A stretch of DNA of 60,263 nt from a virus. Location: IMG/VR virus record IMGVR_UViG_3300039002_000009, positions 1-60,263 of that record, one strand, 5' to 3'. Positions 1 to 60,263 of this stretch are shown here, piece after piece. The translations under genes and the position numbers were made by a program. The notes beneath the pieces are model-generated. The model made no database searches and was not told the origin of the DNA. It saw nothing but the letters and a program-made list of their open reading frames with translations. Each line of letters starts with the position of its first letter. Position 1 is the stretch's first letter.

Positions 1-87
1 GCCCACGCAGCAGCCCACGCAGCAGCCCTCGCAGCAGCCCCCGCAGCAGCCCTCGCAGCAGCCCCCGCAGCAGCCCCCGCAGCAGCC
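1..87 (-). repeat. 12-nt coding tandem repeat at the left edge (AAAX array)
   Basis: Seven uninterrupted 12-nt units fill 1-84, followed by three more matching bases. On the plus strand each unit is GCCCNCGCAGCA; only N changes, reading A, A, T, C, T, C, C. On the coding (minus) strand this is GCT GCT GCG followed by TGG, AGG or GGG, giving Trp, Arg or Gly. The array is cut by the window edge, so its true length is unknown. Confidence 0.95.
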
Positions 88-377
88 ATTCCTTCTCGGG
101 TGGCCTCGCCCGTGGCAAAACGTCTGGCAATCTCAATCGCCTGTTTGGGCCGATCTTCTCCAGCAGGGACCAAATGCAAAACGGCCTCGGCAAAATCACA
201 GGCTATAAGACGCAAACGAGAGTCATTTTTGTCTATAGTGGTCCGGGCGAGGAGCCAGATCATCCAATCGGAGCGATGGCAGTTCGTCCATGCTGTTTGG
301 AGATCGGGTTGGGTGGAGGCCCAATTACGAGCTTCCTCACATGCGTTGAGATGGGAGAGGATTGTTTTGAGTTTCAT
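1..377 (-). CDS. Imm5-like protein with C-terminal Ala-Ala-Ala-X repeats (3' end missing)
   Basis: Leftward gene that runs off the left edge; 125 residues are visible and no stop is reached. The first ~95 residues are compact and Trp/Cys-rich, with motifs NACEEARNW, AWTNCHRSDWMIWLLAR and DRPKQAIEIARR. I recognise these from proteins annotated as putative immunity (Imm5-like) proteins; their biochemical role is not established. From about residue 97 the protein becomes a four-residue repeat AAAX with X = G, G, R, G, R, W, W, encoded by a 12-nt DNA repeat. The ATG at 375-377 follows the stop of the upstream gene by 7 nt, and its ribosome binding site is weak, so translational coupling is likely. 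Family call moderate; repeat certain. Confidence 0.75.
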   Translation of the reverse strand, partial: MKLKTILSHLNACEEARNWASTQPDLQTAWTNCHRSDWMIWLLARTTIDKNDSRLRLIACDFAEAVLHLVPAGEDRPKQAIEIARRFATGEATREGMAAAGAAAGAAARAAAGAAARAAAWAAAW

Positions 378-384
378 AAGTGGC

Positions 385-816
385 CTACGCTTTCGTAATA
401 TGGATGAGGGTTCCTGATTTGGAGTCATAGGTTCGAATACGGAGGCCAATGGCTGAGCCGATGGATTTCATGGACTGTTCGCCACTCATACCTTGCAAAT
501 AGATATCTCCCTCGCCTCTGCATACTCCATAGAAGTCTGGAAAGTGAGCGAAACGGCCGTTGATTTCAATCTTGATATCAGGATCCGAAAAGAACGCGCG
601 TAATTCATTTTGCCAGAGGTTTTCGAGGATCTGGGCAATGGCGCATCCAATGCGATCAAAGCCACATCCGCCAATGGCAAAAATACGTTTCTCGCGGTCA
701 TAGACCTGTAAGGACATGCCAGTCCGCGAAGGGATGCACTCCAGGATGATCGGGCGAGGATCCGGGAAGGCGATCCAATCCTTCAGATAAGCGTAACTGA
801 CAGGGTGCGTGGCCAT
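385..816 (-). CDS. hypothetical protein, 143 aa
   Basis: I do not recognise this family. The frame is open further upstream to 876, but the start at 816 is preferred because AAGGAG (complement of 825-830) lies 8 nt before it. The product is a soluble mixed alpha/beta protein with a central motif IFAIGGCGFDRIGCAIAQIL and no signal peptide or membrane segment. It ends 8 nt before the Imm5-like gene starts, so the two are probably co-translated. Confidence 0.7.
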   Translation of the reverse strand: MATHPVSYAYLKDWIAFPDPRPIILECIPSRTGMSLQVYDREKRIFAIGGCGFDRIGCAIAQILENLWQNELRAFFSDPDIKIEINGRFAHFPDFYGVCRGEGDIYLQGMSGEQSMKSIGSAIGLRIRTYDSKSGTLIHITKA

Positions 817-882
817 AGGCCGAACTCCTTTTTGTGCCTGCGATAGTGCAGGATGGAAAGCCCGCAGGCCCTCCACTCTGGA

Positions 883-1383
883 CTAGATATCCTTCGAATG
901 ATCAGCATCGGCGCCTAGAAACGGCACGATAGCCATTTGTGGGTTATAGAGGACGAAGATGGGCAGATTATTCAAGGCATCATACATGACAAAGACCGGC
1001 ACTTCCTCAGATGTTTGTGGATCGAGAATGACCATATATTTTGCGGTATAAGACTCTTCGTCCATCTTGAAGGTATGTGTCTTGAGCAACTGGCCATCCT
1101 TGAAAGGATCTTCCTTGGCCTCTTCCATGCCAAAAGCGAGTTTCACGTGATTCATGCCGATCGCGAGGAGATGTCCATGATCGTTGTAGAGAAAGAGGAG
1201 GTCCTGAAATCTGCGCAAGGTGTATTCGCGGCCATAGATCTTTGCGATCTTGATGGTCTCACCCTGTGTTAACGCTACGTAGTTGAGTTGTTGAACCTGG
1301 ATCGTAAGTCCTGGTGTAGGGCTAGGCAGCGGCGCTGATGTCAGCATGGTCAGGGTCGCTGCCAGGATGAAACCTCGCAGCAT
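883..1383 (-). CDS. secreted or periplasmic hypothetical protein, 166 aa
   Basis: The N-terminus reads as a Sec signal: MLRGF, a hydrophobic stretch (residues 5-17), then a Ser/Pro-rich region with a likely cleavage site near residue 17-20. The rest is soluble and rich in Tyr, Asp and Phe. A strong AAGGAG lies 7 nt before ATG. I recognise no family. A secreted product in a phage leftward arm could act in the host envelope, but that is inference. Confidence 0.75.
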   Translation of the reverse strand: MLRGFILAATLTMLTSAPLPSPTPGLTIQVQQLNYVALTQGETIKIAKIYGREYTLRRFQDLLFLYNDHGHLLAIGMNHVKLAFGMEEAKEDPFKDGQLLKTHTFKMDEESYTAKYMVILDPQTSEEVPVFVMYDALNNLPIFVLYNPQMAIVPFLGADADHSKDI

Positions 1384-1465
1384 AAAGCATCTCCTTAGAG
1401 AGGGTCTCCGAAATTGGAGAAGGTAAATCGTAATCGTAGGGATTATCGATGGGATCGGGATCCAT
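1322..1465 (-). CDS. possible small protein, 47 aa, overlapping the next gene
   Basis: Short frame with a strong GGGAGG 6 nt before ATG at 1463-1465. It encodes an acidic N-terminus (MDPDPIDNPYDYDLPSP) and overlaps the first 62 nt of the secreted-protein gene in another frame. The ribosome binding site is the main argument; the large overlap argues against. It may be a leader whose translation opens the start at 1383. Confidence 0.35.
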   Translation of the reverse strand: MDPDPIDNPYDYDLPSPISETLSKEMLYAARFHPGSDPDHADISAAA

Positions 1466-1486
1466 GATGACCTCCCGCGTTAGGTG

Positions 1487-1518
1487 TTAACCGCAGAGCC
1501 CGAAGGCTCTGGCGTTAG
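1487..1518 (-). terminator. stable hairpin with UUCG-type loop between small genes
   Basis: TAACCGCAGAGCC and GGCTCTGGCGTTA pair with one mismatch around CGAA; on the minus strand the loop is a C(UUCG)G tetraloop. It sits directly after the stop at 1522. No T-run follows, so an mRNA-stabilising or processing hairpin is more likely than a full intrinsic terminator. Confidence 0.5.
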
Positions 1519-1521
1519 CAT

Positions 1522-1713
1522 CTAGGAAAGGCGCTCCCCATAAATGGCCAGGAAGTTTTCAGATTTGCGCCACAGATGGAAGTCTGGCCGGCCTCCCACG
1601 TAGCGATAACGCACCTGATGTTCCTTGTCGTTGAATTCCAGGACTTCGACGATGGGACGTGTTCCCATCGGACCTGGCTCAACGAAGCGATAGCGGCTTC
1701 CGACTTTGATCAT
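1522..1713 (-). CDS. hypothetical protein, 63 aa
   Basis: Small soluble basic protein, MIKVGSRYRFVEPG..., with alternating beta-type residues (VGSRYRFVE, VRYRYVGG) that suggest a small beta barrel resembling KOW/SH3-like folds; this is inference from pattern only. AAGGAT lies 6-7 nt before ATG. Its start overlaps the stop of the upstream gene by 4 nt, so the two are translationally coupled. Confidence 0.65.
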   Translation of the reverse strand: MIKVGSRYRFVEPGPMGTRPIVEVLEFNDKEHQVRYRYVGGRPDFHLWRKSENFLAIYGERLS

Positions 1714-2015
1714 GGCTGGATCCTTTCTGTGTGTTTGACGAATCGATTGTCTTCCGCGATATCACAGCAAGCGAGCCAAAGGAGACGCTTAAGATTTGGT
1801 TGATGATCCTGCATTTCGTGGTCTTCCCAAGCTCCATATTCGCTGAGGACCGTTTTGACGGTCTCCGGGTCCAACTTGTCTAGTTGGCGGCGAATGGATG
1901 GTTTCTCCATAAGTACCAATACGTCCAATTCACAATCTCCTTGATGACTACATGAGCGAGCATCACGGAGTTTGATGTTTAATTCAATCCGGCCTAGAGA
2001 TTCATACCAAATCAT
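1710..2015 (-). CDS. hypothetical protein, 101 aa
   Basis: Soluble protein, Cys/Asp/Leu-rich, with an alpha-helical C-terminal half (DPETVKTVLSEYGAWEDHE...RLLWLACCD). No known family recognised. A perfect AAGGAG sits 6 nt upstream of ATG, and the gene is coupled to the one downstream through a 4-nt overlap. Confidence 0.7.
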   Translation of the reverse strand: MIWYESLGRIELNIKLRDARSCSHQGDCELDVLVLMEKPSIRRQLDKLDPETVKTVLSEYGAWEDHEMQDHQPNLKRLLWLACCDIAEDNRFVKHTERIQP

Positions 2016-2076
2016 CGGATTCTCCTTGGTTGGTTTTCACCGTAAGGGCCATAGCCCCTGACGTGAGGATCAATGG

Positions 2077-2271
2077 CTATGCATATACGTCTCGGATGCC
2101 CTCCCATACGAGCTGGCCAGCTTCGCACACTCTGATAGCTAAGCGATGGAGTCCTGTGCCGATTTCGTCGCCACAAAGGTTAGCTGCGGCCTCAATATAG
2201 CCCTTCTCGGTGCTGGCTCTGGTTATTCGCATTGCGCTATTGGTTCCTGTGCTGATGTAGATGCGCTTCAT
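2077..2271 (-). CDS. hypothetical protein, 64 aa; first gene of the leftward block
   Basis: Small protein beginning MKRIYISTGTNSAMRITRAS, probably one beta-alpha-beta unit. GGGAGG lies 5 nt before ATG. It is the gene nearest the control region on the left side, so it is probably the first of the leftward transcript. No family recognised. Confidence 0.65.
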   Translation of the reverse strand: MKRIYISTGTNSAMRITRASTEKGYIEAAANLCGDEIGTGLHRLAIRVCEAGQLVWEGIRDVYA

Positions 2272-2580
2272 CTTGTCCTCCCGTGCTATCCCCTATAATG
2301 TATGATGGATGCCAAGATTAAAAATTTGCATCCCCAATGATATCAACACCGGATCCCTGAATAAACACACTGAGTGTCGCTATTGGTCAGTTTCGTGCGC
2401 CCATTACGTCACTTCTGGCCTCCATAGCGTCACCAAGCAATTTTTGCCTACTCACCCTAGTACATCTGTAACTATGTTATGTCTCAAAAAACCTAGATAA
2501 CTGGCGACAGCCAGTGCTCTGTCAGCCGGAGGCTGATACTCTTCTGCTATCCCATCACTTTAACTGTTAGCTCACACTTG

Positions 2581-2599
2581 AACTGTTCCCATAACAGTT
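2581..2599. promoter_or_regulatory. inverted repeat AACTGTT-N5-AACAGTT
   Basis: Perfect 7-bp arms at 2581-2587 and 2593-2599. A further half site AACTGTT occurs at 2562-2568. The geometry suits a dimeric repressor. No candidate regulator can be assigned from sequence alone. Confidence 0.45.
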
Positions 2600-2659
2600 T
2601 CCGGGATCTGCTGTGTCTTCTGTACAATTATACTATGACTATGCTCGCACCCTATACCA

Positions 2660-2677
2660 TGTCATATTTACATGACA
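2660..2677. promoter_or_regulatory. operator candidate 1, TGTCAT-N6-ATGACA
   Basis: Perfect 6-bp arms at 2660-2665 and 2672-2677 with a 6-bp AT-rich spacer. It lies where the -35 region of a promoter using TATAAT at 2686-2691 would be, so a bound protein would block or recruit polymerase. The same site recurs at 2729-2748, 70 bp away. Confidence 0.6.
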
Positions 2678-2685
2678 CACTGTCG

Positions 2686-2691
2686 TATAAT
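2686..2691 (+). promoter_or_regulatory. consensus -10 box TATAAT between the two operators
   Basis: Exact TATAAT. The bases 16-18 bp upstream do not resemble TTGACA, so this promoter would depend on an activator or a non-standard sigma factor. It is placed between two identical inverted repeats, which supports a regulated start site. Confidence 0.4.
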
Positions 2692-2728
2692 ACCTCGTCA
2701 TACCGTTATTGTGATGTATATCATTTGT

Positions 2729-2748
2729 GTGTCATGTTATTATGACAC
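2729..2748. promoter_or_regulatory. operator candidate 2, GTGTCAT-N6-ATGACAC
   Basis: Perfect 7-bp arms at 2729-2735 and 2742-2748 with the same 6-bp spacer as operator 1. The centres of the two operators are 70 bp apart. Same arms and same spacing twice is strong evidence of a binding site for one protein. Confidence 0.6.
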
Positions 2749-2981
2749 CTCATATTCCTCTTTCTTATACAGGGTCGCATAATACAGTATCTAAGGAGGG
2801 GTGATGCAGTATGAGACGTGGCGATGCAGTATGCGGCGCGGAGGAGGGGGAGCGGAGCACACGGGGCCACGCGATGATGCGGAATAATACGTAGGCATCG
2901 TTTGCCGTGTGGGTCGCGCACGGGGGGTATGCCCTGGGGAAATGGGTCGCGAGATTGCGCGAGGGAGGGGTACGATGCATC

Positions 2982-3077
2982 TCTCATTGAACCAAAAATT
3001 CAGAATTCAGGTCCGGGTATTTCGAGAATTTCAGAAAACAGTCCCTTTCTCATTGAGCGTGAATTTCAGATTTCATC
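2982..3077. repeat. direct repeats built on TCTCATTGA ... AATTTCAGA
   Basis: TCTCATTGA occurs at 2982-2990 and 3048-3056, each followed within about 10 nt by an AATT(T)CAGA element (2997-3004 and 3061-3070). Another copy, GAATTTCAGA, is at 3026-3035, and GGATTTCAGA is at 3275-3284. Such iterated short elements are seen at origins and operator clusters; the role here is open. Confidence 0.5.
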
Positions 3078-3094
3078 CAGGTTATTTTGCATTT

Positions 3095-3126
3095 TACCAA
3101 AAATCCCCCCGCATGAGGGGGGATTT
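3095..3126 (-). terminator. intrinsic terminator for leftward transcription
   Basis: Perfect 10-bp stem AAATCCCCCC / GGGGGGATTT with a 6-nt loop at 3101-3126. On the minus strand the stem is followed by a run of five T, the usual intrinsic terminator form; on the plus strand no T-run follows. It would end the transcript of the possible leftward gene at 3255-3524 or shield the control region. Confidence 0.6.
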
Positions 3127-3254
3127 AGTCATACGAGGGCAAAGCCCGAGTAGATCAGTAAACGACCGAGTGGGTCGAGGGGATAGGTTCCAACAGACAG
3201 AGTATCCCCCTTGGAGAATATTAGCGAAGGATACTCAAGTCTTTTAGGGACGTG

Positions 3255-3524
3255 TCAGAAGGACAGATTATTTCGGATTTCAGAAAAATCCTGAATCAGA
3301 CTCACGGTTCCGCGAGAGAGTCTGGGGGATTGCTCCCGTGTATCTGCGTAGTCGGAACGGTCAGTGGGAACTTGTCGTCCACACCACTTTGGCCCAGTCA
3401 GCCCTTCTGAAAGCCGAATGGGTTTCGCCTCACCAGGGGTCTTAGCCGTGGTCTTGGCTTCGTTGAAGATTTCCCCGCCGCATAACGCGGTGCTAAGGAG
3501 CGCGATGGGGTCCATGAGGAACAT
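3255..3524 (-). CDS. possible hypothetical protein, 89 aa
   Basis: Leftward open frame with a hydrophobic N-terminus (MDPIALLSTALCGG) and a polar remainder. The ribosome binding site is weak (AGAGGA). In its favour is the intrinsic terminator about 130 nt past its stop on the same strand. Against it, nothing resembles a known family and competing frames on the plus strand are also open. Treat as tentative. Confidence 0.3.
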   Translation of the reverse strand: MFLMDPIALLSTALCGGEIFNEAKTTAKTPGEAKPIRLSEGLTGPKWCGRQVPTDRSDYADTREQSPRLSRGTVSLIQDFSEIRNNLSF

Positions 3525-3558
3525 CGAGGGGGTCCTCTATCGCGGCCACTTGGGTCGC

Positions 3559-3660
3559 TTGACCCCAAGACTAAGACACTTGACCCCTCCCCGCAATACC
3601 ATTCGTTACGATACATCTTATTACGAGGTATTGACAGCCGGTGGGAATGTTCCACCATTA
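3559..3660 (+). promoter_or_regulatory. rightward promoter region of the early small-gene operon
   Basis: Three -35-like boxes occur: TTGACC at 3559-3564 and 3580-3585, and an exact TTGACA at 3631-3636. None has a good TATAAT at standard spacing. GGTGGGAA/TTCCACC (about 3640-3656) forms a near-palindrome where a -10 would lie after the last box. This suggests a regulated, not a strong constitutive, start for the genes from 3677 onward. Confidence 0.35.
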
Positions 3661-3676
3661 GACGCAGGTGGTGATT

Positions 3677-3871
3677 ATGAAATCCAAGATTAAAAAAACC
3701 CTTGAGCCTCGGAAGGTAGATTCCAAGCGGCGTATCATCCTCCCCGACTCTTTCGCTAGTCCTGGGGATGTTGTCCGCATTCAGCAGCCGACGGCTAATA
3801 GGATCATTATCAATCGGGTGAGGGTCAAACTTGTCCTTATCGACAAGGACCAGGGAGATAGTCGTGGCTAA
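3677..3871 (+). CDS. AbrB/SpoVT-like DNA-binding protein, 64 aa
   Basis: The short chain contains KVDSKRRIILPDSF...GDVVRIQQ, the pattern of the swapped-hairpin AbrB/SpoVT domain used by transition-state regulators and antitoxins. The domain covers nearly the whole protein. AGGTGG lies 5 nt before ATG; an in-frame GTG at 3668 is less well placed. As the first rightward gene next to the control region it is a good candidate for an operator-binding regulator of this phage. No toxin gene is adjacent. Confidence 0.65.
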   Translation: MKSKIKKTLEPRKVDSKRRIILPDSFASPGDVVRIQQPTANRIIINRVRVKLVLIDKDQGDSRG

Positions 3872-4157
3872 CATTGATATCCCGATCATCCAGAACAACA
3901 TGATCAAGGAGGCGGCCAAGGTTTCGATTTGGCATCAGCTCTTATCCATGGCTAATGCCAAGGGGTTCAAAAAGGGTTGGGCAGCTCACCAATTCATGGA
4001 GATCTTTGGTGATTATCCAAAGGGTATTCCGGACGGCATAGAACCGGTAACCCCTTCAATGAGGGCATGGTTTAGGGCCAAGGCCGAGGAGTGGCACGAG
4101 TCGCAACATGATCGAATCCCAAAAGGCGAGAAGAGCGATGAAGGAAGCCAAGCTTGA
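3864..4157 (+). CDS. hypothetical protein resembling a helicase C-terminal tail domain, 97 aa
   Basis: The GTG start at 3864 is chosen because GGGAG precedes it by 6 nt. The central motif GFKKGWAAHQFMEIFGDYP resembles the tail found at the end of some phage DEAD/DEAH helicases, but here it stands alone without ATPase motifs. It could be a detached DNA-binding accessory domain. Overlaps the AbrB-like gene by 8 nt. Confidence 0.6.
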   Translation: MANIDIPIIQNNMIKEAAKVSIWHQLLSMANAKGFKKGWAAHQFMEIFGDYPKGIPDGIEPVTPSMRAWFRAKAEEWHESQHDRIPKGEKSDEGSQA

Positions 4158-4174
4158 CCGGAAAGGACCTTGTG

Positions 4175-4594
4175 ATGATAGCCATCGATTACTGTTACAG
4201 GCATCAAGTGTGGAAATTATATGGAGCTTCCTGCCCGATGTGTGACCGAGAAATATCTTCTCATCCAAAACCAAGGCTTTGCAAGAGCAGGGATAGACAT
4301 GGGAATCATTGCTGCCTCCATGCTCTAGAGCAGACTGATTTTTGTAGACGTCATCAACCAAGGGAGAAGAATATGTCGACTAACTCTAGACCGAAAAGTG
4401 TCTATACTGAGGAAGAATGGTTTATTAAACAATGGGAAAAGGTCCACGATGTATTTTTAAATATGCCCGAATCTAAAGCTAAAACAGTTTGGAGGGAGGT
4501 TGGTAGGTATCACGGGGATCTTGATTATTGGGCGGAGGTTGCGAAATATCTCGTGAGTCTCATCCCTGATGAAGTCGTAAAGGACAACCCATGA
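4175..4594 (+). CDS. Cys/His-rich hypothetical protein, 139 aa
   Basis: The N-terminal half has a CPMC pair and further Cys/His residues (CKSR, CCLHALE, CRRHQ) able to bind zinc. The C-terminal half (EEEWFIKQWEKVHDVFLN...) is helical. An internal ATG at 4373 has its own good ribosome binding site (GGGAGAAGAAT), so a shorter second product from the C-terminal half is possible. No family recognised. Confidence 0.6.
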   Translation: MIAIDYCYRHQVWKLYGASCPMCDREISSHPKPRLCKSRDRHGNHCCLHALEQTDFCRRHQPREKNMSTNSRPKSVYTEEEWFIKQWEKVHDVFLNMPESKAKTVWREVGRYHGDLDYWAEVAKYLVSLIPDEVVKDNP

Positions 4595-4878
4595 GATCCC
4601 AAGTGCCTCCTGAGCTTCGAGCTGAACTTTGTTTCATAGCCGCAGGGGTGATGCTAGTCCCATTCTTGTGGATCATTCACCCTGGATCAGAAGTCCATCA
4701 CTGGTTCCGTATCGCATGGTGGATCTGTATGGCCATCGTCGCTATTGTAATCTACCGATTGAAACCATGGGACAACATCATCGGATCCATCTTTTGTATT
4801 ATCTTTGGTCCCATCACCCTGCTTACACTTCTTCTCTTCCGACTCACCTTGAGATGGGGGTCAACTCATGAGACTTGA
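4591..4878 (+). CDS. small membrane protein, 95 aa
   Basis: Three hydrophobic segments are visible (about residues 12-28, 38-56 and 63-84), separated by short charged loops, so an inner-membrane protein is expected. Its start overlaps the previous stop by 4 nt (ATGA). No homologue recognised. Confidence 0.65.
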   Translation: MRSQVPPELRAELCFIAAGVMLVPFLWIIHPGSEVHHWFRIAWWICMAIVAIVIYRLKPWDNIIGSIFCIIFGPITLLTLLLFRLTLRWGSTHET

Positions 4879-5227
4879 AAAGCAAATCACAGTCGTTCGT
4901 TGTCCATGGAATGGATCCGTGGATCTTCGTTATGGGGAATCAGCCGGGGGCAACAAATGGTCCGCTGCCACCAACCTTATCATGGCGACCGTGGAAGATG
5001 GTGAACGCGTCCCCGCCTTCCTGACCCTTGATCGTGATGTTGCCCAACAACTTATCGATGGACTCTATGCCTGCGGATTCCGACCTTCAGGAGAGGTGGA
5101 ATCAGTCGGTCACCTTGCTGCGGTGAAGTACCACCTGGAGGACATGCGCACGTTAGCTTTCCATGCTCTTGGGAAATTACAAAAACCCTCAGAGAAGTTT
5201 GTGTGGCCAAACGGACCAAAGGCATAA
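4868..5227 (+). CDS. hypothetical protein, 119 aa
   Basis: Soluble protein. The central part (FLTLDRDVAQQLIDGLYACGFRP) is followed by a helix (KYHLEDMRTLAFHALGK). This organisation is common among small phage early proteins of unknown role. Starts 11 nt inside the end of the membrane-protein gene. Confidence 0.65.
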   Translation: MRLEKQITVVRCPWNGSVDLRYGESAGGNKWSAATNLIMATVEDGERVPAFLTLDRDVAQQLIDGLYACGFRPSGEVESVGHLAAVKYHLEDMRTLAFHALGKLQKPSEKFVWPNGPKA

Positions 5228-5229
5228 CC

Positions 5230-5400
5230 ATGACCAAGATTCTCTGCTACGAGTGTCCCACCTGTGGCTTCATGGTCTCCAGAAGGGAATACGAAGGCAC
5301 CGTCTGCTCTCCTGATTGCCACTGTGGTACACCTTGGTTTGAGTTCGTCCCTGTGTTTGGAGAAGAGAAACAACATGATCTCCTGAAAGGAGAGACCTAA
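5230..5400 (+). CDS. zinc-ribbon-like small protein, 56 aa
   Basis: Two metal-binding knuckles are visible: CYECPTCG and CSPDCHCG. ATG at 5230 follows AAAGG and comes 2 nt after the previous stop. Likely a small nucleic-acid- or protein-binding zinc ribbon; exact role unknown. Confidence 0.65.
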   Translation: MTKILCYECPTCGFMVSRREYEGTVCSPDCHCGTPWFEFVPVFGEEKQHDLLKGET

Positions 5401-5802
5401 ATGACCTACATCCTGCGTTGCAATCGGTGCAGCAAAGAAATCGAGACCAAGCCTCACACGGCTGACACTCCAGATGGGTGGCTCTGGATCGAGCAAGATG
5501 TATACCTCTGCCCTGATTGCCGAAAGATCGTGATGGGATGGATCGATCGCAAGAGTCCTCTCCCAGATGAGAACAAGATCAACATCGTCCTGGTCTCATG
5601 GAAGGGGGAACACTCGGAGGGCGTTATCCCCGCCACTGACAAAACCTTCGAGGCCGACTCTAGTGGCATCCTTCTTGTCCATATCCCACACGTTCTCTAC
5701 CCTCCATCCACCTCCGGCCTTTCCTCCGAGAGAATGGAACAAGTCCTTAAGGTGATTGGGGCGGCGGTACGTGTGGGTCTCCACTTAGAGGACGAACTAT
5801 GA
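5401..5802 (+). CDS. zinc-binding hypothetical protein, 133 aa
   Basis: CNRC near residue 7 and CPDC near residue 37 form a probable four-cysteine zinc site. The remainder is a mixed fold without recognised motifs. AAAGGAGAG precedes the ATG, which directly abuts the previous stop. Consecutive zinc-ribbon genes suggest duplication or a shared early role. Confidence 0.65.
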   Translation: MTYILRCNRCSKEIETKPHTADTPDGWLWIEQDVYLCPDCRKIVMGWIDRKSPLPDENKINIVLVSWKGEHSEGVIPATDKTFEADSSGILLVHIPHVLYPPSTSGLSSERMEQVLKVIGAAVRVGLHLEDEL

Positions 5803-5948
5803 ACACCCAACAGCGAGTTGACATGTGGTGTGCCATCTTCCTTCTCCTGGGGCTCATGGCCGGTCTTGGTGCAGCGTTCATGACCTCATCCTGCCGCGTC
5901 CCCGCCGTGGCTGAACACCCTGTGAAACCTCAAATCATTCGAGTCTAA
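5799..5948 (+). CDS. small single-pass membrane protein, 49 aa
   Basis: MNTQQRVDMWC is followed by a hydrophobic segment (residues 12-29) and a short polar tail. ATGA overlap with the previous gene supports it. Could be a small regulator or part of an early envelope function; nothing identifies it. Confidence 0.55.
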   Translation: MNTQQRVDMWCAIFLLLGLMAGLGAAFMTSSCRVPAVAEHPVKPQIIRV

Positions 5949-5957
5949 GGAGAAGGT

Positions 5958-6122
5958 ATGAAAACCAAACTTGGTCTTCCTGGTCTTGCCGCAGTCATGG
6001 TTATTGCCGCTGGTGCTGTTGCCTATTCGTGCCGCAATATATTTGCCGTGGTGATGTTAATAGTGGCTATCGCCCTCATCGCGTTTTTCTCCACTCTTGC
6101 CATTATCGTCACGGATATCTGA
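5958..6122 (+). CDS. small two-pass membrane protein, 54 aa
   Basis: Two hydrophobic helices (about residues 6-24 and 28-52) joined by a YSCRN turn. GGAGAAGGT sits immediately before ATG. Its stop overlaps the next start (TGATG). Confidence 0.6.
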   Translation: MKTKLGLPGLAAVMVIAAGAVAYSCRNIFAVVMLIVAIALIAFFSTLAIIVTDI

Positions 6123-6355
6123 TGACCCCATCCGATACTTACTGTTATGCCACTCCAATAGAGATCATTAAGCATGAAAGCGATTTTGTGTATCGCGCTC
6201 GATGTATGGTCTTCATTGGTAACTTAGCTGCATATGCCATGAAGTATTTCGAATTACCCTTTCCGGGGAAAGTGTTTACCGAGGCCCTTGAGAATCGTCT
6301 TCAAGTGGAGTGTATTCGTGTCATGGCCCGAGAATTGGCTAAGGAGAACTCATGA
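6122..6355 (+). CDS. hypothetical protein, 77 aa
   Basis: Soluble mixed protein beginning MTPSDTYCYATPIEIIKH. The start at 6122 overlaps the previous stop; the frame is open further upstream but without a ribosome binding site. No family recognised. Confidence 0.6.
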   Translation: MTPSDTYCYATPIEIIKHESDFVYRARCMVFIGNLAAYAMKYFELPFPGKVFTEALENRLQVECIRVMARELAKENS

Positions 6356-6597
6356 TCCAACCCGATGAACACAACGTCCCCGGCAGGAAGATCCCTGATC
6401 AAACCGTGGAGCTAACCAATGAACAGGCTCATCGAATAGCGAATATGGCAATACTTCAGTATCTAAGCCGATGGGCCTATCCGACAAGCAAAGGAGCCTA
6501 TAGCCTCCCTGGAACATTGAATCTACAATCCGCTATCGAAGATGCCATTGGCGAGCATCCTGGAGGCGATCCATATCCCCTAAAGGAGAAACGATAA
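6352..6597 (+). CDS. hypothetical protein, 81 aa
   Basis: Helical, polar protein (LTNEQAHRIANMAILQYLSRW). Start overlaps the preceding stop by 4 nt and its own stop shares a base with the next ATG. No recognised domain. Confidence 0.6.
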   Translation: MIQPDEHNVPGRKIPDQTVELTNEQAHRIANMAILQYLSRWAYPTSKGAYSLPGTLNLQSAIEDAIGEHPGGDPYPLKEKR

Positions 6598-6815
6598 TGC
6601 CAACCATAGTCAAAAACCTCAAAGGTGAAGACATCAAACTTCCCGTTGGCGAATACCGGCGCCGCAGGGCTCAAGCATATAAGGCGGGGACCATGTCCCA
6701 GCATGGCCAACCCCAGCCCATCTATTTCGAATTCTCCTTCGAGGTCGAGGAATGGCGCCGTGGCAAACAAGCCGATTTGCGGCTACGTGCAGAAATTGCC
6801 GATGGATTGAGATAA
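6597..6815 (+). CDS. hypothetical protein, 72 aa
   Basis: Basic centre (EYRRRRAQAYKAG) and an acidic C-terminal helix. AAAGGAGAAACGATA precedes ATG. It closes the run of overlapping genes that starts near 5400; a 67-nt gap with a CTCTGC/GCAGAG hairpin follows. Function unknown. Confidence 0.6.
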   Translation: MPTIVKNLKGEDIKLPVGEYRRRRAQAYKAGTMSQHGQPQPIYFEFSFEVEEWRRGKQADLRLRAEIADGLR

Positions 6816-6882
6816 AAAATAGGCTTGCCTCTGCAAAGCAGAGACCTTACTCTGATAGAGGATTGAAGGAGTGAGGCTATTT

Positions 6883-7170
6883 ATGCAAGTGGTTCTCAAG
6901 CGGAAGTTGGGACTCGTTCTGAATCAAATGGATATGCGGGATGCAGGTGTGTTCCTGCATCTCTGTTTCAATGCAATGAAGTGCCAGCCTGAAGTTGTAT
7001 CGATCAGCGTAAAGCGGATGGCGGAGGCTCTAAGGTTCCATCCGATCACCGTCAAGGGCGCGCTGGACCATCTTGAAGAGATGGGTCTCGTTCAACTAGG
7101 GGAGCAGGAGCGCGGACCGAACGCTCAGCTCTACTACAAGATCCCAACCAAGTATGTGATCTTCGAATGA
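6883..7170 (+). CDS. winged-helix DNA-binding protein, 95 aa
   Basis: Residues about 15-80 fit a winged helix: LNQMDMRDAGVFLHLCFNAM, then ISVKRMAEALRFHPITVKGALDHLEEMGLV as the recognition region. ATG at 6883 has AAGGAG 11 nt upstream; an in-frame GTG at 6871 overlaps that site and is rejected. It overlaps the small terminase gene by 4 nt, so it may regulate late genes or assist packaging-site recognition. Confidence 0.6.
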   Translation: MQVVLKRKLGLVLNQMDMRDAGVFLHLCFNAMKCQPEVVSISVKRMAEALRFHPITVKGALDHLEEMGLVQLGEQERGPNAQLYYKIPTKYVIFE

Positions 7171-7910
7171 CATCTGATCCCACAAAGAAACTTCCTATCA
7201 CGCTCCGTTCGCGGATGGAGGAATATTTCGAGGAGAATCCGACCATTGGCATGGGCGATCTCCGGGGATCAATGGCGCTAGAGATTCTTCAGCGACGGGA
7301 AGGCGGGGATTCGTGGATGATCCACGGGAAGAAATGTTCCCGCGCGGACGTTATGGAAATCATCGTGGACATGATGTGTGAGGGCTATCTCATCCCTGAC
7401 ATCCTGGCCTATAAAGGCGAGGGCGTGGCTGGCGATACGAAGATGCCCAAGAAGATCACCGTCGCTAACTGGATCAATGACTACGCTGACTTTCGTAAGG
7501 CTCTTGAGGCCGCTGAGATGATGTATGCCTTCCAGAAGGTTTCCGAGGCAGAACACATCCTTGATGGCTCGGATGACGTGAAGCAGACCAACCGGGATAA
7601 GGCACGAGCAGATCTCCGAATGCAGCTCGCGCAGGCCCTGCATTCCAAGAAGTTCGGCAAGAAGCAGACGATCGATGTCCAGCACCACGATGAGATCTCT
7701 GGTCCTGAAGCATGGACGCGCCTCAAAGCATTCCTGGTCAATAACCAGAAACTCATCGAAGAACATACAGGGATCGGCCTCAATGTCCCCGTGATTGAGG
7801 CTGAAGTCATCGAAGACCCTGTCCAGGAAACACCGGATGTCATGACACTCGGCATGGAAGGTGGTACCACCAAAGGCTCTTTCGAGGAGGGGTTACTATG
7901 GGATCAATAG
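7167..7910 (+). CDS. terS: terminase small subunit
   Basis: A 247-residue protein. The middle (ALEAAEMMYAFQKVSEAEHILD ... DKARADLRMQLAQALHSKKFGKK) matches the pattern of Sf6-type terminase small subunits, which bind the packaging site and hand DNA to the large subunit. The N-terminus holds a helix-turn-helix-like region; the C-terminal ~50 residues are acidic and likely contact the large subunit. The large subunit gene lies 2.2 kb downstream, separated by six small genes and an esterase, wider than usual. Confidence 0.75.
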   Translation: MTSDPTKKLPITLRSRMEEYFEENPTIGMGDLRGSMALEILQRREGGDSWMIHGKKCSRADVMEIIVDMMCEGYLIPDILAYKGEGVAGDTKMPKKITVANWINDYADFRKALEAAEMMYAFQKVSEAEHILDGSDDVKQTNRDKARADLRMQLAQALHSKKFGKKQTIDVQHHDEISGPEAWTRLKAFLVNNQKLIEEHTGIGLNVPVIEAEVIEDPVQETPDVMTLGMEGGTTKGSFEEGLLWDQ

Positions 7911-8098
7911 TCAGGTTTTTTGGAATTTCCGGAATAACCATTTTCACGATCACCGCGATTTATGGAGTAGGCATCTTGACAGGGAGGGTTTACTTCGGAA
8001 AGTCGGACGAGCCGTGGAAGAACGCTTTGGCCTGGCCGAAGTGGGTAGCCTTCGTGTTGTTGACCAAGCTGGGTGATTATCTCAAGAAGACGGTGTAG
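7898..8098 (+). CDS. small membrane protein, 66 aa
   Basis: Hydrophobic N-terminal segment (residues 5-27), then a basic Trp-containing tail. GAGGAGGGG precedes ATG at good distance. Overlaps the end of the terminase small subunit gene by 13 nt. Could be holin-like, but it is far from the lysis block. Confidence 0.6.
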   Translation: MGSIVRFFGISGITIFTITAIYGVGILTGRVYFGKSDEPWKNALAWPKWVAFVLLTKLGDYLKKTV

Positions 8099-8099
8099 A

Positions 8100-8333
8100 G
8101 TGTGCCCACCGTTGTATGAGCACGAATGCCTCGATTGCCATGCGATTGAGGAGCGGCTTCTCCCGGTAGAGAAGGGATGGGATTGTCAGATCTGTTCGAA
8201 GTGCGGAGGTCTGGCGTATCGAATCATATCGGCCTGTTCGTTCCAAATGCCTGGGTTCCACCATGGGCAAAATATCACACCTGACGATCTGTTAAACGGC
8301 TTCGAAAATGGGGACCCTCGGGACAAGGTTTAA
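8100..8333 (+). CDS. FmdB-like zinc ribbon protein, 77 aa
   Basis: CPPLYEHECLDCHAIEERLLPV, then CSKCGG and RIISACSFQMPG follow the order of FmdB-type zinc ribbons, which usually begin with PxYEYxCxxC. GTG at 8100 is the best-placed start for that family alignment, though the ribosome binding site is weak. Role of the family is poorly defined; often found near phage head genes. Confidence 0.65.
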   Translation: MCPPLYEHECLDCHAIEERLLPVEKGWDCQICSKCGGLAYRIISACSFQMPGFHHGQNITPDDLLNGFENGDPRDKV

Positions 8334-8335
8334 TT

Positions 8336-8725
8336 ATGGCCAAGGTCCATTACTATCATACAGGTCCATTCCCAATTGAGTTCGGTTTCACGACGGATGA
8401 AGTGGCCTTCCGGCGGGAATGCAAAAAGTTAAGACCTGACGAAGATGTCCCCTTTCCCGATCTTGGAGCTACCTATTTTTTCCCTTCAGACAATAGATCT
8501 CCAGATTATGTCATCGTAGCGCTCCGGGTCCCAAAAGATCTCACGCCAAGAAGGGCTGCTGCCATCTTGGCCCACGAGGCGGTTCATGTATGGGGCCGCG
8601 TACTCGATACGATAGAAGCTAAAGACTACGACCGTCGCCCTAATGAGTTCCAAGCGTATTCAGTTCAGTATTTCCTTCAGTGTATGCTATGCAGTTTGGC
8701 AGAAATGACCAAAATCAAGGTGTAG
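8336..8725 (+). CDS. putative zinc metallopeptidase, 129 aa
   Basis: HEAVH at residues 80-84 is the zincin HExxH signature, with a third ligand plausibly in NEFQAY about 26 residues later. The protein is short and has no signal peptide, so it would act in the cytoplasm, resembling small phage metallopeptidases. Substrate unknown. Placed only 2 nt after the zinc ribbon gene. Confidence 0.6.
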   Translation: MAKVHYYHTGPFPIEFGFTTDEVAFRRECKKLRPDEDVPFPDLGATYFFPSDNRSPDYVIVALRVPKDLTPRRAAAILAHEAVHVWGRVLDTIEAKDYDRRPNEFQAYSVQYFLQCMLCSLAEMTKIKV

Positions 8726-8727
8726 TC

Positions 8728-9069
8728 ATGGATTGCCGGTACTTCCACGGAGACCATTCTTATTCCCCATCGGAGTGTGACCGGCGTTTCTGCCATGAAG
8801 TCTTAGGACCATCGAGCCGTCTTCGAGAAGTTCCTCTCCCGCTCCGCATGGATCCTGCTTTGTGCGATCACGAGATGGAGATGTACTATGTCCGCTACTC
8901 CGCCAAGGTGATTCGCCGAATGGTGGGGAGCCGGATGGTTCTGTTGGAGGACGGACGATTGGCTTTGGCGGATCAGGCATTTGCCGTGTGCAAGCGGTGC
9001 GGTGTGGTCCAGTATTATCACGAGAGGCTCGGGATGGTGACGTGCTGTCCCATTGACGTGGAGATTTGA
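8728..9069 (+). CDS. Cys/His-rich hypothetical protein, 113 aa
   Basis: Several possible metal ligands occur, including CDRRFCHE and a late CKRCG ... CC. The start at 8728 has AAGG upstream and lies 2 nt after the previous stop; the longer frame is not supported. No family recognised. Confidence 0.6.
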   Translation: MDCRYFHGDHSYSPSECDRRFCHEVLGPSSRLREVPLPLRMDPALCDHEMEMYYVRYSAKVIRRMVGSRMVLLEDGRLALADQAFAVCKRCGVVQYYHERLGMVTCCPIDVEI

Positions 9070-9070
9070 C

Positions 9071-9280
9071 ATGGGCTGGTTTAATGGATGGTTCCATTTC
9101 TGCACTAGCCATACGGAATGGGGTCCTTTAGAGAAGACTGCGGTAGCGGGTTATAATAGTGATTGTAGGCCATTATGTGTTGTGATGAGGCGCTTCCGTC
9201 AGGAAGGGCGATGTTCTGTGTGCAAAAAGATATTCATTCGATATGTTGACAAAAAGATTGATCCCCCAGAGGAGGTATGA
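9071..9280 (+). CDS. small Cys-containing protein, 69 aa
   Basis: Begins MGWFNGWFHFC and ends with a CSVCKK knuckle; only four Cys are present overall (FC, DC, CSVC), enough for one zinc site. Start follows the previous stop immediately. Role unknown. Confidence 0.6.
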   Translation: MGWFNGWFHFCTSHTEWGPLEKTAVAGYNSDCRPLCVVMRRFRQEGRCSVCKKIFIRYVDKKIDPPEEV

Positions 9281-9281
9281 C

Positions 9282-10091
9282 ATGGATGTTCCAGACATGA
9301 TTGTAAATTGGTGGCTGAAGATCTTTGGATGGGTTCCATCGTGGATGTTGCCGGCTATCCCCGCCCCGGGTCCAGGCAAGATCCCATGCTACATCTTGTC
9401 GGGCCAGTCCAATGCTGCAGGCGCACCAGAGAGTTCTGGGCTCACACCAAAACAGGCGGCCATAACCTCGGGATGGGGGATCTTCGCAGATGGGACTGCG
9501 GTAGACCCCGCTAAGAAGCATGTCTGGTGCATGGGGGTGGAACCAGGATTCGGTGCCGATGCAACAAAGTTTGGGCCTGAAGTCGGGTTTGCACAGGTCA
9601 TGAAGCCTGCCTTCAATACGGGTCTGATTATCAAGTTCACGGCACCTGGGATGGGTCTAGAGCAATACTTCCTCTCACCCTCCGGAGGAGGAGCAAAGGA
9701 GGGTTATGTTAGGCTACTCAGGACCATTCGGGATGCCTTCAACCCCGCCAATGCCTACCTCGCGGGGGTGATCTGGATGCAGGGCGAAACAGATGCCACA
9801 GCCCTCAATACTGCGAACGACTACGCCAAGAACCTCATGTGTCTCATATCAGACCTAAGACGAGACACAAAGTACCCTAGCCTTCGTTTCGTGATAGGCA
9901 AGATTCATACATCGCCTTACTGGCCTTTCGCATACATCGTTCGGGCAACACAGGATTCAGTGGCCAAGGTGTGCGCCAATGTAAAGGATTTTGAAACTGA
10001 GGACCTAGCCTTGGGAGCGGATAACGCTCATTTCAATGCTCAGAGTGAGTATATTTTGGGTGTGAGGTTCGCGGAGGCCATGCTTGCCTAA
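9282..10091 (+). CDS. SGNH/SASA-type carbohydrate esterase, 269 aa
   Basis: The motif ILSGQSNAAG with Ser43, a second block WMQGETD at 165-171, and DNAH with Asp247/His250 are the three blocks of sialate-O-acetylesterase-like (SASA) enzymes, which remove acetyl groups from glycans. No classical signal peptide is clear, although the N-terminus is Trp-rich and hydrophobic. GAGGAGG precedes ATG. It sits directly before the terminase large subunit, an odd place; it may be a virion component that deacetylates host surface glycan, or act on the glycan built by the 40-47 kb operon. Confidence 0.8.
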   Translation: MDVPDMIVNWWLKIFGWVPSWMLPAIPAPGPGKIPCYILSGQSNAAGAPESSGLTPKQAAITSGWGIFADGTAVDPAKKHVWCMGVEPGFGADATKFGPEVGFAQVMKPAFNTGLIIKFTAPGMGLEQYFLSPSGGGAKEGYVRLLRTIRDAFNPANAYLAGVIWMQGETDATALNTANDYAKNLMCLISDLRRDTKYPSLRFVIGKIHTSPYWPFAYIVRATQDSVAKVCANVKDFETEDLALGADNAHFNAQSEYILGVRFAEAMLA

Positions 10092-11655
10092 CGATCACAA
10101 TGTCCCTGCCCTGGAGGGGCTGGAGCTGGGTAAGACCATCCTGGCGCGGGAGGCAGAGTCGGCATTCCTAACAACAGGGATCGCCAAGACTCCCTATGAT
10201 CCTCAACGCGAGATTCTAAACTCTACACAGAAGATCCTGGCATTTCTGGGAGCGAACCAGTCAGGAAAGACTCATACTGGTGTCATTAAAATGGCCTGGG
10301 ATGCAACAGGGTTATACCCTGAATGGTATCACGGAAGGCGAACAACCAGAGGGATTGACGCATGGATCATGGGGAAGACGGCTGAAAACACCCGTGATAC
10401 AGCTCAAAAAAAATTATTTGGCTCTAATATTGATAAGCCGGGATGGACAGATAAGCCTGGGCAAGAGGCTTTGATCGGCCAGAAGTATATCCTCGCGAAG
10501 CCTACGCGGAAGCCTGTCCCCGGAGCCTTCGATACGGTTCTTGTGAAGCATGTCCCGAGCGATACTACATCTCGACTGATGTTCAAGTCTCACCAGATGG
10601 ATACGGTAGCCCTGGCCTCTTGGTCTGGTGACCGAGTGCTCGTGGATGAGGAGTGCCCAAAGGAGGTTCTGGATGAACTCATCGCCCGTGTATCGGTTTC
10701 GGATGGGCAGATCTTCATAACGTTATGTCCTTTGGATGGGCTAACGCCACTCGTGAAATGGATCATGGAGATGGCAGAGCGGCATCCAAGCTTGCTCAAG
10801 CTCTGCTATCTCACATACGATGACGCACAGCACCTTGATCCTACTGTGAAAGCTGCGAACAGGGCATTGTGGTCTTCTAACCCGGCGATGATGGCGGCTC
10901 GAACCGAGGGAAGAGCTGTAAGCAACCACGGTCTCATTTTCCCGTTCGCGATCGCTGATATCACCTACGATCCGACCCAGATCATCATCCCTGACCACTG
11001 GCCTCGTCTAGGTGGACTCGATGTAGGCTTCCGACATCCAACTGCGGCTGTAGCCACCGCTTTGGACCTCGCCTCAGATACCGCCTACGTCTATGCCAGC
11101 TACGAACGTGCAGAGATGCCCTACGGCTATCACCATGGCCAGCTCTTGAACTGGGGCCAGAACATGACGTTCATGATCGACCCCGCCTCGGATCAGGTTT
11201 CTCAAGCCGACGGGAAGACCATCCTCCAAGGTCTCTGGTCCTTGACTCATGGCCAGCCTGACATCGATGGCGAAGGCGGATACATGGCCATCGAAGAAAC
11301 CAAGCGTAAGTATATCAAGGCTAACAATTCATTCGCCGAGTCTCAGGATGCGATGTGGCATCGTTTCGGATCCCGGCGTCTTCTGATCTCTAGAGTCCTG
11401 AAATCCTTACTAGATCAGTATGGTTCCTATGCCTGGAACACGGATGGGAACGGCCCGAAGCGTGAGACTCCAGCTCTCCGCTACGATATCATCACGTCCC
11501 TCCGCTACTGCACGCTTGGCCTGGCTCAATATGCCCACCGGCTCAATGCGATCCCGCCCTGGCAGGAAGTCGAGGAGTGGGAGGATGTGCCGCAGGTCAA
11601 GGAATGGAAAAAATATCGCGCCGGCGAAGGCGGTCAGGGGCAGGTCCTCCGGTAG
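10084..11655 (+). CDS. terL: terminase large subunit
   Basis: ATP-driven DNA packaging motor and nuclease, 523 aa. Walker A GANQSGKT is at 56-63 and Walker B VLVDEE at 185-190. The nuclease domain begins around GGLDVGFRHPT (Asp313) and has further acidic residues in MIDPASD (Asp366, Asp370). The start is TTG at 10084, overlapping the esterase stop, with GGAGG six nt upstream. Length is typical for the family. Confidence 0.93.
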   Translation: MPNDHNVPALEGLELGKTILAREAESAFLTTGIAKTPYDPQREILNSTQKILAFLGANQSGKTHTGVIKMAWDATGLYPEWYHGRRTTRGIDAWIMGKTAENTRDTAQKKLFGSNIDKPGWTDKPGQEALIGQKYILAKPTRKPVPGAFDTVLVKHVPSDTTSRLMFKSHQMDTVALASWSGDRVLVDEECPKEVLDELIARVSVSDGQIFITLCPLDGLTPLVKWIMEMAERHPSLLKLCYLTYDDAQHLDPTVKAANRALWSSNPAMMAARTEGRAVSNHGLIFPFAIADITYDPTQIIIPDHWPRLGGLDVGFRHPTAAVATALDLASDTAYVYASYERAEMPYGYHHGQLLNWGQNMTFMIDPASDQVSQADGKTILQGLWSLTHGQPDIDGEGGYMAIEETKRKYIKANNSFAESQDAMWHRFGSRRLLISRVLKSLLDQYGSYAWNTDGNGPKRETPALRYDIITSLRYCTLGLAQYAHRLNAIPPWQEVEEWEDVPQVKEWKKYRAGEGGQGQVLR

Positions 11656-11739
11656 ACCCCCTAAAGGGTAAGCCCTTGCGGAGTTAGAAGATTTATCTCA
11701 CCCTGGAGTGGGTAATGTTTACCCTTGGGGGAGATGCAG

Positions 11740-14670
11740 ATGGCCGAACCCATGCAAGGACTTGGAGGGCTACTCCCAGCTCGCTTGCCTTCGGCCCCGG
11801 CACCCAATGCCGTCATGTCAGTCGGTCCCCCGAATTATGGTCCTGGTGCCCCGCCTCCTCCCGAGACGCCTCCTATTGAAGAGGCGATGCCTGCGATACC
11901 CGAGGAAACCGAGGTCGGGAAACTCATCGGTCAGTTCAATCTTGAGATCGAGTTGGCTGACCAGGGACGGCAACCGAAGGAATGGAAGTGGATCAAGATC
12001 GAGAAGTATCTGGCGGGCAAGGATGTCCAGGATGCCGAACCCGGATATGAGGAAAGCAAGTTCTTCTATCGGCGCCTCCCCCGCCTAACCCAGATCGGGA
12101 AAGAGAAACTATTCAAGCATGTGTGCCCCCTACATGGGAGGCCCTGGGAAGTCCGTTCCTCGCCTCGCCATAACCAGAATGTGAAGCAGGACGTTCAGAA
12201 CAAGAACGTGAGCTGGCTCAGGGAAAATATTGAGGATGTCCATGAGTCGATGGAACTCGAAACCTTCCTGGATGACACCTGCGAATTCCTATCTAACCTT
12301 GGGACTGGCGTCGTCTATGGCCCGATCAGTCTCTCGAATCCCCATCTCCGTTGGCAGAATGGCGAAGAAGAGATCGAGGCCCAGGACAAGCGCAAGCCTA
12401 TGTGGCAGGTTTATGACCCGAAGCGGGTCTACCCTGATCCTAACGGGAAGAAGGTTGAAGACCTGGAGTATGTTCATTTCCATCATGTCTTGAGCCGGCA
12501 TCAGATCCGGTCCTTGATGGATGACAAGAGTTTCATCAAAGAGCAACTGGGTGACTTGCTCGCCACGATGAAGGTAGGCAACTGGGCGGGGAATCTCAAG
12601 AAGTGGGAAGTCATCCCCTTCCCCACGAATATCACGGGTTCTGCGCTAGACCGGTACCTTGTCTGGAAGCGTGTCGGATTCCTAAGTGAAGAAGCCCTGA
12701 AGGCTTTGGGCGAGAAGAATCTCGGCAAGGAACTGGAGGGTTTCGAAGCCCTGGACAAGGATCAGCGTCTCGCACTCACGGAATCGCTTTGGGAAATCTG
12801 GTTCTGCGATAAGTTCATCCTGAAGGTGGCCAAGCGCAAGTTCCAGCCCAACAAGCTCCCGGTCTACTTCATCCCCTTCCGGCGTGATCCGACCTCCATC
12901 TTTGGCATCGGCATTGGTGAAGCCGCGCTTGAAGTCGTGGAGATGCTGATCAACATCACGCGCTCCATCGATGACGCGCTGGCTGACACCTCTGGCTTCC
13001 AGGCGATGATTGACGCGGGGGCCATTGAGAACAAGGACCTAACGGTTCGTGGCCGCAAGACCTGGATCTATCGCAACAAGGGGACCTCTCGCAAGGAAGG
13101 GCCTTCCGGACGGCCCATAGAATTCTTCGCTGTCCCGAGCAACATGGAGCACCTGCTCGCGTGCTTCAAGACGTTCGAGGCGATGCTCCCCGTGGTGACC
13201 GGCATCATGGAGATGACGACCGGAGCCGATCTTGGGTCTGGGGTCCGCACAGACCAGATGATGAACGACATTTGGGCCAGCCTTGAGGAATTTCTCCGGA
13301 GCACGGTCGGCAATGTGGACCGCTACTGGTGGAAGCCCCATCTTCATGATGCTTATGCCTGGATCAAGGCTTACGATCCTGAATGGCCGGCGCATCAGAT
13401 TGAGGCTGATCTTGTGGTATCCGGTGTGCGTGGTGCTCTCCGGCGAGAGCTGGTTGGCCGGAAACTCAAAGATCTCTACGCTACGCTGCATCAGTTCGGA
13501 ATGCCGGATTGGTTTGATGAAATCGAACTCATCCGCGCCATCGTGGAAGGCATCGGTCTTGAATCCGAGAAGGCTGTGCTCACGGCAGATCAGTACGTCG
13601 AGAAACAGGCGCTCAAGGCGAAACAGACCGAACTCATGGCCAAGGCTGGCGCAGCTCCGCAGAATGCCGAGAACGACAAGGAGCGTGCCCACACCTCTGC
13701 TCGCGATGCGATCATCGAGTCCTTCAAGTCCTTGATGACGGCCAACCCGAATGATCCAGCGACAATCCCTCTCTTGGAGAGAATCTTTAAGCTTACGGGT
13801 CAGCTTGATGAGAAGGCGCAGATTGCGCTTACAATCCGTGCCCGTATGCTGGCTCAAGCCTATGAAGCTCAAGGCGTGGCTTCGAAGGAAGAAGAAACCC
13901 GTCTCGCGGCAGATGTGAAGCCCGATTCCCCACTCGATGTGCCCAAGAAGCCTTTCGATAAGGAAGCAGCGAAGCAGGACACCGAGATGGTGGCCGTCAA
14001 CCCGCAAGAGAAAGCCCAGCTTGTCGCTAATGGCGGAGCGGGCGCTATTAATCCTGAAACGGGAGTCCGGCATTTCTACCAGGCTGAAGGTAGCGGTGGA
14101 GATGGGGATGACAAGAGTAAAACCAAGGATAAAGGGACTGAAGAGAAGGGCGAAGGTAACGAAGAGGGGCCACAAGGTCCATCTGCTCCATCAGGACCAT
14201 CCCCAGCCAAGACAGAGGGAACTCCTGAAGGTATTGCCCCCAATATGGCCCAAGAGTCCAGAATCCAAAGGCAACAAGCTCTTTCGACAGGCGCTGAGGC
14301 CATCCAGAAAGAGGCTACGACCGCAGCTACCGAAGCAGCCAAGCCCATTCTCTCAAATCAGCCGTCTGTTCGGGGCATAGTGACTGGGGCCTTGGATCCC
14401 AGCAAGCCGATCGTTGGGAGGATCAAGGACATCCTTCAGGCGGGGATTGCCTCTGAGAAGGCTGAATCCGGTGTATATGGCAAATACCATGCTGAAAAAG
14501 TTGCCGATCCGACTCAGACTCGTTCACCTGAAGGCGGTCAGTCACCATCGGGGACGCCTCTCCCGCCGATGCCTCCTGGATGGGGAATCGGAGAGGATGA
14601 AGAGACGCGCCGGCGGACATGGGAAGCCCATTATCGGAGAACTCAGAGTTTCGGAGGGTCTGACACATGA
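11740..14670 (+). CDS. portal protein with long C-terminal extension
   Basis: A 976-residue protein directly after terL. The central part (roughly 100-620) is like podovirus head-to-tail connecting (portal) proteins: FRRDPTSIFGIGIGEAALEV, ITRSIDDALADTSGFQAMID, VVTGIMEMTTGADLGSGVRTDQ. It would form the dodecameric DNA gate. The last ~250 residues are acidic and low in complexity (Lys/Glu/Gly/Pro/Ser), longer than in most portals, perhaps binding scaffold. ATG at 11740 is preferred, with GGGGGAG six nt upstream. Confidence 0.85.
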   Translation: MAEPMQGLGGLLPARLPSAPAPNAVMSVGPPNYGPGAPPPPETPPIEEAMPAIPEETEVGKLIGQFNLEIELADQGRQPKEWKWIKIEKYLAGKDVQDAEPGYEESKFFYRRLPRLTQIGKEKLFKHVCPLHGRPWEVRSSPRHNQNVKQDVQNKNVSWLRENIEDVHESMELETFLDDTCEFLSNLGTGVVYGPISLSNPHLRWQNGEEEIEAQDKRKPMWQVYDPKRVYPDPNGKKVEDLEYVHFHHVLSRHQIRSLMDDKSFIKEQLGDLLATMKVGNWAGNLKKWEVIPFPTNITGSALDRYLVWKRVGFLSEEALKALGEKNLGKELEGFEALDKDQRLALTESLWEIWFCDKFILKVAKRKFQPNKLPVYFIPFRRDPTSIFGIGIGEAALEVVEMLINITRSIDDALADTSGFQAMIDAGAIENKDLTVRGRKTWIYRNKGTSRKEGPSGRPIEFFAVPSNMEHLLACFKTFEAMLPVVTGIMEMTTGADLGSGVRTDQMMNDIWASLEEFLRSTVGNVDRYWWKPHLHDAYAWIKAYDPEWPAHQIEADLVVSGVRGALRRELVGRKLKDLYATLHQFGMPDWFDEIELIRAIVEGIGLESEKAVLTADQYVEKQALKAKQTELMAKAGAAPQNAENDKERAHTSARDAIIESFKSLMTANPNDPATIPLLERIFKLTGQLDEKAQIALTIRARMLAQAYEAQGVASKEEETRLAADVKPDSPLDVPKKPFDKEAAKQDTEMVAVNPQEKAQLVANGGAGAINPETGVRHFYQAEGSGGDGDDKSKTKDKGTEEKGEGNEEGPQGPSAPSGPSPAKTEGTPEGIAPNMAQESRIQRQQALSTGAEAIQKEATTAATEAAKPILSNQPSVRGIVTGALDPSKPIVGRIKDILQAGIASEKAESGVYGKYHAEKVADPTQTRSPEGGQSPSGTPLPPMPPGWGIGEDEETRRRTWEAHYRRTQSFGGSDT

Positions 14671-14921
14671 ACGCCGTTTCGGAATCCGGGCGCAATGCCT
14701 TCATCGAGAAGTATGGAGTAGAGCCCGAATATCTTCTTCCCGCTATGAAGGATGACCGCATTCGTGTGGTTCTCCACCATCTTTACCTGGACGCTATGGA
14801 AGATTTGCGTGAATGCAATCTAAAGGAAGACGGGGAACGAATTCAAGGAGAAGCAGTAGCCTACTGGAATCTTTTAAACATCCAGAAGGAGATTGAAAAC
14901 ATCATTGGCAAGCAAGAATGA
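14667..14921 (+). CDS. hypothetical protein, 84 aa
   Basis: Acidic, helical small protein coupled to the portal gene by an ATGA overlap. Location between portal and scaffold suggests a head-assembly accessory role. No family recognised. Confidence 0.65.
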   Translation: MNAVSESGRNAFIEKYGVEPEYLLPAMKDDRIRVVLHHLYLDAMEDLRECNLKEDGERIQGEAVAYWNLLNIQKEIENIIGKQE

Positions 14922-14976
14922 CCACGTCTTTCTGGTCGCCGGCATTCCGCCGGTCCCAGGTGGTTCGGAGTAACAC

Positions 14977-16137
14977 ATGTCACCTAAACCAAACCAGCCT
15001 ATCTCAGATCATGACCAGGCTCATGTGGATCTGCTGAAGTCCGTAGGGCTTGAGCTAGATCCTGTAACCATGCGGCCTAGGGTGGTAGATGAGAAGGCGT
15101 TCCAGGGCGTGACGAAGCCGTCGGATGGGATTCCCGAACCAGTGTCCGGCTCCCAGACCGTTACCGTGCTCCCGTCTGCCGAACCCATCGAGATCGAAGA
15201 GGAAGAGATTCCAGCCGTTCCTCCGGTTCCCATTGAACCGGAATCAACGGAATCTCTACCTCCCAAAAAGCCCGAGGGTGAAGAAAAGCGCCTGCAAGAC
15301 ACCCGTGAGGCGCAACAGAAACTCAGCAAGCTGGACAAGAAGATCCAGGATAAGGAAGCCGCGCTGAATAAGCTCAGCGATGACATTACCCGGAAACAGT
15401 CCGCACTTGAAGATCAGATCAATAAGTTGGCGGCTCTCCAGGCAACATCGGGCGGTATCTATCCTGAACATCTTGATCCTGCGGACGCTGAGACGGTTGC
15501 GAACTTCCGCAAGGAATATCCGGAAGCGGTAAGCGTGATGGAGGCGGTTGTTGCCCCCGTTTACGATGCCCTCTCTAAACTTTCCGAGCGGGTCAATGGG
15601 TTATTGCAGCAGTGGGGAGAGCAGGTCAGCAAGCAGCGTGAAACCGAAATCCTTGAAGGGGTCTATCAAAAGATCCCGAAAGAGCGTGTTGATCAGATTG
15701 TCAAGAGCGATGATTTTGGCGAATGGCTCGCGGGTAAACCAGAGCGGAAGCGCTTACTCTACATCGACATTTTGAACAATACGACCAAGGGCGGGTACAC
15801 GTCTGCCGATGCACTGGATGTCTTCGATGAGTTTTCGAAAGACACCGGCGTCAAGCTGATCACAAACGGGAAGGCTCCCCGGCGCGAAACGCCTCCCATG
15901 GACGAGACCCCTCGATTGAGAACAGGTAGTGCTTTGCCGACTGCCGCTCCTCCGGCCCCGGCTCGTCCGAATCCCTCCAATGAACTTGCTCCCCTGTCTC
16001 TTCAGGAAGCAGCCAACTTCAAGTATCTCCTTGAAGAGGCTCCTACTTTAGAGGCGAGGAACATCTTACTTCAACGTCTCTCCCTAACCCAACTTTCTGG
16101 CGATGCAACCAAACGACCTCAAAGTGTCATGCATTAG
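14977..16137 (+). CDS. putative scaffolding protein, 386 aa
   Basis: Pro/Glu-rich N-terminus, a clear coiled coil at about residues 105-155 (REAQQKLSKLDKKIQDKEAA), a helical middle and a Pro-rich linker before the C-terminus. Location immediately before the coat gene, length and composition fit podovirus scaffolding proteins, which shape the procapsid and then leave. Sequence alone does not prove it. Confidence 0.7.
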   Translation: MSPKPNQPISDHDQAHVDLLKSVGLELDPVTMRPRVVDEKAFQGVTKPSDGIPEPVSGSQTVTVLPSAEPIEIEEEEIPAVPPVPIEPESTESLPPKKPEGEEKRLQDTREAQQKLSKLDKKIQDKEAALNKLSDDITRKQSALEDQINKLAALQATSGGIYPEHLDPADAETVANFRKEYPEAVSVMEAVVAPVYDALSKLSERVNGLLQQWGEQVSKQRETEILEGVYQKIPKERVDQIVKSDDFGEWLAGKPERKRLLYIDILNNTTKGGYTSADALDVFDEFSKDTGVKLITNGKAPRRETPPMDETPRLRTGSALPTAAPPAPARPNPSNELAPLSLQEAANFKYLLEEAPTLEARNILLQRLSLTQLSGDATKRPQSVMH

Positions 16138-16173
16138 GCCCAGAAGGGGAGAGCCAGCTAAAGGACAACTACA

Positions 16174-17181
16174 ATGGCCGATATTAATACCCAGCTTGAT
16201 CTAACTTACGGCATCGGTGCGACCGTAAGCCGATCCGGCTCTCCCTCTGGTGGCGTTACCGACGCCTCCCAGCCTTATCTTATTGAGAACATCGTGGAAG
16301 GTCTGGCCATGGAAATCATGCGCCGGGAATCCTTTCTGAATCGCATCTGCAACACGCAGGCGATGAAGAAGCTGACCGAATTCGGTCAGATGATTACCTT
16401 CCGCGTCCTCAATCCTCCTGCCGTGAAAGCCTACACGGTGAACCAGAAGCTCGTCGTTGATACTGTCACTGGTACCAACTTCTCGCTGACCGTGGACAAT
16501 TCCTGGTACAGCTATCCCGTGATCGATCCTATCGATCTCAAGCAGATCAATGTGGACCTGCTCGGGAATCTGGCCCGGATGATGGCCGATGCCCATGCCG
16601 AAAACGAATACTCCATCGTAGTGGCTGCAATGATCACTGCGATCTTCGGCGCGACCCAGATGGCTTACCATGGCCAGACTCCCGGAACGGTTGCTTATGG
16701 TGGGGCTACTCCCATCAACCCCGTTTCGACGGATCGCACGGACAGCGACTACATCATCAAGTACTTCCTCAGCGCTCAGAAGCGCTACAACCAGATGGCC
16801 GTTCCCAAGAAGGGCCGCTATGCTCTCGTCAATTCCGACGTGAACGAGATCCTGCTTCTGTCGGATCAGTTCACTTACAACATCGGCGGAGAGGGCAACA
16901 AGAAGCTGATCGAAGAGGGCGAGGGTTCCATTCGTGTTGCCGGCTTCGATATCTATGTTACCGATGAAATTCCGACCACGACCTACGGTGGCGTTGCCAA
17001 CATCGCCCAGGTCATCTTGGGCCACCAGAATGGAGCTGCGTTCGTTCGCCAGCTCCTCGAAACTGAAATTGGTTTCAAGCTTCAGGATCAGATGGGCCGT
17101 GCCATGCGGACGCTCGATGTCTTCGGCTTCGGGCTTTCGGATAGCCGTCTCATGGGGTACCTGCCGCTGAAGGTCGCATAA
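16174..17181 (+). CDS. major capsid protein
   Basis: A 335-residue protein at the standard position after the scaffold. It contains a hydrophobic helix region (EYSIVVAAMITAIFG) and C-terminal beta-rich segments typical of HK97-fold coat proteins; a late element QMGRAMRTLDVFGFG probably belongs to the axial domain. A strong hairpin follows the gene. Codon choice looks optimised (GAC, AAG, CTC, ATC), as expected for the most abundant virion protein. Confidence 0.85.
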   Translation: MADINTQLDLTYGIGATVSRSGSPSGGVTDASQPYLIENIVEGLAMEIMRRESFLNRICNTQAMKKLTEFGQMITFRVLNPPAVKAYTVNQKLVVDTVTGTNFSLTVDNSWYSYPVIDPIDLKQINVDLLGNLARMMADAHAENEYSIVVAAMITAIFGATQMAYHGQTPGTVAYGGATPINPVSTDRTDSDYIIKYFLSAQKRYNQMAVPKKGRYALVNSDVNEILLLSDQFTYNIGGEGNKKLIEEGEGSIRVAGFDIYVTDEIPTTTYGGVANIAQVILGHQNGAAFVRQLLETEIGFKLQDQMGRAMRTLDVFGFGLSDSRLMGYLPLKVA

Positions 17182-17196
17182 CCTTTCCCGCAGTCG

Positions 17197-17224
17197 TGGG
17201 GAGAGTGGCGATCCATTCTCCCCA
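17197..17224 (+). terminator. hairpin after the major capsid gene
   Basis: TGGGGAGAGTGG and CCATTCTCCCCA pair over 12 bp (one G-T) with a CGAT loop, just 15 nt past the capsid stop. No T-run follows, so partial termination or 3'-end protection of the capsid mRNA is the likely effect. Confidence 0.6.
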
Positions 17225-17246
17225 TCCTGCACTTTACGAGGTTCAC

Positions 17247-17627
17247 ATGTCACAAAATGCAATGCAGGTAGACTATCCAGCGCTCGCCGAAAAGACCGTG
17301 GCGATCACATACCCGAGTACTCCCAAACGGCCTCCTCTTTTCCGGAAGGATTATCTCGACTATGAGCGATTGTGGATCGGGATAGTTAAAGAAGGCCACA
17401 ACAACAAGGACTGCAAGCTCATCGTCGAAGATTCCGATGAGGGCCGTGCATTGTTGACTGGCGAGGCCCCCAAGGTTTTGACCTCTGACTACCTCCAGCT
17501 CCTTGGCGAGGATGAGATCAAGACCTATGCGACCAAATACAAGGTTCGCATCACGGCAAAGAGCACCAAGAATTCTCTGATTCTTGGGATTCTCCGGGCC
17601 ATCGAAGAGGGGGAAGCTGGAGAGTAG
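17247..17627 (+). CDS. head-associated protein with HeH/Rho-N-like C-terminus, 126 aa
   Basis: Residues 85-120 (LGEDEIKTYATKYKVRITAKSTKNSLILGILRA) fit the helix-extended-helix pattern seen in Rho-N/HeH/SAP domains, which often bind nucleic acid or help assembly. ATG at 17247 has ACGAGG upstream. The place between coat and connector genes suggests a head decoration or completion role. Confidence 0.55.
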   Translation: MSQNAMQVDYPALAEKTVAITYPSTPKRPPLFRKDYLDYERLWIGIVKEGHNNKDCKLIVEDSDEGRALLTGEAPKVLTSDYLQLLGEDEIKTYATKYKVRITAKSTKNSLILGILRAIEEGEAGE

Positions 17628-17646
17628 TAGCCTCAGCGGGGTAACC

Positions 17647-18327
17647 ATGACCATTGCCTTTTCGCAAATTCAAGACCGGATTCTCCCCATGCGTGGGGAT
17701 ATCAAGGATCGTCGTGGACTCATGGCGTTTCAGGTTGCCGCGAGAAGGCTGGCTGTCGAGACGTTGGGGCTCCAAGAGGAAGTGACATTCACGGTGACGG
17801 CCAATACAGTTATCACCACACTTGTTTATCCTCCTGATCAACCCAAAGAAAGTCTCTACATCTTTAAAGCGGAATGGCTGAAGTCTGATGGTGTGACGTT
17901 TGAGCCGATTCGCATCTACAATCAAGATGCGCTGAAGGAACTCACACACCATACCCATAACAACCCTGGCGAAATGAAGGGGTATACCTCCGACCAGGGA
18001 CGCTTCTATCCAAACCGTCCGCCCGCAGTTGACACCCAGGTTCGAGCGATCGTTGCCTACAAACCGACTGGCGACTTCGACGAAGTTGACTTTGGGCATG
18101 AATTCGAGGATGCGCTCGTAGAGGGCGCTTTATCGTATTTCATGCGCCTCCCTGGACCCGACAAGGACATGTTCTCTGCCGAGTTATCCGAGAGGCGCTT
18201 CCTATCTGAAGCCAGTGCCCTCCGAGGAATGGTCCTCATTGGGGATGTTGGCTATCTCCGTGCTTCCGTGAAACCTCGCAAACATCATTTTGGGGGGTTC
18301 ATGGGGCAAGACAAACTGAGGTTCTAG
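17647..18327 (+). CDS. head-tail connector/adaptor-type protein, 226 aa
   Basis: MTIAFSQIQDRILPMRGD... with a helical C-terminal part (FGHEFEDALVEGALSYFMRLPGPDKD). Proteins with this layout and position commonly act as adaptors that sit on the portal. Family assignment by position and general pattern only. The stop directly abuts the next ATG. Confidence 0.6.
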   Translation: MTIAFSQIQDRILPMRGDIKDRRGLMAFQVAARRLAVETLGLQEEVTFTVTANTVITTLVYPPDQPKESLYIFKAEWLKSDGVTFEPIRIYNQDALKELTHHTHNNPGEMKGYTSDQGRFYPNRPPAVDTQVRAIVAYKPTGDFDEVDFGHEFEDALVEGALSYFMRLPGPDKDMFSAELSERRFLSEASALRGMVLIGDVGYLRASVKPRKHHFGGFMGQDKLRF

Positions 18328-19605
18328 ATGCCCCGCAAAATCCTTGTAGTCTCGCATTTCGGCGCAGTTGGTGAACTGTGCCAGAGACTCATGGCTGAGG
18401 GTAATCAAGTCAAATTTCACATCAAGGACAAGCCGTCGAAAGACATCAACGATGGACTCATCGCTAAAGTCCCCAATTGGGAACGATGGGTTGACTGGTC
18501 TGATCTCATTATTTTTGATGATACCAACTTTGGAAAGACCATCGACGAGCTTCGAGCGAATGGCAAGGCTGTGGTGGGAGGTTGTCCTTACACGGACAAG
18601 CTGGAGATGGACCGGGGTTTCGGGCAGGAAGAAATGCGACGAGTGGGAATGAATGTCCTGCCTGACTGGTCCTTCAAGAACCTCGATGAAGCCATCAAAT
18701 TCGTACAGCAGAATCCTGGACGTTATGTTGCGAAGCCATCTGGGACCGCTCAGGACGAGAAGGCGTTAACGTACGTGGGGAAGATGGACGATGGGTCAGA
18801 TGTCGTGGCTACGTTGGAGAACTACAAGAAGAAGTGGTCAGGGAAAATCCATGAGATTCAGATCCAAACGTTCGCCAAGGGCGTGGAAGTAGCCATTGGT
18901 GGGTTCTTCAATGGCAAAGAATTCATCCAGCCTATGTTCGTCAATTTTGAATACAAGAAGCTGATGGATGGAGACCTAGGTCCAAATTGCGGCGAAGCCG
19001 GGACGACATCATTCTGGTCTGATCGATCGCGTCTCTTTAAGGAAACGCTCAAGAAGATGGAGGCCCCTCTCGCGGAATATGGTTATACAGGCTACTTCGA
19101 TGTGAATACGATCTGCAATAAGGATGGGTGCTGGCCATTGGAGTTCACGCCGCGTTTTGGTTATCCAACTATCTGGCTCCAGGTAGATTCGATCAACTCT
19201 CCCCTTGGGGATTTCTTTGAGGCGGTTGCTACAGGTAAGAAATTCCATCTCGATACCGAGAGCGGGTTCCAGCTTGCGGTGGTTGGCGCGGTCCATCCTT
19301 ATCCTTTCGAAGATCCCGTAGCATTCACGAAGTATGCAAGCGAGAAGACAATCCAGTTCAAGGATCCCACAATGGATGGGATCTATCTCTCTGATGTGAA
19401 GCTCGTGGGAGACGAATGGAAACTTGCTGGTAATTCTGGGTATCTCGTCATCTGTGTAGGCAAGGGCCATACGATCGAAGAGGCGAAAGAGGAAGCCTAC
19501 AAACGTATCAAGACGGTTCAGGTCCCTGATCTTTTCTATCGAACAGACATCGGGTGCCACTGGTTAAAGGATAGAGACAAGCTTCAAAGCTGGGGATGGA
19601 TTTGA
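18328..19605 (+). CDS. PurD-like ATP-grasp ligase, 425 aa
   Basis: Resembles phosphoribosylamine-glycine ligase (GAR synthetase, second step of purine synthesis). An N-terminal Rossmann-like part (MPRKILVVSHFGAVGE) is followed by an ATP-grasp core: RYVAKPSG, a GDLGPNCGEAGT segment matching the PurD pattern GDxGPNTGGMG, and EFTPRFGYPT at 272-281 matching ExNxRFGDPE. Changes at these positions (Asn to Thr, Asp to Tyr) suggest altered substrate. The length equals true PurD. It sits inside the head-tail connector block, abutting genes on both sides. Confidence 0.75.
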   Translation: MPRKILVVSHFGAVGELCQRLMAEGNQVKFHIKDKPSKDINDGLIAKVPNWERWVDWSDLIIFDDTNFGKTIDELRANGKAVVGGCPYTDKLEMDRGFGQEEMRRVGMNVLPDWSFKNLDEAIKFVQQNPGRYVAKPSGTAQDEKALTYVGKMDDGSDVVATLENYKKKWSGKIHEIQIQTFAKGVEVAIGGFFNGKEFIQPMFVNFEYKKLMDGDLGPNCGEAGTTSFWSDRSRLFKETLKKMEAPLAEYGYTGYFDVNTICNKDGCWPLEFTPRFGYPTIWLQVDSINSPLGDFFEAVATGKKFHLDTESGFQLAVVGAVHPYPFEDPVAFTKYASEKTIQFKDPTMDGIYLSDVKLVGDEWKLAGNSGYLVICVGKGHTIEEAKEEAYKRIKTVQVPDLFYRTDIGCHWLKDRDKLQSWGWI

Positions 19606-19847
19606 TGAGCACACTTGCCGATCTTCGAGAAGAAGTCCGACAACTCCTTGGGCCAGGCGTTTACGATCGTTTCTTGCCCAGTGGTAGCACGCGATGGGTA
19701 GATGATGCTTTGAACTTAGCTTGTTCTCATACGTGTGAACTTCTTGGCCTGACTCGTATCGAAGCTCTCGTGGCCGTGACGAATAAGCAAGCCGCTGCGC
19801 CTTCAGACGCCATCAGCATTGTGAGTGCGAGGAGGACCGATGGGTAA
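19605..19847 (+). CDS. adaptor-like protein N-terminal half, 80 aa
   Basis: STLADLREEVRQLLG ... WVDDALNLACSHTCELLGLTRIEALVAV has the helical pattern of the first half of phage adaptor proteins. The following gene could supply the second half: the two overlap by 8 nt in different frames, and an AGGAGG lies in the overlap. It also resembles the protein at 20223-20507 (shared C(E/Q)LLGL.xIE.. core), so a duplication is likely. Confidence 0.55.
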   Translation: MSTLADLREEVRQLLGPGVYDRFLPSGSTRWVDDALNLACSHTCELLGLTRIEALVAVTNKQAAAPSDAISIVSARRTDG

Positions 19848-20217
19848 GATACTCTATCAATCCACTCTTGACATCGAGGACCAGAAGAACCTCAATTGGA
19901 GATCCAATACGGGTGAACCTAATGCGTGGATTCCTGTCAGCGGTAAGCTCATCCTCCTCAATGGCATCCCCTCCACGGGGCAAGTTGTCATCGGCTATAT
20001 CCAGGAACCGGTGCAGATGGTAAACGATACCGACACACCGGATTCCCGTATCCCTGAATTTGTTCATCAGTATCTGAAATACGCGGCTGTCGCTTTCCTG
20101 AAACAGCAGGCAGGTCAGACACAAGATCTGAAGATGGCTTCTGAAATGTACGCCAAGTTTACGACTGGACTTGGCCTTGGACCGATGGGATTGGCGTCAC
20201 GTGATGTCAAGAGGTAA
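19840..20217 (+). CDS. adaptor-like protein C-terminal half, 125 aa
   Basis: A beta-rich first part (KLILLNGIPSTGQVVIGYIQEPV) followed by a helix (HQYLKYAAVAFLKQQ) is the usual second half of an adaptor, here as a separate gene. ATG at 19840 has GCGAGGAGG upstream, so independent initiation is credible; a frameshift joining it to the preceding frame is an alternative. Confidence 0.55.
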   Translation: MGKILYQSTLDIEDQKNLNWRSNTGEPNAWIPVSGKLILLNGIPSTGQVVIGYIQEPVQMVNDTDTPDSRIPEFVHQYLKYAAVAFLKQQAGQTQDLKMASEMYAKFTTGLGLGPMGLASRDVKR

Positions 20218-20222
20218 TCCAC

Positions 20223-20507
20223 ATGCAGTATTCGGATATCAAGCTGAAGACCCTTGAATTGGTCGGCGATATCGCCGAAGGGTCAAGCGCGTATAGTCCG
20301 GAACTGGTGGCCAAAGCAGCTCAATGGTCTCAGGAGCAGGCATGTCAACTTCTGGGACTTTCCTATATCGAGGGGATCACTGGCCTCACGGGTGTGACAT
20401 ATGCGGCAGGAGAAACGGGCGTGGGAGTTCTGGTCCCGGCTGATGCGATCAAGGTGACGAGAATCCAACTCTGGGATAGTTCGATGATTGACTTGGTAGG
20501 GGGTTAA
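20223..20507 (+). CDS. adaptor-like protein, paralogue of 19605 gene, 94 aa
   Basis: The core QEQACQLLGLSYIEGITGLTGV and the later PADAIKVTRIQLWD align by eye with SHTCELLGLTRIEALVAV and PSDAISIVSAR of the gene at 19605. This copy has no second-half partner: the next gene is a different tail protein. Role presumably in the head-tail junction. Confidence 0.55.
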   Translation: MQYSDIKLKTLELVGDIAEGSSAYSPELVAKAAQWSQEQACQLLGLSYIEGITGLTGVTYAAGETGVGVLVPADAIKVTRIQLWDSSMIDLVGG

Positions 20508-20508
20508 G

Positions 20509-21243
20509 ATGGCGACGACTCTATATGGATGGACCTGGGTGGGAGATGATCAGCCTACTACCGGGGTTCTCCCAACTCAGGAATGGCGTCAACCGACTAC
20601 AGGGGATTGCTTTGTCCGAGATACAGCGAATGCAAATTGGATCTTTGTGGGGAATGTTGGTTCCCGTCTGTATGGCGCGGTCGAAGTTGCTGGATCCACA
20701 GTAACGGGGCCTCTCGTTGATGTTCCCAATTTGCTTCCGACAAACAATCCGGATGCTACGGGCAATATCCGGCAGGAGGGGTTTTCTGTCGCACTTTTAA
20801 AGGATCTTGCCGATCTAGAGAAACGATTCAACAACCGAATCAACGAAGCGGTGGCTGAAGCGTTTTTGAGTAATACCAAGCTCAGTGCGGTGGCTGCGAA
20901 CATTGCGGTTTACGCTCAGATACTTACACCTTCCGTATATCAACTGCTGAATTCGGGCGTGTCGGTTCCTCTCCCCACATTCCAGTCGGATGGGACGAAG
21001 GCTACAAAGGACCAGCTTGTTGCTTACGGGGCTGCACTAGCCGGATGGAACATGCAGATCTTTGGCGCCGGAATTGGGTTCAATTTTCAATTGAAGTTGT
21101 ACGAAACGGTTCCGGGAACACTAGGATCGGGGGGTTCCGTGGGATCCATGCTTTACCTGCTTGATTATGTGGCCAGTGCGAGCATCCCGTCTGATCAAAG
21201 TGAAATTTCTCCAATATTTGCATTTTCAATCGCAGTGAGGTAA
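20509..21243 (+). CDS. putative tail protein, 244 aa
   Basis: Starts MATTLYGWTWVGDDQPTTG, rich in Gly, Thr and Ala. The first part resembles small baseplate- or fibre-associated beta domains; a helix at about 105-130 follows (DLADLEKRFNNRINEAVAEAF). It lies between the adaptor and the long nozzle-like gene. Virion role inferred from position. Confidence 0.55.
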   Translation: MATTLYGWTWVGDDQPTTGVLPTQEWRQPTTGDCFVRDTANANWIFVGNVGSRLYGAVEVAGSTVTGPLVDVPNLLPTNNPDATGNIRQEGFSVALLKDLADLEKRFNNRINEAVAEAFLSNTKLSAVAANIAVYAQILTPSVYQLLNSGVSVPLPTFQSDGTKATKDQLVAYGAALAGWNMQIFGAGIGFNFQLKLYETVPGTLGSGGSVGSMLYLLDYVASASIPSDQSEISPIFAFSIAVR

Positions 21244-21246
21244 GCC

Positions 21247-24099
21247 GTGAAGACGTTCCGGGTCTCTGTGGCAGGCGGCATTGATGCGGTCACCGATCTT
21301 GCGATGGGTGATAACAAACATGTCGTCTACATGGAGAACCTTGATGTTCGCGGCGGGGTGGCGAGGCCCTTCAACCTCCCTAAGATCAACCCCAATGTGA
21401 CGGTCCCAGACGGATCAGTTCAAGTCTTCTCTTACCGGGGTAGGCTGATCTTCAGCACGAAGCGACGGAACTACACGGCAGAATTCACGAATAGCCACGA
21501 GATCATCTACTGGACAGAGTACGGTGGAAATCCTATGAAGATGGTGGATGGGATCGCCGTATCGCTTGGTATCCCCAATCCGTCATCTGCTCCAATTGTG
21601 GCAATCGGGAATGCGGTTGCCCCAACAAATATCCAGATTGCTATCACAGTCGGCACTCCGGGGGCGTCGATACCGAAGAATACACAGGTATCATTCAGGC
21701 TTGCTTATCGAACAGCATTGGGCGTGTTCCCGGCGAGCGGCGCCATCACGACAACAACATCACAGGATAATTCTGGGATCACTCTTAGTTGGGGGAATCC
21801 CTCTTTAGATATCCCCGCCTTAGAGACACTCATTTTCATAGGAACAGGGAACAAAGATGAGAGGTACCTGACCTCCATCCCTGCCAAGCGCCAGACATTC
21901 GCTTATCTATCTCCCATGGCCGCATCGGGCGAGATGGCTACTCTTTATGACCAGACGGCACAATATCAATATTCCACAACATGGCTTCGTGATGTTGATG
22001 GGGTTCAGAATGAGAGCGGGCCTTCGTCGCTTTCTGCGGCTATCCAGGCTTTCTATGCAAGGCATGTAACAATTGATCCTTGGTTTGAGGGGTTCCTCGA
22101 CTCTCCTAATTTGGTGACATGGACAACGCCTAATCAGCCAACATTCGAATTCATTGCAGGGTCAGAATTGTCTGGGTCTGGATCCGATAAGGCGATTTCT
22201 GTGTCATCCATCGTTGTTGATACGGATACCGGTAGGGTCCTATGCACGTTCGCCACTCCTCATTATTTTTGCAATGGTGAAAGAATTTTGATTGTTGGGT
22301 GTTCTCCGGACCCATTCGAAGGATTACCGGTTGAGATTCAGGTTGAGGATGGCCAATTCACTTCTTGCTATCTTGTCGTAGGGACATCATTCGCGGCACC
22401 AGGGGCTTCCTTGGTTGGAGTCTCCGCTTATCGTGTCATGAGTGTCGGGATCGTTTCTATGGCTTACAGCTCTACGGTCGGAGCGATTGTCGTAACGGCT
22501 GATCGTAAGCATACATTCGGCGCGGAACGAGTTCTCTTCCAAGGGTTGAAAGATCCTAATTGGAGTGATCAACAAATTGATGTCTTCCCGGACATCGAAA
22601 ACGCTTATCGCTTTTATGTCAAAGAGAGGGCTATGCCTTCTGGCCTCACGGGAAATACTGGTATCACCGGCGCCATGGCTAGCAGAGCGCTGACGGCGAT
22701 CAACTATGCCACGACAGGCGCGACAGGGACATTGCCCGTCATTGATGACATTTTGTACTTCAATATGTCTACTACGGGGGCCACGGGAGCGGTCATCAAG
22801 ACAGCCTACGCTGTTCTGGCGGCACCCCAGAATGCTCTTTTGGTCAATGCATCCATCCCTGGTGCAACGGCCTCGGGAGGGCCTGTCTATAATAGCGGCA
22901 TCCAATTCATCCCTCACAATGACTACATCACGCGCCGTCGAATCTACCGCATTGGTGGGACTGAACTGGCTCAGCTCGTGAAGGAACTCAAACTTGACGA
23001 TTTATCTTTCCTTGATGCTATTCCAGATGCGGGGCTTGGGCAGGTCATTCCAACTTTGTTTACACAGGACGATATAGATGTTGTTGTAAATCCTGCCCCA
23101 TTTGGATTGGCTGGGCTCACTCAACATTATGCGATAGGGTTCGGGTGGGACCCTGCGAGCAATCGGCTCCGAGTGTCGCTCACGAACAACCTTGATGCAT
23201 GGCCCCCTGAAATCTATTTCGATTTTGACCATCGCATTCTTGCTCTGAAATCATTTAACCAGGCGCTTTGTGTCTTCTGTGAGGATGGAGTCTATCGCGT
23301 TGATGGAACATCTCCGACCGCACTCATGCTCCACAAAACGAAAGCCGCTCCATGCCGAGCGGGAGGAAGCGTTCAGTTTCTGAACAATAGCCTGATCTAT
23401 CTCAGTGACGAAGGACTAATGGCCTTCGACGGGAATGAATCGCAATGCCTCACAGACCTTAAGATTCCTCCTGATTTCTGGCTAGGCAATTCCAGATATC
23501 TCGACAATCGGGATCCCGGTGAATATCTTGTCCCATTCGTTCAGAATTCTGCATTCGAACGGTTGAGAGGAAACGATCTTCCTAGCGTGACCCCTCGGTG
23601 TCTGATGCCTTATCTCGCGCAGCATGGCGTTGCACAGAACGGGATTAGATCCTTCGTGCGATATGGGAAATATTTCCTTTATTGGGCCGGGGATTATCCT
23701 CAGTATGCAGCTCAGACGATGATCTGTGTAGATTTCTCAGCGGAGGGTTCTCCAATCTCCGTTATCGGCATCAAGGCGATGGACGCTTTTGTGGATGAAT
23801 TAGAGCAGGTCCATATGATTCTGAGCCACCCTTCTAAGTCGATCACTTGGGATTGCCCTGCCACCCTACATTCGCCAGATAACCTAGGAACGTTATTTGT
23901 TACCGTGACAGGGGGGGGTACGTTCCACTGGACTATTGATAGTCCTGGACCAGACTATACATTCCTCGCTGACCCGGACGGGAATCCAACCATGACCGTC
24001 GGTTATTATAATAAAAGCATGAACTATCATTTCAATCTCTCATGTCTTGTGGATGGTATAACCCTATTAACACAGAATGTTGAGGTTCAATATCCATGA
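21247..24099 (+). CDS. tail nozzle/needle-hub-like protein, 950 aa
   Basis: Large beta-rich protein with a GTG start. Repeated motifs such as [14 protein letters not shown] and [38 protein letters not shown] are propeller-like blades found in nozzle proteins of podoviruses, which extend the portal channel. The C-terminal ~90 residues form an Ig-like sandwich. No tape measure or tail-tube genes are present, so this is the likely main tail structure of a short-tailed virion. Confidence 0.7.
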
Positions 24100-27000
24100 A
24101 GTTTCCTGTCCCAACTGGCAACACTGTTGAGGAGCTTCAGCGATGCTTCCAGCAGCTTGCCATGTACATGAAACAGCACGTTTCATCGGCAACGCAGGCG
24201 GTCCAGCAGGCAACTACACAAGCGATTCAGTCGTCGGGTGCAGGATCTGCATCATCGATTCCAGGTCCCCGTGGGCTAGCGGCTACGATTGAGATCGGGA
24301 ATGTGACAGGCGGAACGGCGCCAAGTGTGGTCAACTCTGGGACTAATACAGATGCGATTTTTGACTTCGTACTCCAAATTGGAGACACTGGCCCTACTGG
24401 ACCAACCGGTGCGACTGGCCCTCAAGGTGTCACTGGGGCTACTGGATCCCAGGGGGATACCGGCGCTCAGGGCATAACCGGTGATACAGGACCTCAGGGT
24501 GCTGCAGGACCATCTGGTCCTCAAGGCCCAACGGGTGCAACAGGTTCCCAGGGAATCCAGGGCTCGGTTGGGCCAACAGGAGCAACTGGGTCTCAGGGAG
24601 ACCAGGGCATCCAAGGCATCCAGGGCGTTGCTGGACCTACGGGTGCTACGGGTAGCACCGGTCCTCAGGGACCATCGGGATCAACTGGAGTACAGGGGCC
24701 TGTCGGACCTCAGGGTATTCAAGGGTTCCAGGGGATGACTGGCCTTCAGGGACCAACTGGCGCGACTGGACCCCAAGGACCTACTGGTCTTCAGGGTCCT
24801 CCGGGAGTGACTGGACCTACTGGTGATACGGGCGCGGTCGGCGCTCAAGGAGCTATAGGCCCTCAAGGTCCTCAGGGTAACGCGGGGGCTACAGGGGCTC
24901 AGGGGCTGACTGGTTCCACAGGCCCCCAAGGGGCTCAAGGTCCCCAGGGTGTACCAGGGGCAACGGGTGCTCAGGGGCTTCAAGGCATTCAAGGCATTCA
25001 AGGCCCTACTGGACCAACCGGTGCGACTGGAGCCCAGGGATCACAAGGGGCTCAGGGTCCCCAGGGATTACAGGGGATCCAAGGAGTTCAAGGCCCGGCA
25101 GGGACTAATGGGAACACGGGTGCAACTGGCCCACAGGGGCCAGCCGGTCCTCAAGGCCCAACGGGTGCAACTGGGCCGGCTGGTCCGACGCTTTCAGGAC
25201 CGGGGAATCAAGTCGTCGCCACGCCTGATGGTTCTACTGGAGCATCGGGGCTGCGTTCTCTTGTTGCGAATGATATTCCTTTACTTACCACGTCTAAGAT
25301 TAGTGATCTTGTTCCCTCGCCGACGCTTGGAATCTATACAGGATTTTCGGATACTTCGGCACCTGAGATTAGCTATGATTCCACGGCTCAGAAGATCACA
25401 CTTTCAGGAACGTTCACGGCTTATTACAAGGGTGTGTTGGTCCCCGCCATCACCAATGGATATGTGAGTCCGGCACACACGAATACGGCGGGGCATGACT
25501 ATTGGCTCTACTACGATGGCGTATCGATCCAATGGGGAACCGATACGTTCCCAGGTTTCGACAAGCTTCTGATCGCATTCGTGCATTATGGAGCAACCGA
25601 TAAATTTGGGTGCCGAGAGCCTCATGGGTGTGCTTATCCTTGGCCTTCTCACCAGGAAGATCACCGAAAGATTGGAACCTATCGCCAGTCTGGAGGTTCT
25701 CTTTCTGGCTATGTTTTGGCGAGCACGACCGCTGCGGATCGCAGACCAGCCGTATCCGCGTGCGTTATCTATGACGAGGACATCCCGACGACCAATGGGG
25801 CACTGGCGGCTGGGACCTACTCGCAGCTATACCTGACAACGTCTGGAATTACAACTTCAGCACTGGGCGCTTCCGACATCATCCCCTTGTCGGGGAGCAA
25901 TCCGTACTATAATCAGTTCTCAAGCCCCAACTGGGTCCAGACGCTTATGCCCGCGAATTCGGTTGCGTCTGTGTGGCTCATCGCTATCCCAGTTGCTTCT
26001 GATGCGACGAGCCAGGCATATCGGTTTGTCTGGCTTCAGCCCCAGTGGATCACGCAAGCACAGAATTCATCCTCTGGTGCTTTAGCAACCGCCTTGGCGA
26101 ATGAACTCCAAACCACGACAGCTTCTTTGAACTTTGGAGACTTATTCGCATCCGTCCCCGAATATATTGCGATTGAACGAATTGTTGTCCAGTATACAGG
26201 TGGTAATTGGACGATCGTTAACGTATCGGATTTGACGGGGTCACGGACTAATGTTGTACAGTCCCCTGGGGGGATCTGGCTATCGTCCGTGACAACGGAT
26301 TCGACTCTTACAGGGAGCGGTACTCCTGCGAGCCCCCTCGGCGTGAGTAGCACCATCGCTACAGATTATGGCATCGCGAAGATCCATCAACTTTCAACAG
26401 ACCCCGACATCACCATAGATGCCAATTCTCAAAGGATTGTCTATGGCCAAAGCATCATTGAGGGGAATGAGGTTATTTACGGGCAAGAGATCATCTATGG
26501 CAACCCTGAAGTTCCTGTGGATTTAACTGATTTATCAATCTCATTGGGTGCAGATGGGATAACACATAATTACAAATATATAAATGTAAGCACTAAATCA
26601 TTCACTTGCACCATAAATATACTTACGAACGGTATAGATGGATCAAGTGCTGGGGTTCCTGTAATTTCCACTTTCTATGATATTTATGTAGCGCGCAAAT
26701 TATCAGATGGGGTTGTCCATGGGACGGTCTTCCAGAGAGGGAATGTAGTTAATTTCCCCAATGGGTATGGCGCACCTAAATATATTGGTACGTGTGTAAC
26801 CAGATCTGATGCTAGTTATTTGATCCCAATGCGATGGAATGGAAGACATGCAGAATATGTAATGGATAATTCCATTATAACATCATGGCTAGTGATTGCT
26901 TCAGGTAACGTTGGCACAACCGCAGGCGTATTCGCATCTATCGCGGGGCTTGCCCCAACCGATGCGGCGCGGTATCACGTTGTAGGATATGCTCCTAGTG

Positions 27001-27191
27001 GTTATATTACAGATGTATTTACTAATACACTGGTCGGGTCACGAATTGGACGAGCATTTGGTGCTCTTTCTGTCAATGGCTGGGAAGCCTTCTGGGTCAA
27101 TAATAATGACTCGGGGATTTACTGGGGATCCAATAATTCAGGATGTTGGGTTGCTATATTAGGATGGGAAGACAATGACGTTATTTTATAG
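24096..27191 (+). CDS. collagen-like tail fibre, 1031 aa
   Basis: The N-terminal ~60 residues (coiled coil [21 protein letters not shown]) probably attach the fibre to the virion. Residues about 97-365 are Gly-X-Y repeats rich in [10 protein letters not shown] and GIQG, the collagen triple-helix pattern. Then comes a domain with [21 protein letters not shown] and RRPAVS, seen in many phage fibres, and a beta-rich tip. The last ~220 residues are encoded by visibly more AT-rich DNA with different codon use. Trimeric receptor-binding fibre is the likely role. ATGA overlap with the preceding gene. Confidence 0.85.
24386..25190 (+). repeat. collagen-like Gly-X-Y coding repeat
   Basis: About 800 nt of 9-nt-periodic sequence built from GG(N) CC(N) AC(N)/CA(G). 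Repeats differ at silent positions, so the DNA is diverged though the protein is regular. Such tracts recombine and change length. Confidence 0.9.
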
Positions 27192-27200
27192 GAGTTTGTG

Positions 27201-28004
27201 ATGGCTACTCCAAATCTTAATCCAAATGGGACATTATTCCAGATCAATGGTAACGGTTCATCGGGCGGAATAGGGACGCTTCAGTGGCCAAATACCGCTA
27301 GTGCTTATACTTGGACTCTTCCGCTTTATACCGGAACACTGCTCGTCAATACGGGCTACCAGATTCCGGCTTTAGTGACGAACGGCGGCGTCCAAACGAT
27401 CGTTTTACCTAACAGCGCAAGCAGCTACACATACACCTTCCCGGCGGCAACCGGAACGGTTCTGCTGAATGTGAGTGGGGCTTTCTCGGTCTCAGTAGCG
27501 GCGGGGGGCACGCATACAGTGCAATTCCCGGCGACGGCATCTAGTTACACCTACACGTTCCCGGCTGTATCGGGGACTAATCTGAACACTGGCAGCGCCA
27601 CAAATAGCTTTACGCCATCGAATCCAGCTGCGACGACCTCCGCTACTGCCGTCATGATGGGGTTAGGGTCTACCATTGCCTTCACGCCCAACCAGTCCAC
27701 TAGGCTTTTGATTATCATTTCTGGCCAGATGGGGAATACGGTGGCGGGCGATGTCGTAACGGCCCAGTTGCGTTACGGAACAGGCACGGCCCCGGCTAAT
27801 GGAGTGGCGGTGACTGGAACGCAGATCGCTGGCTCCCAAACGATTACATCTGTCTCCGCCGGCCAAAGGTCTGGCCTTTGTCTTACCTGCATTCTCCCGG
27901 GTCTATCTATCGGGACTGCTTATTGGTTTGATCTCGCTTTAAATATCACCACGGGAGGATCGGGTAGCGTTACCGGCGTGAACTGTTCTATTGCGGAGAT
28001 ATAG
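27201..28004 (+). CDS. fibre-associated or tail-tip protein, 267 aa
   Basis: Gly/Thr/Ser-rich. A module of roughly 32-40 residues recurs about three times: TVQFPATASSYTYTFPAVSGT, TIVLPNSASSYTYTFPAATGT and TLQWPNTASAYTWTLPLYTGT. This repeat is common in phage tail appendages. The C-terminal ~120 residues form a beta domain (TRLLIIISGQMGNT...). GGAG is 6 nt before ATG at 27201. Likely a second adhesin or a cap for the fibre. Confidence 0.65.
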   Translation: MATPNLNPNGTLFQINGNGSSGGIGTLQWPNTASAYTWTLPLYTGTLLVNTGYQIPALVTNGGVQTIVLPNSASSYTYTFPAATGTVLLNVSGAFSVSVAAGGTHTVQFPATASSYTYTFPAVSGTNLNTGSATNSFTPSNPAATTSATAVMMGLGSTIAFTPNQSTRLLIIISGQMGNTVAGDVVTAQLRYGTGTAPANGVAVTGTQIAGSQTITSVSAGQRSGLCLTCILPGLSIGTAYWFDLALNITTGGSGSVTGVNCSIAEI

Positions 28005-28063
28005 CCTACCTATAGCACCGGAGAGGGGAATCAACGATCATTTAGGAGAGGAGGAATGCGAAT

Positions 28064-28357
28064 ATGAATATAGCCAGTGATCGCCGAAAGTTACAGTTCT
28101 ATAACCTCATTGTCCCCATCTTAATCACCGCGCTGGGATTCGTCTTCTCGGTCTGCACATATGTGGTGGTCAATAAGATCGGGGAGCTCGGGGACAAAGT
28201 GGAATCACTCGTGGATAAGGTGGCGGATCTCAATGCCACACTCCAGCGTCAGGCAGAACATCAGGCTCAAACAGATCTCAAGATCTCTGATCTCCAGAAG
28301 CAGGATCAATGGCTTCTTGACTACATCAATAAGCAGTGCCAGCAACGGAGGCGTTAG
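28064..28357 (+). CDS. membrane-anchored coiled-coil protein, 97 aa (lysis block)
   Basis: One hydrophobic segment (about residues 15-38), then a coiled coil (IGELGDKVESLVDKVADLNATLQRQ). This topology suits an i-spanin-like or holin-accessory protein. It heads a block of small membrane and cell-wall genes at 28-30 kb. Confidence 0.55.
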   Translation: MNIASDRRKLQFYNLIVPILITALGFVFSVCTYVVVNKIGELGDKVESLVDKVADLNATLQRQAEHQAQTDLKISDLQKQDQWLLDYINKQCQQRRR

Positions 28358-28554
28358 TGAATACTCCCTATAAAATCCCTAAGAAGCCGAAGGCCAAACC
28401 CAGGCCGAAGGCCAAACCCAGGCCGAAGGCCAAACCCCGGCCAAGGATGCCGAAGCGCCCGAAGCCTGTCCCTAAACCCAAATCACCCGTTCCGTCTTCT
28501 CCACAGAAGCCGATCAAAAGAGACCTCTATGGTGAAGACCAGATCATGACCTAG
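28357..28554 (+). CDS. Lys/Pro/Arg repeat protein, 65 aa
   Basis: The GTG start at 28357 has CGGAGG upstream and overlaps the previous stop. Most of the chain is (K/P/R/A)-rich with KPRPKA repeated three times, made by 18-nt DNA repeats. Highly basic and unstructured; it could bind DNA, RNA or acidic cell-wall polymers. No family recognised. Confidence 0.55.
   Translation: MNTPYKIPKKPKAKPRPKAKPRPKAKPRPRMPKRPKPVPKPKSPVPSSPQKPIKRDLYGEDQIMT
28387..28440 (+). repeat. three 18-nt tandem repeats
   Basis: CCGAAGGCCAAACCCAGG occurs at 28387-28404 and 28405-28422, and with one change at 28423-28440. The near identity at DNA level points to recent slippage or duplication. Confidence 0.9.
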
Positions 28555-28562
28555 GAGGTCAT

Positions 28563-29003
28563 ATGGCCGATAACCTCACCTATCAGCAGTCCACAGGGAT
28601 CATGTCCCTCGGGAGTGTCGTCGTCTCACGGGGATGGGCAGGGAATGACTGCTATCCCGGCGTGAACGATAATCATATCCATGGGAAGAATAACCCTGAT
28701 GCCCAGAACATCCACAGTATCGGCCCTCTTCCGCAAGGGTGGTATACCCTCTCCGGGTTCACAGACCCCGAGTTCGGTGAACAGCCTGTGTGGGGACATC
28801 ATCATCGCCTTGGTCAGATGGTGGCCTTCCTCCAACCCGATGCGGACAACGAAATGTTTGGTCGCGCTGGGTTCTATATTCACGGTCCCTCCATGAATCC
28901 TGACTTATATGGTCAGGAATCCGAAGGGTGTGTTGTTCAGCCTCATGATCAGCGGCAGGCAACGAAGGACACCGGTGTCCTCCGTCTTCAGGTCATCGCT
29001 TAA
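28563..29003 (+). CDS. DUF2778/Tlde1-like cell-wall enzyme, candidate endolysin, 146 aa
   Basis: GFYIHGPS with His107 and SEGC with Cys123 form the HG...S-x-GC pattern of YkuD-like L,D-transpeptidase/carboxypeptidase folds, in the DUF2778 (Tlde1-type) branch. These act on peptidoglycan stem peptides. No signal peptide, so export would rely on the neighbouring membrane proteins. As no lysozyme or amidase is visible in the window, this is the best endolysin candidate. AGGAGG precedes ATG. Confidence 0.7.
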   Translation: MADNLTYQQSTGIMSLGSVVVSRGWAGNDCYPGVNDNHIHGKNNPDAQNIHSIGPLPQGWYTLSGFTDPEFGEQPVWGHHHRLGQMVAFLQPDADNEMFGRAGFYIHGPSMNPDLYGQESEGCVVQPHDQRQATKDTGVLRLQVIA

Positions 29004-29294
29004 ATGTGCGACTCAACTCTGAAGATCCCTACTTGGAAAATCTTTACGAATGGCCTTATAGCCATGAGCAAGGATGTTTCGTCCCTTATGAGGAATTGGC
29101 GCGGAGACTGGAGTTGGGGAAGGACCTGCGCGGTGGTCGCCCTCGTGAAAGCGTGGATGTTGAGCAATTCGGCAACCCCTAATGTGCCCCTTGTGGCTCT
29201 TTGGATCAGTGTGGCGACGGCCAGCTACGGGACGAACAAGGTCACCGAGATGGTATGTGCTAGGACAACGGTTCAATCGGGAGATAACCAATGA
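29004..29294 (+). CDS. holin-like membrane protein, 96 aa
   Basis: Two hydrophobic stretches (about residues 40-54 and 60-76) with a charged tail. It follows the cell-wall enzyme directly, as holins often do. An internal ATG at 29064 would give a 76-aa form; dual starts are known for holins but are not proven here. Confidence 0.5.
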   Translation: MCDSTLKIPTWKIFTNGLIAMSKDVSSLMRNWRGDWSWGRTCAVVALVKAWMLSNSATPNVPLVALWISVATASYGTNKVTEMVCARTTVQSGDNQ

Positions 29295-29950
29295 ATGAGA
29301 CCCTGAAAAAAATTGCCATCCAGGCTGGCGTCATTGTCGTGACGGTGGGCGCAACCGGCTTTTGGATGGATCACTACAATGCGTCCAAGGTCAAAGAACT
29401 TCTCGCGGCGAATACACAGCTTCAGGCCAAAGTGGATGATCTAGCTAAGAGCGCAAGCCAGAGCGGGACCGCTTCATCTAATGATAAGCAGGCGGCCTTG
29501 GCCGTAAATCAGATTGCGATAGCCATGGGCCTAAAGACTCAGCAGCTTGAAGTGGAGATCGCGAAACTCAAGGCTGGCCAGCCTGCGAATGCTCCGATCC
29601 CTCCGATCCAGCAGGCCGAGGAATCCCTGATCGCGAATCTCAAAGACGAGAATGGGAAGGTCAAGGACGCCTATGCCCTGGCCATGAAATCCGGAGACGA
29701 GGCTCGTGCTTCTTCGGATTATTACAAGCAGGCGTACGAGTCCGAAAAGGCGATGAACGAGAACCTCCGCAAGGCACTAGAAGCTGTTCCCAAGGCTCGC
29801 CCATGGTCGATTGGCGTTTTGGCTGTTCAACAGCAGGCCGCGAAGGGCTTTGAGTATGGGCCTGATTTTGGGTACGCATTTGGCCCTGTCCGGCTTTCTG
29901 TGGGCTTAACGAAGAACACGAAGCAGATCAGACTTGATTTTGAGTTCTAA
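29291..29950 (+). CDS. spanin-like membrane-anchored coiled-coil protein, 219 aa
   Basis: N-terminal anchor (residues 8-25), then a long Ala/Gln/Lys-rich coiled coil (about 30-170), then a beta-rich C-terminus ending KQIRLDFEF. Anchor plus periplasmic coiled coil fits an inner-membrane spanin (Rz-like), longer than usual. ATGA overlap with the holin-like gene. Confidence 0.55.
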   Translation: MNETLKKIAIQAGVIVVTVGATGFWMDHYNASKVKELLAANTQLQAKVDDLAKSASQSGTASSNDKQAALAVNQIAIAMGLKTQQLEVEIAKLKAGQPANAPIPPIQQAEESLIANLKDENGKVKDAYALAMKSGDEARASSDYYKQAYESEKAMNENLRKALEAVPKARPWSIGVLAVQQQAAKGFEYGPDFGYAFGPVRLSVGLTKNTKQIRLDFEF

Positions 29951-29990
29951 CCCTCCCAGACGCCCTGGGATTTCTAAGAAGGAGAGTAAA

Positions 29991-30302
29991 ATGGCGACCT
30001 CTAAAATTGTCCAGTGGGGGAATGGGGCCACTGGCGTTACCAGCGCGACCGGCTATTCCGATGCCGCCTACGCGCCTTACCCCACCAAAACCCTCCAGGC
30101 ATTCCTCAAGACTGGGACGCAGGCTACAGGCGTTGTTTGGGGGTCTATCGATGGGAATGTGAGGCATCAGCTCGGAACATTGACCCTTTCGGGGACCAAT
30201 GGTGAAGATGCTTATACGGGAGTTAGCGCTTACAACTATCTCTTCCTGGATATCACCGGGATCACGGGGTCTACAGTTGAAGCGTTTGCCCGAAGCACGT
30301 AA
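29991..30302 (+). CDS. hypothetical virion-type protein, 103 aa
   Basis: Gly/Thr/Ser-rich beta protein (MATSKIVQWGNGATGVTSATGY...). AAGGAGAGTAAA precedes ATG. Composition is like small decoration or fibre-cap proteins. A hairpin follows the stop. Confidence 0.6.
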   Translation: MATSKIVQWGNGATGVTSATGYSDAAYAPYPTKTLQAFLKTGTQATGVVWGSIDGNVRHQLGTLTLSGTNGEDAYTGVSAYNYLFLDITGITGSTVEAFARST

Positions 30303-30307
30303 TCCTC

Positions 30308-30327
30308 AAGGGGCAGAGATGCCCCTT
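30308..30327 (+). terminator. hairpin AAGGGGC/GCCCCTT
   Basis: Perfect 7-bp stem with loop AGAGAT right after the stop at 30302 and before the glycosyltransferase gene. No T-run, so an attenuator or mRNA boundary is more likely than full termination. Confidence 0.45.
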
Positions 30328-30342
30328 CCTATTGGAGATCCC

Positions 30343-31386
30343 ATGAGGCTGTGTTCGATCACCCCTACATCCAACCGCGAGGCGTTGATTGGCGACGCGC
30401 TCCGGAGCGTTGTGGATTGGGTTGATGTCTGCCTCTTGTTGGATCTCGGCATTACTGATCGGACCCTTGAAGTCGCCAAGGAGGTGGCTGGCGACAAACT
30501 CAAGGCTGTGAAGGTTCCTGGCGAACTCATGATCAACTTCTGCGATGTCCGGAATTTTGGACTTGATGAAGCAGCCAAGGAGGCTGACTGGGGGGTTCTT
30601 CTTGATACAGATGAACGTCTCTATATCAATGGGACGGACGTGCGAGGAGAACTTGGCAAGATCGGGGACGGGATTGTCCTCGTCCAGAGCCAAGATAAAC
30701 ACTACCCCAAAGAGCGGTTCGTGAGCCTCCCGGCTATAGATAGATACGTTGGGAAGGTCCATGAAACGATCGTCCCCCTCCATGCAAAACAAAGCCCTCT
30801 CCCTGGAGTGGTTTTCCTAGAAATACAAAAAACACCCGAGGAGTTGAAGGCCAAGCTCGAATACATACTCCCCCTCTTGGAGGAGGAGACCCGGAAGGAT
30901 CCACAGTGCCCACGCTGGTGGTACTACCTGGGCGATACCCTGGAAGGGTTAGGCCGTCGGGATGATGCCATTGCCGCTTTCGATAGATGCTCTGTGTTGA
31001 GGGGGTGGGACGAAGAATCGGCCTGGGCCTGTTTTAGAATGGCCATACTTTTGGAGAATAGTGGCCGACGGCAGGATGCGATTGATATCTGCTGCGCGGG
31101 GCTCGCTCGCCATCCTGGGATCGCCGAATTGGCATGGCTCGCGGGAGAGGTCTCTCTCCGACTTGGATGGAACGACAAAGCCGTCTATTGGGCGAGAATG
31201 GCCGTGGCGAACGGAACGAATCATGGGGAAGGCCATTTCATTAAACCGAGGATTGGCTTCCGATATGATTTTGCCGCAAAAGAAGGCCCGTTTGATGTAA
31301 TGGCTAGGGCTTACGAAACGCTCGGGATGGCAGAGGAGGCGGCTTCAGCCAAGAAGATCTACGAGGCTCTGAGGGGGGACAAATGA
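30343..31386 (+). CDS. glycosyltransferase (GT2-like) with TPR repeats, 347 aa
   Basis: N-terminal GT-A-like domain: SITPTSNREALIGDALRSVVDWVD and a DxD-type LLDTDERL (about residues 80-90). From about residue 180, helical TPR units follow (CPRWWYYLGDTLEGLGRRDDAIAAF; ESAWACFRMAILLENSGRRQDAI). ATG at 30343 is preferred because GGAG lies 5 nt upstream; ATG at 30319 is inside a hairpin. Placement among fibre and ejection genes suggests it sugars a virion protein or host surface. Confidence 0.75.
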   Translation: MRLCSITPTSNREALIGDALRSVVDWVDVCLLLDLGITDRTLEVAKEVAGDKLKAVKVPGELMINFCDVRNFGLDEAAKEADWGVLLDTDERLYINGTDVRGELGKIGDGIVLVQSQDKHYPKERFVSLPAIDRYVGKVHETIVPLHAKQSPLPGVVFLEIQKTPEELKAKLEYILPLLEEETRKDPQCPRWWYYLGDTLEGLGRRDDAIAAFDRCSVLRGWDEESAWACFRMAILLENSGRRQDAIDICCAGLARHPGIAELAWLAGEVSLRLGWNDKAVYWARMAVANGTNHGEGHFIKPRIGFRYDFAAKEGPFDVMARAYETLGMAEEAASAKKIYEALRGDK

Positions 31387-31802
31387 CGCTCATCGATCCC
31401 TATCAGGACTATCTCATCGCTTCCACCCGGTTCCAGGACCTGGCAGCTCCGGCATTGACGCAGCTCGCCTATGGTGTCTTCAATGAGGATCGTCGTCCCC
31501 TTTGTCCCATGGTGGACACAGGATTGATGTATCCAGGGTTACAGGGATCTGATCCTAGCCTGCTCAAGTACTTCCATGAGATTCGATTCGGCGGGAGCGG
31601 GAAGCTCTTCATCCGGGCCATGGTGGACAATGCGGAAGTCCAGCGCGGCTATGTGACACTCTCGGAAGACGCCTATCAGGCATCCAGCTTCAGGCTTCCG
31701 AAGGGAATGGCTGGATACGGGCTCCGTCTTCAACTGGTAGGCATTGCATGGTGGCGTTATTTTGAAATCATGTGGGATCCTGTTGTGGAGGCTATCGCGT
31801 GA
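31383..31802 (+). CDS. hypothetical protein, 139 aa
   Basis: Coupled by ATGA overlap to the glycosyltransferase. Mixed sequence with FHEIRFGGSGKLFIRAMVDNAEVQRG, which looks beta-rich. No family recognised; possibly a virion protein. Confidence 0.6.
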   Translation: MTLIDPYQDYLIASTRFQDLAAPALTQLAYGVFNEDRRPLCPMVDTGLMYPGLQGSDPSLLKYFHEIRFGGSGKLFIRAMVDNAEVQRGYVTLSEDAYQASSFRLPKGMAGYGLRLQLVGIAWWRYFEIMWDPVVEAIA

Positions 31803-32284
31803 TCATCCATCGCGTGCAGACCAGTGGCTTCGGGGTTGCTGAACCTTCGCCGGAGAAGATCCGCGAGATGGTCTACGCTTTGGAAGCTAGCCTCAAGGGT
31901 CTACCCCAAACAGAATTGCCCCTCACTCACAAATTCGCAGATGGCCTCTACTACCGGGAGATCTTGATCCCCAAGGGGTGTTGGCTCACGGGGCGTGTCC
32001 ACAAACAAGCTGATATGAATATCGTCTACTATGGCGATATTGAGGTCCTTGTGGAGGATGGGACGTTTAAGCGTGTTGTTGGGCCGTGCTCTTTCTCGGG
32101 TAGGGCTGGGCTCAAACAGTTCGGGATTGCCAGCGAGGATACTCTGTGGGCTACGGTTCACCATACGCACTTGACAGACTTGGATGAAATCGAGAAAGAA
32201 CTGTTTGAAGATGAAGAGTCCACATTTGATTTTAAGACGGGGGAGGTGCTTCCATGTCGGCAGCTACAGCCGCAACTGTCATAG
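31799..32284 (+). CDS. cupin-like protein, 161 aa
   Basis: GTG start with GGAGG upstream, overlapping the previous stop. The centre (YREILIPKGCWLTGRVHKQADMNIVYYGDIEVLVEDGTFKRVVGP) has the spacing of a cupin barrel, with a late WATVHHTHLTD as possible metal ligands. Role unknown; may pair with the glycosyltransferase. Confidence 0.55.
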   Translation: MIIHRVQTSGFGVAEPSPEKIREMVYALEASLKGLPQTELPLTHKFADGLYYREILIPKGCWLTGRVHKQADMNIVYYGDIEVLVEDGTFKRVVGPCSFSGRAGLKQFGIASEDTLWATVHHTHLTDLDEIEKELFEDEESTFDFKTGEVLPCRQLQPQLS

Positions 32285-32889
32285 GCGCGGGAGTCAACAT
32301 CTACGGCGCCATGCAGGCTGGCAAAGCGGGCCAGCAGCAAGAGAACCAGGCGAGCACTGCTGATCAATTGGCCTTGATGCAATATGAGCAGAATCAGCAG
32401 ATCGCCAAAACGCTCGAAGCCCGCCAGCAGAACCTTGTGGATATTCCCCTTACGCGCAAGATCCAGGAACTCGAAGGCAAGAAGCTGACTGCCGGTGGCC
32501 ATCAGGCTCTAGACCGTTTCAATTTCGAGATGGGCAACAACCAGCGGGCTATCGAGGAAGCGGCTCCAGCGGCGGGAAGCGCGGCAACGGGTGCCCGAGA
32601 ATTGACCAATCAGTTCCGGAGAGCCCAAGGTGTCGCCGGGATCAATCTTCAGGACCAGGCTACAAAAGACGCGGAGATGGGAAGCTATTTGAACCTCGCA
32701 CAACAGACTCCCGGATGGGCAAACATTGCGGCCAATGCCAATGTCCAGACCGGAGGGGCCTTTGAACGTCAGGCGGCGACCCAGCGTGGACTTGCTCAGC
32801 AGGACTTCGCCAATGAATCGAGTAGCTATGCCGCAGCGGCGAAGGGGCTTAGCACGCTTGCCGATATGTATGCGACTGGGAATACATAG
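32254..32889 (+). CDS. ejection (internal virion) protein 1, 211 aa
   Basis: N-terminal hydrophobic Ala/Gly segment (residues 2-25), then Gln/Ala-rich helices. Podovirus ejection proteins have this composition and come in a block of three, as here. Overlaps the cupin-like gene by 31 nt. Probably part of the trans-envelope channel for DNA entry. Confidence 0.65.
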   Translation: MSAATAATVIGAGVNIYGAMQAGKAGQQQENQASTADQLALMQYEQNQQIAKTLEARQQNLVDIPLTRKIQELEGKKLTAGGHQALDRFNFEMGNNQRAIEEAAPAAGSAATGARELTNQFRRAQGVAGINLQDQATKDAEMGSYLNLAQQTPGWANIAANANVQTGGAFERQAATQRGLAQQDFANESSSYAAAAKGLSTLADMYATGNT

Positions 32890-32898
32890 GAGGATGAC

Positions 32899-34503
32899 AT
32901 GCCTGGAATGGGACTAACGGCAGGGATCGGCCAGGCCCTCGCGGCTGGGACCTCTGAATACCAGAATAAGTGGGAACAGGAGAGAACCCGCAAACGGCAG
33001 GAGGATATCCAGAATACCCTTTTGACTCGCGAGAAGGAGCAGTACGACGCGCAGCAGCAGACCCAGGAAGCCCAGGATATGCTTGGTGCGAGTAACCTCC
33101 AAGCTTTCGCTGACCCAAATATCAACCCCTTCCACATTGCCGAACAGACGGTGATGGGTCTACGGAATCCCCAGACGCCTCAAATCCCTCAAGCGGCTGC
33201 GCCAGGTACGCCACAGGATGTCCAGACGGCCCAGCCTACGCCAACCGCACCGGGGGAACGTCCCGTAGCTTCTGGGGCCATTTCTGCCCCAGCGTCAACC
33301 CCTACCCCTCCGTCATCGACGGGGGGGCTTGCCAATATCAAGGTTCCAGGGCCAGTATCGGCCCCGATCGCTCCTCAGACTCAGGCTCTTCCTACGGGGT
33401 GGAAACCCATGGACCCTGGGTTAGCTCAGATTTACGATCGCTATGAACCCATGCGTCAGCGAGTAGAAGCCGATATCGCTAAGATCAAGGCCCGCTCGGG
33501 AGGTGATCCGAAGGTCGAGAATCGCATGATGTCGGCTTATGGGAAGGTCCTGGAGAAGGATCCTAACTTCATGGCTATGAACAGTGCCATTCAGAGCTAT
33601 GTAGGGAATGCCCAGACGGAAGCAGTCGCTCAGAAGGCTAATAAATTCCTGGATGCCTTCGAAAGTGGCGATACCCAGACCCTAGAATCCATGTTTGGCA
33701 AAGGCGCTCACGCCGGCAAAGACCCTCAGACCGGGATGCCGGGAGTGATCCTTCCAAATGGCATGGTCATAGGGCAGAACCTCGCACGCGCACGGGTTAT
33801 GCTACGGTTGGGGATGATCGATAACAAGAACTTCTCGGATATCGCTAAAGAGGAAACGATCAAGACGGCGGATATGCTCAAAGCCAAGATGGAGATTGAA
33901 GGCAGGATCCGCGAGGCAGGGGTTGTCCGTCGCAGCACATCCTTCAGCGTGTCTCAACCCGCAGGAGTGACGCAGGCAGCAGAAGTTCAGCGCACAGCCG
34001 AGCAGAACGCTCGCATGAATGGATCGAGTCCCCAGGATGCCGCAAGGGCTGGCGTGAAAGCCAAGCTTGACTACCTGATGACGAATGTATCCAAGATCGA
34101 TGATAAACAAGAAGTCGAAAAGGCGAAGATTGCGCAGCAGAACGCTAAGAACCTCCAGGCCGCAGTGAAGGCTATTTATGCTCCTCCCGATGCGGATGGG
34201 TTAGTTAAGCCTAAGATTGACCAGAAGCAGGCTCTCGCCACCTTCGACACGATTGCTAAGACAGATCCTGAAGGAGCATTGGTTTATTCACAGGCTCTTC
34301 CTCCGGCGATGAATGATTACATTACAGCCCAGCTCAATGTGCGAGAAGCAAAAAAGGCGACAGAAAGCGGATTGACCGGAAACGTTTCTAAAGGTGCTCA
34401 CGGCAAGATGCCAGAGCCCAAGAGCCAACCCGAGACAATGCAACATAACGGCAAGACCTATTACCGATGGCCTGATGGGACGTACCATACCAAGAAGCCA
34501 TAG
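32899..34503 (+). CDS. ejection (internal virion) protein 2, 534 aa
   Basis: Gln/Ala-rich helical protein with a Pro/Thr-rich linker (about 95-165) between an N-terminal coiled coil and a longer C-terminal helical part. Located between two other ejection-type genes. AGGAGGATGAC precedes ATG. Confidence 0.65.
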   Translation: MPGMGLTAGIGQALAAGTSEYQNKWEQERTRKRQEDIQNTLLTREKEQYDAQQQTQEAQDMLGASNLQAFADPNINPFHIAEQTVMGLRNPQTPQIPQAAAPGTPQDVQTAQPTPTAPGERPVASGAISAPASTPTPPSSTGGLANIKVPGPVSAPIAPQTQALPTGWKPMDPGLAQIYDRYEPMRQRVEADIAKIKARSGGDPKVENRMMSAYGKVLEKDPNFMAMNSAIQSYVGNAQTEAVAQKANKFLDAFESGDTQTLESMFGKGAHAGKDPQTGMPGVILPNGMVIGQNLARARVMLRLGMIDNKNFSDIAKEETIKTADMLKAKMEIEGRIREAGVVRRSTSFSVSQPAGVTQAAEVQRTAEQNARMNGSSPQDAARAGVKAKLDYLMTNVSKIDDKQEVEKAKIAQQNAKNLQAAVKAIYAPPDADGLVKPKIDQKQALATFDTIAKTDPEGALVYSQALPPAMNDYITAQLNVREAKKATESGLTGNVSKGAHGKMPEPKSQPETMQHNGKTYYRWPDGTYHTKKP

Positions 34504-34514
34504 AGGAGAGTATC

Positions 34515-37500
34515 GTGGCTGATCCTACCTTCATCGACGATGCATCTCCCGAAGCTTCTGGCACTCAGTTCATCGATGATGCCGGCCCCTCCAAGGAGAT
34601 GTTCCCCCGTCCCGTCTCCGATGTGATGCGAGGGACTCAGCCCGCCACCCCTCAGCCCCCAAAAGAAGAGCCTGGGTTCTTCAAGAGCGCCTGGAACGAG
34701 GCGTTATCAAATCAGGCCGAGATCGACAAGACTCGCCAGGAACAAGGTAATCTTCCGGCGATTTGGCAAACCCTGCGAATGCGGGCCAACGAGGTCAAAG
34801 ATGTGACCAAACAGGTCGGCATGGCCGTTCCCCGGCTGGCAGGCGAGATGGCGACACTCCCCACGAAGTCATCCCGAATTATCAATCAGTCTCTAGATTA
34901 TCTAGAAAAGGAACATCCAGAGGCTGCTCAATATTTCGAGACGTTCTTTCCAATGATTCAGCCGATAACCTTGGCTCGCGAGGACGAACGGCGGAAAGGA
35001 TGGGACCCCACAGAGGCTTCCAGGATGGCCAATGCCTGGGTTGAAAAGAATATCCAGAAACCAGTCGAGAACGTCAAGCCTACGACATCCGCCGGGAAAG
35101 TGGCGCGAGCTGGGAGTGACATTGCCGCCGTAACGGCTGGGACACTCCTTGCCCCTGAAGCGGCAGTTCCTTATTTCGTTTCCAGTGCTGGAATCAACAC
35201 GACCAACATGGCCATGGAACAACTCCAGGGTGACCCCGATGCCGTCCCTAAAGCCTGGAGCGCGGGACTCCTAACCGCTGCGGCAAACTATGCCGGTATG
35301 AAATATATTCCCGGTTTATCCGGGAAGATTGGTTCGATGGTTACGGCCCGCATCTCTCAGCCAGCCATTGCCGCATTCCTAAATGTGGGCATCCGTGGCT
35401 CCGCCATGGGCACCTTCATGAATACGATGGACAACGCCATCGCCAAGACATTCTATGACCCAAATCGGCCATGGGATCAGGGGATGGGCCAATCGGTAAT
35501 CCAGATGCTAGGGTACGAAGCCGCAGGACTCCCTGAAGGCTACCAGCACGAAAAGGCGGTACGAGACCTGCGTGAGGGTGCTGATATCGCCCTGAAGATC
35601 AACATGGCCTCAGCTACTGGTAAGGGCGCGATGGCGGATTTATCGCCTAAGCTCGTCCAAGAGGGGATGAGAGGCGTGGAGTTCGGCGAGAAAGTCAGCG
35701 ACGAAGCAAATAATGCCTATTCGCAGTTCAGGGACAATTTTGTCCGAATTGAAAAAGGAGGCTCAAATGCCAATGAAGAAGGGCAAATCCGACAAAACGA
35801 GGAACAAAAACATCGCGGAAGCAATGCACTCAGCGAAGCAGACCGGCAAGTTCGGCAACCAGAAGGGGCCGTTCAAGAAACTCCAGAAGTCGATCGAAGC
35901 AGCAGCGTACCGCCAGCAGGACGAGGCCAAGAGGAAAGCGCGGAAGAGGTAACGAGTCTTCCTAGAACCAATGTCCCACGTTCTCAGAACACCGCCTTGT
36001 CAGGCCGGGTAACCGAAGAGGGTCAATGGGTAGATAGGAACTGGGATGAGTTTGCTTCAGTCTATGCCGATCACCCTGACACAGCAGGAGGTAAGATCCT
36101 TTCTGCTGATGCGATCGCTGATCTTTTGCCGTCCATTCAGGAGAATCCGGTCCAGGGGCATGGGGAAGCCGTCAATTCTGGCTATCCAAGTAAGATTGTT
36201 TTGGACCAGTACGATAGACGGATGGCTCAGCCTATTTCCTCTCCGGAAGATGAAAACGTTCTCGTCATGATGGGGAATCCGGGTTCAGGGAAGACCACGG
36301 TGGCCCGCAAAAATGCATCTGGATATGGGACGGTGATCGATTCCCCTGGGGCAGATCAGCGGGGTCTAATCGATATCATCAATACCGCGCTCCGGAATGG
36401 ACGTAGGGCGGATCTTGTTATGGTCCATGCTCCCCTTGAAGAGGCCGTGGGGAGAAATATTGGGCGTCAGGGCGAGATTGGCCGGACGGTTCCGATTGAG
36501 TCTCAAGAATCTCTTGAAGCATCGACACATCTCGCATTTCGCCGGGCATGGGAAACATTTGGAGACCCAGCCTATGGGGATCAAGTATCTTTTACCTATA
36601 TCGAAAATCCCAATGATAAAAACGCACAAAATGCCTGGACAGGTGAGGAAGCCGTTAACCAGTCAGGAGAAGTAAGGCGATCTAATAGCAAAACTAATTT
36701 GCTAGATCGAGCGATCGGAGCCTATATTAGGGCAAAAGGAGAGAGAGATGTTTCCCCAGAAGCGCAGTCAATCTTTGAACAAGGAATCGAAGATCAAGTC
36801 AAAGCGCATCCCGCATCTGTCGAAGGAAGAGCTGTTTCAGGGGATCGAGGAGTCGCATCAGGAATGGCTGAAGAGACCCCGGCACCCGGCGCTCCCGCCT
36901 CGCAAGAAGTAGAGGATATCCGTGCCACTCAGAACATTCCACAGGAGACGCTAGAAAAGGCCAGGGTTGGAACGGCCAAGATGCCTCCGCCCGTCCCCAC
37001 GTCTGCCCGTAAGGCGCAAGCCGAAGACCTTGTTCGTGAGATTGTCCCCGATAAGGCTACTCGTGCAGCCATCCATGCCACTGGGATTAGTGGAAAGAAC
37101 CCGACTCCCGAAGACGTAGTGTCCGAAGCGCTGATCGCGCAGCCCAAGAAGTCTCCATTTGAAAAGAATGCTCCCGAGGCTGGAGCCATTAGGCTCCCCG
37201 AGAAGATCAACATGGGCAAGGTAATGACCCGGTTGGGAGAAGTCCTTAAGGCATCTGCCAAGGAACCGCTCGAAGCATTCAAGAATCTCAGCAACGGCGC
37301 GGTCCTTAAACTAGCCAAAGCCGAGGATGCCGCAGGGAAACTTCAGCATGCCTACGATCCGTCTAAGCCAGGAGTCTTCCCTGGATTCGCCGATTCCCCC
37401 ATTGAGGGAAGTCAAAAACCATTCCTCAAAAAAGACCTACAAGTTGGCAAACTGGGCCAAGAATTCAGATCTCCGAGCTTCCAGCTCGCACCTTATTTCG

Positions 37501-39584
37501 AGAACGGCGAGAGCCCTTCTGTGGACCGAGAAATGGTTTCTACGGATGCCATTGCTAAGGCTAGTGCGGCTACAAGCTTTGTCCGAGATGTCTATCGCCG
37601 GAACAAGATCGTTGATGATAGCACGATGATCGATCAACGCATGTCTCCCCATCAGAAAGCGATTCGTGAAACTCTCGAAAAACTGACCCCTCTTATCAAA
37701 CAGCGCGAAGCCTTGGTTGAGTCTGCGGATATGTTCGATGAAGAACGGTCCAGGGATATTGTCTCGAAGCGGTTGCAGGAATTTGATAGAGACAATCAGG
37801 CCGAAATGGAGCGCCTCCTCGAACAGAAGGATAGGCTCTATGATGCGGCTAAAAAGGAGATCCAGTCCGTAGCTCAGAAATCTTCGGATGCTCGCGTTGC
37901 TCTTTGGATGGATTCCGACCATCATCCAGTCTGGCTACAGGGGATGATACAGCCGAACGAGATCCAAGCAGCCAAGGAGATGACGTCGTTTATGGAAGAG
38001 GCTAAACGCGCTGGCGAGAAGCGTGGCTTGGCGATGAGAGATGAGCCCTACGTGACTCATCTATTCAAGCCTGTCGAAATGTATGCGAGAGACCAGAATG
38101 GGGAATCTGCACGCATCGCTCGGGATGTCTTGGACTTCCACCGTCGGCAGGAAGGTAGTATCAATCTGATGCCAAGCATCCATGCCGTGATGGACTACTA
38201 TGTCCCTACGATCAGCCGTAAGCTGGCTATGCAGCCTTTCCTGAACAAATGGTACACAGGAGGCAAGAACGACTATCTTGATCCCAATAGCAAGTACTAC
38301 GCTCCGCATTTCGGGGAATGGATGCAACGGGAGATCAACGAGATGGAACATCCCCGGCAACTCGGGATTGTCGAAAAGGGATTCGGAGTTATCAAGGATG
38401 CGGAGATCACTCGTCTTTTAGCTGCTAACCAGCGGACAGCGGTGAAGCATCTTGTCGGCAAGCTAACCAATCTTGTCGGGCTTCATCATGCCTACACGCT
38501 CCCCGGTGCGACCAATTACATGGCGCTTATGGCTCGCCGTGCGGAGAACCTGCCTCTCGTCGGTAAAGCCTTTGAGGCGACCACGGGGAAAATTCTTGAT
38601 GCCACTCACATGAGCAAGGAGGATGCCCAACTTGTTCAAACCCTCATGTCAAACCTTGCCCTCAATCGACAAGTTCGCAATGCCCTTTATGAGAATGCTC
38701 TTATCGCTGAATATCAGGAACCCATTCTGAACGCCTACTTTGGTAAGGGCGTACGTGGTATAGCAGGTAAGGCCAAGCGGGGATATATCTGGACCCGCAA
38801 TGCCCTCTCTCAGCCTGTGGCTGCCGCCGAAGCATTCGAGAATGGAGTGAACTTCTTGTCCTCCGTTCAGCATGGCGAAGCTGCTGGTCTGACTCCCGAT
38901 CAGAATCTCCGTGGGGCTATCGTGAATATGCTGGCCTACTCCCAGAGAGGCGGCCATGATGCGACACGTTTCGTGAAGAGCCCCATTGGTCGCGTAGGGA
39001 CAGCCTTAACGCAGACTCCATCTAAGATGATGGAACTTTACGCAGACATCGTTCGTAGGGGCGTGACGGGAGAGAAGGATATCTACGGCGGGGATGGCAC
39101 GGCGAATCTTGTGCGTGCGATCTTAGCCTTTGGAGCCGTGAGCACGTTGGGTGTCCTAACCAAAAACAAACTATCTAGGATGCTCATTCATCCACCCATC
39201 ACGAATACAGATTGGTTCTCGGATGCGACTCAATGGGCCTATCATTCTGCTATGGGTCACAAGCAAAAAGCCCTTGATGCCAAGGCGAGAATGCAGGGGA
39301 GCAACTGGGGACCGGCTAATCTAACTCCTGTCACGGATATCATGGCAGACGCTTACGCTGCGATGAACTCACCAAAGGGATTCCTGAAGAAGACCCCAGC
39401 GGTTCAGCAGATCAGATCTGAATTGCCTAAGAGCATGGGGGGCAAGATCCCGAAGGGGTATGAAGATACGCTTCACTACCTCACTACATCTCCTACCGAA
39501 GAGGCAGAGAAGGGGTGGCAGGAAGCCGCAAGAAAGAGAGGACTCCGCAAGATCAAGGCTGATGAAAAGCAAGGCAACGACTAG
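34515..39584 (+). CDS. giant ejection/polyvalent protein with zeta-toxin-like P-loop domain, 1689 aa
   Basis: GTG start with AGAGGAGAG upstream. Residues 1-400 are helical with hydrophobic segments, as in injected proteins. Residues 418-480 are low-complexity and overlap a nested gene in another frame. Residues about 505-720 contain a P-loop (GNPGSGKTT, 587-595) followed by VMVHAPLEEAVGRN and ESLEASTHLAFRRAW, resembling zeta-toxin/kinase domains. The rest is long and helical. The layout fits large polyvalent proteins delivered with DNA; the kinase could act in the new host cell early in infection. Confidence 0.7.
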   Translation: MADPTFIDDASPEASGTQFIDDAGPSKEMFPRPVSDVMRGTQPATPQPPKEEPGFFKSAWNEALSNQAEIDKTRQEQGNLPAIWQTLRMRANEVKDVTKQVGMAVPRLAGEMATLPTKSSRIINQSLDYLEKEHPEAAQYFETFFPMIQPITLAREDERRKGWDPTEASRMANAWVEKNIQKPVENVKPTTSAGKVARAGSDIAAVTAGTLLAPEAAVPYFVSSAGINTTNMAMEQLQGDPDAVPKAWSAGLLTAAANYAGMKYIPGLSGKIGSMVTARISQPAIAAFLNVGIRGSAMGTFMNTMDNAIAKTFYDPNRPWDQGMGQSVIQMLGYEAAGLPEGYQHEKAVRDLREGADIALKINMASATGKGAMADLSPKLVQEGMRGVEFGEKVSDEANNAYSQFRDNFVRIEKGGSNANEEGQIRQNEEQKHRGSNALSEADRQVRQPEGAVQETPEVDRSSSVPPAGRGQEESAEEVTSLPRTNVPRSQNTALSGRVTEEGQWVDRNWDEFASVYADHPDTAGGKILSADAIADLLPSIQENPVQGHGEAVNSGYPSKIVLDQYDRRMAQPISSPEDENVLVMMGNPGSGKTTVARKNASGYGTVIDSPGADQRGLIDIINTALRNGRRADLVMVHAPLEEAVGRNIGRQGEIGRTVPIESQESLEASTHLAFRRAWETFGDPAYGDQVSFTYIENPNDKNAQNAWTGEEAVNQSGEVRRSNSKTNLLDRAIGAYIRAKGERDVSPEAQSIFEQGIEDQVKAHPASVEGRAVSGDRGVASGMAEETPAPGAPASQEVEDIRATQNIPQETLEKARVGTAKMPPPVPTSARKAQAEDLVREIVPDKATRAAIHATGISGKNPTPEDVVSEALIAQPKKSPFEKNAPEAGAIRLPEKINMGKVMTRLGEVLKASAKEPLEAFKNLSNGAVLKLAKAEDAAGKLQHAYDPSKPGVFPGFADSPIEGSQKPFLKKDLQVGKLGQEFRSPSFQLAPYFENGESPSVDREMVSTDAIAKASAATSFVRDVYRRNKIVDDSTMIDQRMSPHQKAIRETLEKLTPLIKQREALVESADMFDEERSRDIVSKRLQEFDRDNQAEMERLLEQKDRLYDAAKKEIQSVAQKSSDARVALWMDSDHHPVWLQGMIQPNEIQAAKEMTSFMEEAKRAGEKRGLAMRDEPYVTHLFKPVEMYARDQNGESARIARDVLDFHRRQEGSINLMPSIHAVMDYYVPTISRKLAMQPFLNKWYTGGKNDYLDPNSKYYAPHFGEWMQREINEMEHPRQLGIVEKGFGVIKDAEITRLLAANQRTAVKHLVGKLTNLVGLHHAYTLPGATNYMALMARRAENLPLVGKAFEATTGKILDATHMSKEDAQLVQTLMSNLALNRQVRNALYENALIAEYQEPILNAYFGKGVRGIAGKAKRGYIWTRNALSQPVAAAEAFENGVNFLSSVQHGEAAGLTPDQNLRGAIVNMLAYSQRGGHDATRFVKSPIGRVGTALTQTPSKMMELYADIVRRGVTGEKDIYGGDGTANLVRAILAFGAVSTLGVLTKNKLSRMLIHPPITNTDWFSDATQWAYHSAMGHKQKALDAKARMQGSNWGPANLTPVTDIMADAYAAMNSPKGFLKKTPAVQQIRSELPKSMGGKIPKGYEDTLHYLTTSPTEEAEKGWQEAARKRGLRKIKADEKQGND
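35767..35952 (+). CDS. nested small basic protein, 61 aa, inside the giant gene
   Basis: An AAGGAGG 5-7 nt before ATG, about as good as any in the window, starts a complete frame wholly inside the giant gene but in another frame. The product MPMKKGKSDKTRNKNIAEAMH... is like the small Lys-rich MPMKKGKS... proteins often found in phages. In the giant protein the same stretch is featureless Glu/Gln/Arg/Ser. Either the small gene was inserted and the long frame stayed open, or both are expressed. Confidence 0.65.
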   Translation: MPMKKGKSDKTRNKNIAEAMHSAKQTGKFGNQKGPFKKLQKSIEAAAYRQQDEAKRKARKR

Positions 39585-39593
39585 GAGGTCATC

Positions 39594-39770
39594 ATGGTTA
39601 AATGGATTTCTAAGGCAATCAAGCACCCTGGAGCACTCCACAAACAGCTCCATGTCCCTGAAGGCGAAAAGATTCCCCAGTCCAAACTCAATGCTGCAGC
39701 CAAGAAGGGCGGCAAGTTAGGCAAGCGTGCGCGTCTTGCCAAAACGCTTGGGAAGATGCACAAGAAATAA
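39594..39770 (+). CDS. small basic phage protein, 58 aa
   Basis: AGGAGGTCATC precedes ATG. The sequence MVKWISKAIKHPGALHKQL, EGEKIPQSKL, GKRARLAKTLGKM matches a small Lys-rich protein common in phages near ejection or capsid genes; its role is not known. It closes the structural operon. Confidence 0.75.
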   Translation: MVKWISKAIKHPGALHKQLHVPEGEKIPQSKLNAAAKKGGKLGKRARLAKTLGKMHKK

Positions 39771-39775
39771 TTTCC

Positions 39776-39804
39776 TTGACGAGAAGCGACAAAGGATATA
39801 TCTT
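39776..39804 (+). promoter_or_regulatory. promoter candidate for a short RNA
   Basis: TTGACG at 39776-39781, 17 bp, then TATCTT at 39799-39804. It starts directly past the last structural gene and points to a region without a gene that ends in an intrinsic terminator. Confidence 0.45.
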
Positions 39805-39810
39805 CTCTTC

Positions 39811-39957
39811 ATCAGGGATTGTCATCATGTCGTCTACCCATTCTCTGAGGTTTAGGCTTTAGAGGGTGTTCCCTGGTCACCTCATACCTGTCGGAACCAA
39901 CCCAGGGGATACTGTCGGCGTGCCGTCCCCGTGGCTAACACTGCGGGGACTTTTGCG
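39811..39957 (+). ncRNA. candidate small non-coding RNA of ~145 nt
   Basis: Flanked by a promoter-like pair (39776-39804) and a terminator (39925-39954); no convincing gene lies within. It contains several short inverted segments (for instance GGGTGTTCCC). No tRNA fold is visible. Similarity to a known riboswitch was not recognised. May be a phage sRNA or simply the structured 3' end of the structural transcript. Confidence 0.4.
39925..39954 (+). terminator. intrinsic terminator of the structural operon
   Basis: GTCCCCG / CGGGGAC stem with a 12-nt loop, followed by TTTT. It separates the structural operon from the glycan operon. Confidence 0.7.
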
Positions 39958-39967
39958 TGTCTGAGAT

Positions 39968-39996
39968 TTGTCTATCAACTACTAACGAATTCTAAT
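39968..39996 (+). promoter_or_regulatory. promoter of the glycan operon
   Basis: TTGTCT at 39968-39973, exactly 17 bp, then TCTAAT at 39991-39996 (5 of 6 match TATAAT). Located just after the terminator and 44 bp ahead of the first gene, so the glycan operon likely has its own expression control by host sigma70-type polymerase. Confidence 0.6.
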
Positions 39997-40039
39997 TGCT
40001 ACCAATTTTAGGAATTGATCTTATCCAGAAGCATGGACT

Positions 40040-40270
40040 ATGGACCCCTTCGAGCGCGAAAGTGATTTTGATTTCCCCCCAAAGGGGAGTGATTTGTCTC
40101 GCTGGAGAATTTTCATCATGCGAGTCATGGGTGATGAATCAGAAGCATTCGTCTATCTGGACCTTCTATGTAAACAGTTCGGTCCCGACTACACGATAGA
40201 CCTTGACCCCAACATCTTTATGGAGCACGTCGCATGGGTAGCGTTTTCGATGTCGAGAAGGATGATGTAA
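40040..40270 (+). CDS. hypothetical protein, 76 aa; leader gene of the glycan operon
   Basis: Acidic, helical, with no recognised domain. The ribosome binding site is weak; an internal ATG at 40118 is an alternative start. It ends 1 nt before the ThDP enzyme gene. Confidence 0.5.
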   Translation: MDPFERESDFDFPPKGSDLSRWRIFIMRVMGDESEAFVYLDLLCKQFGPDYTIDLDPNIFMEHVAWVAFSMSRRMM

Positions 40271-40271
40271 A

Positions 40272-42044
40272 ATGAGAATCGCAGACCTCATCGTCCAGCA
40301 GCTTGTCGATAAAGGAATTACAGAGGCATTCATCGTTACAGGTGGGGCCTCTATGTTTTTGACGGATGCTCTCGGTCGTCATCCCGACATGCATGTCACC
40401 TGCATGCACCACGAGTATTCATGCGTAGCTGCGGCAGAGTCCTACTTCCGCCTCACGGGCAAGGTGGCCTGCGTGTGCGTTACCTCGGGGCCAGGAAGCC
40501 TCAACACGCTCGCTGCGGTGCATGGGGCCTACACGGACTCGATGGCTGTGGTGATCCTGTCAGGACAAGCAAGGACCGATACGATCGTGGTTGATTCCGA
40601 GGAATACCGTGACGGATTGCGCCAGTTAGGGGACCAGGAGTGCAACATTGAGGGGATTGCCAGGCACATCGTAAAGAGAATGGTCTATGCCCCGTCGTCA
40701 CCTGGTGGATGTAGCGTAAATTGGCTGAGGGACATCAGTATGACTATTGATCTCGCATCTTCCGGGAGGCCGGGTCCGGTTTGGATGAACATTCCTGTAG
40801 ACATCCAATCCCTTGAAACCAACTGGTCCGATATTAAGGGATTCTTGGCAGAGGACGACATCAACCTGGATCATCGGAATTTTATCACGATGATGGAACA
40901 TCTCTATGTGGCCAAGCGTCCCGTCATCCTTGTTGGTTCGGGCCTCCGTATCGCAGGGGCTATCGATTTGTTCCATTGTGTTAGGGGATCAATCCCGGTG
41001 GTCACGGCCTTCAATGCCCATGATGTTATTCCTTCGGATGATCCATACTTCGTGGGACGTTCTGGAACCATCGGGGACCGAGCTGGAAATCTGGCGGTGC
41101 AGAATGCTGACTTCCTTTTAATCCTTGGATGTCGGTGTAACATCCGGGAGATTGGTTACAACTGGGGACAATGGGCTCCGCACGCATACAAAGTGATGGT
41201 CGATATCGACGAAGCTGAGCTGGGCAAGAAAACGCTCAAAGTTGATTTACCGATCCATGCTGATCTTCATGCCTTTTTAGAGAACATGAGGACCATCCAT
41301 TTGCAATGGCCCGAGTGGCTCGCGCAATGCAAGGGTTGGCAGAAGAAGTATCCAGTAGGCCCATCGATCGGGTCACTACCGACTCGTGACGCAAGAAAGA
41401 TTAACCCATATATATTCTTGCGATGTCTGTGGGATAGCCTTTCCGATGATGACATTGTGGTTTGCGCAAATGGATCTGCTACAGTGATGACCTATCAAGT
41501 TGCCGACATCAAGAAAGGTCAGCGCCTATATTCCAACTCTGGCAGCGCAGCGATGGGCTGGGTTCTATCTGCGGCTATCGGTGCGGCCATGGGGCGAAAA
41601 GGTAAGCGTGTGATCTGCATTGATGGTGACGGGGGCTTCATGATGAACTCCCAGGAACTTGCCACCATCGCGTATCACAAGCTTCCGATCAAGATTGTTC
41701 TTCTCGATAACAACGGCTACCACAGCATCCGGCAGACCCAGCAGCATTACTTCCCGGACTCGCCCATCGGCTTCGATCCCTCGAATGGCGTCGGCTTCCC
41801 GAATTGGGAACAACTCGTGAAGGCTTACGATATCCCATATTTCCGCATGTTCGAGAATGCGCTGAGTTGTGATGGCCCTGCATTCTGCCACGCCATCGTA
41901 GACCCAGATCAACCATTCGAGCCCAAGCTGATGTCAGAGATGCGGCCAGATGGGACGATGGTGAGCCCAACCCTGGACAATATGTGGCCATTCTTATCGG
42001 AAGAAGAACGACGGGCGAATGATCTTTGGAGAAAGGAATCTTGA
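40272..42044 (+). CDS. thiamine diphosphate-dependent acetolactate synthase-like enzyme, 590 aa
   Basis: Full-length ThDP enzyme of the AHAS/IlvB type. Catalytic Glu48 lies in MHHEYSCVAAAES, followed by GKVACVCVTSGPGSLN. The cofactor motif runs GDGGFMMNS (452-460) to DNN (479-481). A central Rossmann domain spans about 195-340. Such enzymes make acetolactate or, in sugar pathways (YerE type), attach a two-carbon unit to a keto-sugar. With NeuB-like, SDR and epimerase genes alongside, sugar modification is more likely than amino-acid synthesis. No regulatory small subunit is present. Confidence 0.85.
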   Translation: MRIADLIVQQLVDKGITEAFIVTGGASMFLTDALGRHPDMHVTCMHHEYSCVAAAESYFRLTGKVACVCVTSGPGSLNTLAAVHGAYTDSMAVVILSGQARTDTIVVDSEEYRDGLRQLGDQECNIEGIARHIVKRMVYAPSSPGGCSVNWLRDISMTIDLASSGRPGPVWMNIPVDIQSLETNWSDIKGFLAEDDINLDHRNFITMMEHLYVAKRPVILVGSGLRIAGAIDLFHCVRGSIPVVTAFNAHDVIPSDDPYFVGRSGTIGDRAGNLAVQNADFLLILGCRCNIREIGYNWGQWAPHAYKVMVDIDEAELGKKTLKVDLPIHADLHAFLENMRTIHLQWPEWLAQCKGWQKKYPVGPSIGSLPTRDARKINPYIFLRCLWDSLSDDDIVVCANGSATVMTYQVADIKKGQRLYSNSGSAAMGWVLSAAIGAAMGRKGKRVICIDGDGGFMMNSQELATIAYHKLPIKIVLLDNNGYHSIRQTQQHYFPDSPIGFDPSNGVGFPNWEQLVKAYDIPYFRMFENALSCDGPAFCHAIVDPDQPFEPKLMSEMRPDGTMVSPTLDNMWPFLSEEERRANDLWRKES

Positions 42045-43111
42045 TGGGAACAAATCTATTCAACGATCTCTTTGTTCTAGAAGCCGCAAATAATCATCTT
42101 GGGAGCATTGAGCGCGGTCTCCGCATCGTGACCGAGTATGGCCATGTCGTGCGCTACCATGGTGTCAAAGCCACGATCAAACTCCAACTTCGCGACCCGA
42201 ATACATTCGTTCACAAAGACTTTCGCGAACGAGAGGACATCCGCTACATCAAGAAGTGCATGCAGTGCCGAATGCCGCGTGAGCATTTCAAATCACTTGC
42301 CGAGGCAATTCGAAGCTATGGGTGTATCGTCTCTGCGACGGCCTTTGATGAGCCTAGTGTCGATCTTGCTGAAGAAATCGGCTGTAAGATTCTCAAGATC
42401 GCGAGTTCAGATGTGACGGATTGGGGTCTTCTGGAAAAGATCGCATCCAAGCGCATCCCGGTGATTGCCTCTCTCGGTGGGACATCCTTAGAGGACATGG
42501 ATAAGATCGTGGACTTCTTTGGCAAGCGCGGCATTCCCCTCGGAATCAACCATTGCGTTGCAATCTATCCAACCGAAGACGAAGAATTAGACCTAAATCA
42601 GATCGACTTCCTGAGGCAACGGTATCCAGGAATGACGATTGGCCTCAGCACCCATGAGCATGGGGACTGGCATACAAGCATGGCTATCTCTTATGCCAAG
42701 GGTGCTCGTATGTGGGAAAGACATGTAGAAGTTGATCATGATGGCATCAAGGTTTCACCCTATTGTTCTCTTCCTCATCAGATCGACGAGTGGTTCCGCA
42801 CCTATGCCAAGGTGAAGGCCATGTGTGGAGCACCGGGGACCGAGAAGCGCATCCCTCCTCGCAAGGAAATCGAATACCTTAACTCGCTTGTGCGTGGGGC
42901 TTATGCTTATCGGGCTATTCCGGCTGGACACGTTATTCAGCGAGGAGACCTCTATTTGGCGGTGCCCCTTCAGAAGGGCCAGCTCAGTTGTCGTGAATTT
43001 ATTCTTGGCGAGAGGTTAACGAAGTGGCTAGATAAAGACGCCCCCTTAACGGTTGATCATATCGATCTTGACCCTTCTCTCAAAAATCTCATTGCTGATC
43101 GGGGCTTGTGA
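42044..43111 (+). CDS. NeuB-like sialic acid synthase family protein with SAF domain, 355 aa
   Basis: A TIM barrel with LEAANNHLGSIERG and KATIKLQLRD near the N-terminus, KILKIASSDVTDWGLLEKIA in the centre, and HCVAIYPTEDEELDL, all corresponding to NeuB blocks. The last ~65 residues (AYRAIPAGHVIQRGDLYLAVPL) form the antifreeze/SAF domain that closes the NeuB active site. NeuB enzymes condense phosphoenolpyruvate with a sugar to give nonulosonic acids. No CMP-sugar synthetase is in the window, so activation would use a host enzyme or the product is atypical. Start overlaps the previous stop. Confidence 0.85.
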   Translation: MGTNLFNDLFVLEAANNHLGSIERGLRIVTEYGHVVRYHGVKATIKLQLRDPNTFVHKDFREREDIRYIKKCMQCRMPREHFKSLAEAIRSYGCIVSATAFDEPSVDLAEEIGCKILKIASSDVTDWGLLEKIASKRIPVIASLGGTSLEDMDKIVDFFGKRGIPLGINHCVAIYPTEDEELDLNQIDFLRQRYPGMTIGLSTHEHGDWHTSMAISYAKGARMWERHVEVDHDGIKVSPYCSLPHQIDEWFRTYAKVKAMCGAPGTEKRIPPRKEIEYLNSLVRGAYAYRAIPAGHVIQRGDLYLAVPLQKGQLSCREFILGERLTKWLDKDAPLTVDHIDLDPSLKNLIADRGL

Positions 43112-44280
43112 TGCCGCGTGTATCTATTATTTTGACGACTTTTCAGCGTCCCGCGATGCTTCTCGAAGCAATCAATGGTGCTCTCTCTCAGACCTATGAA
43201 GACTTCGAACTCCTGGTGATGGACAATGCCAGCACAGACTATACCGGTGATGTGGTTCGACAGCTCAAGGACCCCCGATTGCTCTACATCCGCAGACCCG
43301 TAAACAATGGCAGTGCGGCGAACTGGATGGAAGGTCTGTCAAGGGCTAGGGGAGAATTGATCCTTAACACGCATGACGATGACATCATGCACCCAACCAT
43401 GCTAGAACGCGAAGTCGAGGTGATGGACGCCAGTGGAGCGAAGATGGTTGGATGCAATGTGAGAATTGTGGACAAGAATGGCGGTCTAATGCAGGATCGA
43501 TTTAGCCCGGATGCAACGGATCGTATTTTTACTCGTGGGGAATTCATTCGCGCCTATATGACGGAACGCTTCACATTCAAATGTTCTACACAATTGACTC
43601 GGAGATGCGACCATGATTGGATGTCAGGCTCTGGGGATCCGGGAATCGGTCCTTTGGGCGACATCTACATGGTTTGTCTCGCCAATTCGAAAGGGTCTGT
43701 TGTCCACATTGCCGATCCTCTTCTTGATTACCGCGTCCATGAAAGTGGTGAGACATTCACGCTCGACATCACGCCGAGTGATATCAAGTTGCACATGAAG
43801 GTAAGGGATCTGTGCAGATCCTCGGGTCTTGATTGGTGCTTGCCCTATATTCATTCATCTATGCTCCGATATCGCATTCTCCAGTCGCTCATCCATGGAG
43901 TTAAGCCTCGGTCTCTTCTCCGCAAACTCGGTGGTATCGAAACCGAATTCCCTAACAACTTCAGCCTCCCAGTCTTCCCAGACGGACGAGCACGTAAGTA
44001 TCAAGGTAAACGAGTCGCCATCGTTGGCAGCCTTCTTAATGCATTTCTTTTGGCAGAAGAATGCCTTGCGTCCGGGGTGAAGGTGGCTTACTTTGTAGAC
44101 AACAATACCAAGCGTCAAGGGAAGCGTCTCGATGATCTCAACATCTATCCCTTTAACAGGCTCCAAACCGACCCCGTTGATCTCGTTATTTCTTCTTGTG
44201 AGAAACGATCTATCGATCAAGTCCGGCCCATGGTTAGCAAATATACCGACACACATGTTGTTTCTTGGAGGGACCTGTGA
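43111..44280 (+). CDS. family 2 glycosyltransferase, 389 aa
   Basis: GT-A start PRVSIILTTFQRPAMLLEAINGAL, then MDNASTDYTGDV and the metal-binding LNTHDDDIMHPTM. After about residue 290 a second, Rossmann-like domain follows (KRVAIVGSLLNAFLLAEECLASG), which is not part of a standard GT2 and may bind a nucleotide sugar. It would transfer the sugar made by the operon. ATG overlaps the NeuB-like stop. Confidence 0.85.
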   Translation: MPRVSIILTTFQRPAMLLEAINGALSQTYEDFELLVMDNASTDYTGDVVRQLKDPRLLYIRRPVNNGSAANWMEGLSRARGELILNTHDDDIMHPTMLEREVEVMDASGAKMVGCNVRIVDKNGGLMQDRFSPDATDRIFTRGEFIRAYMTERFTFKCSTQLTRRCDHDWMSGSGDPGIGPLGDIYMVCLANSKGSVVHIADPLLDYRVHESGETFTLDITPSDIKLHMKVRDLCRSSGLDWCLPYIHSSMLRYRILQSLIHGVKPRSLLRKLGGIETEFPNNFSLPVFPDGRARKYQGKRVAIVGSLLNAFLLAEECLASGVKVAYFVDNNTKRQGKRLDDLNIYPFNRLQTDPVDLVISSCEKRSIDQVRPMVSKYTDTHVVSWRDL

Positions 44281-44468
44281 ATATTAATCTGATGGAAGAA
44301 ATAGCAGAGTGGATCATCATGCCGACTGTTAAGCTGACCGAAAATTCGCCTCGAAAATGGATTAGAGTAATAGGGTTCTTGGGATTTGTGTTCACAATGC
44401 CCTGCATAATCATTGGAGGCATATTCCTAGCTATAGTGATGATTATTGAAACAATTCAAGAGATATGA
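44277..44468 (+). CDS. small membrane protein, 63 aa
   Basis: GTG start with GGAGGG upstream, overlapping the glycosyltransferase stop. One strong membrane segment (about residues 34-58, FLGFVFTMPCIIIGGIFLAIVM). May anchor the glycan enzymes at the membrane, or act in exclusion; no homologue recognised. Confidence 0.6.
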   Translation: MNINLMEEIAEWIIMPTVKLTENSPRKWIRVIGFLGFVFTMPCIIIGGIFLAIVMIIETIQEI

Positions 44469-44479
44469 TGGGAGCGAAC

Positions 44480-45178
44480 ATGTCGCAGAAAATGGTTGCC
44501 ATCACTGGAGCAAGCCGTGGGATCGGACTTGAACTAACGCGGAAGTTCTTGGATATGGGATGGAATGTCCATGTCCTTGTAAGACGTTTCAGCGATGAAC
44601 TACGGGAACTTTATCGTAATCCTAAGCTCTCGTTCACCCTCTGTGATCTTGAAAATCCGGAAGCGATCGATAGGCATAGCCTCCCCTTCCTAGACGTTCT
44701 GATCAATAACGCGGCGGCTGTAGATTGGCAACCGCATGTTGATTCGGTCAAAACGCTTCACATGAGCCGAGGTCTTTTGGAGAAGGTCTATGCTGTCAAT
44801 GTGTTCGCTCCCCTTCTCCTTGCACAAAGGTTCGTCCTCAACCCAGATGCCCGCATCGTGAATGTCGTTTCTAGCGTGGCTGAATGCACTCATCCCGACA
44901 TGCAGACGGACTTCCAAGCGGCTTATACTTCGTCCAAAGCCGCACTTCTCGTGCTTACCAAGAAAATGGCTGCGGCATTCGGGCCTCGGGGAGTCGTGGT
45001 GAACGCAGCATGCCCTGGATGGGTGAAGACCCGTATGGGTGGTAAAGATGCTCCGCTTTCAACCTCACAGGGAGCAGATAATATCATCGCCGCGTGCCAA
45101 CTAAATTCAGATCGTCCCGTGACGGGCCGCTACTTCAAGGAAGGTAAGCTGGCTAAATACATCTCGGAATCGCTATGA
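44480..45178 (+). CDS. short-chain dehydrogenase/reductase, 232 aa
   Basis: TGASRGIG (9-16) binds NAD(P); NNAAA near 77-80; catalytic Ser131/132, Tyr149 and Lys153 (YTSSK) are all present, so the enzyme should be active. In this context it probably reduces a keto-sugar made by a neighbouring enzyme. GGGAG precedes ATG at 44480. Confidence 0.85.
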   Translation: MSQKMVAITGASRGIGLELTRKFLDMGWNVHVLVRRFSDELRELYRNPKLSFTLCDLENPEAIDRHSLPFLDVLINNAAAVDWQPHVDSVKTLHMSRGLLEKVYAVNVFAPLLLAQRFVLNPDARIVNVVSSVAECTHPDMQTDFQAAYTSSKAALLVLTKKMAAAFGPRGVVVNAACPGWVKTRMGGKDAPLSTSQGADNIIAACQLNSDRPVTGRYFKEGKLAKYISESL

Positions 45179-46170
45179 AGACATGCCGAAAGATTGAATC
45201 CGGGTTGAGGCTTGGGCCAGAAGGAATCACGCCGTGTTGCATGGGTGTGTGGTCTGGTCCGACCTATTGGGCTCCCAAGGAGATCAAGAACCTCACGATC
45301 ACCAAACAAATGGTGATGCAGAAACGCCAGGAACTTCATACAAAGCTCAATGATCCCGACAGCGATATCGTATGCAAGCGGTGCTCTCAGGTAATCGAGC
45401 AGACACGCGAGCAGCGTTTCAACGAGATAGGCCATGTGAATGTCGCGCATTTCACCTATTGTAACCTCCGATGCGATTACTGCTCTTACACCAAGGCCAA
45501 TGACTTTCGCGCTCCGCTCTATGATCCTCTTCCCTTGCTACAGCAGTTCAAGCTGTCCGATCGCGCACGGGACTGTTGGGTAGATCTCAATGGAGGAGAA
45601 CCAACGCTTCTGCCAAACCTAAAGGATTATATTGACTACTTTCGATCAATCAACGCCTTCATCTCAATGTTTACAAATGGTGTCATTTTCAGTCCCGCAA
45701 TTCACAATGGACTTGTCGATGGCACGATCAATCAGTGCATCGTGTCTCTTGACGCAGGAACTCCCGAGACGTTCAGAATGCTCAAGCGGCGAGATTCTTT
45801 CGACGAGGTAACCAATACGCTTCGCAGATATGCCGTAGCAGCCAATAACGGGAAGGGCAAGCTGATTGTCAAGTACGTGTTCTGTCCCATGAATTCGTGG
45901 AACCAAGACATCCAGCGATTCCCATCCCTGATGAAAGCTATCCGGCCTTCGCAGGTTTGGCTTATGGTGGACTTCACGCCTTTTGCATCGGACCCCCCTA
46001 TTGTCTGTGATCACTCCCGAGAGGTCTATGCATACGCTAGGATCTATCGAGAACTCAAGAAGCTTGGAATAGACGTTCGGCACTTCATGCGCGAGCAGAG
46101 TGGATGTCTCACGCCCGAAATGATTTCCCTCCAAGATAAAATCGAAGAAGAGATCAAAGGACTGCCATGA
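45175..46170 (+). CDS. radical SAM enzyme, 331 aa
   Basis: The iron-sulfur motif CNLRCDYC has Cys96, Cys100 and Cys103, followed by the SAM-binding GGEPT (140-144). Extra cysteines near the N-terminus (CC at 21-22; CKRC at 67-70) may hold another cluster. Radical SAM enzymes in sugar clusters catalyse dehydration, epimerisation or methyl transfer. Substrate is unknown. ATGA overlap with the SDR gene. Confidence 0.85.
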   Translation: MKTCRKIESGLRLGPEGITPCCMGVWSGPTYWAPKEIKNLTITKQMVMQKRQELHTKLNDPDSDIVCKRCSQVIEQTREQRFNEIGHVNVAHFTYCNLRCDYCSYTKANDFRAPLYDPLPLLQQFKLSDRARDCWVDLNGGEPTLLPNLKDYIDYFRSINAFISMFTNGVIFSPAIHNGLVDGTINQCIVSLDAGTPETFRMLKRRDSFDEVTNTLRRYAVAANNGKGKLIVKYVFCPMNSWNQDIQRFPSLMKAIRPSQVWLMVDFTPFASDPPIVCDHSREVYAYARIYRELKKLGIDVRHFMREQSGCLTPEMISLQDKIEEEIKGLP

Positions 46171-46733
46171 GCGTTAACCAATATCGTCAGGCTCTAGAGA
46201 ATATCGGATCTCAGATGAAGGAAAAGTGTGTTCGGGGTATTTGGTACTATACCCTGGAACTCAGAGTGAAGGTCACAGGTGAACGGCTCCGAACCCTGAC
46301 TGATGCTTTCCGTGGCCCAGACAAGAAAGGTGATAAACGCCTTTGGTCCTATGTAGACAAAACTGATCCTGGTGGTTGCTGGATTTGGATCGGGTCTAAT
46401 GTAGGTGGGTATGGCTATCATTTCTCAAATGGGAAGCGATACAAGGCTCACAAACTGGTTTATACAAAGCTCAAGAAAGATATTGGAACTCGACGCTTGC
46501 GTAACACCTGTGGATGCACCCTCTGCGTTAACCCTGACCACTGGGAGCCCATGGCGAAGACGCGCGGAGTCTATAGGATTAGCAAGAATCTATGGGGTGC
46601 CTGGATTTGGATCGATGGTAAGACAAAGGTCCTTGGATCATTCCCCACAAGAGCCAAGGCCCTACAGGCCAGAAGGCTTGCCGAGATGGCGGCTATTCAT
46701 GTAAAAGGGAAGAGACATGCCAAAACTGCCTGA
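46167..46733 (+). CDS. HNH-endonuclease-like protein with altered motif, 188 aa
   Basis: GCWIWIGSNVGGYGYHFSNGKRYKAHKLVY and later CGCTLCVNPDHWEP match phage HNH homing endonucleases. The first His of the usual RHxC motif is replaced by Asn (LRNTC), so cleavage may be impaired. The C-terminal part (GVYRISKNLWGAWIWIDGKTKVLGSFPTRAKA) looks like an AP2-type DNA-binding domain. It overlaps neighbours at both ends, so it is now embedded in the glycan operon rather than free-standing. Confidence 0.7.
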   Translation: MSVNQYRQALENIGSQMKEKCVRGIWYYTLELRVKVTGERLRTLTDAFRGPDKKGDKRLWSYVDKTDPGGCWIWIGSNVGGYGYHFSNGKRYKAHKLVYTKLKKDIGTRRLRNTCGCTLCVNPDHWEPMAKTRGVYRISKNLWGAWIWIDGKTKVLGSFPTRAKALQARRLAEMAAIHVKGKRHAKTA

Positions 46734-47697
46734 TCGCGATATTCAAGAGGTTCTCCGAGATGTCCCCTGGAAAGACCTGAAGGGAGCCAAGATTCTCCTC
46801 TCTGGCGGGTCAGGGTTCGTGGGGTCCTGGATGGTGGATACATTCTACCATGCCAATCTGGAATATGAACTCGGAGCCACAATGACGGTCTTGACACGCG
46901 ATACGTGGAAGACCCTGCGCGGAATGGTCCACCTCCCCCAGAACGGATCGGTGACCGTACGTAAAGCCGATCTGGCTGATTCTTTCCCATCTCTAGGGTG
47001 CGGGTACACCCATATCGTTCATGCTGCATCGGAGAACCATAGAGACAGACTTTACATGCATGAAACGATTGTCGAAGGGACCAAGAAGATGCTGGAGGCT
47101 GCCTATCGTGACGGAGTGCATCGCTTCCTCTACCTCAGTTCAGGTGCGGCAGCTAAAGACCTCGATTCTATGGATCCCGAGAATGTCTACGGTATCTCTA
47201 AGAAGGCCGCCGAAAACCTGTGCACGATTTTTGTCCAGCGCGGTCTTCATGTGGCCGTTGCACGGGGCTATACCTTCTCAGGGCCACGTTTGCCTCTGGG
47301 CAAGAAGTTTGCGTTGGGAGAATTCGTAGAGGCCGGCCTGAAAGGTATGACCATTGGGACCACGAGCGGCAACACGGTTAGGTCCTACCTCTATGCATCT
47401 GATATGGCCACTTGGCTCTGGAAGATTCTTCTCAAATTCGAAAAGGGATCTGTAACTGATGTGGGATCAGATCGACCAGTCAGCATGGATACCGTTTCGT
47501 CTTATGTGGCTGCTCTGTGTGGAGTTAACCACAACTGCTATCTGACTGGCAACCCCGACACCTATTATCCGGGGTCCAGGGATGGTCGGCTTTTGGTCAA
47601 GGTCCCCTTCGAAGAGGGCGTTGAACGCATGGTTGACTGGTATAGGCATAACATGCCTAAAGATCTTGACAAACCAGGTAAAGAATTCTATCCTTAA
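46717..47697 (+). CDS. NAD-dependent sugar epimerase/dehydratase, 326 aa
   Basis: Extended SDR: GGSGFVGS (30-37) for NAD binding, Tyr158 and Lys162 (YGISK) for catalysis, and SSGAAA near 141-146. These enzymes act on nucleotide sugars (4-epimerase, 4,6-dehydratase or reductase). It is the last gene of the operon. GGGAAGAGAC precedes ATG. Confidence 0.85.
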   Translation: MPKLPDRDIQEVLRDVPWKDLKGAKILLSGGSGFVGSWMVDTFYHANLEYELGATMTVLTRDTWKTLRGMVHLPQNGSVTVRKADLADSFPSLGCGYTHIVHAASENHRDRLYMHETIVEGTKKMLEAAYRDGVHRFLYLSSGAAAKDLDSMDPENVYGISKKAAENLCTIFVQRGLHVAVARGYTFSGPRLPLGKKFALGEFVEAGLKGMTIGTTSGNTVRSYLYASDMATWLWKILLKFEKGSVTDVGSDRPVSMDTVSSYVAALCGVNHNCYLTGNPDTYYPGSRDGRLLVKVPFEEGVERMVDWYRHNMPKDLDKPGKEFYP

Positions 47698-47710
47698 GCA
47701 TGGCTCATCG

Positions 47711-47781
47711 GTGCCGCCTGGGTGACTGGTGACCCAAGGAGCGGACCCCGCTGCGGCTACCCACACTGTGAGGCTGGGTAG
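47711..47781 (+). ncRNA. structured 3' UTR: three-way junction plus competing hairpin
   Basis: GCCGC at 47713-47717 pairs with GCGGC at 47753-47757 and encloses two hairpins (47720-47735, GGGT/ACCC; 47740-47752, AGCGG/CCGCT). CTACCCA at 47757-47763 pairs with TGGGTAG at 47775-47781 and shares a base with the outer stem, so two folds compete. No gene lies here. Could be a regulatory RNA or a 3'-end stabiliser; no known class recognised. Confidence 0.5.
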
Positions 47782-47798
47782 TTCGCCCGATAGATATG

Positions 47799-47827
47799 AA
47801 AAGGCCCCCATCTCTGGGGGCTTTGGT
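47799..47827. terminator. bidirectional terminator between the convergent arms
   Basis: AAAGGCCCCCA / TGGGGGCTTT stem with a short loop and A/T runs on both sides, placed between the stop of the epimerase (plus) at 47697 and the stop of the leftward gene at 47828. It separates the two transcription arms. Confidence 0.8.
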
Positions 47828-48052
47828 TTATTGCATCACCAGGGGTGTTGTCTTCTCTTTGGTGTGAATGAAGGCCATGGCCTGCTCTGACCTCCCTTGT
47901 CGAATCTCGTAGAGGGCCTTGTCGATCCAATTGAACGGAATCCCTGTGACAGGCCCATTGGCGATGTGAGCCGCTAGGGCAGAGATGGGCTGTATGAGTC
48001 TATCTACGGGAGGAATAGGATCGCAGGCATCAGAAGGACAAATCTGAGTCAT
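47828..48052 (-). CDS. hypothetical protein, 74 aa
   Basis: Last gene of the leftward arm. Begins MTQICPSDACDPIPP and has no recognised domain. GGCGGAAG lies upstream of ATG at 48052; the longer frame is not supported. Overlaps the end of ssb by 23 nt. Confidence 0.6.
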   Translation of the reverse strand: MTQICPSDACDPIPPVDRLIQPISALAAHIANGPVTGIPFNWIDKALYEIRQGRSEQAMAFIHTKEKTTPLVMQ

Positions 48053-48446
48053 AGTCACTTCCGCCGTTGATGGTTGTAGTCTCTTCCTTGTCGGGAGCAG
48101 GCCGCTTCTCGCCGGATCGACCAAGAAGGATGAACTCTTTCGTATTGATCTCGATATACGTTTTCTTGAGGCCCTGCTTATCGGTATAGTCTCGGATATC
48201 AAGCTTCCCTTCGACATAGATCTGGTCCCCCGCCTTCACGTAGTCCATGACAACCTTGGCCTGGGGGCCATAGACAACCGCATGGAACCAGGATGTCTTG
48301 GTTTTCTTTTGGCCCTGCGAGTCCTTCCACTTCTCTGTGACTGCCACGGAAAATTTCGCTGATTCAATCCCTCCAGCAGTTACCTTACGTTCGGGGTCTT
48401 TCCCGACGTTCCCTATGAGTTCTGTCCGATTCAGGCTATAAGCCAT
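48030..48446 (-). CDS. ssb: single-stranded DNA-binding protein
   Basis: A 138-aa OB-fold protein of the bacterial SSB type: NRTELIGNVGKDPE, KFSVAVTEKWKDSQG, SWFHAVVYGPQAKVV, GDQIYVEGKLDIRDYTDKQG. It coats single-stranded DNA during replication. The C-terminus DSDLSF resembles the acidic tail that recruits partner enzymes. Start 48446 has a perfect AAGGAG 6 nt upstream. Confidence 0.93.
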   Translation of the reverse strand: MAYSLNRTELIGNVGKDPERKVTAGGIESAKFSVAVTEKWKDSQGQKKTKTSWFHAVVYGPQAKVVMDYVKAGDQIYVEGKLDIRDYTDKQGLKKTYIEINTKEFILLGRSGEKRPAPDKEETTTINGGSDYDSDLSF

Positions 48447-48448
48447 CT

Positions 48449-48835
48449 TCACTCCTTCGTTCCGGTCTTTCCCGGATATGGTAGGACTGGACGTTGTTTG
48501 ATTCTTAGCTCGTGGCGTTTCGCGAGCATACAGTAAGCTAGTTCGAGGTCCAGCCCGCCCCGCTCCAGCCATGCCCATTCAATGATCTTGCCTTTGAGCG
48601 CCTCCCAAAGCCTGGGATCGGCGACCGGCATGACAAAGTATCCCTTGTCTGGACCATCGAGGATGAACTGATTCCGCTTACGCCATTGGATGAACCAAGC
48701 AAGAGCCCCGAATTGTAGGTCCTCTTCTCCATCCGTCCACACAAAGAGCACGTGCCGGAGGTTCGGAGGGTACCGGTCCTGGCCTTCGATCTGAGGCTCT
48801 TCATCAAAATCAAGACCTTCATCCCAGTCGGTCAT
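48449..48835 (-). CDS. hypothetical protein, 128 aa
   Basis: Acidic N-terminus (MTDWDEGLDFDEEPQ) then a Trp-rich fold (ALAWFIQWRKRNQF). It ends 2 nt before the ssb start. Probably replication-associated by context; no family recognised. Confidence 0.65.
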   Translation of the reverse strand: MTDWDEGLDFDEEPQIEGQDRYPPNLRHVLFVWTDGEEDLQFGALAWFIQWRKRNQFILDGPDKGYFVMPVADPRLWEALKGKIIEWAWLERGGLDLELAYCMLAKRHELRIKQRPVLPYPGKTGTKE

Positions 48836-49095
48836 GGTAATTGCTTCTTTTTGATTCGGTTCACGATATCATCGATGAAGGCTTCCGAACTTATTTGATT
48901 CAACGCTGTTTTTATTCTATATTCTATGGCTTGCGTATTGTAATAAACGGCGCTCTGCTGTCTTTCTACAGCGTCCTTTACCTGAGATCTAACCATCCCC
49001 TGGATTGCAGCAGGGTCGGTTCCCCATTCTTTTAGGATAGAGAAAACGATCTCTTTTATTTCCTCTTTAAGCTTCTCGTGTCTCTTGAAGAACAT
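48832..49095 (-). CDS. hypothetical helical protein, 87 aa
   Basis: Charged and helical throughout (KLKEEIKEIVFSILKEWG), likely a coiled coil. TAAGGAGAG precedes ATG. Its stop overlaps the next start (ATGA type). It begins just after a terminator, so a new leftward transcript may start here. Confidence 0.65.
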   Translation of the reverse strand: MFFKRHEKLKEEIKEIVFSILKEWGTDPAAIQGMVRSQVKDAVERQQSAVYYNTQAIEYRIKTALNQISSEAFIDDIVNRIKKKQLP

Positions 49096-49115
49096 CCACT
49101 CTCCTTAGATATAAA

Positions 49116-49136
49116 AAGGGGGCGCAGTGCCCCCTT
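49116..49136 (-). terminator. intrinsic terminator within the leftward arm
   Basis: AAGGGGGC / GCCCCCTT stem with a 5-nt loop; on the minus strand it is followed by TTTTTAT. It should end much of the transcription arriving from the right and lower expression of ssb from upstream promoters. Confidence 0.7.
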
Positions 49137-49161
49137 CTAGATCACACGTGGAAGAACTTGG

Positions 49162-49290
49162 TTACATCTTCTTGTGCGTTTTCTTCTTCTGTGGCTTCAC
49201 CGGAGGTGCCGCCTTGGGGCCGATTTTCGGAAGCGATTTGGAGCTTTTGCCTCCGTCCATCGCGAGGAAGTTCTCTTTCTTTTTCTTCAT
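49162..49290 (-). CDS. small Lys-rich protein, 42 aa
   Basis: MKKKKENFLAMDGGKSSKSLP... ending KKKTHKKM. GGAGGAATATC precedes ATG, which decides for this frame over a competing longer one. Strongly basic, likely nucleic-acid-binding or unstructured. Confidence 0.5.
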   Translation of the reverse strand: MKKKKENFLAMDGGKSSKSLPKIGPKAAPPVKPQKKKTHKKM

Positions 49291-49372
49291 GATATTCCTC
49301 CATGGAAAGCCCCGGATCGCCGAGGGCTGGACTTGCAAGTAATCCAAGATTAAGGCTTGTCGGGCGCATTTG

Positions 49373-49852
49373 CTACCTCATAGGGAAGTCGGAAATACGG
49401 ATAACAAGGTAGGGGCTCTCCCCTGGGTTTAGGATACCGTTCGAGACATGATCCTCTAGGTGCTTCTCGTCGTCCTCCAGGATGAGCCCGTGCCCAATCC
49501 TGGACCGGTGCCAGGGCTCTCCCTTGCGCTTGCCGCTCTTGTAGATGCCTGACTCTTCCTTGGCTGGCCTCAGAACGTCAACCACGGGCTTCATCGAGAA
49601 CCAGAGGTTCTGACGGTCTAACGCTCGCTTCCCATAGCGAATGATCTCTAGATAGCGCTTCCCTTTGGGCCGGGAGATGGTGGCAAAACCTTCGGCTGAT
49701 CGGATGAGGTAGAACCAGTCTCGAAGGAGTTGTGTATAGACCGTCCAGTGCATCCGCTTAACCACGTTCCCGGATGGAGGGACTTGGTTGATCCTTAACG
49801 TCCAGGCACCTGGTTGGCTGGATCGGATAGGGATGTCTTCGAGAAGGCTCAT
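49373..49852 (-). CDS. RusA-like Holliday junction resolvase, 159 aa
   Basis: The pattern INQVPPSGN, then DRQNLWFSMKPVVDVLR and GLILEDDEKHLE gives the RusA order: hydrophobic N-terminus with PPS, D-x-N-x-x-K-x-x-D helix, and a DD pair. RusA enzymes cut branched DNA in recombination or before packaging. Start 49852 is supported by a 4-nt overlap with the upstream gene. Confidence 0.7.
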   Translation of the reverse strand: MSLLEDIPIRSSQPGAWTLRINQVPPSGNVVKRMHWTVYTQLLRDWFYLIRSAEGFATISRPKGKRYLEIIRYGKRALDRQNLWFSMKPVVDVLRPAKEESGIYKSGKRKGEPWHRSRIGHGLILEDDEKHLEDHVSNGILNPGESPYLVIRISDFPMR

Positions 49853-50052
49853 ACTCTGAAGATCCTTTTGAAGCATCGTTTTAGAATGCCATCGGGAGGG
49901 TCGGGCCTAGGAGCCCATCCATGGAAATCAGGTCCACATGCATCAGGGAGCATGTTTGCAAATCGTCGTTCAGTTTTCCACGAATATCCCGTCCTGGCGC
50001 ATACATTGTCTTGTCTATACGCGCAGTTTTGGCATGTCTTAATCTCAATCAT
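49849..50052 (-). CDS. small Cys-rich zinc-binding protein, 67 aa
   Basis: CQNCAYRQDNVCARTG near the N-terminus and a later Cys pair suggest one zinc site. CAGGAGG precedes ATG. Position next to a RusA-like nuclease suggests a DNA-related role. Confidence 0.6.
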   Translation of the reverse strand: MIEIKTCQNCAYRQDNVCARTGYSWKTERRFANMLPDACGPDFHGWAPRPDPPDGILKRCFKRIFRV

Positions 50053-51367
50053 GTTTACCTCCTGGTATATCAGCCTGAATCACAGGGCCAGCGCCGATCT
50101 GTGAGAACAGCTCGTACATCGCCCCTGCCTTGTCCTTTGCGTCCTTGACGTTTTTGACGAATGCCTCCCAGCTCGCAGCCTTCTCAGGGGCAAGTCCCAG
50201 GTCTCGACAAGCCGTGGTCGCCACTGCAATGACATTTTGGAGCGTTACTTCAACCAGGGGATTGATGGCATTCGGGGATTCGGAATCCGGCCCCCTGAAT
50301 TCGAGGTGCGCCGTCCGCAGCGCCAACCGGTCCAGGGATGTTTTGATCCCCCGAATGGACTCTGTTGGGAATCCCTCAGCATTCGGGAGAGCCTTGATCT
50401 CGTCCCCCAGGCGCATGATCTCTTCCATGGCCATGATCGAGAACTTGAGCACGGCGGGATAGACCTTCTTGCCCTTCTCTTCCTTGGGCCGAAAGTCCGC
50501 AGGGGCCAGTTCCTTCTCTTGGGCCGATGCTGGCGCCTCGGTGGCCCTAGGACGCCCTGGCTTTCTTTTGGCCTTGGTGTCTAGGGGGACGACGTTATCA
50601 GCAGCCTGGGGAGTCTCCGGCGCTTGGGGTTGGGCATCCAAGGGTGGGTCTTCCTTTGGTGCGGTCTTCTTGGATAGCTTTGTTTCAAGCTCCTGATTGG
50701 CCGGGAGAGGTTCCTCAACTGCTTCAGGCTCTTCTACCGGGGGGGCGATAGGCATATCGAAGTCCAGGCCGTCTTCAAAGTTAGCCTCGGAAGAATCAGG
50801 AGACTTTTCTACTTCAGGCTCGGGCTCTGTCGCAGGAGGTTCTTCTTCGGGGGCTTCTTCCTCTTCGGCCAATCGCTCAGCCAAAGACGGCACAGCTTCC
50901 GGCATCATCGCAGCCAGATCCCCCCAGGACCGGACGAAGTTCTTCCATAGAGCTTCGTCTTTCAGTTCCGGGAACTGGGCAACCAGGGTGTTCCGATAGC
51001 CCATGATGTTGCGTGGCCATTGGAAGGTCCACGTCGTGTTTCGGTCATCATCGTCCACATCTACGAGGCAAGAATGCTTCAGGAGATGGTCCTTGATGAC
51101 CAGGGCGCATGCCATCCCATGCCAGTCGTCGCCAACCTTATGGCTTTTAGGGTCAGGAGACATCTGGCATGTACAGTGAGCCGCAGGAGTTCGGCTCATG
51201 ATGGCGATATCATTCTCGTCCCACACAAGAGTGATTCGATCGGGATCAGGGAAATCGATAGCGAACAGGCCCATGACCGCCAGGATGTTATTCTTCTCGC
51301 GTTCAGGATCCGGCTTATTTAGCAGAAGCAGGTCCTTGATTCGCGTTTTCAGATCCTTCTCTTTCAT
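50045..51367 (-). CDS. large acidic hypothetical protein with AT-hook-like motif, 440 aa
   Basis: N-terminal ordered domain (about 1-150, with HCTCQMSPDPKSHKVGDDWHGMAC), a long acidic Pro/Glu-rich linker (about 160-260), an AT-hook-like KRKPGRPRA, and a C-terminal helical domain. This is unusual for a phage protein. Start 51367 has GAAAGGAG upstream. It may bridge DNA and a replication protein; function unknown. Confidence 0.65.
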   Translation of the reverse strand: MKEKDLKTRIKDLLLLNKPDPEREKNNILAVMGLFAIDFPDPDRITLVWDENDIAIMSRTPAAHCTCQMSPDPKSHKVGDDWHGMACALVIKDHLLKHSCLVDVDDDDRNTTWTFQWPRNIMGYRNTLVAQFPELKDEALWKNFVRSWGDLAAMMPEAVPSLAERLAEEEEAPEEEPPATEPEPEVEKSPDSSEANFEDGLDFDMPIAPPVEEPEAVEEPLPANQELETKLSKKTAPKEDPPLDAQPQAPETPQAADNVVPLDTKAKRKPGRPRATEAPASAQEKELAPADFRPKEEKGKKVYPAVLKFSIMAMEEIMRLGDEIKALPNAEGFPTESIRGIKTSLDRLALRTAHLEFRGPDSESPNAINPLVEVTLQNVIAVATTACRDLGLAPEKAASWEAFVKNVKDAKDKAGAMYELFSQIGAGPVIQADIPGGKHD

Positions 51368-51716
51368 TAGTACTCCTTTCGCGTCTAAGCCGTTCGGCTC
51401 GTTCGGCATAGTACCGAAGTTTTTCAGGTTCTATCAGCATGTTGAAGATGGCGTCCACACGGCGCTGTTCCATGGATTCGCAGTAGGGCGATCCACATGT
51501 AGAAACACCCTGAATACATCCCATGATCGGACCGTACCGTGGTCTATGGATAGTGAACGGGTCCGGGGGAACGATGAGCAGACCTCGATAGGTGAAGGCT
51601 TCGGATCCGCAGATGTAGCAGTTGAATCTTACGTCTTTGGGGGTACGAGTCTTAGGAGCGTCGGGTTCGTGCTCGTATACGTGACCAGTTTTACGTTCTA
51701 ATACTACGTAGCGCAT
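51315..51716 (-). CDS. Cys-containing hypothetical protein, 133 aa
   Basis: CYICGSEAFTYRG and a later CGSPYCES are a likely zinc site; the C-terminal part is a charged helix (YYAERAERLRRERS). GGAGG precedes ATG. Overlaps the next gene by 53 nt, more than usual in this genome. Confidence 0.6.
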   Translation of the reverse strand: MRYVVLERKTGHVYEHEPDAPKTRTPKDVRFNCYICGSEAFTYRGLLIVPPDPFTIHRPRYGPIMGCIQGVSTCGSPYCESMEQRRVDAIFNMLIEPEKLRYYAERAERLRRERSTNEREGSENANQGPASAK

Positions 51717-51733
51717 TTAAATCCTCCGAGATT

Positions 51734-52096
51734 CTACAGTTCGATGCCCTCTTCGGATATTTCTCCATCTACTACGGTTAACCTAGAAATATAATCTCCA
51801 CCTTCCCAAATGAGAGTGGCAACCAAACTACCTTGAGTTTGCTGGAGCAGGATTTTGAGTTCATCGAACCCATGGCCACTCCCTTCTCCCGAATGGTGTA
51901 TTTGGGAAATCTCGATCCATCCATCTACAAGTTTGCCTTCCAGTTCAAATTTCTCAGAAAACTCTGCCCCATAAATATGGATGATATTTGTTTGGAAATT
52001 GATTCTCGTATAATCTTCAAGATCTTGAATGTCTTTGGCTAATATTCTGAAGTTTTTTAATTCTTTTGTCTTCCATGTTGAAATATTGTAAGACAT
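51734..52096 (-). CDS. hypothetical protein, 120 aa
   Basis: Beta-rich soluble protein with no recognised domain (IIHIYGAEFSEKFELEGKLVDGWIEI). AGAGGAG precedes ATG. Base composition is more AT-rich than its neighbours. Confidence 0.6.
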   Translation of the reverse strand: MSYNISTWKTKELKNFRILAKDIQDLEDYTRINFQTNIIHIYGAEFSEKFELEGKLVDGWIEISQIHHSGEGSGHGFDELKILLQQTQGSLVATLIWEGGDYISRLTVVDGEISEEGIEL

Positions 52097-52108
52097 AGTT
52101 TCTCCTCT

Positions 52109-52876
52109 TTAGGCTAATCTCAAGTCGGGCAGATCTGGTGGAAGTTCGATTGCTGGTGCCAAGCCGATAAGACGGCTAATCAGGCGTGGCCCGTAGTAGT
52201 TTGGCTCACTCATCTGTTCTACCGTGTGGTTGCTCGTCCAGAACAGCTTCGCATCGTTGTTGTAGAGCGCGTCGATCAGGTTCTCTAGTTCCTCGGTAGT
52301 ATAGGCATTCTCCTTGATGGTCTCCTCGCCGATGTCATCGAGGATGAGGATGCGATCAGGGTAGGCCGTAGCCCAGATGATGAGCTGTTGCACAGAAGCA
52401 TCCTTGTCATCCCACAGTCGGCGTGCGCTAAGGCCCTTCATCCTCCGAGAGTAGGCAGGCCAGCTCACCCACATAATATCAGTCCTAAGCCTAGGTTCGA
52501 TTCGGTGGATGATGTTCCCTCCAAACTCCGAGGCTTCTTCCATCTTCGTCGGGCCGGCCTCGGCGAGTTCTTGGCGAAGCAATTCCTTAAGGCAAACAGC
52601 CAACGCGCAGGATTTTCCACAACCAGTGGGTCCAATAATTCCGAAGCAAGATTCGGGGAAGGACTGGAAAGCTTGACGGTTATAGAGCAGCCTCGGAATC
52701 CTTTCCATTGTTCCCTTAGTTGTGCGCGGAGGGACGCCAATCTCCAGCAGAGTTTTTTGAATTCTCTTTGGGAACCCTTCAGCCTTTTCTTTTTCGAATT
52801 CTTGTTCGAGGAAAAGATTTTCATTGGCGATCCTAGTACCTGCGCCTGTCAGCAAATCGGCTAGTGGATGAGACAT
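52109..52876 (-). CDS. DnaC-like helicase loader ATPase, 255 aa
   Basis: AAA+ core with Walker A GPTGCGKS (82-89), Walker B LILDDIGEE (177-185) and a sensor Asn in WTSNHT. These proteins load the replicative helicase on origin DNA. The start at 52876 is chosen because GCAGGAGAAGG lies upstream. It overlaps the initiator-like gene by 44 nt, the usual order for phage initiator and loader pairs. No phage replicative helicase is visible, so it likely loads the host DnaB. Confidence 0.8.
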   Translation of the reverse strand: MSHPLADLLTGAGTRIANENLFLEQEFEKEKAEGFPKRIQKTLLEIGVPPRTTKGTMERIPRLLYNRQAFQSFPESCFGIIGPTGCGKSCALAVCLKELLRQELAEAGPTKMEEASEFGGNIIHRIEPRLRTDIMWVSWPAYSRRMKGLSARRLWDDKDASVQQLIIWATAYPDRILILDDIGEETIKENAYTTEELENLIDALYNNDAKLFWTSNHTVEQMSEPNYYGPRLISRLIGLAPAIELPPDLPDLRLA

Positions 52877-53621
52877 GTGCCTTCTCCTGCGTTTTGAAGT
52901 CTTCTTGCTCTGCCAGTTTGGCAGCCTTGCCGTCCTGTAAGAGGTAATCAATATCCGCCTTCCAACTGCGGTCATTCTTCCCAAGATGGAAGTCTGAGGT
53001 TGCCACGTAAGAAGCAGCCTTGCGGAAGTCATCAAGCCATCCAGACTCCTTGAGCCGAGCAAGGATTATAACTGAACGCTTCGCTCCAGCTTTCTCAGCC
53101 TTAGGGAGCTTCCCTGCTGTCGCACTGTTCCAGATATCTAAGACCTCTTGGATGGATTTGCTTTTTTGAGTCTCTTTTGGAGGAGAATCATCAAAGTCTA
53201 TGTCGCCAAAACCACTAAGCTCCGCAGGAGCCAAAGGTGGATTGTCGTTTTCTGGTTTAGAGGATTGTGGATTATGGATTGTGGTTAGGGTTAAGGGTTG
53301 GTCAAGCATACCTTGAGCGGTGCTTAAGCCAGGGTTTAGTGGGGCTTGAGGATGGCTTAAGCGGTGCTTCGGAGAACCACCCTTTGACCCATGTCTTGAG
53401 CAGTCTTCCCTGAACCTTTCGGCTTCGTCCCTCATTCCTTTCCCCATACCATATCCAGCAAGGAAAGCCGGGGAAGCCCCCTCCAGGATCTTCCCATTGT
53501 TTACGCCTCTCCATAAGCCATTTGAAAAATCAGAATGGTCGTCCCTCCCATCTAGTGTCGCCCATACCGCATTGAATTGGTCTATATTCATACGTAGGTT
53601 CCATGTCCTAGATATAGCCAT
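52833..53621 (-). CDS. replication initiator-like protein, 262 aa
   Basis: N-terminal ~60 residues form a small domain; a basic Ser/Pro-rich linker follows; the C-terminal region SGWLDDFRKAASYVATSDFHLGKNDRSWKADIDYLL has the pattern at the end of phage replisome organisers. Paired with the loader. Ribosome binding site is weak, and ATG at 53591 is an alternative start. The structured element just upstream may be its binding site. Confidence 0.6.
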   Translation of the reverse strand: MAISRTWNLRMNIDQFNAVWATLDGRDDHSDFSNGLWRGVNNGKILEGASPAFLAGYGMGKGMRDEAERFREDCSRHGSKGGSPKHRLSHPQAPLNPGLSTAQGMLDQPLTLTTIHNPQSSKPENDNPPLAPAELSGFGDIDFDDSPPKETQKSKSIQEVLDIWNSATAGKLPKAEKAGAKRSVIILARLKESGWLDDFRKAASYVATSDFHLGKNDRSWKADIDYLLQDGKAAKLAEQEDFKTQEKAHVSSTSRFADRRRY

Positions 53622-53645
53622 TTTGAGTTATCCAAGGTTGGCACA

Positions 53646-53715
53646 CCCCACCGGATGAAAAACGCAGATGCTACCGTGCCGGCCATTTTCGGCACCGCTA
53701 TTCTGCCCGGTGGGG
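53646..53715. ncRNA. long imperfect stem-loop upstream of the initiator gene
   Basis: CCCCACCGG (53646-53654) pairs with CCGGTGGGG (53707-53715), enclosing a second stem GTGCCG/CGGCAC (53676-53681 with 53690-53695). Another hairpin (GCGG/CCGC) follows at about 53736-53750. In the only gap of the replication block (53622-53805). Could be a replication origin, an antitermination RNA or a riboswitch; the coding content is nil. Confidence 0.5.
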
Positions 53716-53805
53716 CGATGGATTTGATGGTCACGCGGTTTTCATTCCGCACGTGCCACCAATATGGGACGAATGAGTTGATAAGTCAAGATGTCCTCCT
53801 GTCCT

Positions 53806-54135
53806 TTACCCCTTAAACGGGAATTGAAGACGATCTGCCAACACGATATTGCTGGTATACCCTGACTCTTCCGCAACATGTCTTGCCTTGACGATGTGTC
53901 CTATCCCTGCTACTTCTATCCCAGACTTCAGCTTAGAGCGATATGCATTTGTGTTCTTGGTACCCGTGACCACGATGCGAACGTAGATAATGTCCTTGTA
54001 GTAATTGCCGTACCTATCATTCGTGGGAGATACGGCCATGATGGTAAACATGAGCCATGGATAAGGACGCTTGCCTTCCCAAACGCGGCCATCAATCACA
54101 CCACCAAAGTGGACATCTGCGTAAGAGAGGGTCAC
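53806..54135 (-). CDS. OB-fold (SSB-like) protein, 109 aa
   Basis: The order VWEGKRPYPWLMFTIM, KDIIYVRIVVTGTKNTNAYRSKLKSGIEVAGIGHIVKARH resembles an SSB-type OB fold, shorter than ssb and without the acidic tail. Start is GTG at 54135, overlapping the previous stop (CCGTGA), so translation is coupled. A second ssDNA-binding factor for recombination is plausible. Confidence 0.5.
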   Translation of the reverse strand: MTLSYADVHFGGVIDGRVWEGKRPYPWLMFTIMAVSPTNDRYGNYYKDIIYVRIVVTGTKNTNAYRSKLKSGIEVAGIGHIVKARHVAEESGYTSNIVLADRLQFPFKG

Positions 54136-54302
54136 GGAAGAATACTCAGTTTATCCCTGATCTCAAAATAGACATTTGATCCAAGCGGAGCGCCGTCTTT
54201 GATAAGTTCGTGGATCTTCCAAAGACGACCACGAAGATCGTCAACAATTTCTGCATAGTCTCGAATTGCCTTACAGTAGCCTTCTTCGTCATCCCTATTC
54301 AT
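54132..54302 (-). CDS. small hypothetical protein, 56 aa
   Basis: Begins MNRDDEEGYCKAIRDYAEIV, acidic and helical. It fits exactly between two coupled genes: its ATG overlaps the stop of the recombinase gene and its TGA overlaps the GTG of the next. That packing is the main evidence. Confidence 0.6.
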   Translation of the reverse strand: MNRDDEEGYCKAIRDYAEIVDDLRGRLWKIHELIKDGAPLGSNVYFEIRDKLSILP

Positions 54303-55372
54303 TTCGGGATCCTCATCTTATCGCCGTAGCCTTGCATGGCCTTAGCAAGAGCCAGAATCTTTTCTTCCTTAGACTCTCCACCTTGGAATTGCAAGAGGGC
54401 CTTGGTTTTGTCACGAATCTTGACAGCTTCAGCATGAGGGTCCGTAGCTCCCGCCTCCTTATAGGCCCGTTCGAATCGTTCACAGGCATCGTTATATGCC
54501 TTCTTCGCGAACTCCGGGAATTCGGGATCACTTGGTTTCGGCTCATCAGGACCCACCATAGGAGGAGGGATCGGGGGAGGTTCAGACTTAGCCGGCTCGG
54601 GAGGGGGGGGATGCGTAGCGGCTTTCTTGGCCTTCTCTGCCGCGATAGCCGATTTGAACGCCATGATGAAATCTTTGAGGCCCTTGAGAACTTTAGTTGA
54701 AGGATCAGACTTCTTGCGTTCATCCCACTTTGCCTTCTGTTCTTCGTATTTCTCGGGATGACCACCTTCTTTATAGAGTTTGTAAAGGTCATCCAAGAGC
54801 GAGACATAGGCGCTTTGTTCATCCACGCTCCAACCATCAGTCTGCGGCGGTGGTGCGAGGGTCCCTTTAGGTTTGTCGTCAGGGATGATTTCAGATACGA
54901 CAGCGCCGGGAATAGTCTCAACCTCTGTCTCATCCATCATACCGAGACCCATGTGCGCCAAGACAGAACGTCGAATGGCCTTTGTCGTGGCCTTTAGCAT
55001 AGCGTTAGCCTTAGCATCACCCTTGAGCCCTTCCACCGGAACAGCACCCATATTCTCAGTAGATCTTCCATCAGGGCCGGTGACGCGGCAGAAGACGCAA
55101 TATACACCTTCTGATACTTCGCGAGCAGTGATGGTGTGACTAAGTTTGTGGATACTTGTGAGCTGCTGCGTGCAGCTTGCGTTGGCGTAAAGAATCTCTT
55201 TCCCATTGAGAGAAAGAAGGTCGAAGGGCTTGGCGCTTGGATCTAGCCCTGCTTGCTGGCAACGGTAGTTGTAATACTCGACTTTCTGTATTGGCGAGAG
55301 ACGTTTAAGGTCTCCGTTGATCACTAAAGAAGAGATGATCTCTGGGTTCAGGGTTCTAAGTTCGTCAGCCAT
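54299..55372 (-). CDS. putative single-strand annealing recombinase, 357 aa
   Basis: N-terminal ~155 residues: LSPIQKVEYYNYRCQQAGLDP, PFDLLSLNGKEILYANASCT, GDAKANAMLKATTKAIRRSVLAHMGLGMMDETE. This resembles phage annealing-protein cores where a KAxANAxMKAxTKAxRR segment precedes GLGxLDETE. The C-terminal half is Pro/Lys/Glu-rich and likely flexible. Such proteins promote strand annealing in phage recombination. Exact family (RecT, Erf or other Rad52-like) unclear. Confidence 0.6.
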   Translation of the reverse strand: MADELRTLNPEIISSLVINGDLKRLSPIQKVEYYNYRCQQAGLDPSAKPFDLLSLNGKEILYANASCTQQLTSIHKLSHTITAREVSEGVYCVFCRVTGPDGRSTENMGAVPVEGLKGDAKANAMLKATTKAIRRSVLAHMGLGMMDETEVETIPGAVVSEIIPDDKPKGTLAPPPQTDGWSVDEQSAYVSLLDDLYKLYKEGGHPEKYEEQKAKWDERKKSDPSTKVLKGLKDFIMAFKSAIAAEKAKKAATHPPPPEPAKSEPPPIPPPMVGPDEPKPSDPEFPEFAKKAYNDACERFERAYKEAGATDPHAEAVKIRDKTKALLQFQGGESKEEKILALAKAMQGYGDKMRIPK

Positions 55373-55619
55373 TGCTCACCTGCCTCAGTGTATAGATGTT
55401 GATTTCTTTCCCAGCAAAGGCGATCAAAGCGGAGTCTTCAGCCTCTTTATGCTTTGCGATAAATTTTTCGGCAGCCTTAAATGTTTTGAACGTGTAGTAA
55501 TAATCGGAGCCGGTCTTGCCAATCCGGTGTGGATGGCACCACACCCGAATCTCTGGAGATGCCAAATTCCCATTCACTTCTTGGATAACGTCTCTTGTAT
55601 AGGGGATATGTTTGGTCAT
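55365..55619 (-). CDS. hypothetical protein, 84 aa
   Basis: Small mixed protein (MTKHIPYTRDVIQEVNGNLASPE...), with a helix KAAEKFIAKHKEAED. It overlaps the recombinase start by 8 nt and begins 2 nt after the preceding stop. No family recognised. Confidence 0.6.
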   Translation of the reverse strand: MTKHIPYTRDVIQEVNGNLASPEIRVWCHPHRIGKTGSDYYYTFKTFKAAEKFIAKHKEAEDSALIAFAGKEINIYTLRQVSNG

Positions 55620-55621
55620 AT

Positions 55622-56566
55622 TTATCTCCCGGCGATTCTCGCCTTCTCGGTAATGGATAGCCCTGGATAGTCCAGGGGATTTAGCTTATGGATGTCATCT
55701 CCCAACACTTCCTTGAGCCGCTTGGCCAAGGCGTTGAGTTTGGTCTGATCAGGGGAACAATACTTGCGGTCCACCATCTCTTCGTTGGTGACCTCGACAA
55801 ACCAGGGAAACGATACGCGCGTGCCTGACCCGACAATCGGAGCGATGGCTTCTGGCATCTCGACACGAGTTGATGCAAGCGCGACTTCAACGAGGGCTTC
55901 TCGGACATCTTCCTTGGCTTCCGGCAATTCCATGGCTGCAAGCGCGGCCAAGAACGGATCTTCCGATTCCGTCTGTTGGCGCATCGCTTCGAGATCAGCC
56001 TTAGCTTTGGTTGCTTCCGCCTTGGCTTTGTCTTCGGCTTCCTTGATCTTCTGTTGACGCTCCTCTTCCTGCTTGCGGAGATCGTCACGCTCCTTCATCT
56101 TGAAGGCGGCCATCGGTGGTTCGTAGGTATCGATCACTTCTTGCCAGATAACAGCGGTCTCCTTGAATGCATCGTCGATCTTGCGCTTGGCATCCAAGAG
56201 GGGGGTCGTGAGGTCCTTCCGCTTCTTCTCGTTTTCGCGTAGACCCTTCTTGGCGTAGGCTAGTTTGACTGAGGCTGCTTCGTATTCTTCGGGCGTGGTG
56301 ATAACGATCTTCTCGGCCACCTTCGCCGCTTCTGCCTCCTTGCGGGTTTTGAGGATTTGCTCGTCGGGGGTTAGATCTTTCGGAGGATCGGGTTTCGCGT
56401 CAGGATCTTCTTCACCGGGGTCCTCTTCCGCCGCAGCTTGGATGGCCTCATCTGATGGATCCGATTTAAGGAATCCCGGTTTGCGGTAGAGACGGTTCCG
56501 AAGCGCTTTCTGATTATCGCCAGGGTACATCTCCCTGATTCGGTCTCGAACTTCGGCTTCAGTCAT
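55622..56566 (-). CDS. coiled-coil recombination-associated protein, 314 aa
   Basis: A long coiled coil (about residues 95-205: NEKKRKDLTTPLLDAKRKIDD, RKQEEERQQKIKEAEDKAKAEA) sits between an acidic N-terminus and a folded C-terminus (NEEMVDRKYCSPDQTKLNALAKRLKEV). Proteins of this build occur next to phage recombinases. First gene of the recombination block, with its own promoter. Confidence 0.65.
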   Translation of the reverse strand: MTEAEVRDRIREMYPGDNQKALRNRLYRKPGFLKSDPSDEAIQAAAEEDPGEEDPDAKPDPPKDLTPDEQILKTRKEAEAAKVAEKIVITTPEEYEAASVKLAYAKKGLRENEKKRKDLTTPLLDAKRKIDDAFKETAVIWQEVIDTYEPPMAAFKMKERDDLRKQEEERQQKIKEAEDKAKAEATKAKADLEAMRQQTESEDPFLAALAAMELPEAKEDVREALVEVALASTRVEMPEAIAPIVGSGTRVSFPWFVEVTNEEMVDRKYCSPDQTKLNALAKRLKEVLGDDIHKLNPLDYPGLSITEKARIAGR

Positions 56567-56583
56567 GGCACACCTCTAGAGTA

Positions 56584-56612
56584 ATGATACTATTTAACCT
56601 TATTCTGTGCAA
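56584..56612 (-). promoter_or_regulatory. leftward promoter of the recombination-replication block
   Basis: On the minus strand TTGCAC (56607-56612), 17 bp, then TATCAT (56584-56589; 5 of 6 match TATAAT). The surrounding region is AT-rich and the first ATG is 17 nt further on. GGATATTTTTGAGAATCC just upstream forms an imperfect palindrome. Confidence 0.5.
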
Positions 56613-56655
56613 GGATATTTTTGAGAATCCAGAAAATGCTAAACCCCCCTGGACA

Positions 56656-56787
56656 TCAATGTTTGTGAATCAGCCACCAAAGCCATACCCGGCCAACCGG
56701 GAGTAATTTCTCTCCAGCCATCCGAAAAGCCACAGGGAACGGCTTCCAGTGGAAGCCATAACACCCTGGATCACGACTGATTTTCAT
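56656..56787 (-). CDS. small hypothetical protein, 43 aa
   Basis: MKISRDPGCYGFHWKPFPVAF... ending WLWWLIHKH, Trp-rich. AAAGGAAATCGAT precedes ATG. It ends in the junction motif. No family recognised. Confidence 0.5.
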   Translation of the reverse strand: MKISRDPGCYGFHWKPFPVAFRMAGEKLLPVGRVWLWWLIHKH

Positions 56788-56801
56788 ATCGATTTCCTTT
56801 C

Positions 56802-56999
56802 TCATAGGATGCGGCATGGAATGTTCGCGATCTTGGTATAGACCATCGGATGATCCTGCTTGTGGACGGAGAGACTGTCTGTTTCGAATTGATCGATCTG
56901 GAGCCGGAGAGTCGAAGACAGCCCAGCTACGGCTATGCGGAGCCGAGTGACTGCCGCCTCTTCTTCGGGCGCCGGTGGGATGTGCTTCGGGAACTTCAC
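56802..56999 (-). CDS. small hypothetical protein, 65 aa
   Basis: GTG start with AAAGGA 4 nt upstream. The N-terminus KFPKHIPPAPEEEAAVTRLRIAVAGL predicts a helix. An overlapping longer frame is rejected because it lacks a ribosome binding site. Unknown role. Confidence 0.5.
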   Translation of the reverse strand: MKFPKHIPPAPEEEAAVTRLRIAVAGLSSTLRLQIDQFETDSLSVHKQDHPMVYTKIANIPCRIL

Positions 57000-57036
57000 G
57001 GATTCCTTTCAGCCAGAGCTTCCGGCAGATGGACAT

Positions 57037-57201
57037 CTACATCTGGGGCAGTTGAGAGGTGGCGTTCTTGATGGCAATGCTGAGTTCTGGGCTTCGCGCC
57101 GACCAGGGACACGCTCCAGTGGCGTCCTTCACACGGACCTCGTAGACCTCCCAGTTGGCGACGTGCTCAGTGTCGATCTCGATGGTGTATAGGCGTTTCA
57201 C
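57037..57201 (-). CDS. small hypothetical protein, 54 aa
   Basis: GTG start with GGGAGG 4 nt upstream. Beta-type sequence KRLYTIEIDTEHVANWEVYEVRVKD. Ends in the junction motif (TAG within TAGATGTCCA). Confidence 0.5.
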   Translation of the reverse strand: MKRLYTIEIDTEHVANWEVYEVRVKDATGACPWSARSPELSIAIKNATSQLPQM

Positions 57202-57223
57202 GATGCCTCCCGCATCTGGACAT

Positions 57224-57412
57224 CTACTTCTTGATGGGGTCGCCACTGTCATCGACCAGCGACAACGACATGAAAGTGCCGGAGTGTTCCGGAAAACCAG
57301 TCTTCAGGAGACCGATGATCCGATCGCTCAGCCAATCGAGATCACTCTGTCCTACCTTGCAACTGGGATCGAAAATCAAGGTCACTTTGATGTTGGCTTT
57401 CATCTTCCACAT
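57224..57412 (-). CDS. small hypothetical protein, 62 aa
   Basis: MWKMKANIKVTLIFDPSCKVGQSDLDWLSDRIIGLLK, a short alpha/beta protein. GGAGATCCCCG precedes ATG. The stop is part of the junction motif. Confidence 0.5.
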   Translation of the reverse strand: MWKMKANIKVTLIFDPSCKVGQSDLDWLSDRIIGLLKTGFPEHSGTFMSLSLVDDSGDPIKK

Positions 57413-57436
57413 CGGGGATCTCCTGGACAGTCGCAC

Positions 57437-57763
57437 TCAGGGGCGGATGAACGATCCGCACGAGTCAGGTTTCGTTTCACACTTCGGGCAATATGGAATT
57501 TCCTCATGGTGGACCCTCCCCGACCCAGAGAGCGGGAAGGGTCCGTCATGGATTGAGTGGCACACGCCGGCAGCCATGATCAGCCCACCGCAAACCGTGC
57601 AGACACAGTCCCCGTTTTCTTCCATTCGGTAAGGGATCTTTCTGCCGGTGCCCCTCATATACCGCGTGCCATCCGGAGCGGTCGCAAACTCCGGGATAAA
57701 GAATCCGGCGGGAGCAGCCTTCCAGGAAGGATCTATTTCAAAATTGAGAGAATTCAAATCCAT
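57437..57763 (-). CDS. zinc-binding hypothetical protein, 108 aa
   Basis: CVCTVCGG near residue 60 and CPKCETKPDSC near the C-terminus form a four- or five-Cys site. The start at 57763 has AAAGGATTTCC upstream; the longer frame is not supported. Probably binds nucleic acid or protein via zinc. Confidence 0.6.
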   Translation of the reverse strand: MDLNSLNFEIDPSWKAAPAGFFIPEFATAPDGTRYMRGTGRKIPYRMEENGDCVCTVCGGLIMAAGVCHSIHDGPFPLSGSGRVHHEEIPYCPKCETKPDSCGSFIRP

Positions 57764-57804
57764 GGAAATCCTTTCGATGGGTGGGTCCAGGCTGCTGCTG
57801 GACA

Positions 57805-58083
57805 TCACTTGCTGTTGAGAATCAGATCGATGCGCCGCTGCATGGCCGCGTCGTCCGGATAGCGATTCCCGATATGGAGATGGCACTCGCGGAGCAGCTC
57901 CTCCAGCTTCGCCACACGGGTGCACACACGACGAATGGCATCGTTGAAACCTTCGTCTTCGTGGATCCCAAGAAGATGACTCAGTTCCTCCTGGATTTTC
58001 ACATTCTTCTCGTAGTAGCCCTTGCCGAAGATCGCTTCCCCTGCGGCAATGTAGACGTCCATCAATTCACCGAGGTTTGACAT
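57805..58083 (-). CDS. small helical hypothetical protein, 92 aa
   Basis: Nearly all helix with heptad-like spacing (EELSHLLGIHEDEGFNDAIRRVCTRVAKLEELL). GAAGG lies 8 nt before ATG within the repeated junction sequence. Similar in style to the next gene to the right. Confidence 0.55.
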   Translation of the reverse strand: MSNLGELMDVYIAAGEAIFGKGYYEKNVKIQEELSHLLGIHEDEGFNDAIRRVCTRVAKLEELLRECHLHIGNRYPDDAAMQRRIDLILNSK

Positions 58084-58101
58084 GGGTTCACCTTCTGGAC
58101 A

Positions 58102-58317
58102 TCAGCGTTTAAGAAGCGCTTTGGCGCGAAGAACGCTCGGGCATTCGCTATCAGACGGCGTGTGCCAATCCAAAACATCGCGCAGGGCCGTTTCCAGCTC
58201 CGCCACGCGGACTTCGACTTCGCTCAGGAGTTGGCTAACACGTTCGCGAACGGCATCGGAAGGACCATAAAACGAAACACGTTCAAGCTGAGATCGGATT
58301 TCTTGGACCTTATTCAT
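58102..58317 (-). CDS. small coiled-coil protein, 71 aa
   Basis: RSQLERVSFYGPSDAVRERVSQLLSEVEVRVAELETAL is a probable coiled coil. The upstream junction sequence (TGTCCAGAACGGTGAACC) is almost the same as that of the neighbouring gene at 58083, so the two starts share one duplicated initiation cassette. Confidence 0.55.
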   Translation of the reverse strand: MNKVQEIRSQLERVSFYGPSDAVRERVSQLLSEVEVRVAELETALRDVLDWHTPSDSECPSVLRAKALLKR

Positions 58318-58335
58318 GGTTCACCGTTCTGGACA

Positions 58336-58632
58336 TCAGCGCAGTTGCGCGATGAGTTGTTTGCGGGCGGCGGCGAGCTCCTTCTCTTTTCGTTCCGGGG
58401 ATAGCTTCCACCAGTAGTAGTCGTCGGAACTGGCAACCGTGGTCCACCATCCCGTTCTCAGCTCTGTGTTCGTGAATTTGCACCACCGATTCCCGCAGGG
58501 ACCGTCATGGAAAAACGAGACATACCTGTAGCCATGGGGCCAGCCACCAGTGGCGTCAATTAGAGCCATAAACTTCTCTTCCGGCGCTCCCCACGGATGG
58601 ACCAATTCTTTACGGTCTAGTTCGTCGCTCAT
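58336..58632 (-). CDS. hypothetical protein, 98 aa
   Basis: Trp/Tyr/Gly-rich (WPHGYRYVSFFHDGPCGNRWCKF, TGWWTTVASSDDYYWW), compact. AAAGGAG precedes ATG. Ends with TGA in the junction motif. No family recognised. Confidence 0.6.
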   Translation of the reverse strand: MSDELDRKELVHPWGAPEEKFMALIDATGGWPHGYRYVSFFHDGPCGNRWCKFTNTELRTGWWTTVASSDDYYWWKLSPERKEKELAAARKQLIAQLR

Positions 58633-58669
58633 CGGGGGCTCCTTTCTTGGGTCGTGCAGATGGACAGTA

Positions 58670-58951
58670 TTACTCGATGGTTATTTGTGTTGCTTGAGAC
58701 TTCGTATCAATTTCTGTTTGATTTGCATGAATATTGATTTTGATGGGTTCACTCTCGGGAATGCTCAGACACATACTGTCTGATTTCCTACGCTCAGCTT
58801 CAGCATATCGTCTCCACTTTTGCGACCCGCAATGGTGTTTGAAGTGCTCTCGATGGATAATGCGATTCTCCTTACGCCGCTTGGCATCATCCGCCTGGCA
58901 TTCTTCATGAGCACGGAACAGATCGGCTTGAAATTGAGCCTTGGGGGTCAT
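58670..58951 (-). CDS. hypothetical basic helical protein, 93 aa
   Basis: Rich in Arg, Lys, His and Glu (DDAKRRKENRIIHREHFKHHCG). ATGA overlap with the upstream gene. Likely DNA- or RNA-binding by charge only. Confidence 0.55.
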   Translation of the reverse strand: MTPKAQFQADLFRAHEECQADDAKRRKENRIIHREHFKHHCGSQKWRRYAEAERRKSDSMCLSIPESEPIKINIHANQTEIDTKSQATQITIE

Positions 58952-59085
58952 TTCTTGACCTCAGCGAGCAATCTTTCGGCCTTCTCATAATATGCTTTGG
59001 CATCGTTAAGAAGTCTTTGAGCTTCCCAAAGGTTGTACCAAGAGAGAATGACGCAGACTGTTATTAGCGTCCAAGCCAAATCCAT
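58948..59085 (-). CDS. small membrane protein, 45 aa
   Basis: MDLAWTLITVCVILSWYNLWEA is a single N-terminal membrane segment, followed by a charged helix (KAYYEKAERLLAEVKK). Start and stop both overlap neighbours by a few nt, which supports reality. GGGAG precedes ATG. Confidence 0.6.
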   Translation of the reverse strand: MDLAWTLITVCVILSWYNLWEAQRLLNDAKAYYEKAERLLAEVKK

Positions 59086-59459
59086 CACCACTCCCATCCT
59101 TTCTGCCGAGCTTCTTTCAACACGGCTTCACTTGCAGGTTTAAGATCTTCAGCGCTACCAATGTATCGAGATGATTTGCCCCACCCCGTTTCCAAACTCC
59201 AAGCACGCCACCCCATTGGATGGCAGGCGATCATGACTCCATGATGTTTTTCTCGTGGCTGAACATAAAGCTGAGGTTTGATTCCGTGGAGAACACAAAG
59301 ATCGAAAATCAGATCGGCTGATTCTTTTGGCATTTCACAACGGCTTCTCGCAATTTCCTGAAGGTCTCGGACTTCAACACCCATGATATGGGCCAAGACA
59401 TGTTCGCCGAATTTATTGACGAGCGTATCCCAAATTCCGATGTAGATCTTGGATTTCAT
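59085..59459 (-). CDS. hypothetical protein with possible HTH, 124 aa
   Basis: Residues 15-55 (LVNKFGEHVLAHIMGVEVRDLQEIARSRCEMP) could form a helix-turn-helix like that of lambda-type repressors. The rest is mixed. The start is 2 nt after the stop of the DUF6745-like gene. If it binds DNA it might regulate this terminal cassette; family unsure. Confidence 0.55.
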   Translation of the reverse strand: MKSKIYIGIWDTLVNKFGEHVLAHIMGVEVRDLQEIARSRCEMPKESADLIFDLCVLHGIKPQLYVQPREKHHGVMIACHPMGWRAWSLETGWGKSSRYIGSAEDLKPASEAVLKEARQKGWEW

Positions 59460-59460
59460 T

Positions 59461-60263
59461 CTATGTCTCAACGTCAGGATGATACTCTTCAGCGCGCTTG
59501 CCAAAAGTGCTAGCTACAGCAGCGCGGGCTGTCATCTCTTGAGGTTCTCCGAGAGAGCCATCCGGGTGCATAGGACGTAGTTCGGGGTGTACGCGGAGGA
59601 AATACGTTTTGCGAGACCCGTCAGGTTCTGGTGTCGAATTCAGGACTTCCACCATCACCATCGGATCATCATCAGCTAAATCACGTTTCCAAAGTTTTCC
59701 AGTCTCATCCTGATGGACTAGTTTCGCTCCAGATTCCTGCAAAAAACGTGAAGGCCCAAAACGTTCGATCATCACGCGGCGAACTTCAGTGTTTTCTTCT
59801 GCCAGGATAGATTCAGGCGTTAATGATTGAGGGTGTTCAATGACCCTGCATGGCACCCGAACACCTTTATACGCATAAAGTGCATAGCCATCGGAGAAGG
59901 CCATGGCAGGACCGTTTTCGCAATGGAGGCGATTACGCGAATCTTGATGGATCTCGGTGGGACGGTCACAAATAAAACAGATACCCTCAAAGGTATAGAC
60001 CCATCCACACGATTGGGCACATCGCTCCCATTGATGCAATAGCTCACGCTGGTCATCTGTATAGATTGGATGGATGAACCGATCAGGGAATGTGTAAAAT
60101 GAAATCCAATATTCGTCCCATTGACCCCAAAACCAAGTCCAGTAATAGACCATCTTGGTTTTGTCGAGGAGCTGGTCGAGGAGCTGGCCGCGGAGCTGGC
60201 CGCCGAGCTGGTTGCCGAGCTGGTCGAGGAGCTGGTCGCGGAGCTGGTCGCCGAGCTGGCCGC
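59461..60263 (-). CDS. DUF6745-like protein with N-terminal Asp-Gln-Leu-X repeats (5' end missing)
   Basis: Leftward gene entering from the right edge; 267 residues visible. The body starts MVYYWTWFWGQWDEYWISFYTF and contains RSCGW-like CGWVYTFEGICFI, RLHCENGPAMAFSDGYALYA, RRVMIERFGPSRFL and VEVLNSTPEPDGSRKTYFLRV, a pattern I recognise as DUF6745, a family of unknown function. Before the body, and in frame with no stop, is (D/G/N)QL(L/R/G) repeated at least eight times. The ATG at 60153 could be an internal start; the open repeat frame argues the real start is outside. Confidence 0.8.
   Translation of the reverse strand, partial: GQLGDQLRDQLLDQLGNQLGGQLRGQLLDQLLDKTKMVYYWTWFWGQWDEYWISFYTFPDRFIHPIYTDDQRELLHQWERCAQSCGWVYTFEGICFICDRPTEIHQDSRNRLHCENGPAMAFSDGYALYAYKGVRVPCRVIEHPQSLTPESILAEENTEVRRVMIERFGPSRFLQESGAKLVHQDETGKLWKRDLADDDPMVMVEVLNSTPEPDGSRKTYFLRVHPELRPMHPDGSLGEPQEMTARAAVASTFGKRAEEYHPDVET
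60163..60263 (-). repeat. 12-nt coding tandem repeat at the right edge (DQLX array)
   Basis: Eight full 12-nt units fill 60163-60258, then five more bases. On the plus strand each is GTC-NNN-GAGCTG, the second codon being GAG, GAG, GCG, GCC, GCC, GAG, GCG, GCC (coding strand CTC, CGC or GGC: Leu, Arg, Gly). The first codon varies less (GTC, GCC, GTT: Asp, Gly, Asn). GAGCTG never changes. The array is cut by the edge. Confidence 0.95.

Follow-up and report, generated by a model that had tools for sequence, protein, structure and literature searches.

We propose that the open reading frame at 35767..35952 (+ strand) of the window, the whole 60,263-base stretch analysed here (virus record IMGVR_UViG_3300039002_000009, positions 1 to 60,263), is very probably a functional nested gene: a microgene of an older family, embedded in a disordered linker at the module junction of a giant gene, with both frames presumably translated. 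As judged from sequence, we most likely have here a genuine small gene that predates its surrounding frame, and the arrangement recurs.

The giant gene (34515..39584, + strand; 1689 aa, GTG start) is a single open frame and the last in a block of three adjacent genes that lies downstream of the tail genes; the other two, of 211 aa (32254..32889) and 534 aa (32899..34503), lie on the same strand, and relatives keep the gene order. Its N-terminal domain (34515..35759), which has hydrophobic segments, is homologous in relatives and is directly followed by the nested gene. A variable middle region carries a P-loop (residues 576–600; 36240..36314), and a conserved C-terminal region (residues 720–1686; 36672..39572) is 43% identical to that of the relative G040. 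Another basic small gene, ordinary and free-standing (39594..39770, + strand; phrog_15706, E=2.5e-5), lies 3′ of the giant. Comparison of the giant with 50,697 phage records (blastn and tblastn, E up to 0.01) gave no match, and comparison with Pfam gave no domain above cut-off, as against the two or more recognised effector domains expected of a polyvalent protein. The first-pass annotation had described the giant as an ejection protein with a zeta-like part. The former label is based on gene order and the hydrophobic segments, and has no family match behind it; the latter we do not retain. The giant does share with Zeta toxin (PF06414) a P-loop in its variable middle, but this match reaches 15.5 bits against a gathering cut-off of 22.3 (E=0.012) and is confined to the P-loop; a match to AAA_33 is likewise weak and below cut-off. 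The predicted fold of the giant’s C-terminal part (pLDDT 42) was unusable. Elsewhere in the window we noted a 1031-aa tail-region protein (24096–27191) with collagen-like GPTGATG repeats and, after the giant (40272–47697), a run of genes that by eye look metabolic (TPP-enzyme-like, sialate-synthase-like, glycosyltransferase-like, SDR, radical-SAM-like and epimerase-like).

The nested ORF (+1 frame, 61 aa) is complete, with its own ATG (35767) and TAA (35950–35952) inside the longer ORF of another frame, and a Shine-Dalgarno (SD) sequence, AAGGAGG (35755..35761, + strand), ends 5 nt before the ATG. It spans giant residues 418–480, exactly where the first-pass annotation had placed it, and the accompanying description of the giant frame as low-complexity there also holds: among 1627 windows of the giant, the overlap ranks 18th lowest in entropy and 10th lowest in hydrophobic fraction. 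The nested product is basic (19 K+R, 5 D+E), and its residues 1–24 match phrog_2423 (E=1.5e-4; profile length 52); when the whole window was searched with this profile in six frames, the nested site was the sole match (E=9e-6). The third frame across the nested ORF would give an Arg/Ser-rich peptide containing a stop. The codon log-odds at the overlap are 0.33 for the small frame and −0.02 for the giant frame, and none of 8805 equal-length windows in the window’s genes reaches either the overlap’s +1-frame score or its frame difference. By homology, by codon signature and by recurrence in relatives, this ORF exceeds chance.

The recurrence was established with relatives of the giant that were gathered without the small gene. 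Initial searches with the giant, as single-protein scans of viral contigs and of genome contigs and as a search of 39 records (33 of 80 loci plus 6 phage records), yielded no relatives; these were reached through a terminase alignment of close kin, which gave 19 loci, 17 of them new and then searched. By eye, the large terminase genes of two close relatives (L008, 2–400; L009, 968–1600) have an intein-looking insertion near Walker A. Giants homologous to that of the window, each a single ORF, are present in G040 (1848 aa), G038 (1741 aa) and G034 (2212 aa), and G046 has a giant of 1859 aa that is related to it over the N-terminal part. Two further scans with a giant profile returned the same three genomes again, and a second scan of genome contigs returned none. 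These four genomes, all located independently of the small gene, form together with the window our unbiased set. In the variable middle, where the window has its P-loop and G040 an acetyltransferase-like stretch, the G034 giant (L115) looks GGDEF-like by eye.

All four of these relatives contain a nested, basic +1 microgene behind AGGAGG, at codon 403 of the giant in G040, 410 in G038, 593 in G034 and 421 in G046 (417 in the window). The start (ATG or GTG), SD and stop are intact in five of five genomes, and the five small proteins are strongly basic, with 15–19 K+R versus 2–5 D+E. Two small-gene families alternate at this slot. The G034 copy is a near full-length match to phrog_2423 (E=3.9e-21; profile positions 1–46 of 52), whereas those of G038, G040 and G046 belong to a different family, KSxAQ, with the pattern MPxKSKAQ...KEWDKASKGKxLPxK. 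No second phrog_2423 match was found in the window or in G034, and there was none in the other 18 of the 20 records searched. At the overlap, each of the five genomes shows a shift of the codon signature to the small frame, with a difference that is unmatched elsewhere in the same giant. The first-pass annotation had named as its adverse outcome that relatives keep the giant frame and lose the small one; the relatives in fact retain the giant frame together with a nested, SD-bearing gene, the families alternating.

The KSxAQ family also provided a view beyond these genomes. A viral scan gave 55 loci: 14 nested copies, 35 free-standing copies among ordinary genes, and six others, which comprise the N termini of longer proteins (L147, L153, L156, L162 and L163; 123 aa, 528 aa and 290 aa long in the first three) and one broken frame (L168). 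The 14 nested copies all lie out of frame, in an identical relative frame that was checked a second time for each, inside ORFs of 1113–3272 aa (the giants of L136 and L155 being cut by the contig end), and at L157, L158 and L160 the copy is near the giant’s N terminus (codon 45). The giants involved can be dissimilar and carry polyvalent-type domains: Kinase-PolyVal in L185 (E=2.6e-42) and ddrB-ParB in L157 (E=2e-22). That one microgene family is found inside giants at 14 of its 55 loci sampled here puts in doubt the earlier statement that such overprinting is rare. In a poorly resolved tree of 45 small proteins and 53 columns, from which the near-duplicate free-standing copies L141, L154, L165 and L173 were omitted, the nested state needs six changes, of which at least three are forced by supported branches; no bootstrap tree requires just one. 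Comparison of KSxAQ members with the phage records (tblastn) gave no match. A model of the KSxAQ protein, from an alignment that omitted 18 of the 55 loci, shows a predicted pair of helices with a basic tail (pLDDT 83); it has no match with E<1 among solved structures.

Selection on the two frames could be read from codon positions, since the third position of the small frame is position 1 of the giant codon (giant positions 1/2/3 are small positions 3/1/2). Over nine informative pairs of ten tried, which are not independent and exclude L166, substitutions at giant positions 1/2/3 number 55/17/15 in the overlap, a peak at small position 3, versus 143/111/253 downstream and 126/98/176 upstream, where the peak is at position 3 of the giant. 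The same pattern is seen in the pair G040/G046, which was not chosen via the small gene (overlap 9/2/5, downstream 15/10/45). Across all, non-independent, pairs of the 14 nested copies, residue differences amount to 32.8% in the small frame versus 55.9% in the giant frame. The giant frame is constrained too: none of the 35 free-standing KSxAQ copies is stop-free in the corresponding frame (mean 4.5 stops); the other alternative frame is stop-free in eight of the 35. Constraint is thus apparent in both frames, in the small one from relatives and other giants (the window’s own copy is without a close relative) and in the giant one from its openness in five genomes. The earlier proposal of a conserved small gene, overprinted by a giant frame that tolerates the overlap as a disordered linker, is supported by these residue differences and this substitution pattern, by the codon signature in the five genomes and by the low complexity of the overlap. 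Two qualifications apply. Base composition confounds the codon evidence: of the 11 nested loci outside the five genomes, most of which are low in GC, nine have a codon score that favours the giant frame over the small one. Furthermore, these 11 loci were found via the small protein, so their small-frame conservation is in part a product of sample selection, and it is the five genomes (window, G034, G038, G040 and G046) that are free of this bias.

Four other explanations deserve consideration. The ORF might be an accident, an E/Q/R-rich disordered linker that is fortuitously open in +1 and by coincidence resembles a basic small protein. Chance does supply such frames readily: when the window giant was shuffled 500 times among synonymous codons, at least one nested ORF of 45 or more codons with ATG and SD arose in 101 of the shuffles, so an ORF with an SD is insufficient by itself as proof of a gene, and the phrog_2423 match is limited to 24 residues. 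We nevertheless consider an accident very unlikely, given that nested genes of recognisable families occupy the linkers of all four independently found giants, that the codon score is unequalled in the window’s genes, and that substitutions peak at small-frame third positions. A similarly slim chance attaches to the small frame being a fossil, a formerly free-standing gene that was swallowed by the giant and now serves, silent, as linker DNA. The overlap does have the small frame’s composition in all five genomes, as a fossil would, but closely related pairs display a purifying pattern on small-frame codons, and start, SD and stop are intact in all five genomes.

It is still less probable that an upstream and a downstream gene flank the small gene and are joined by an untranslated open stretch or through an error in sequencing. 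From about 35730 to 36030 the coding signal of the giant frame is indeed weak; against this, the window’s giant frame has no SD-bearing start codon after the small gene, and the frame is continuous in five genomes and 11 other giants, even though no free-standing copy is open in it. Least credible of all, to the point of being nearly negligible, is a programmed frameshift in which slippage out of the giant frame into the small one yields a fusion of the N-terminal domain with the small protein. In the window, the region ahead of the nested ATG is indeed open in +1 (ORF from 35713); on the other hand, the small gene has its own start codon and SD in each of the five genomes, the small frame is closed within about ten codons upstream of the start in eight of 14 nested KSxAQ copies, and inspection by eye revealed no correctly framed slippery heptamer.

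Our preferred reading is that of a functional nested gene. Short lysine-rich microgenes, phrog_2423-like in the window and KSxAQ in relatives, exist in other settings as free-standing genes of the ordinary kind; in this phage group they would be embedded out of frame, with their own strong ribosome-binding site, in a linker within a giant and modular protein of the virion. The giant frame would read the microgene one base back, such that lysine codons become a Glu/Gln/Gly-rich, disordered linker; that a lysine-rich gene read in this manner gives such peptides would account for its being tolerated in a disordered linker. By the simplest mechanism, both products would come from one late mRNA, the giant via ribosomes that read through and the small protein via internal initiation, and most of the selective constraint would be carried by the small frame.

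Another aspect of these comparisons concerns where homology between giants begins and ends. In the 3.4 kb that precede the giant, G040 and G046 share 76% identity, and over the giant’s first 1.2 kb they have no detectable similarity; an 86% identity then begins at the nested gene’s SD and runs into the acetyltransferase-like stretch (its Pfam match is below cut-off). The N-terminal part of the G046 giant resembles that of G038, to the end of the small gene. L155 and L184 are homologous over 2.9 kb (90%), with the final 450 bases before the small gene identical, and this homology extends into the small gene as far as its base 121. Among 16 giants, DNA matches over the small gene occur in 72 of 120 pairs, which are not independent; 64 of the 72 matches are confined to the microgene within 20 bases and 61 pairs have no other giant match, and while loci gathered by the small gene are expected to match there, such confinement is not expected. 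The nested gene thus lies at what these homology limits mark as a module junction. The first-pass annotation had suggested that the site is a fusion point of two older genes, an ejection protein and a zeta-like protein. A junction of modules is upheld by the limits in G040/G046 and L155/L184, but the fusion of those two genes is not: the giant is one ORF in all five genomes, no split relative was encountered, and split ancestors are not supported.

An embedded gene at the junction of exchangeable modules would account for giants of different make-up sharing it. We tentatively raise the possibility, which we rate below an even chance, that the embedded microgene acts as a recombination anchor: a stretch unusually conserved because it is doubly constrained, where N-terminal and cargo modules swap between phages, and a general design of modular phage giants that has stayed hidden because gene callers suppress nested ORFs. 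If this were true, a needed small gene at the joint would select for recombinants that are properly joined and in frame. The confinement of DNA matches to the microgene could, however, also come from double constraint alone, which could keep the overlap more alike than its flanks.

As to function, the gene context of phrog_2423 suggests a virion-associated role for the small protein, possibly in binding nucleic acid or the head. Genes of this family mostly lie in the head, packaging or ejection region, near terminase or portal genes, and in a Pbunavirus beside head morphogenesis and protease genes. Searches for fold or solved-structure matches that would assign a function found none. Some of these contexts differ in architecture from the nested gene. 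The label ‘head maturation protease’ at phrog_2423 matches, seen among the 60 of 151 records listed, was considered as a possible sign of nested genes and set aside, the three examined being in-frame N termini. L122, L123 and L124 (at 2501), in Acinetobacter and Plectonema phages, have a phrog_2423-like in-frame N terminus on head maturation proteases. Two of 50 further records contained phrog_2423, the open frames there being no longer than 62 and 65 aa. At L196 (MW202675.1, 7753–12745), a free-standing phrog_2423-like gene, an acetyltransferase gene and an internal virion protein gene adjoin one another in a layout that resembles the modules of the G040 giant; no homology between these three genes and the giants was detectable. 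The window’s product and the phrog_2423 proteins share the N-terminal MPxKKGKSxK...NI motif and basic character, but elsewhere these proteins are free-standing or the N terminus of a protease, and the window copy matches only over its first 24 residues, unlike the near full-length copy of G034.

The polyvalent proteins of phages and conjugative elements are giant and multi-module, and cassette-like recombination is mentioned for them; in the passages of that account consulted here, nested genes do not appear (PMC5512222). The giants that we describe are likewise multi-module, and L185 and L157 carry typical domains of that class, but the window giant does not have one above cut-off. Our search of the literature for this arrangement, by title or abstract opening within open-access PMC, found none. 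Small phage genes nested out of frame are familiar from phiX174 E in D and lambda Rz1 in Rz, where the usual view is that the inner gene originated within the outer one. The likeness to the present case is clear, a complete small gene with its own start in a different frame inside another gene; the difference is that here the inner gene’s families exist free-standing, and it is the outer frame that looks secondary. Overprinting is normally the birth of a new gene inside an old one. Here, older and widespread microgenes, of at least two families and in several lineages, would instead sit inside giants whose frame looks secondary. This opens to testing how a foreign gene can be taken up by a large protein as a linker, and whether embedded genes guide the shuffling of modules in polyvalent proteins. 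Genome annotation may be missing conserved genes of the virion region.

Follow-up and report, generated by a model that had tools for sequence, protein, structure and literature searches.

The stretch of DNA analysed here (the window), an IMG/VR virus fragment of 60,263 nucleotides, carries 12-nucleotide coding repeats in two unrelated genes. The question that this locus raises is whether a common mechanism builds or diversifies such four-residue arrays, as a first-pass annotation had proposed, or whether ordinary repeat turnover and selection on the protein could account for them, and what an array of this kind might do for the protein that carries it.

The window ends in a coding array on both sides

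The features concerned are the following.

59461..60261, minus strand: gene for a DUF6745 protein, 266 amino acids, 5' end missing; PF20530 on residues 71-266
60163..60263, minus strand: 12-nt tandem array, eight full units and a partial one, CAG CTC (C/G)(T/G)C (G/A)(A/G)C = QL[L/R/G][D/G/N]; cut by the contig end
3..449, minus strand: Imm5_like (PF21805) gene with an AAAX array, 3' end missing; likely ATG start at 377
1..87, minus strand: companion 12-nt array AAA[G/R/W], GCT GCT GCG NGG; cut by the contig's left end

The protein encoded at the right end belongs to DUF6745 (PF20530, E=6.6e-62, 208.9 bits against a gathering cutoff of 27). Its array lies on the N-terminal side of the domain, and the reading frame of the array is set because the PF20530 domain lies downstream. 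TRF reported a repeat of period 12 at 60163-60263 (8.4 copies, score 132), and a pattern search of the window with CAGCTCBKCRRC found eight consecutive units on the minus strand (60163-60258), a number reached in 0 of 100 shuffles (mean 0.24, maximum two). The array is thus real, with a 12-nt unit of four residues and with CAG CTC (GAGCTG on the plus strand) invariant across all units, as the first-pass annotation had it. It is confined, however, to 60163-60263 and does not fill the whole of 59461-60263 to which it had been assigned, as 59461-60162 encodes the DUF6745 domain and a linker. Variation, previously placed in one codon, affects two: the X codon (CTC, CGC or GGC, for L, R or G) and the codon after it (GAC, GGC or AAC, for D, G or N). 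The GAG-GCG-GCC triplets pointed out earlier turn out to be X codons on the plus strand, for L, R and G in that sequence, found twice in the short run. Third codon positions are all constant, and every difference between units is therefore an amino-acid change. The first 32 residues of the protein read GQLGDQLRDQLLDQLGNQLGGQLRGQLLDQLL; the full length of the array and the protein N-terminus fall outside the contig, and unit counts were made by pattern tools and by eye.

The Imm5_like assignment is based on a partial gene (PF21805, 26.0 bits against a gathering cutoff of 25, E=9e-6; 1.1e-7 in a second search), which also matches phrog_18326. The arrays in its close relatives are Ala-rich and degenerate, and their spacing is mixed; a peptide-pattern search for close relatives of the window DUF6745 gene found none. 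The contig breaks inside an array at each end, the DUF6745 array on the right and the AAAX array on the left, and contigs L006, L032, L034, L040 and L042 likewise end in arrays, so that assemblies tend to break in them.

Elsewhere in the window there is a further tandem array with an 18-nt unit (28386-28446, 3.4 copies, GCCGAAGGCCAAACCCAG), as well as matches to a terminase large subunit (10084-11655) and to two family 2 glycosyltransferases, one of them weak (30199-31386 and 43108-44280). These matches mark the window as DNA of a tailed phage, one that may modify sugars.

DUF6745 relatives carry arrays in the equivalent place

In relatives at about 30-50% identity, an array occupies the equivalent place, between a conserved N-terminal domain and DUF6745. 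Array-bearing DUF6745 proteins occur in many phages and in bacteria of several phyla, with the cores DQL, SSL, NL, SV, QV and NI:

Spring siphophage: SSL[W/G/R/E]
Mycobacterium abscessus prophage: [D/G]QL[W/R/G]
M. parascrofulaceum: [D/A]SV[W/R/G]
Roseovarius: [D/A]NL[W/R/G]
Planctomycete, Rhodocyclales MAG and one virus: [D/A]QV[W/R/G]
Aestuariivirga: NI[W/R/G]
One virus: SSL[W/R/G/D]
Other members: GAV[D/G/N/Y/R]; SAV[G/D/R]

Third-position changes are rare in these arrays but present in L128. Arginine in the W/R/G arrays is encoded by AGG or CGG, almost never by both, the exception being L096. Other sets of X codons exist too, namely NNC in the window and L185, and NRG in L206. Four homologues devoid of an array (L005, L007, L028, L036) retain the C-terminal domain, with non-repetitive sequence, or nothing, in the place of the array. 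It needs to be mentioned that in a gammaproteobacterial MAG (L009:3033-3210) a 9-nt, three-residue array, GCG WGG GMC = A[R/W][A/D], replaces the usual one, and that one viral contig carries two related DUF6745 arrays (L089:3600-4140 and L096:2640-3000), the L096 copy being apparently broken by out-of-frame deletions.

Arrays change by whole units between close relatives

Three M. abscessus prophages (L041, L003 and L044) encode near-identical flanking protein around arrays of about 20, 46 and 63 units in differing order, although these sequences are mostly draft assemblies whose lengths carry some doubt, and short-read assembly errors may lie behind some of the differences. The size gaps between M. 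abscessus DUF6745 proteins, 108 and 172 amino acids, correspond to 27 and 43 units. Unit number therefore varies between close relatives whose ends are conserved. Since arrays differ even between close strains, the stable and identical arrays that the first-pass annotation had named as speaking against its proposal are not what is seen. Whole-unit differences inside identical ends are also found in gp54 of Tweety, DeadP and Taj, mycobacteriophages with finished genomes.

Within single arrays, the manner of change can be followed further. In L003, 45 of 45 units fit CAGCTCBGGGRC and the two variable bases occur in all six pairings, which means that there must have been repeated change or exchange inside units. 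In L019 (M. parascrofulaceum), where 41 of 41 units equal TCGGTCDGGGMC, nine units at 5737-5844 recur exactly at 5857-5964, ten units on. This is direct evidence for block duplication and, together with the small number of unit types, it is as expected for ordinary tandem-repeat turnover. One Roseovarius chromosome assembly contains five identical copies of the DUF6745 array gene (L012-L016), pointing to a mobile element or a prophage that is present many times; as these copies are identical, turnover is not always fast.

The design is shared by unrelated protein families

The idea that unrelated genes share one design was borne out more broadly than it had been put: at least five unrelated families of proteins contain 12-nt arrays in which third positions are frozen and one or two codons vary. 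They are DUF6745, Imm5_like, DUF7666 and two phage families without a name. When viral contigs were scanned for (GGGMC N7) x5, at least 120 matches came up. Among the matches listed, arrays of the [A/D]AA[W/R/G] type lie in DUF7666 proteins (L077, L122), in one unnamed family whose N-termini are 48% identical (L072, L132), in a second one grouped by eye (L062, L070, L098), and in an Imm5_like-type protein grouped via phrog_18326 (L084). Several phage families that are not related to each other have come by the same array design, whether it arose in each or spread among them. We also considered NGG-GMC as a special DNA motif. The control pattern GCGMC x5 was equally abundant (at least 120 matches, of which three sampled were similar arrays with other codons), so enrichment is not claimed; the codon pattern is common, and its special status is not proven. 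A literature search found no paper naming DUF6745 or DUF7666.

Tweety gp54 is a described array of this kind

The first-pass annotation knew of no described system of this form. Such a system has, however, been known since 2007, when gp54 of mycobacteriophage Tweety was described as having 48 tetrapeptide repeats with a 12-bp unit and invariant third codon positions, a pattern "consistent with selection for variation", and its authors raised the possibility that structures of this sort are more common than recognised (PMC2884959). It was later tied to counter-defence: according to a 2022 review, Tweety mutants that escape the Phrann gp29/gp30 defence have an altered repeat number, and the juxtaposition of the two end domains of gp54 was proposed as the tuned property (PMC9262239).

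The Tweety-type arrays and those of the window, L003 and L019 all consist of in-frame 12-nt units with a fixed core and invariant third positions. Tweety gp54 and its relatives (phrog_3416) share with the window array the four-residue unit with two fixed core residues, and with DUF6745 arrays the restriction of variation to first and second codon positions, the differing copy number and the conserved termini. In contrast, the Tweety core is AA rather than QL, and its X alphabet is G/W/Q and S/Y. Tweety gp54 has no match in Pfam and is not a DUF6745 protein, and no sequence relation to DUF6745 was found; the window protein, in turn, matches phrog_31813 only among PHROGs and not phrog_3416. As far as these comparisons indicate, the DUF6745 array is like Tweety gp54 in design, yet outside that protein family; any function suggested for it is carried over from gp54, for which counter-defence is reported, through this likeness of design. 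A possible homology between gp54 and L098 was dropped, as BLASTP gave nothing and a weak shared PHROG match was not taken as homology.

Other known systems resemble the DUF6745 arrays less closely. The VR2 repeat of Bordetella phage BMP-1 bbp36, as cited in PMC2884959, is likewise a variable-number repeat in a phage gene, a non-essential one, but consists of a 24-bp element with 5-bp spacers. The repetitive gene of DRT2 (PMC12039810) is also a tandem coding repeat in phage-host conflict; it is made by a reverse transcriptase from RNA, whereas the DUF6745 array lies in the DNA itself and its virus records gave no match to such an enzyme. Diversity-generating retroelements likewise limit variation to chosen codons of a phage protein, but depend on a reverse transcriptase, and the arrays described here show whole-unit turnover.

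Structural comparisons gave little. AF2 modelled the array at low confidence (pLDDT about 30) and left it unresolved; a solved-structure search and Foldseek yielded no structure or fold match, and PADLOC and NCBIfam searches gave weak matches only, within the repeats. Residues 143-203 of Tweety gp54 resemble a FliH repeat stretch (NCBIfam E=1e-12, far below the curated cutoff), and a structural parallel between the gp54 array and flagellar FliH is possible.

No reverse transcriptase is found with the arrays

We looked for a gene that might always accompany the arrays, as the first-pass annotation had advised. A set of 22 DUF6745 virus records, of which some are fragments, gave no match to reverse transcriptase (RVT_1), the enzyme expected in the genome of a retroelement target, while control genomes did give matches. 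Imm5_like is present in one of the 22 (the window itself), and of 24 DUF6745-bearing bacterial genomes four have it. In Mycobacteriales, it occurs in 9 of 20 DUF6745-positive and 61 of 180 negative genomes (the overlap being hand-counted). The two families are thus sometimes together outside the window, and it is not the case that they never co-occur elsewhere, but there is no association beyond chance, and their co-occurrence in the window looks incidental. With neither reverse transcriptase nor family association, and with block duplication and few unit types, a common enzyme behind the arrays is not supported.

A length-tunable linker as the favoured reading

The explanation that we favour, with a probability of roughly 55%, is that the array is a length-tunable linker, shaped by selection on the protein and evolving through slippage or unequal recombination, likely with a role in host interaction or counter-defence by analogy with Tweety. 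In a phage protein of this type, the array would link the N-terminal domain to the DUF6745 domain at the C-terminus, and replication slippage or unequal recombination would add or remove units as a whole, 12 nt and four residues at a time, so that length and unit order could change without a frameshift. In a helix, four residues are close to one turn, or about 6 angstroms. We infer both that the array is helical and that slippage is the route of unit change; such a linker would lengthen by some 6 angstroms per unit with a modest rotation. Selection would hold the core residues fixed and favour mixed residues at one or two positions, while turnover would keep synonymous sites uniform; that selection acts on the protein is indicated by the fact that nearly all unit differences change an amino acid. 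The most likely role of the DUF6745 array protein, on the analogy with gp54, would be in host interaction or counter-defence, with activity adjusted by repeat number. Slippage and selection do not fully explain why X is W, R or G via NGG in many lineages.

This recurrence of W/R/G in unrelated arrays, together with the restriction of variation to the first two positions of one or two codons, is what might be expected of a dedicated diversifying system (RT/DGR-like, or an error-prone polymerase or recombinase) that acts on the X codon of every such array. We consider such a system very improbable, given the lack of RVT_1, the NNC and NRG codon sets, the block duplication in L019 and the lack of association between DUF6745 and Imm5_like. 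Free mutagenesis of the X base in particular was dropped, as nearly every array, L096 excepted, uses a single Arg codon.

On the other hand, the arrays might be neutral minisatellites, that is by-products of slippage in GC-rich DNA that form a disordered linker whose length and sequence have no selected role. Low AF2 confidence, array-less homologues and degenerate arrays of mixed spacing would suit this idea, yet array after array, that of Tweety included (PMC2884959), keeps third positions constant while first and second ones vary, core residues are retained, and a phenotype is reported for the repeat number of gp54 (PMC9262239), all of which makes neutrality unlikely. Somewhat less probable still is that the order of X residues forms a recognition surface, a code read by a varying partner, with sequence and not length being selected. 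The M. abscessus strains do differ in unit order, and the X residues come from a small set, time and again W/R/G, followed by D/A or D/G; however, in Tweety, DeadP and Taj the edge units are conserved and the interior changes, no common order was seen between hosts, and what was altered in the reported Tweety mutants was repeat number.

What the arrays may mean for phages

Tweety gp54 had been a curiosity, and the design it represents now proves to be common in phages, to span unrelated protein families and to reach bacteria of several phyla. Array genes are probably under-counted, because phage contigs from metagenomes often break off within arrays of this kind. As a tentative idea, less probable than the linker itself, four-residue arrays may be a general phage contingency module, in which at least five unrelated families would have acquired a 12-nt, third-position-frozen array that retunes their proteins against changing host defences by gain and loss of whole units. 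The arrays define a testable class of proteins, in which the number of repeats may set the activity.
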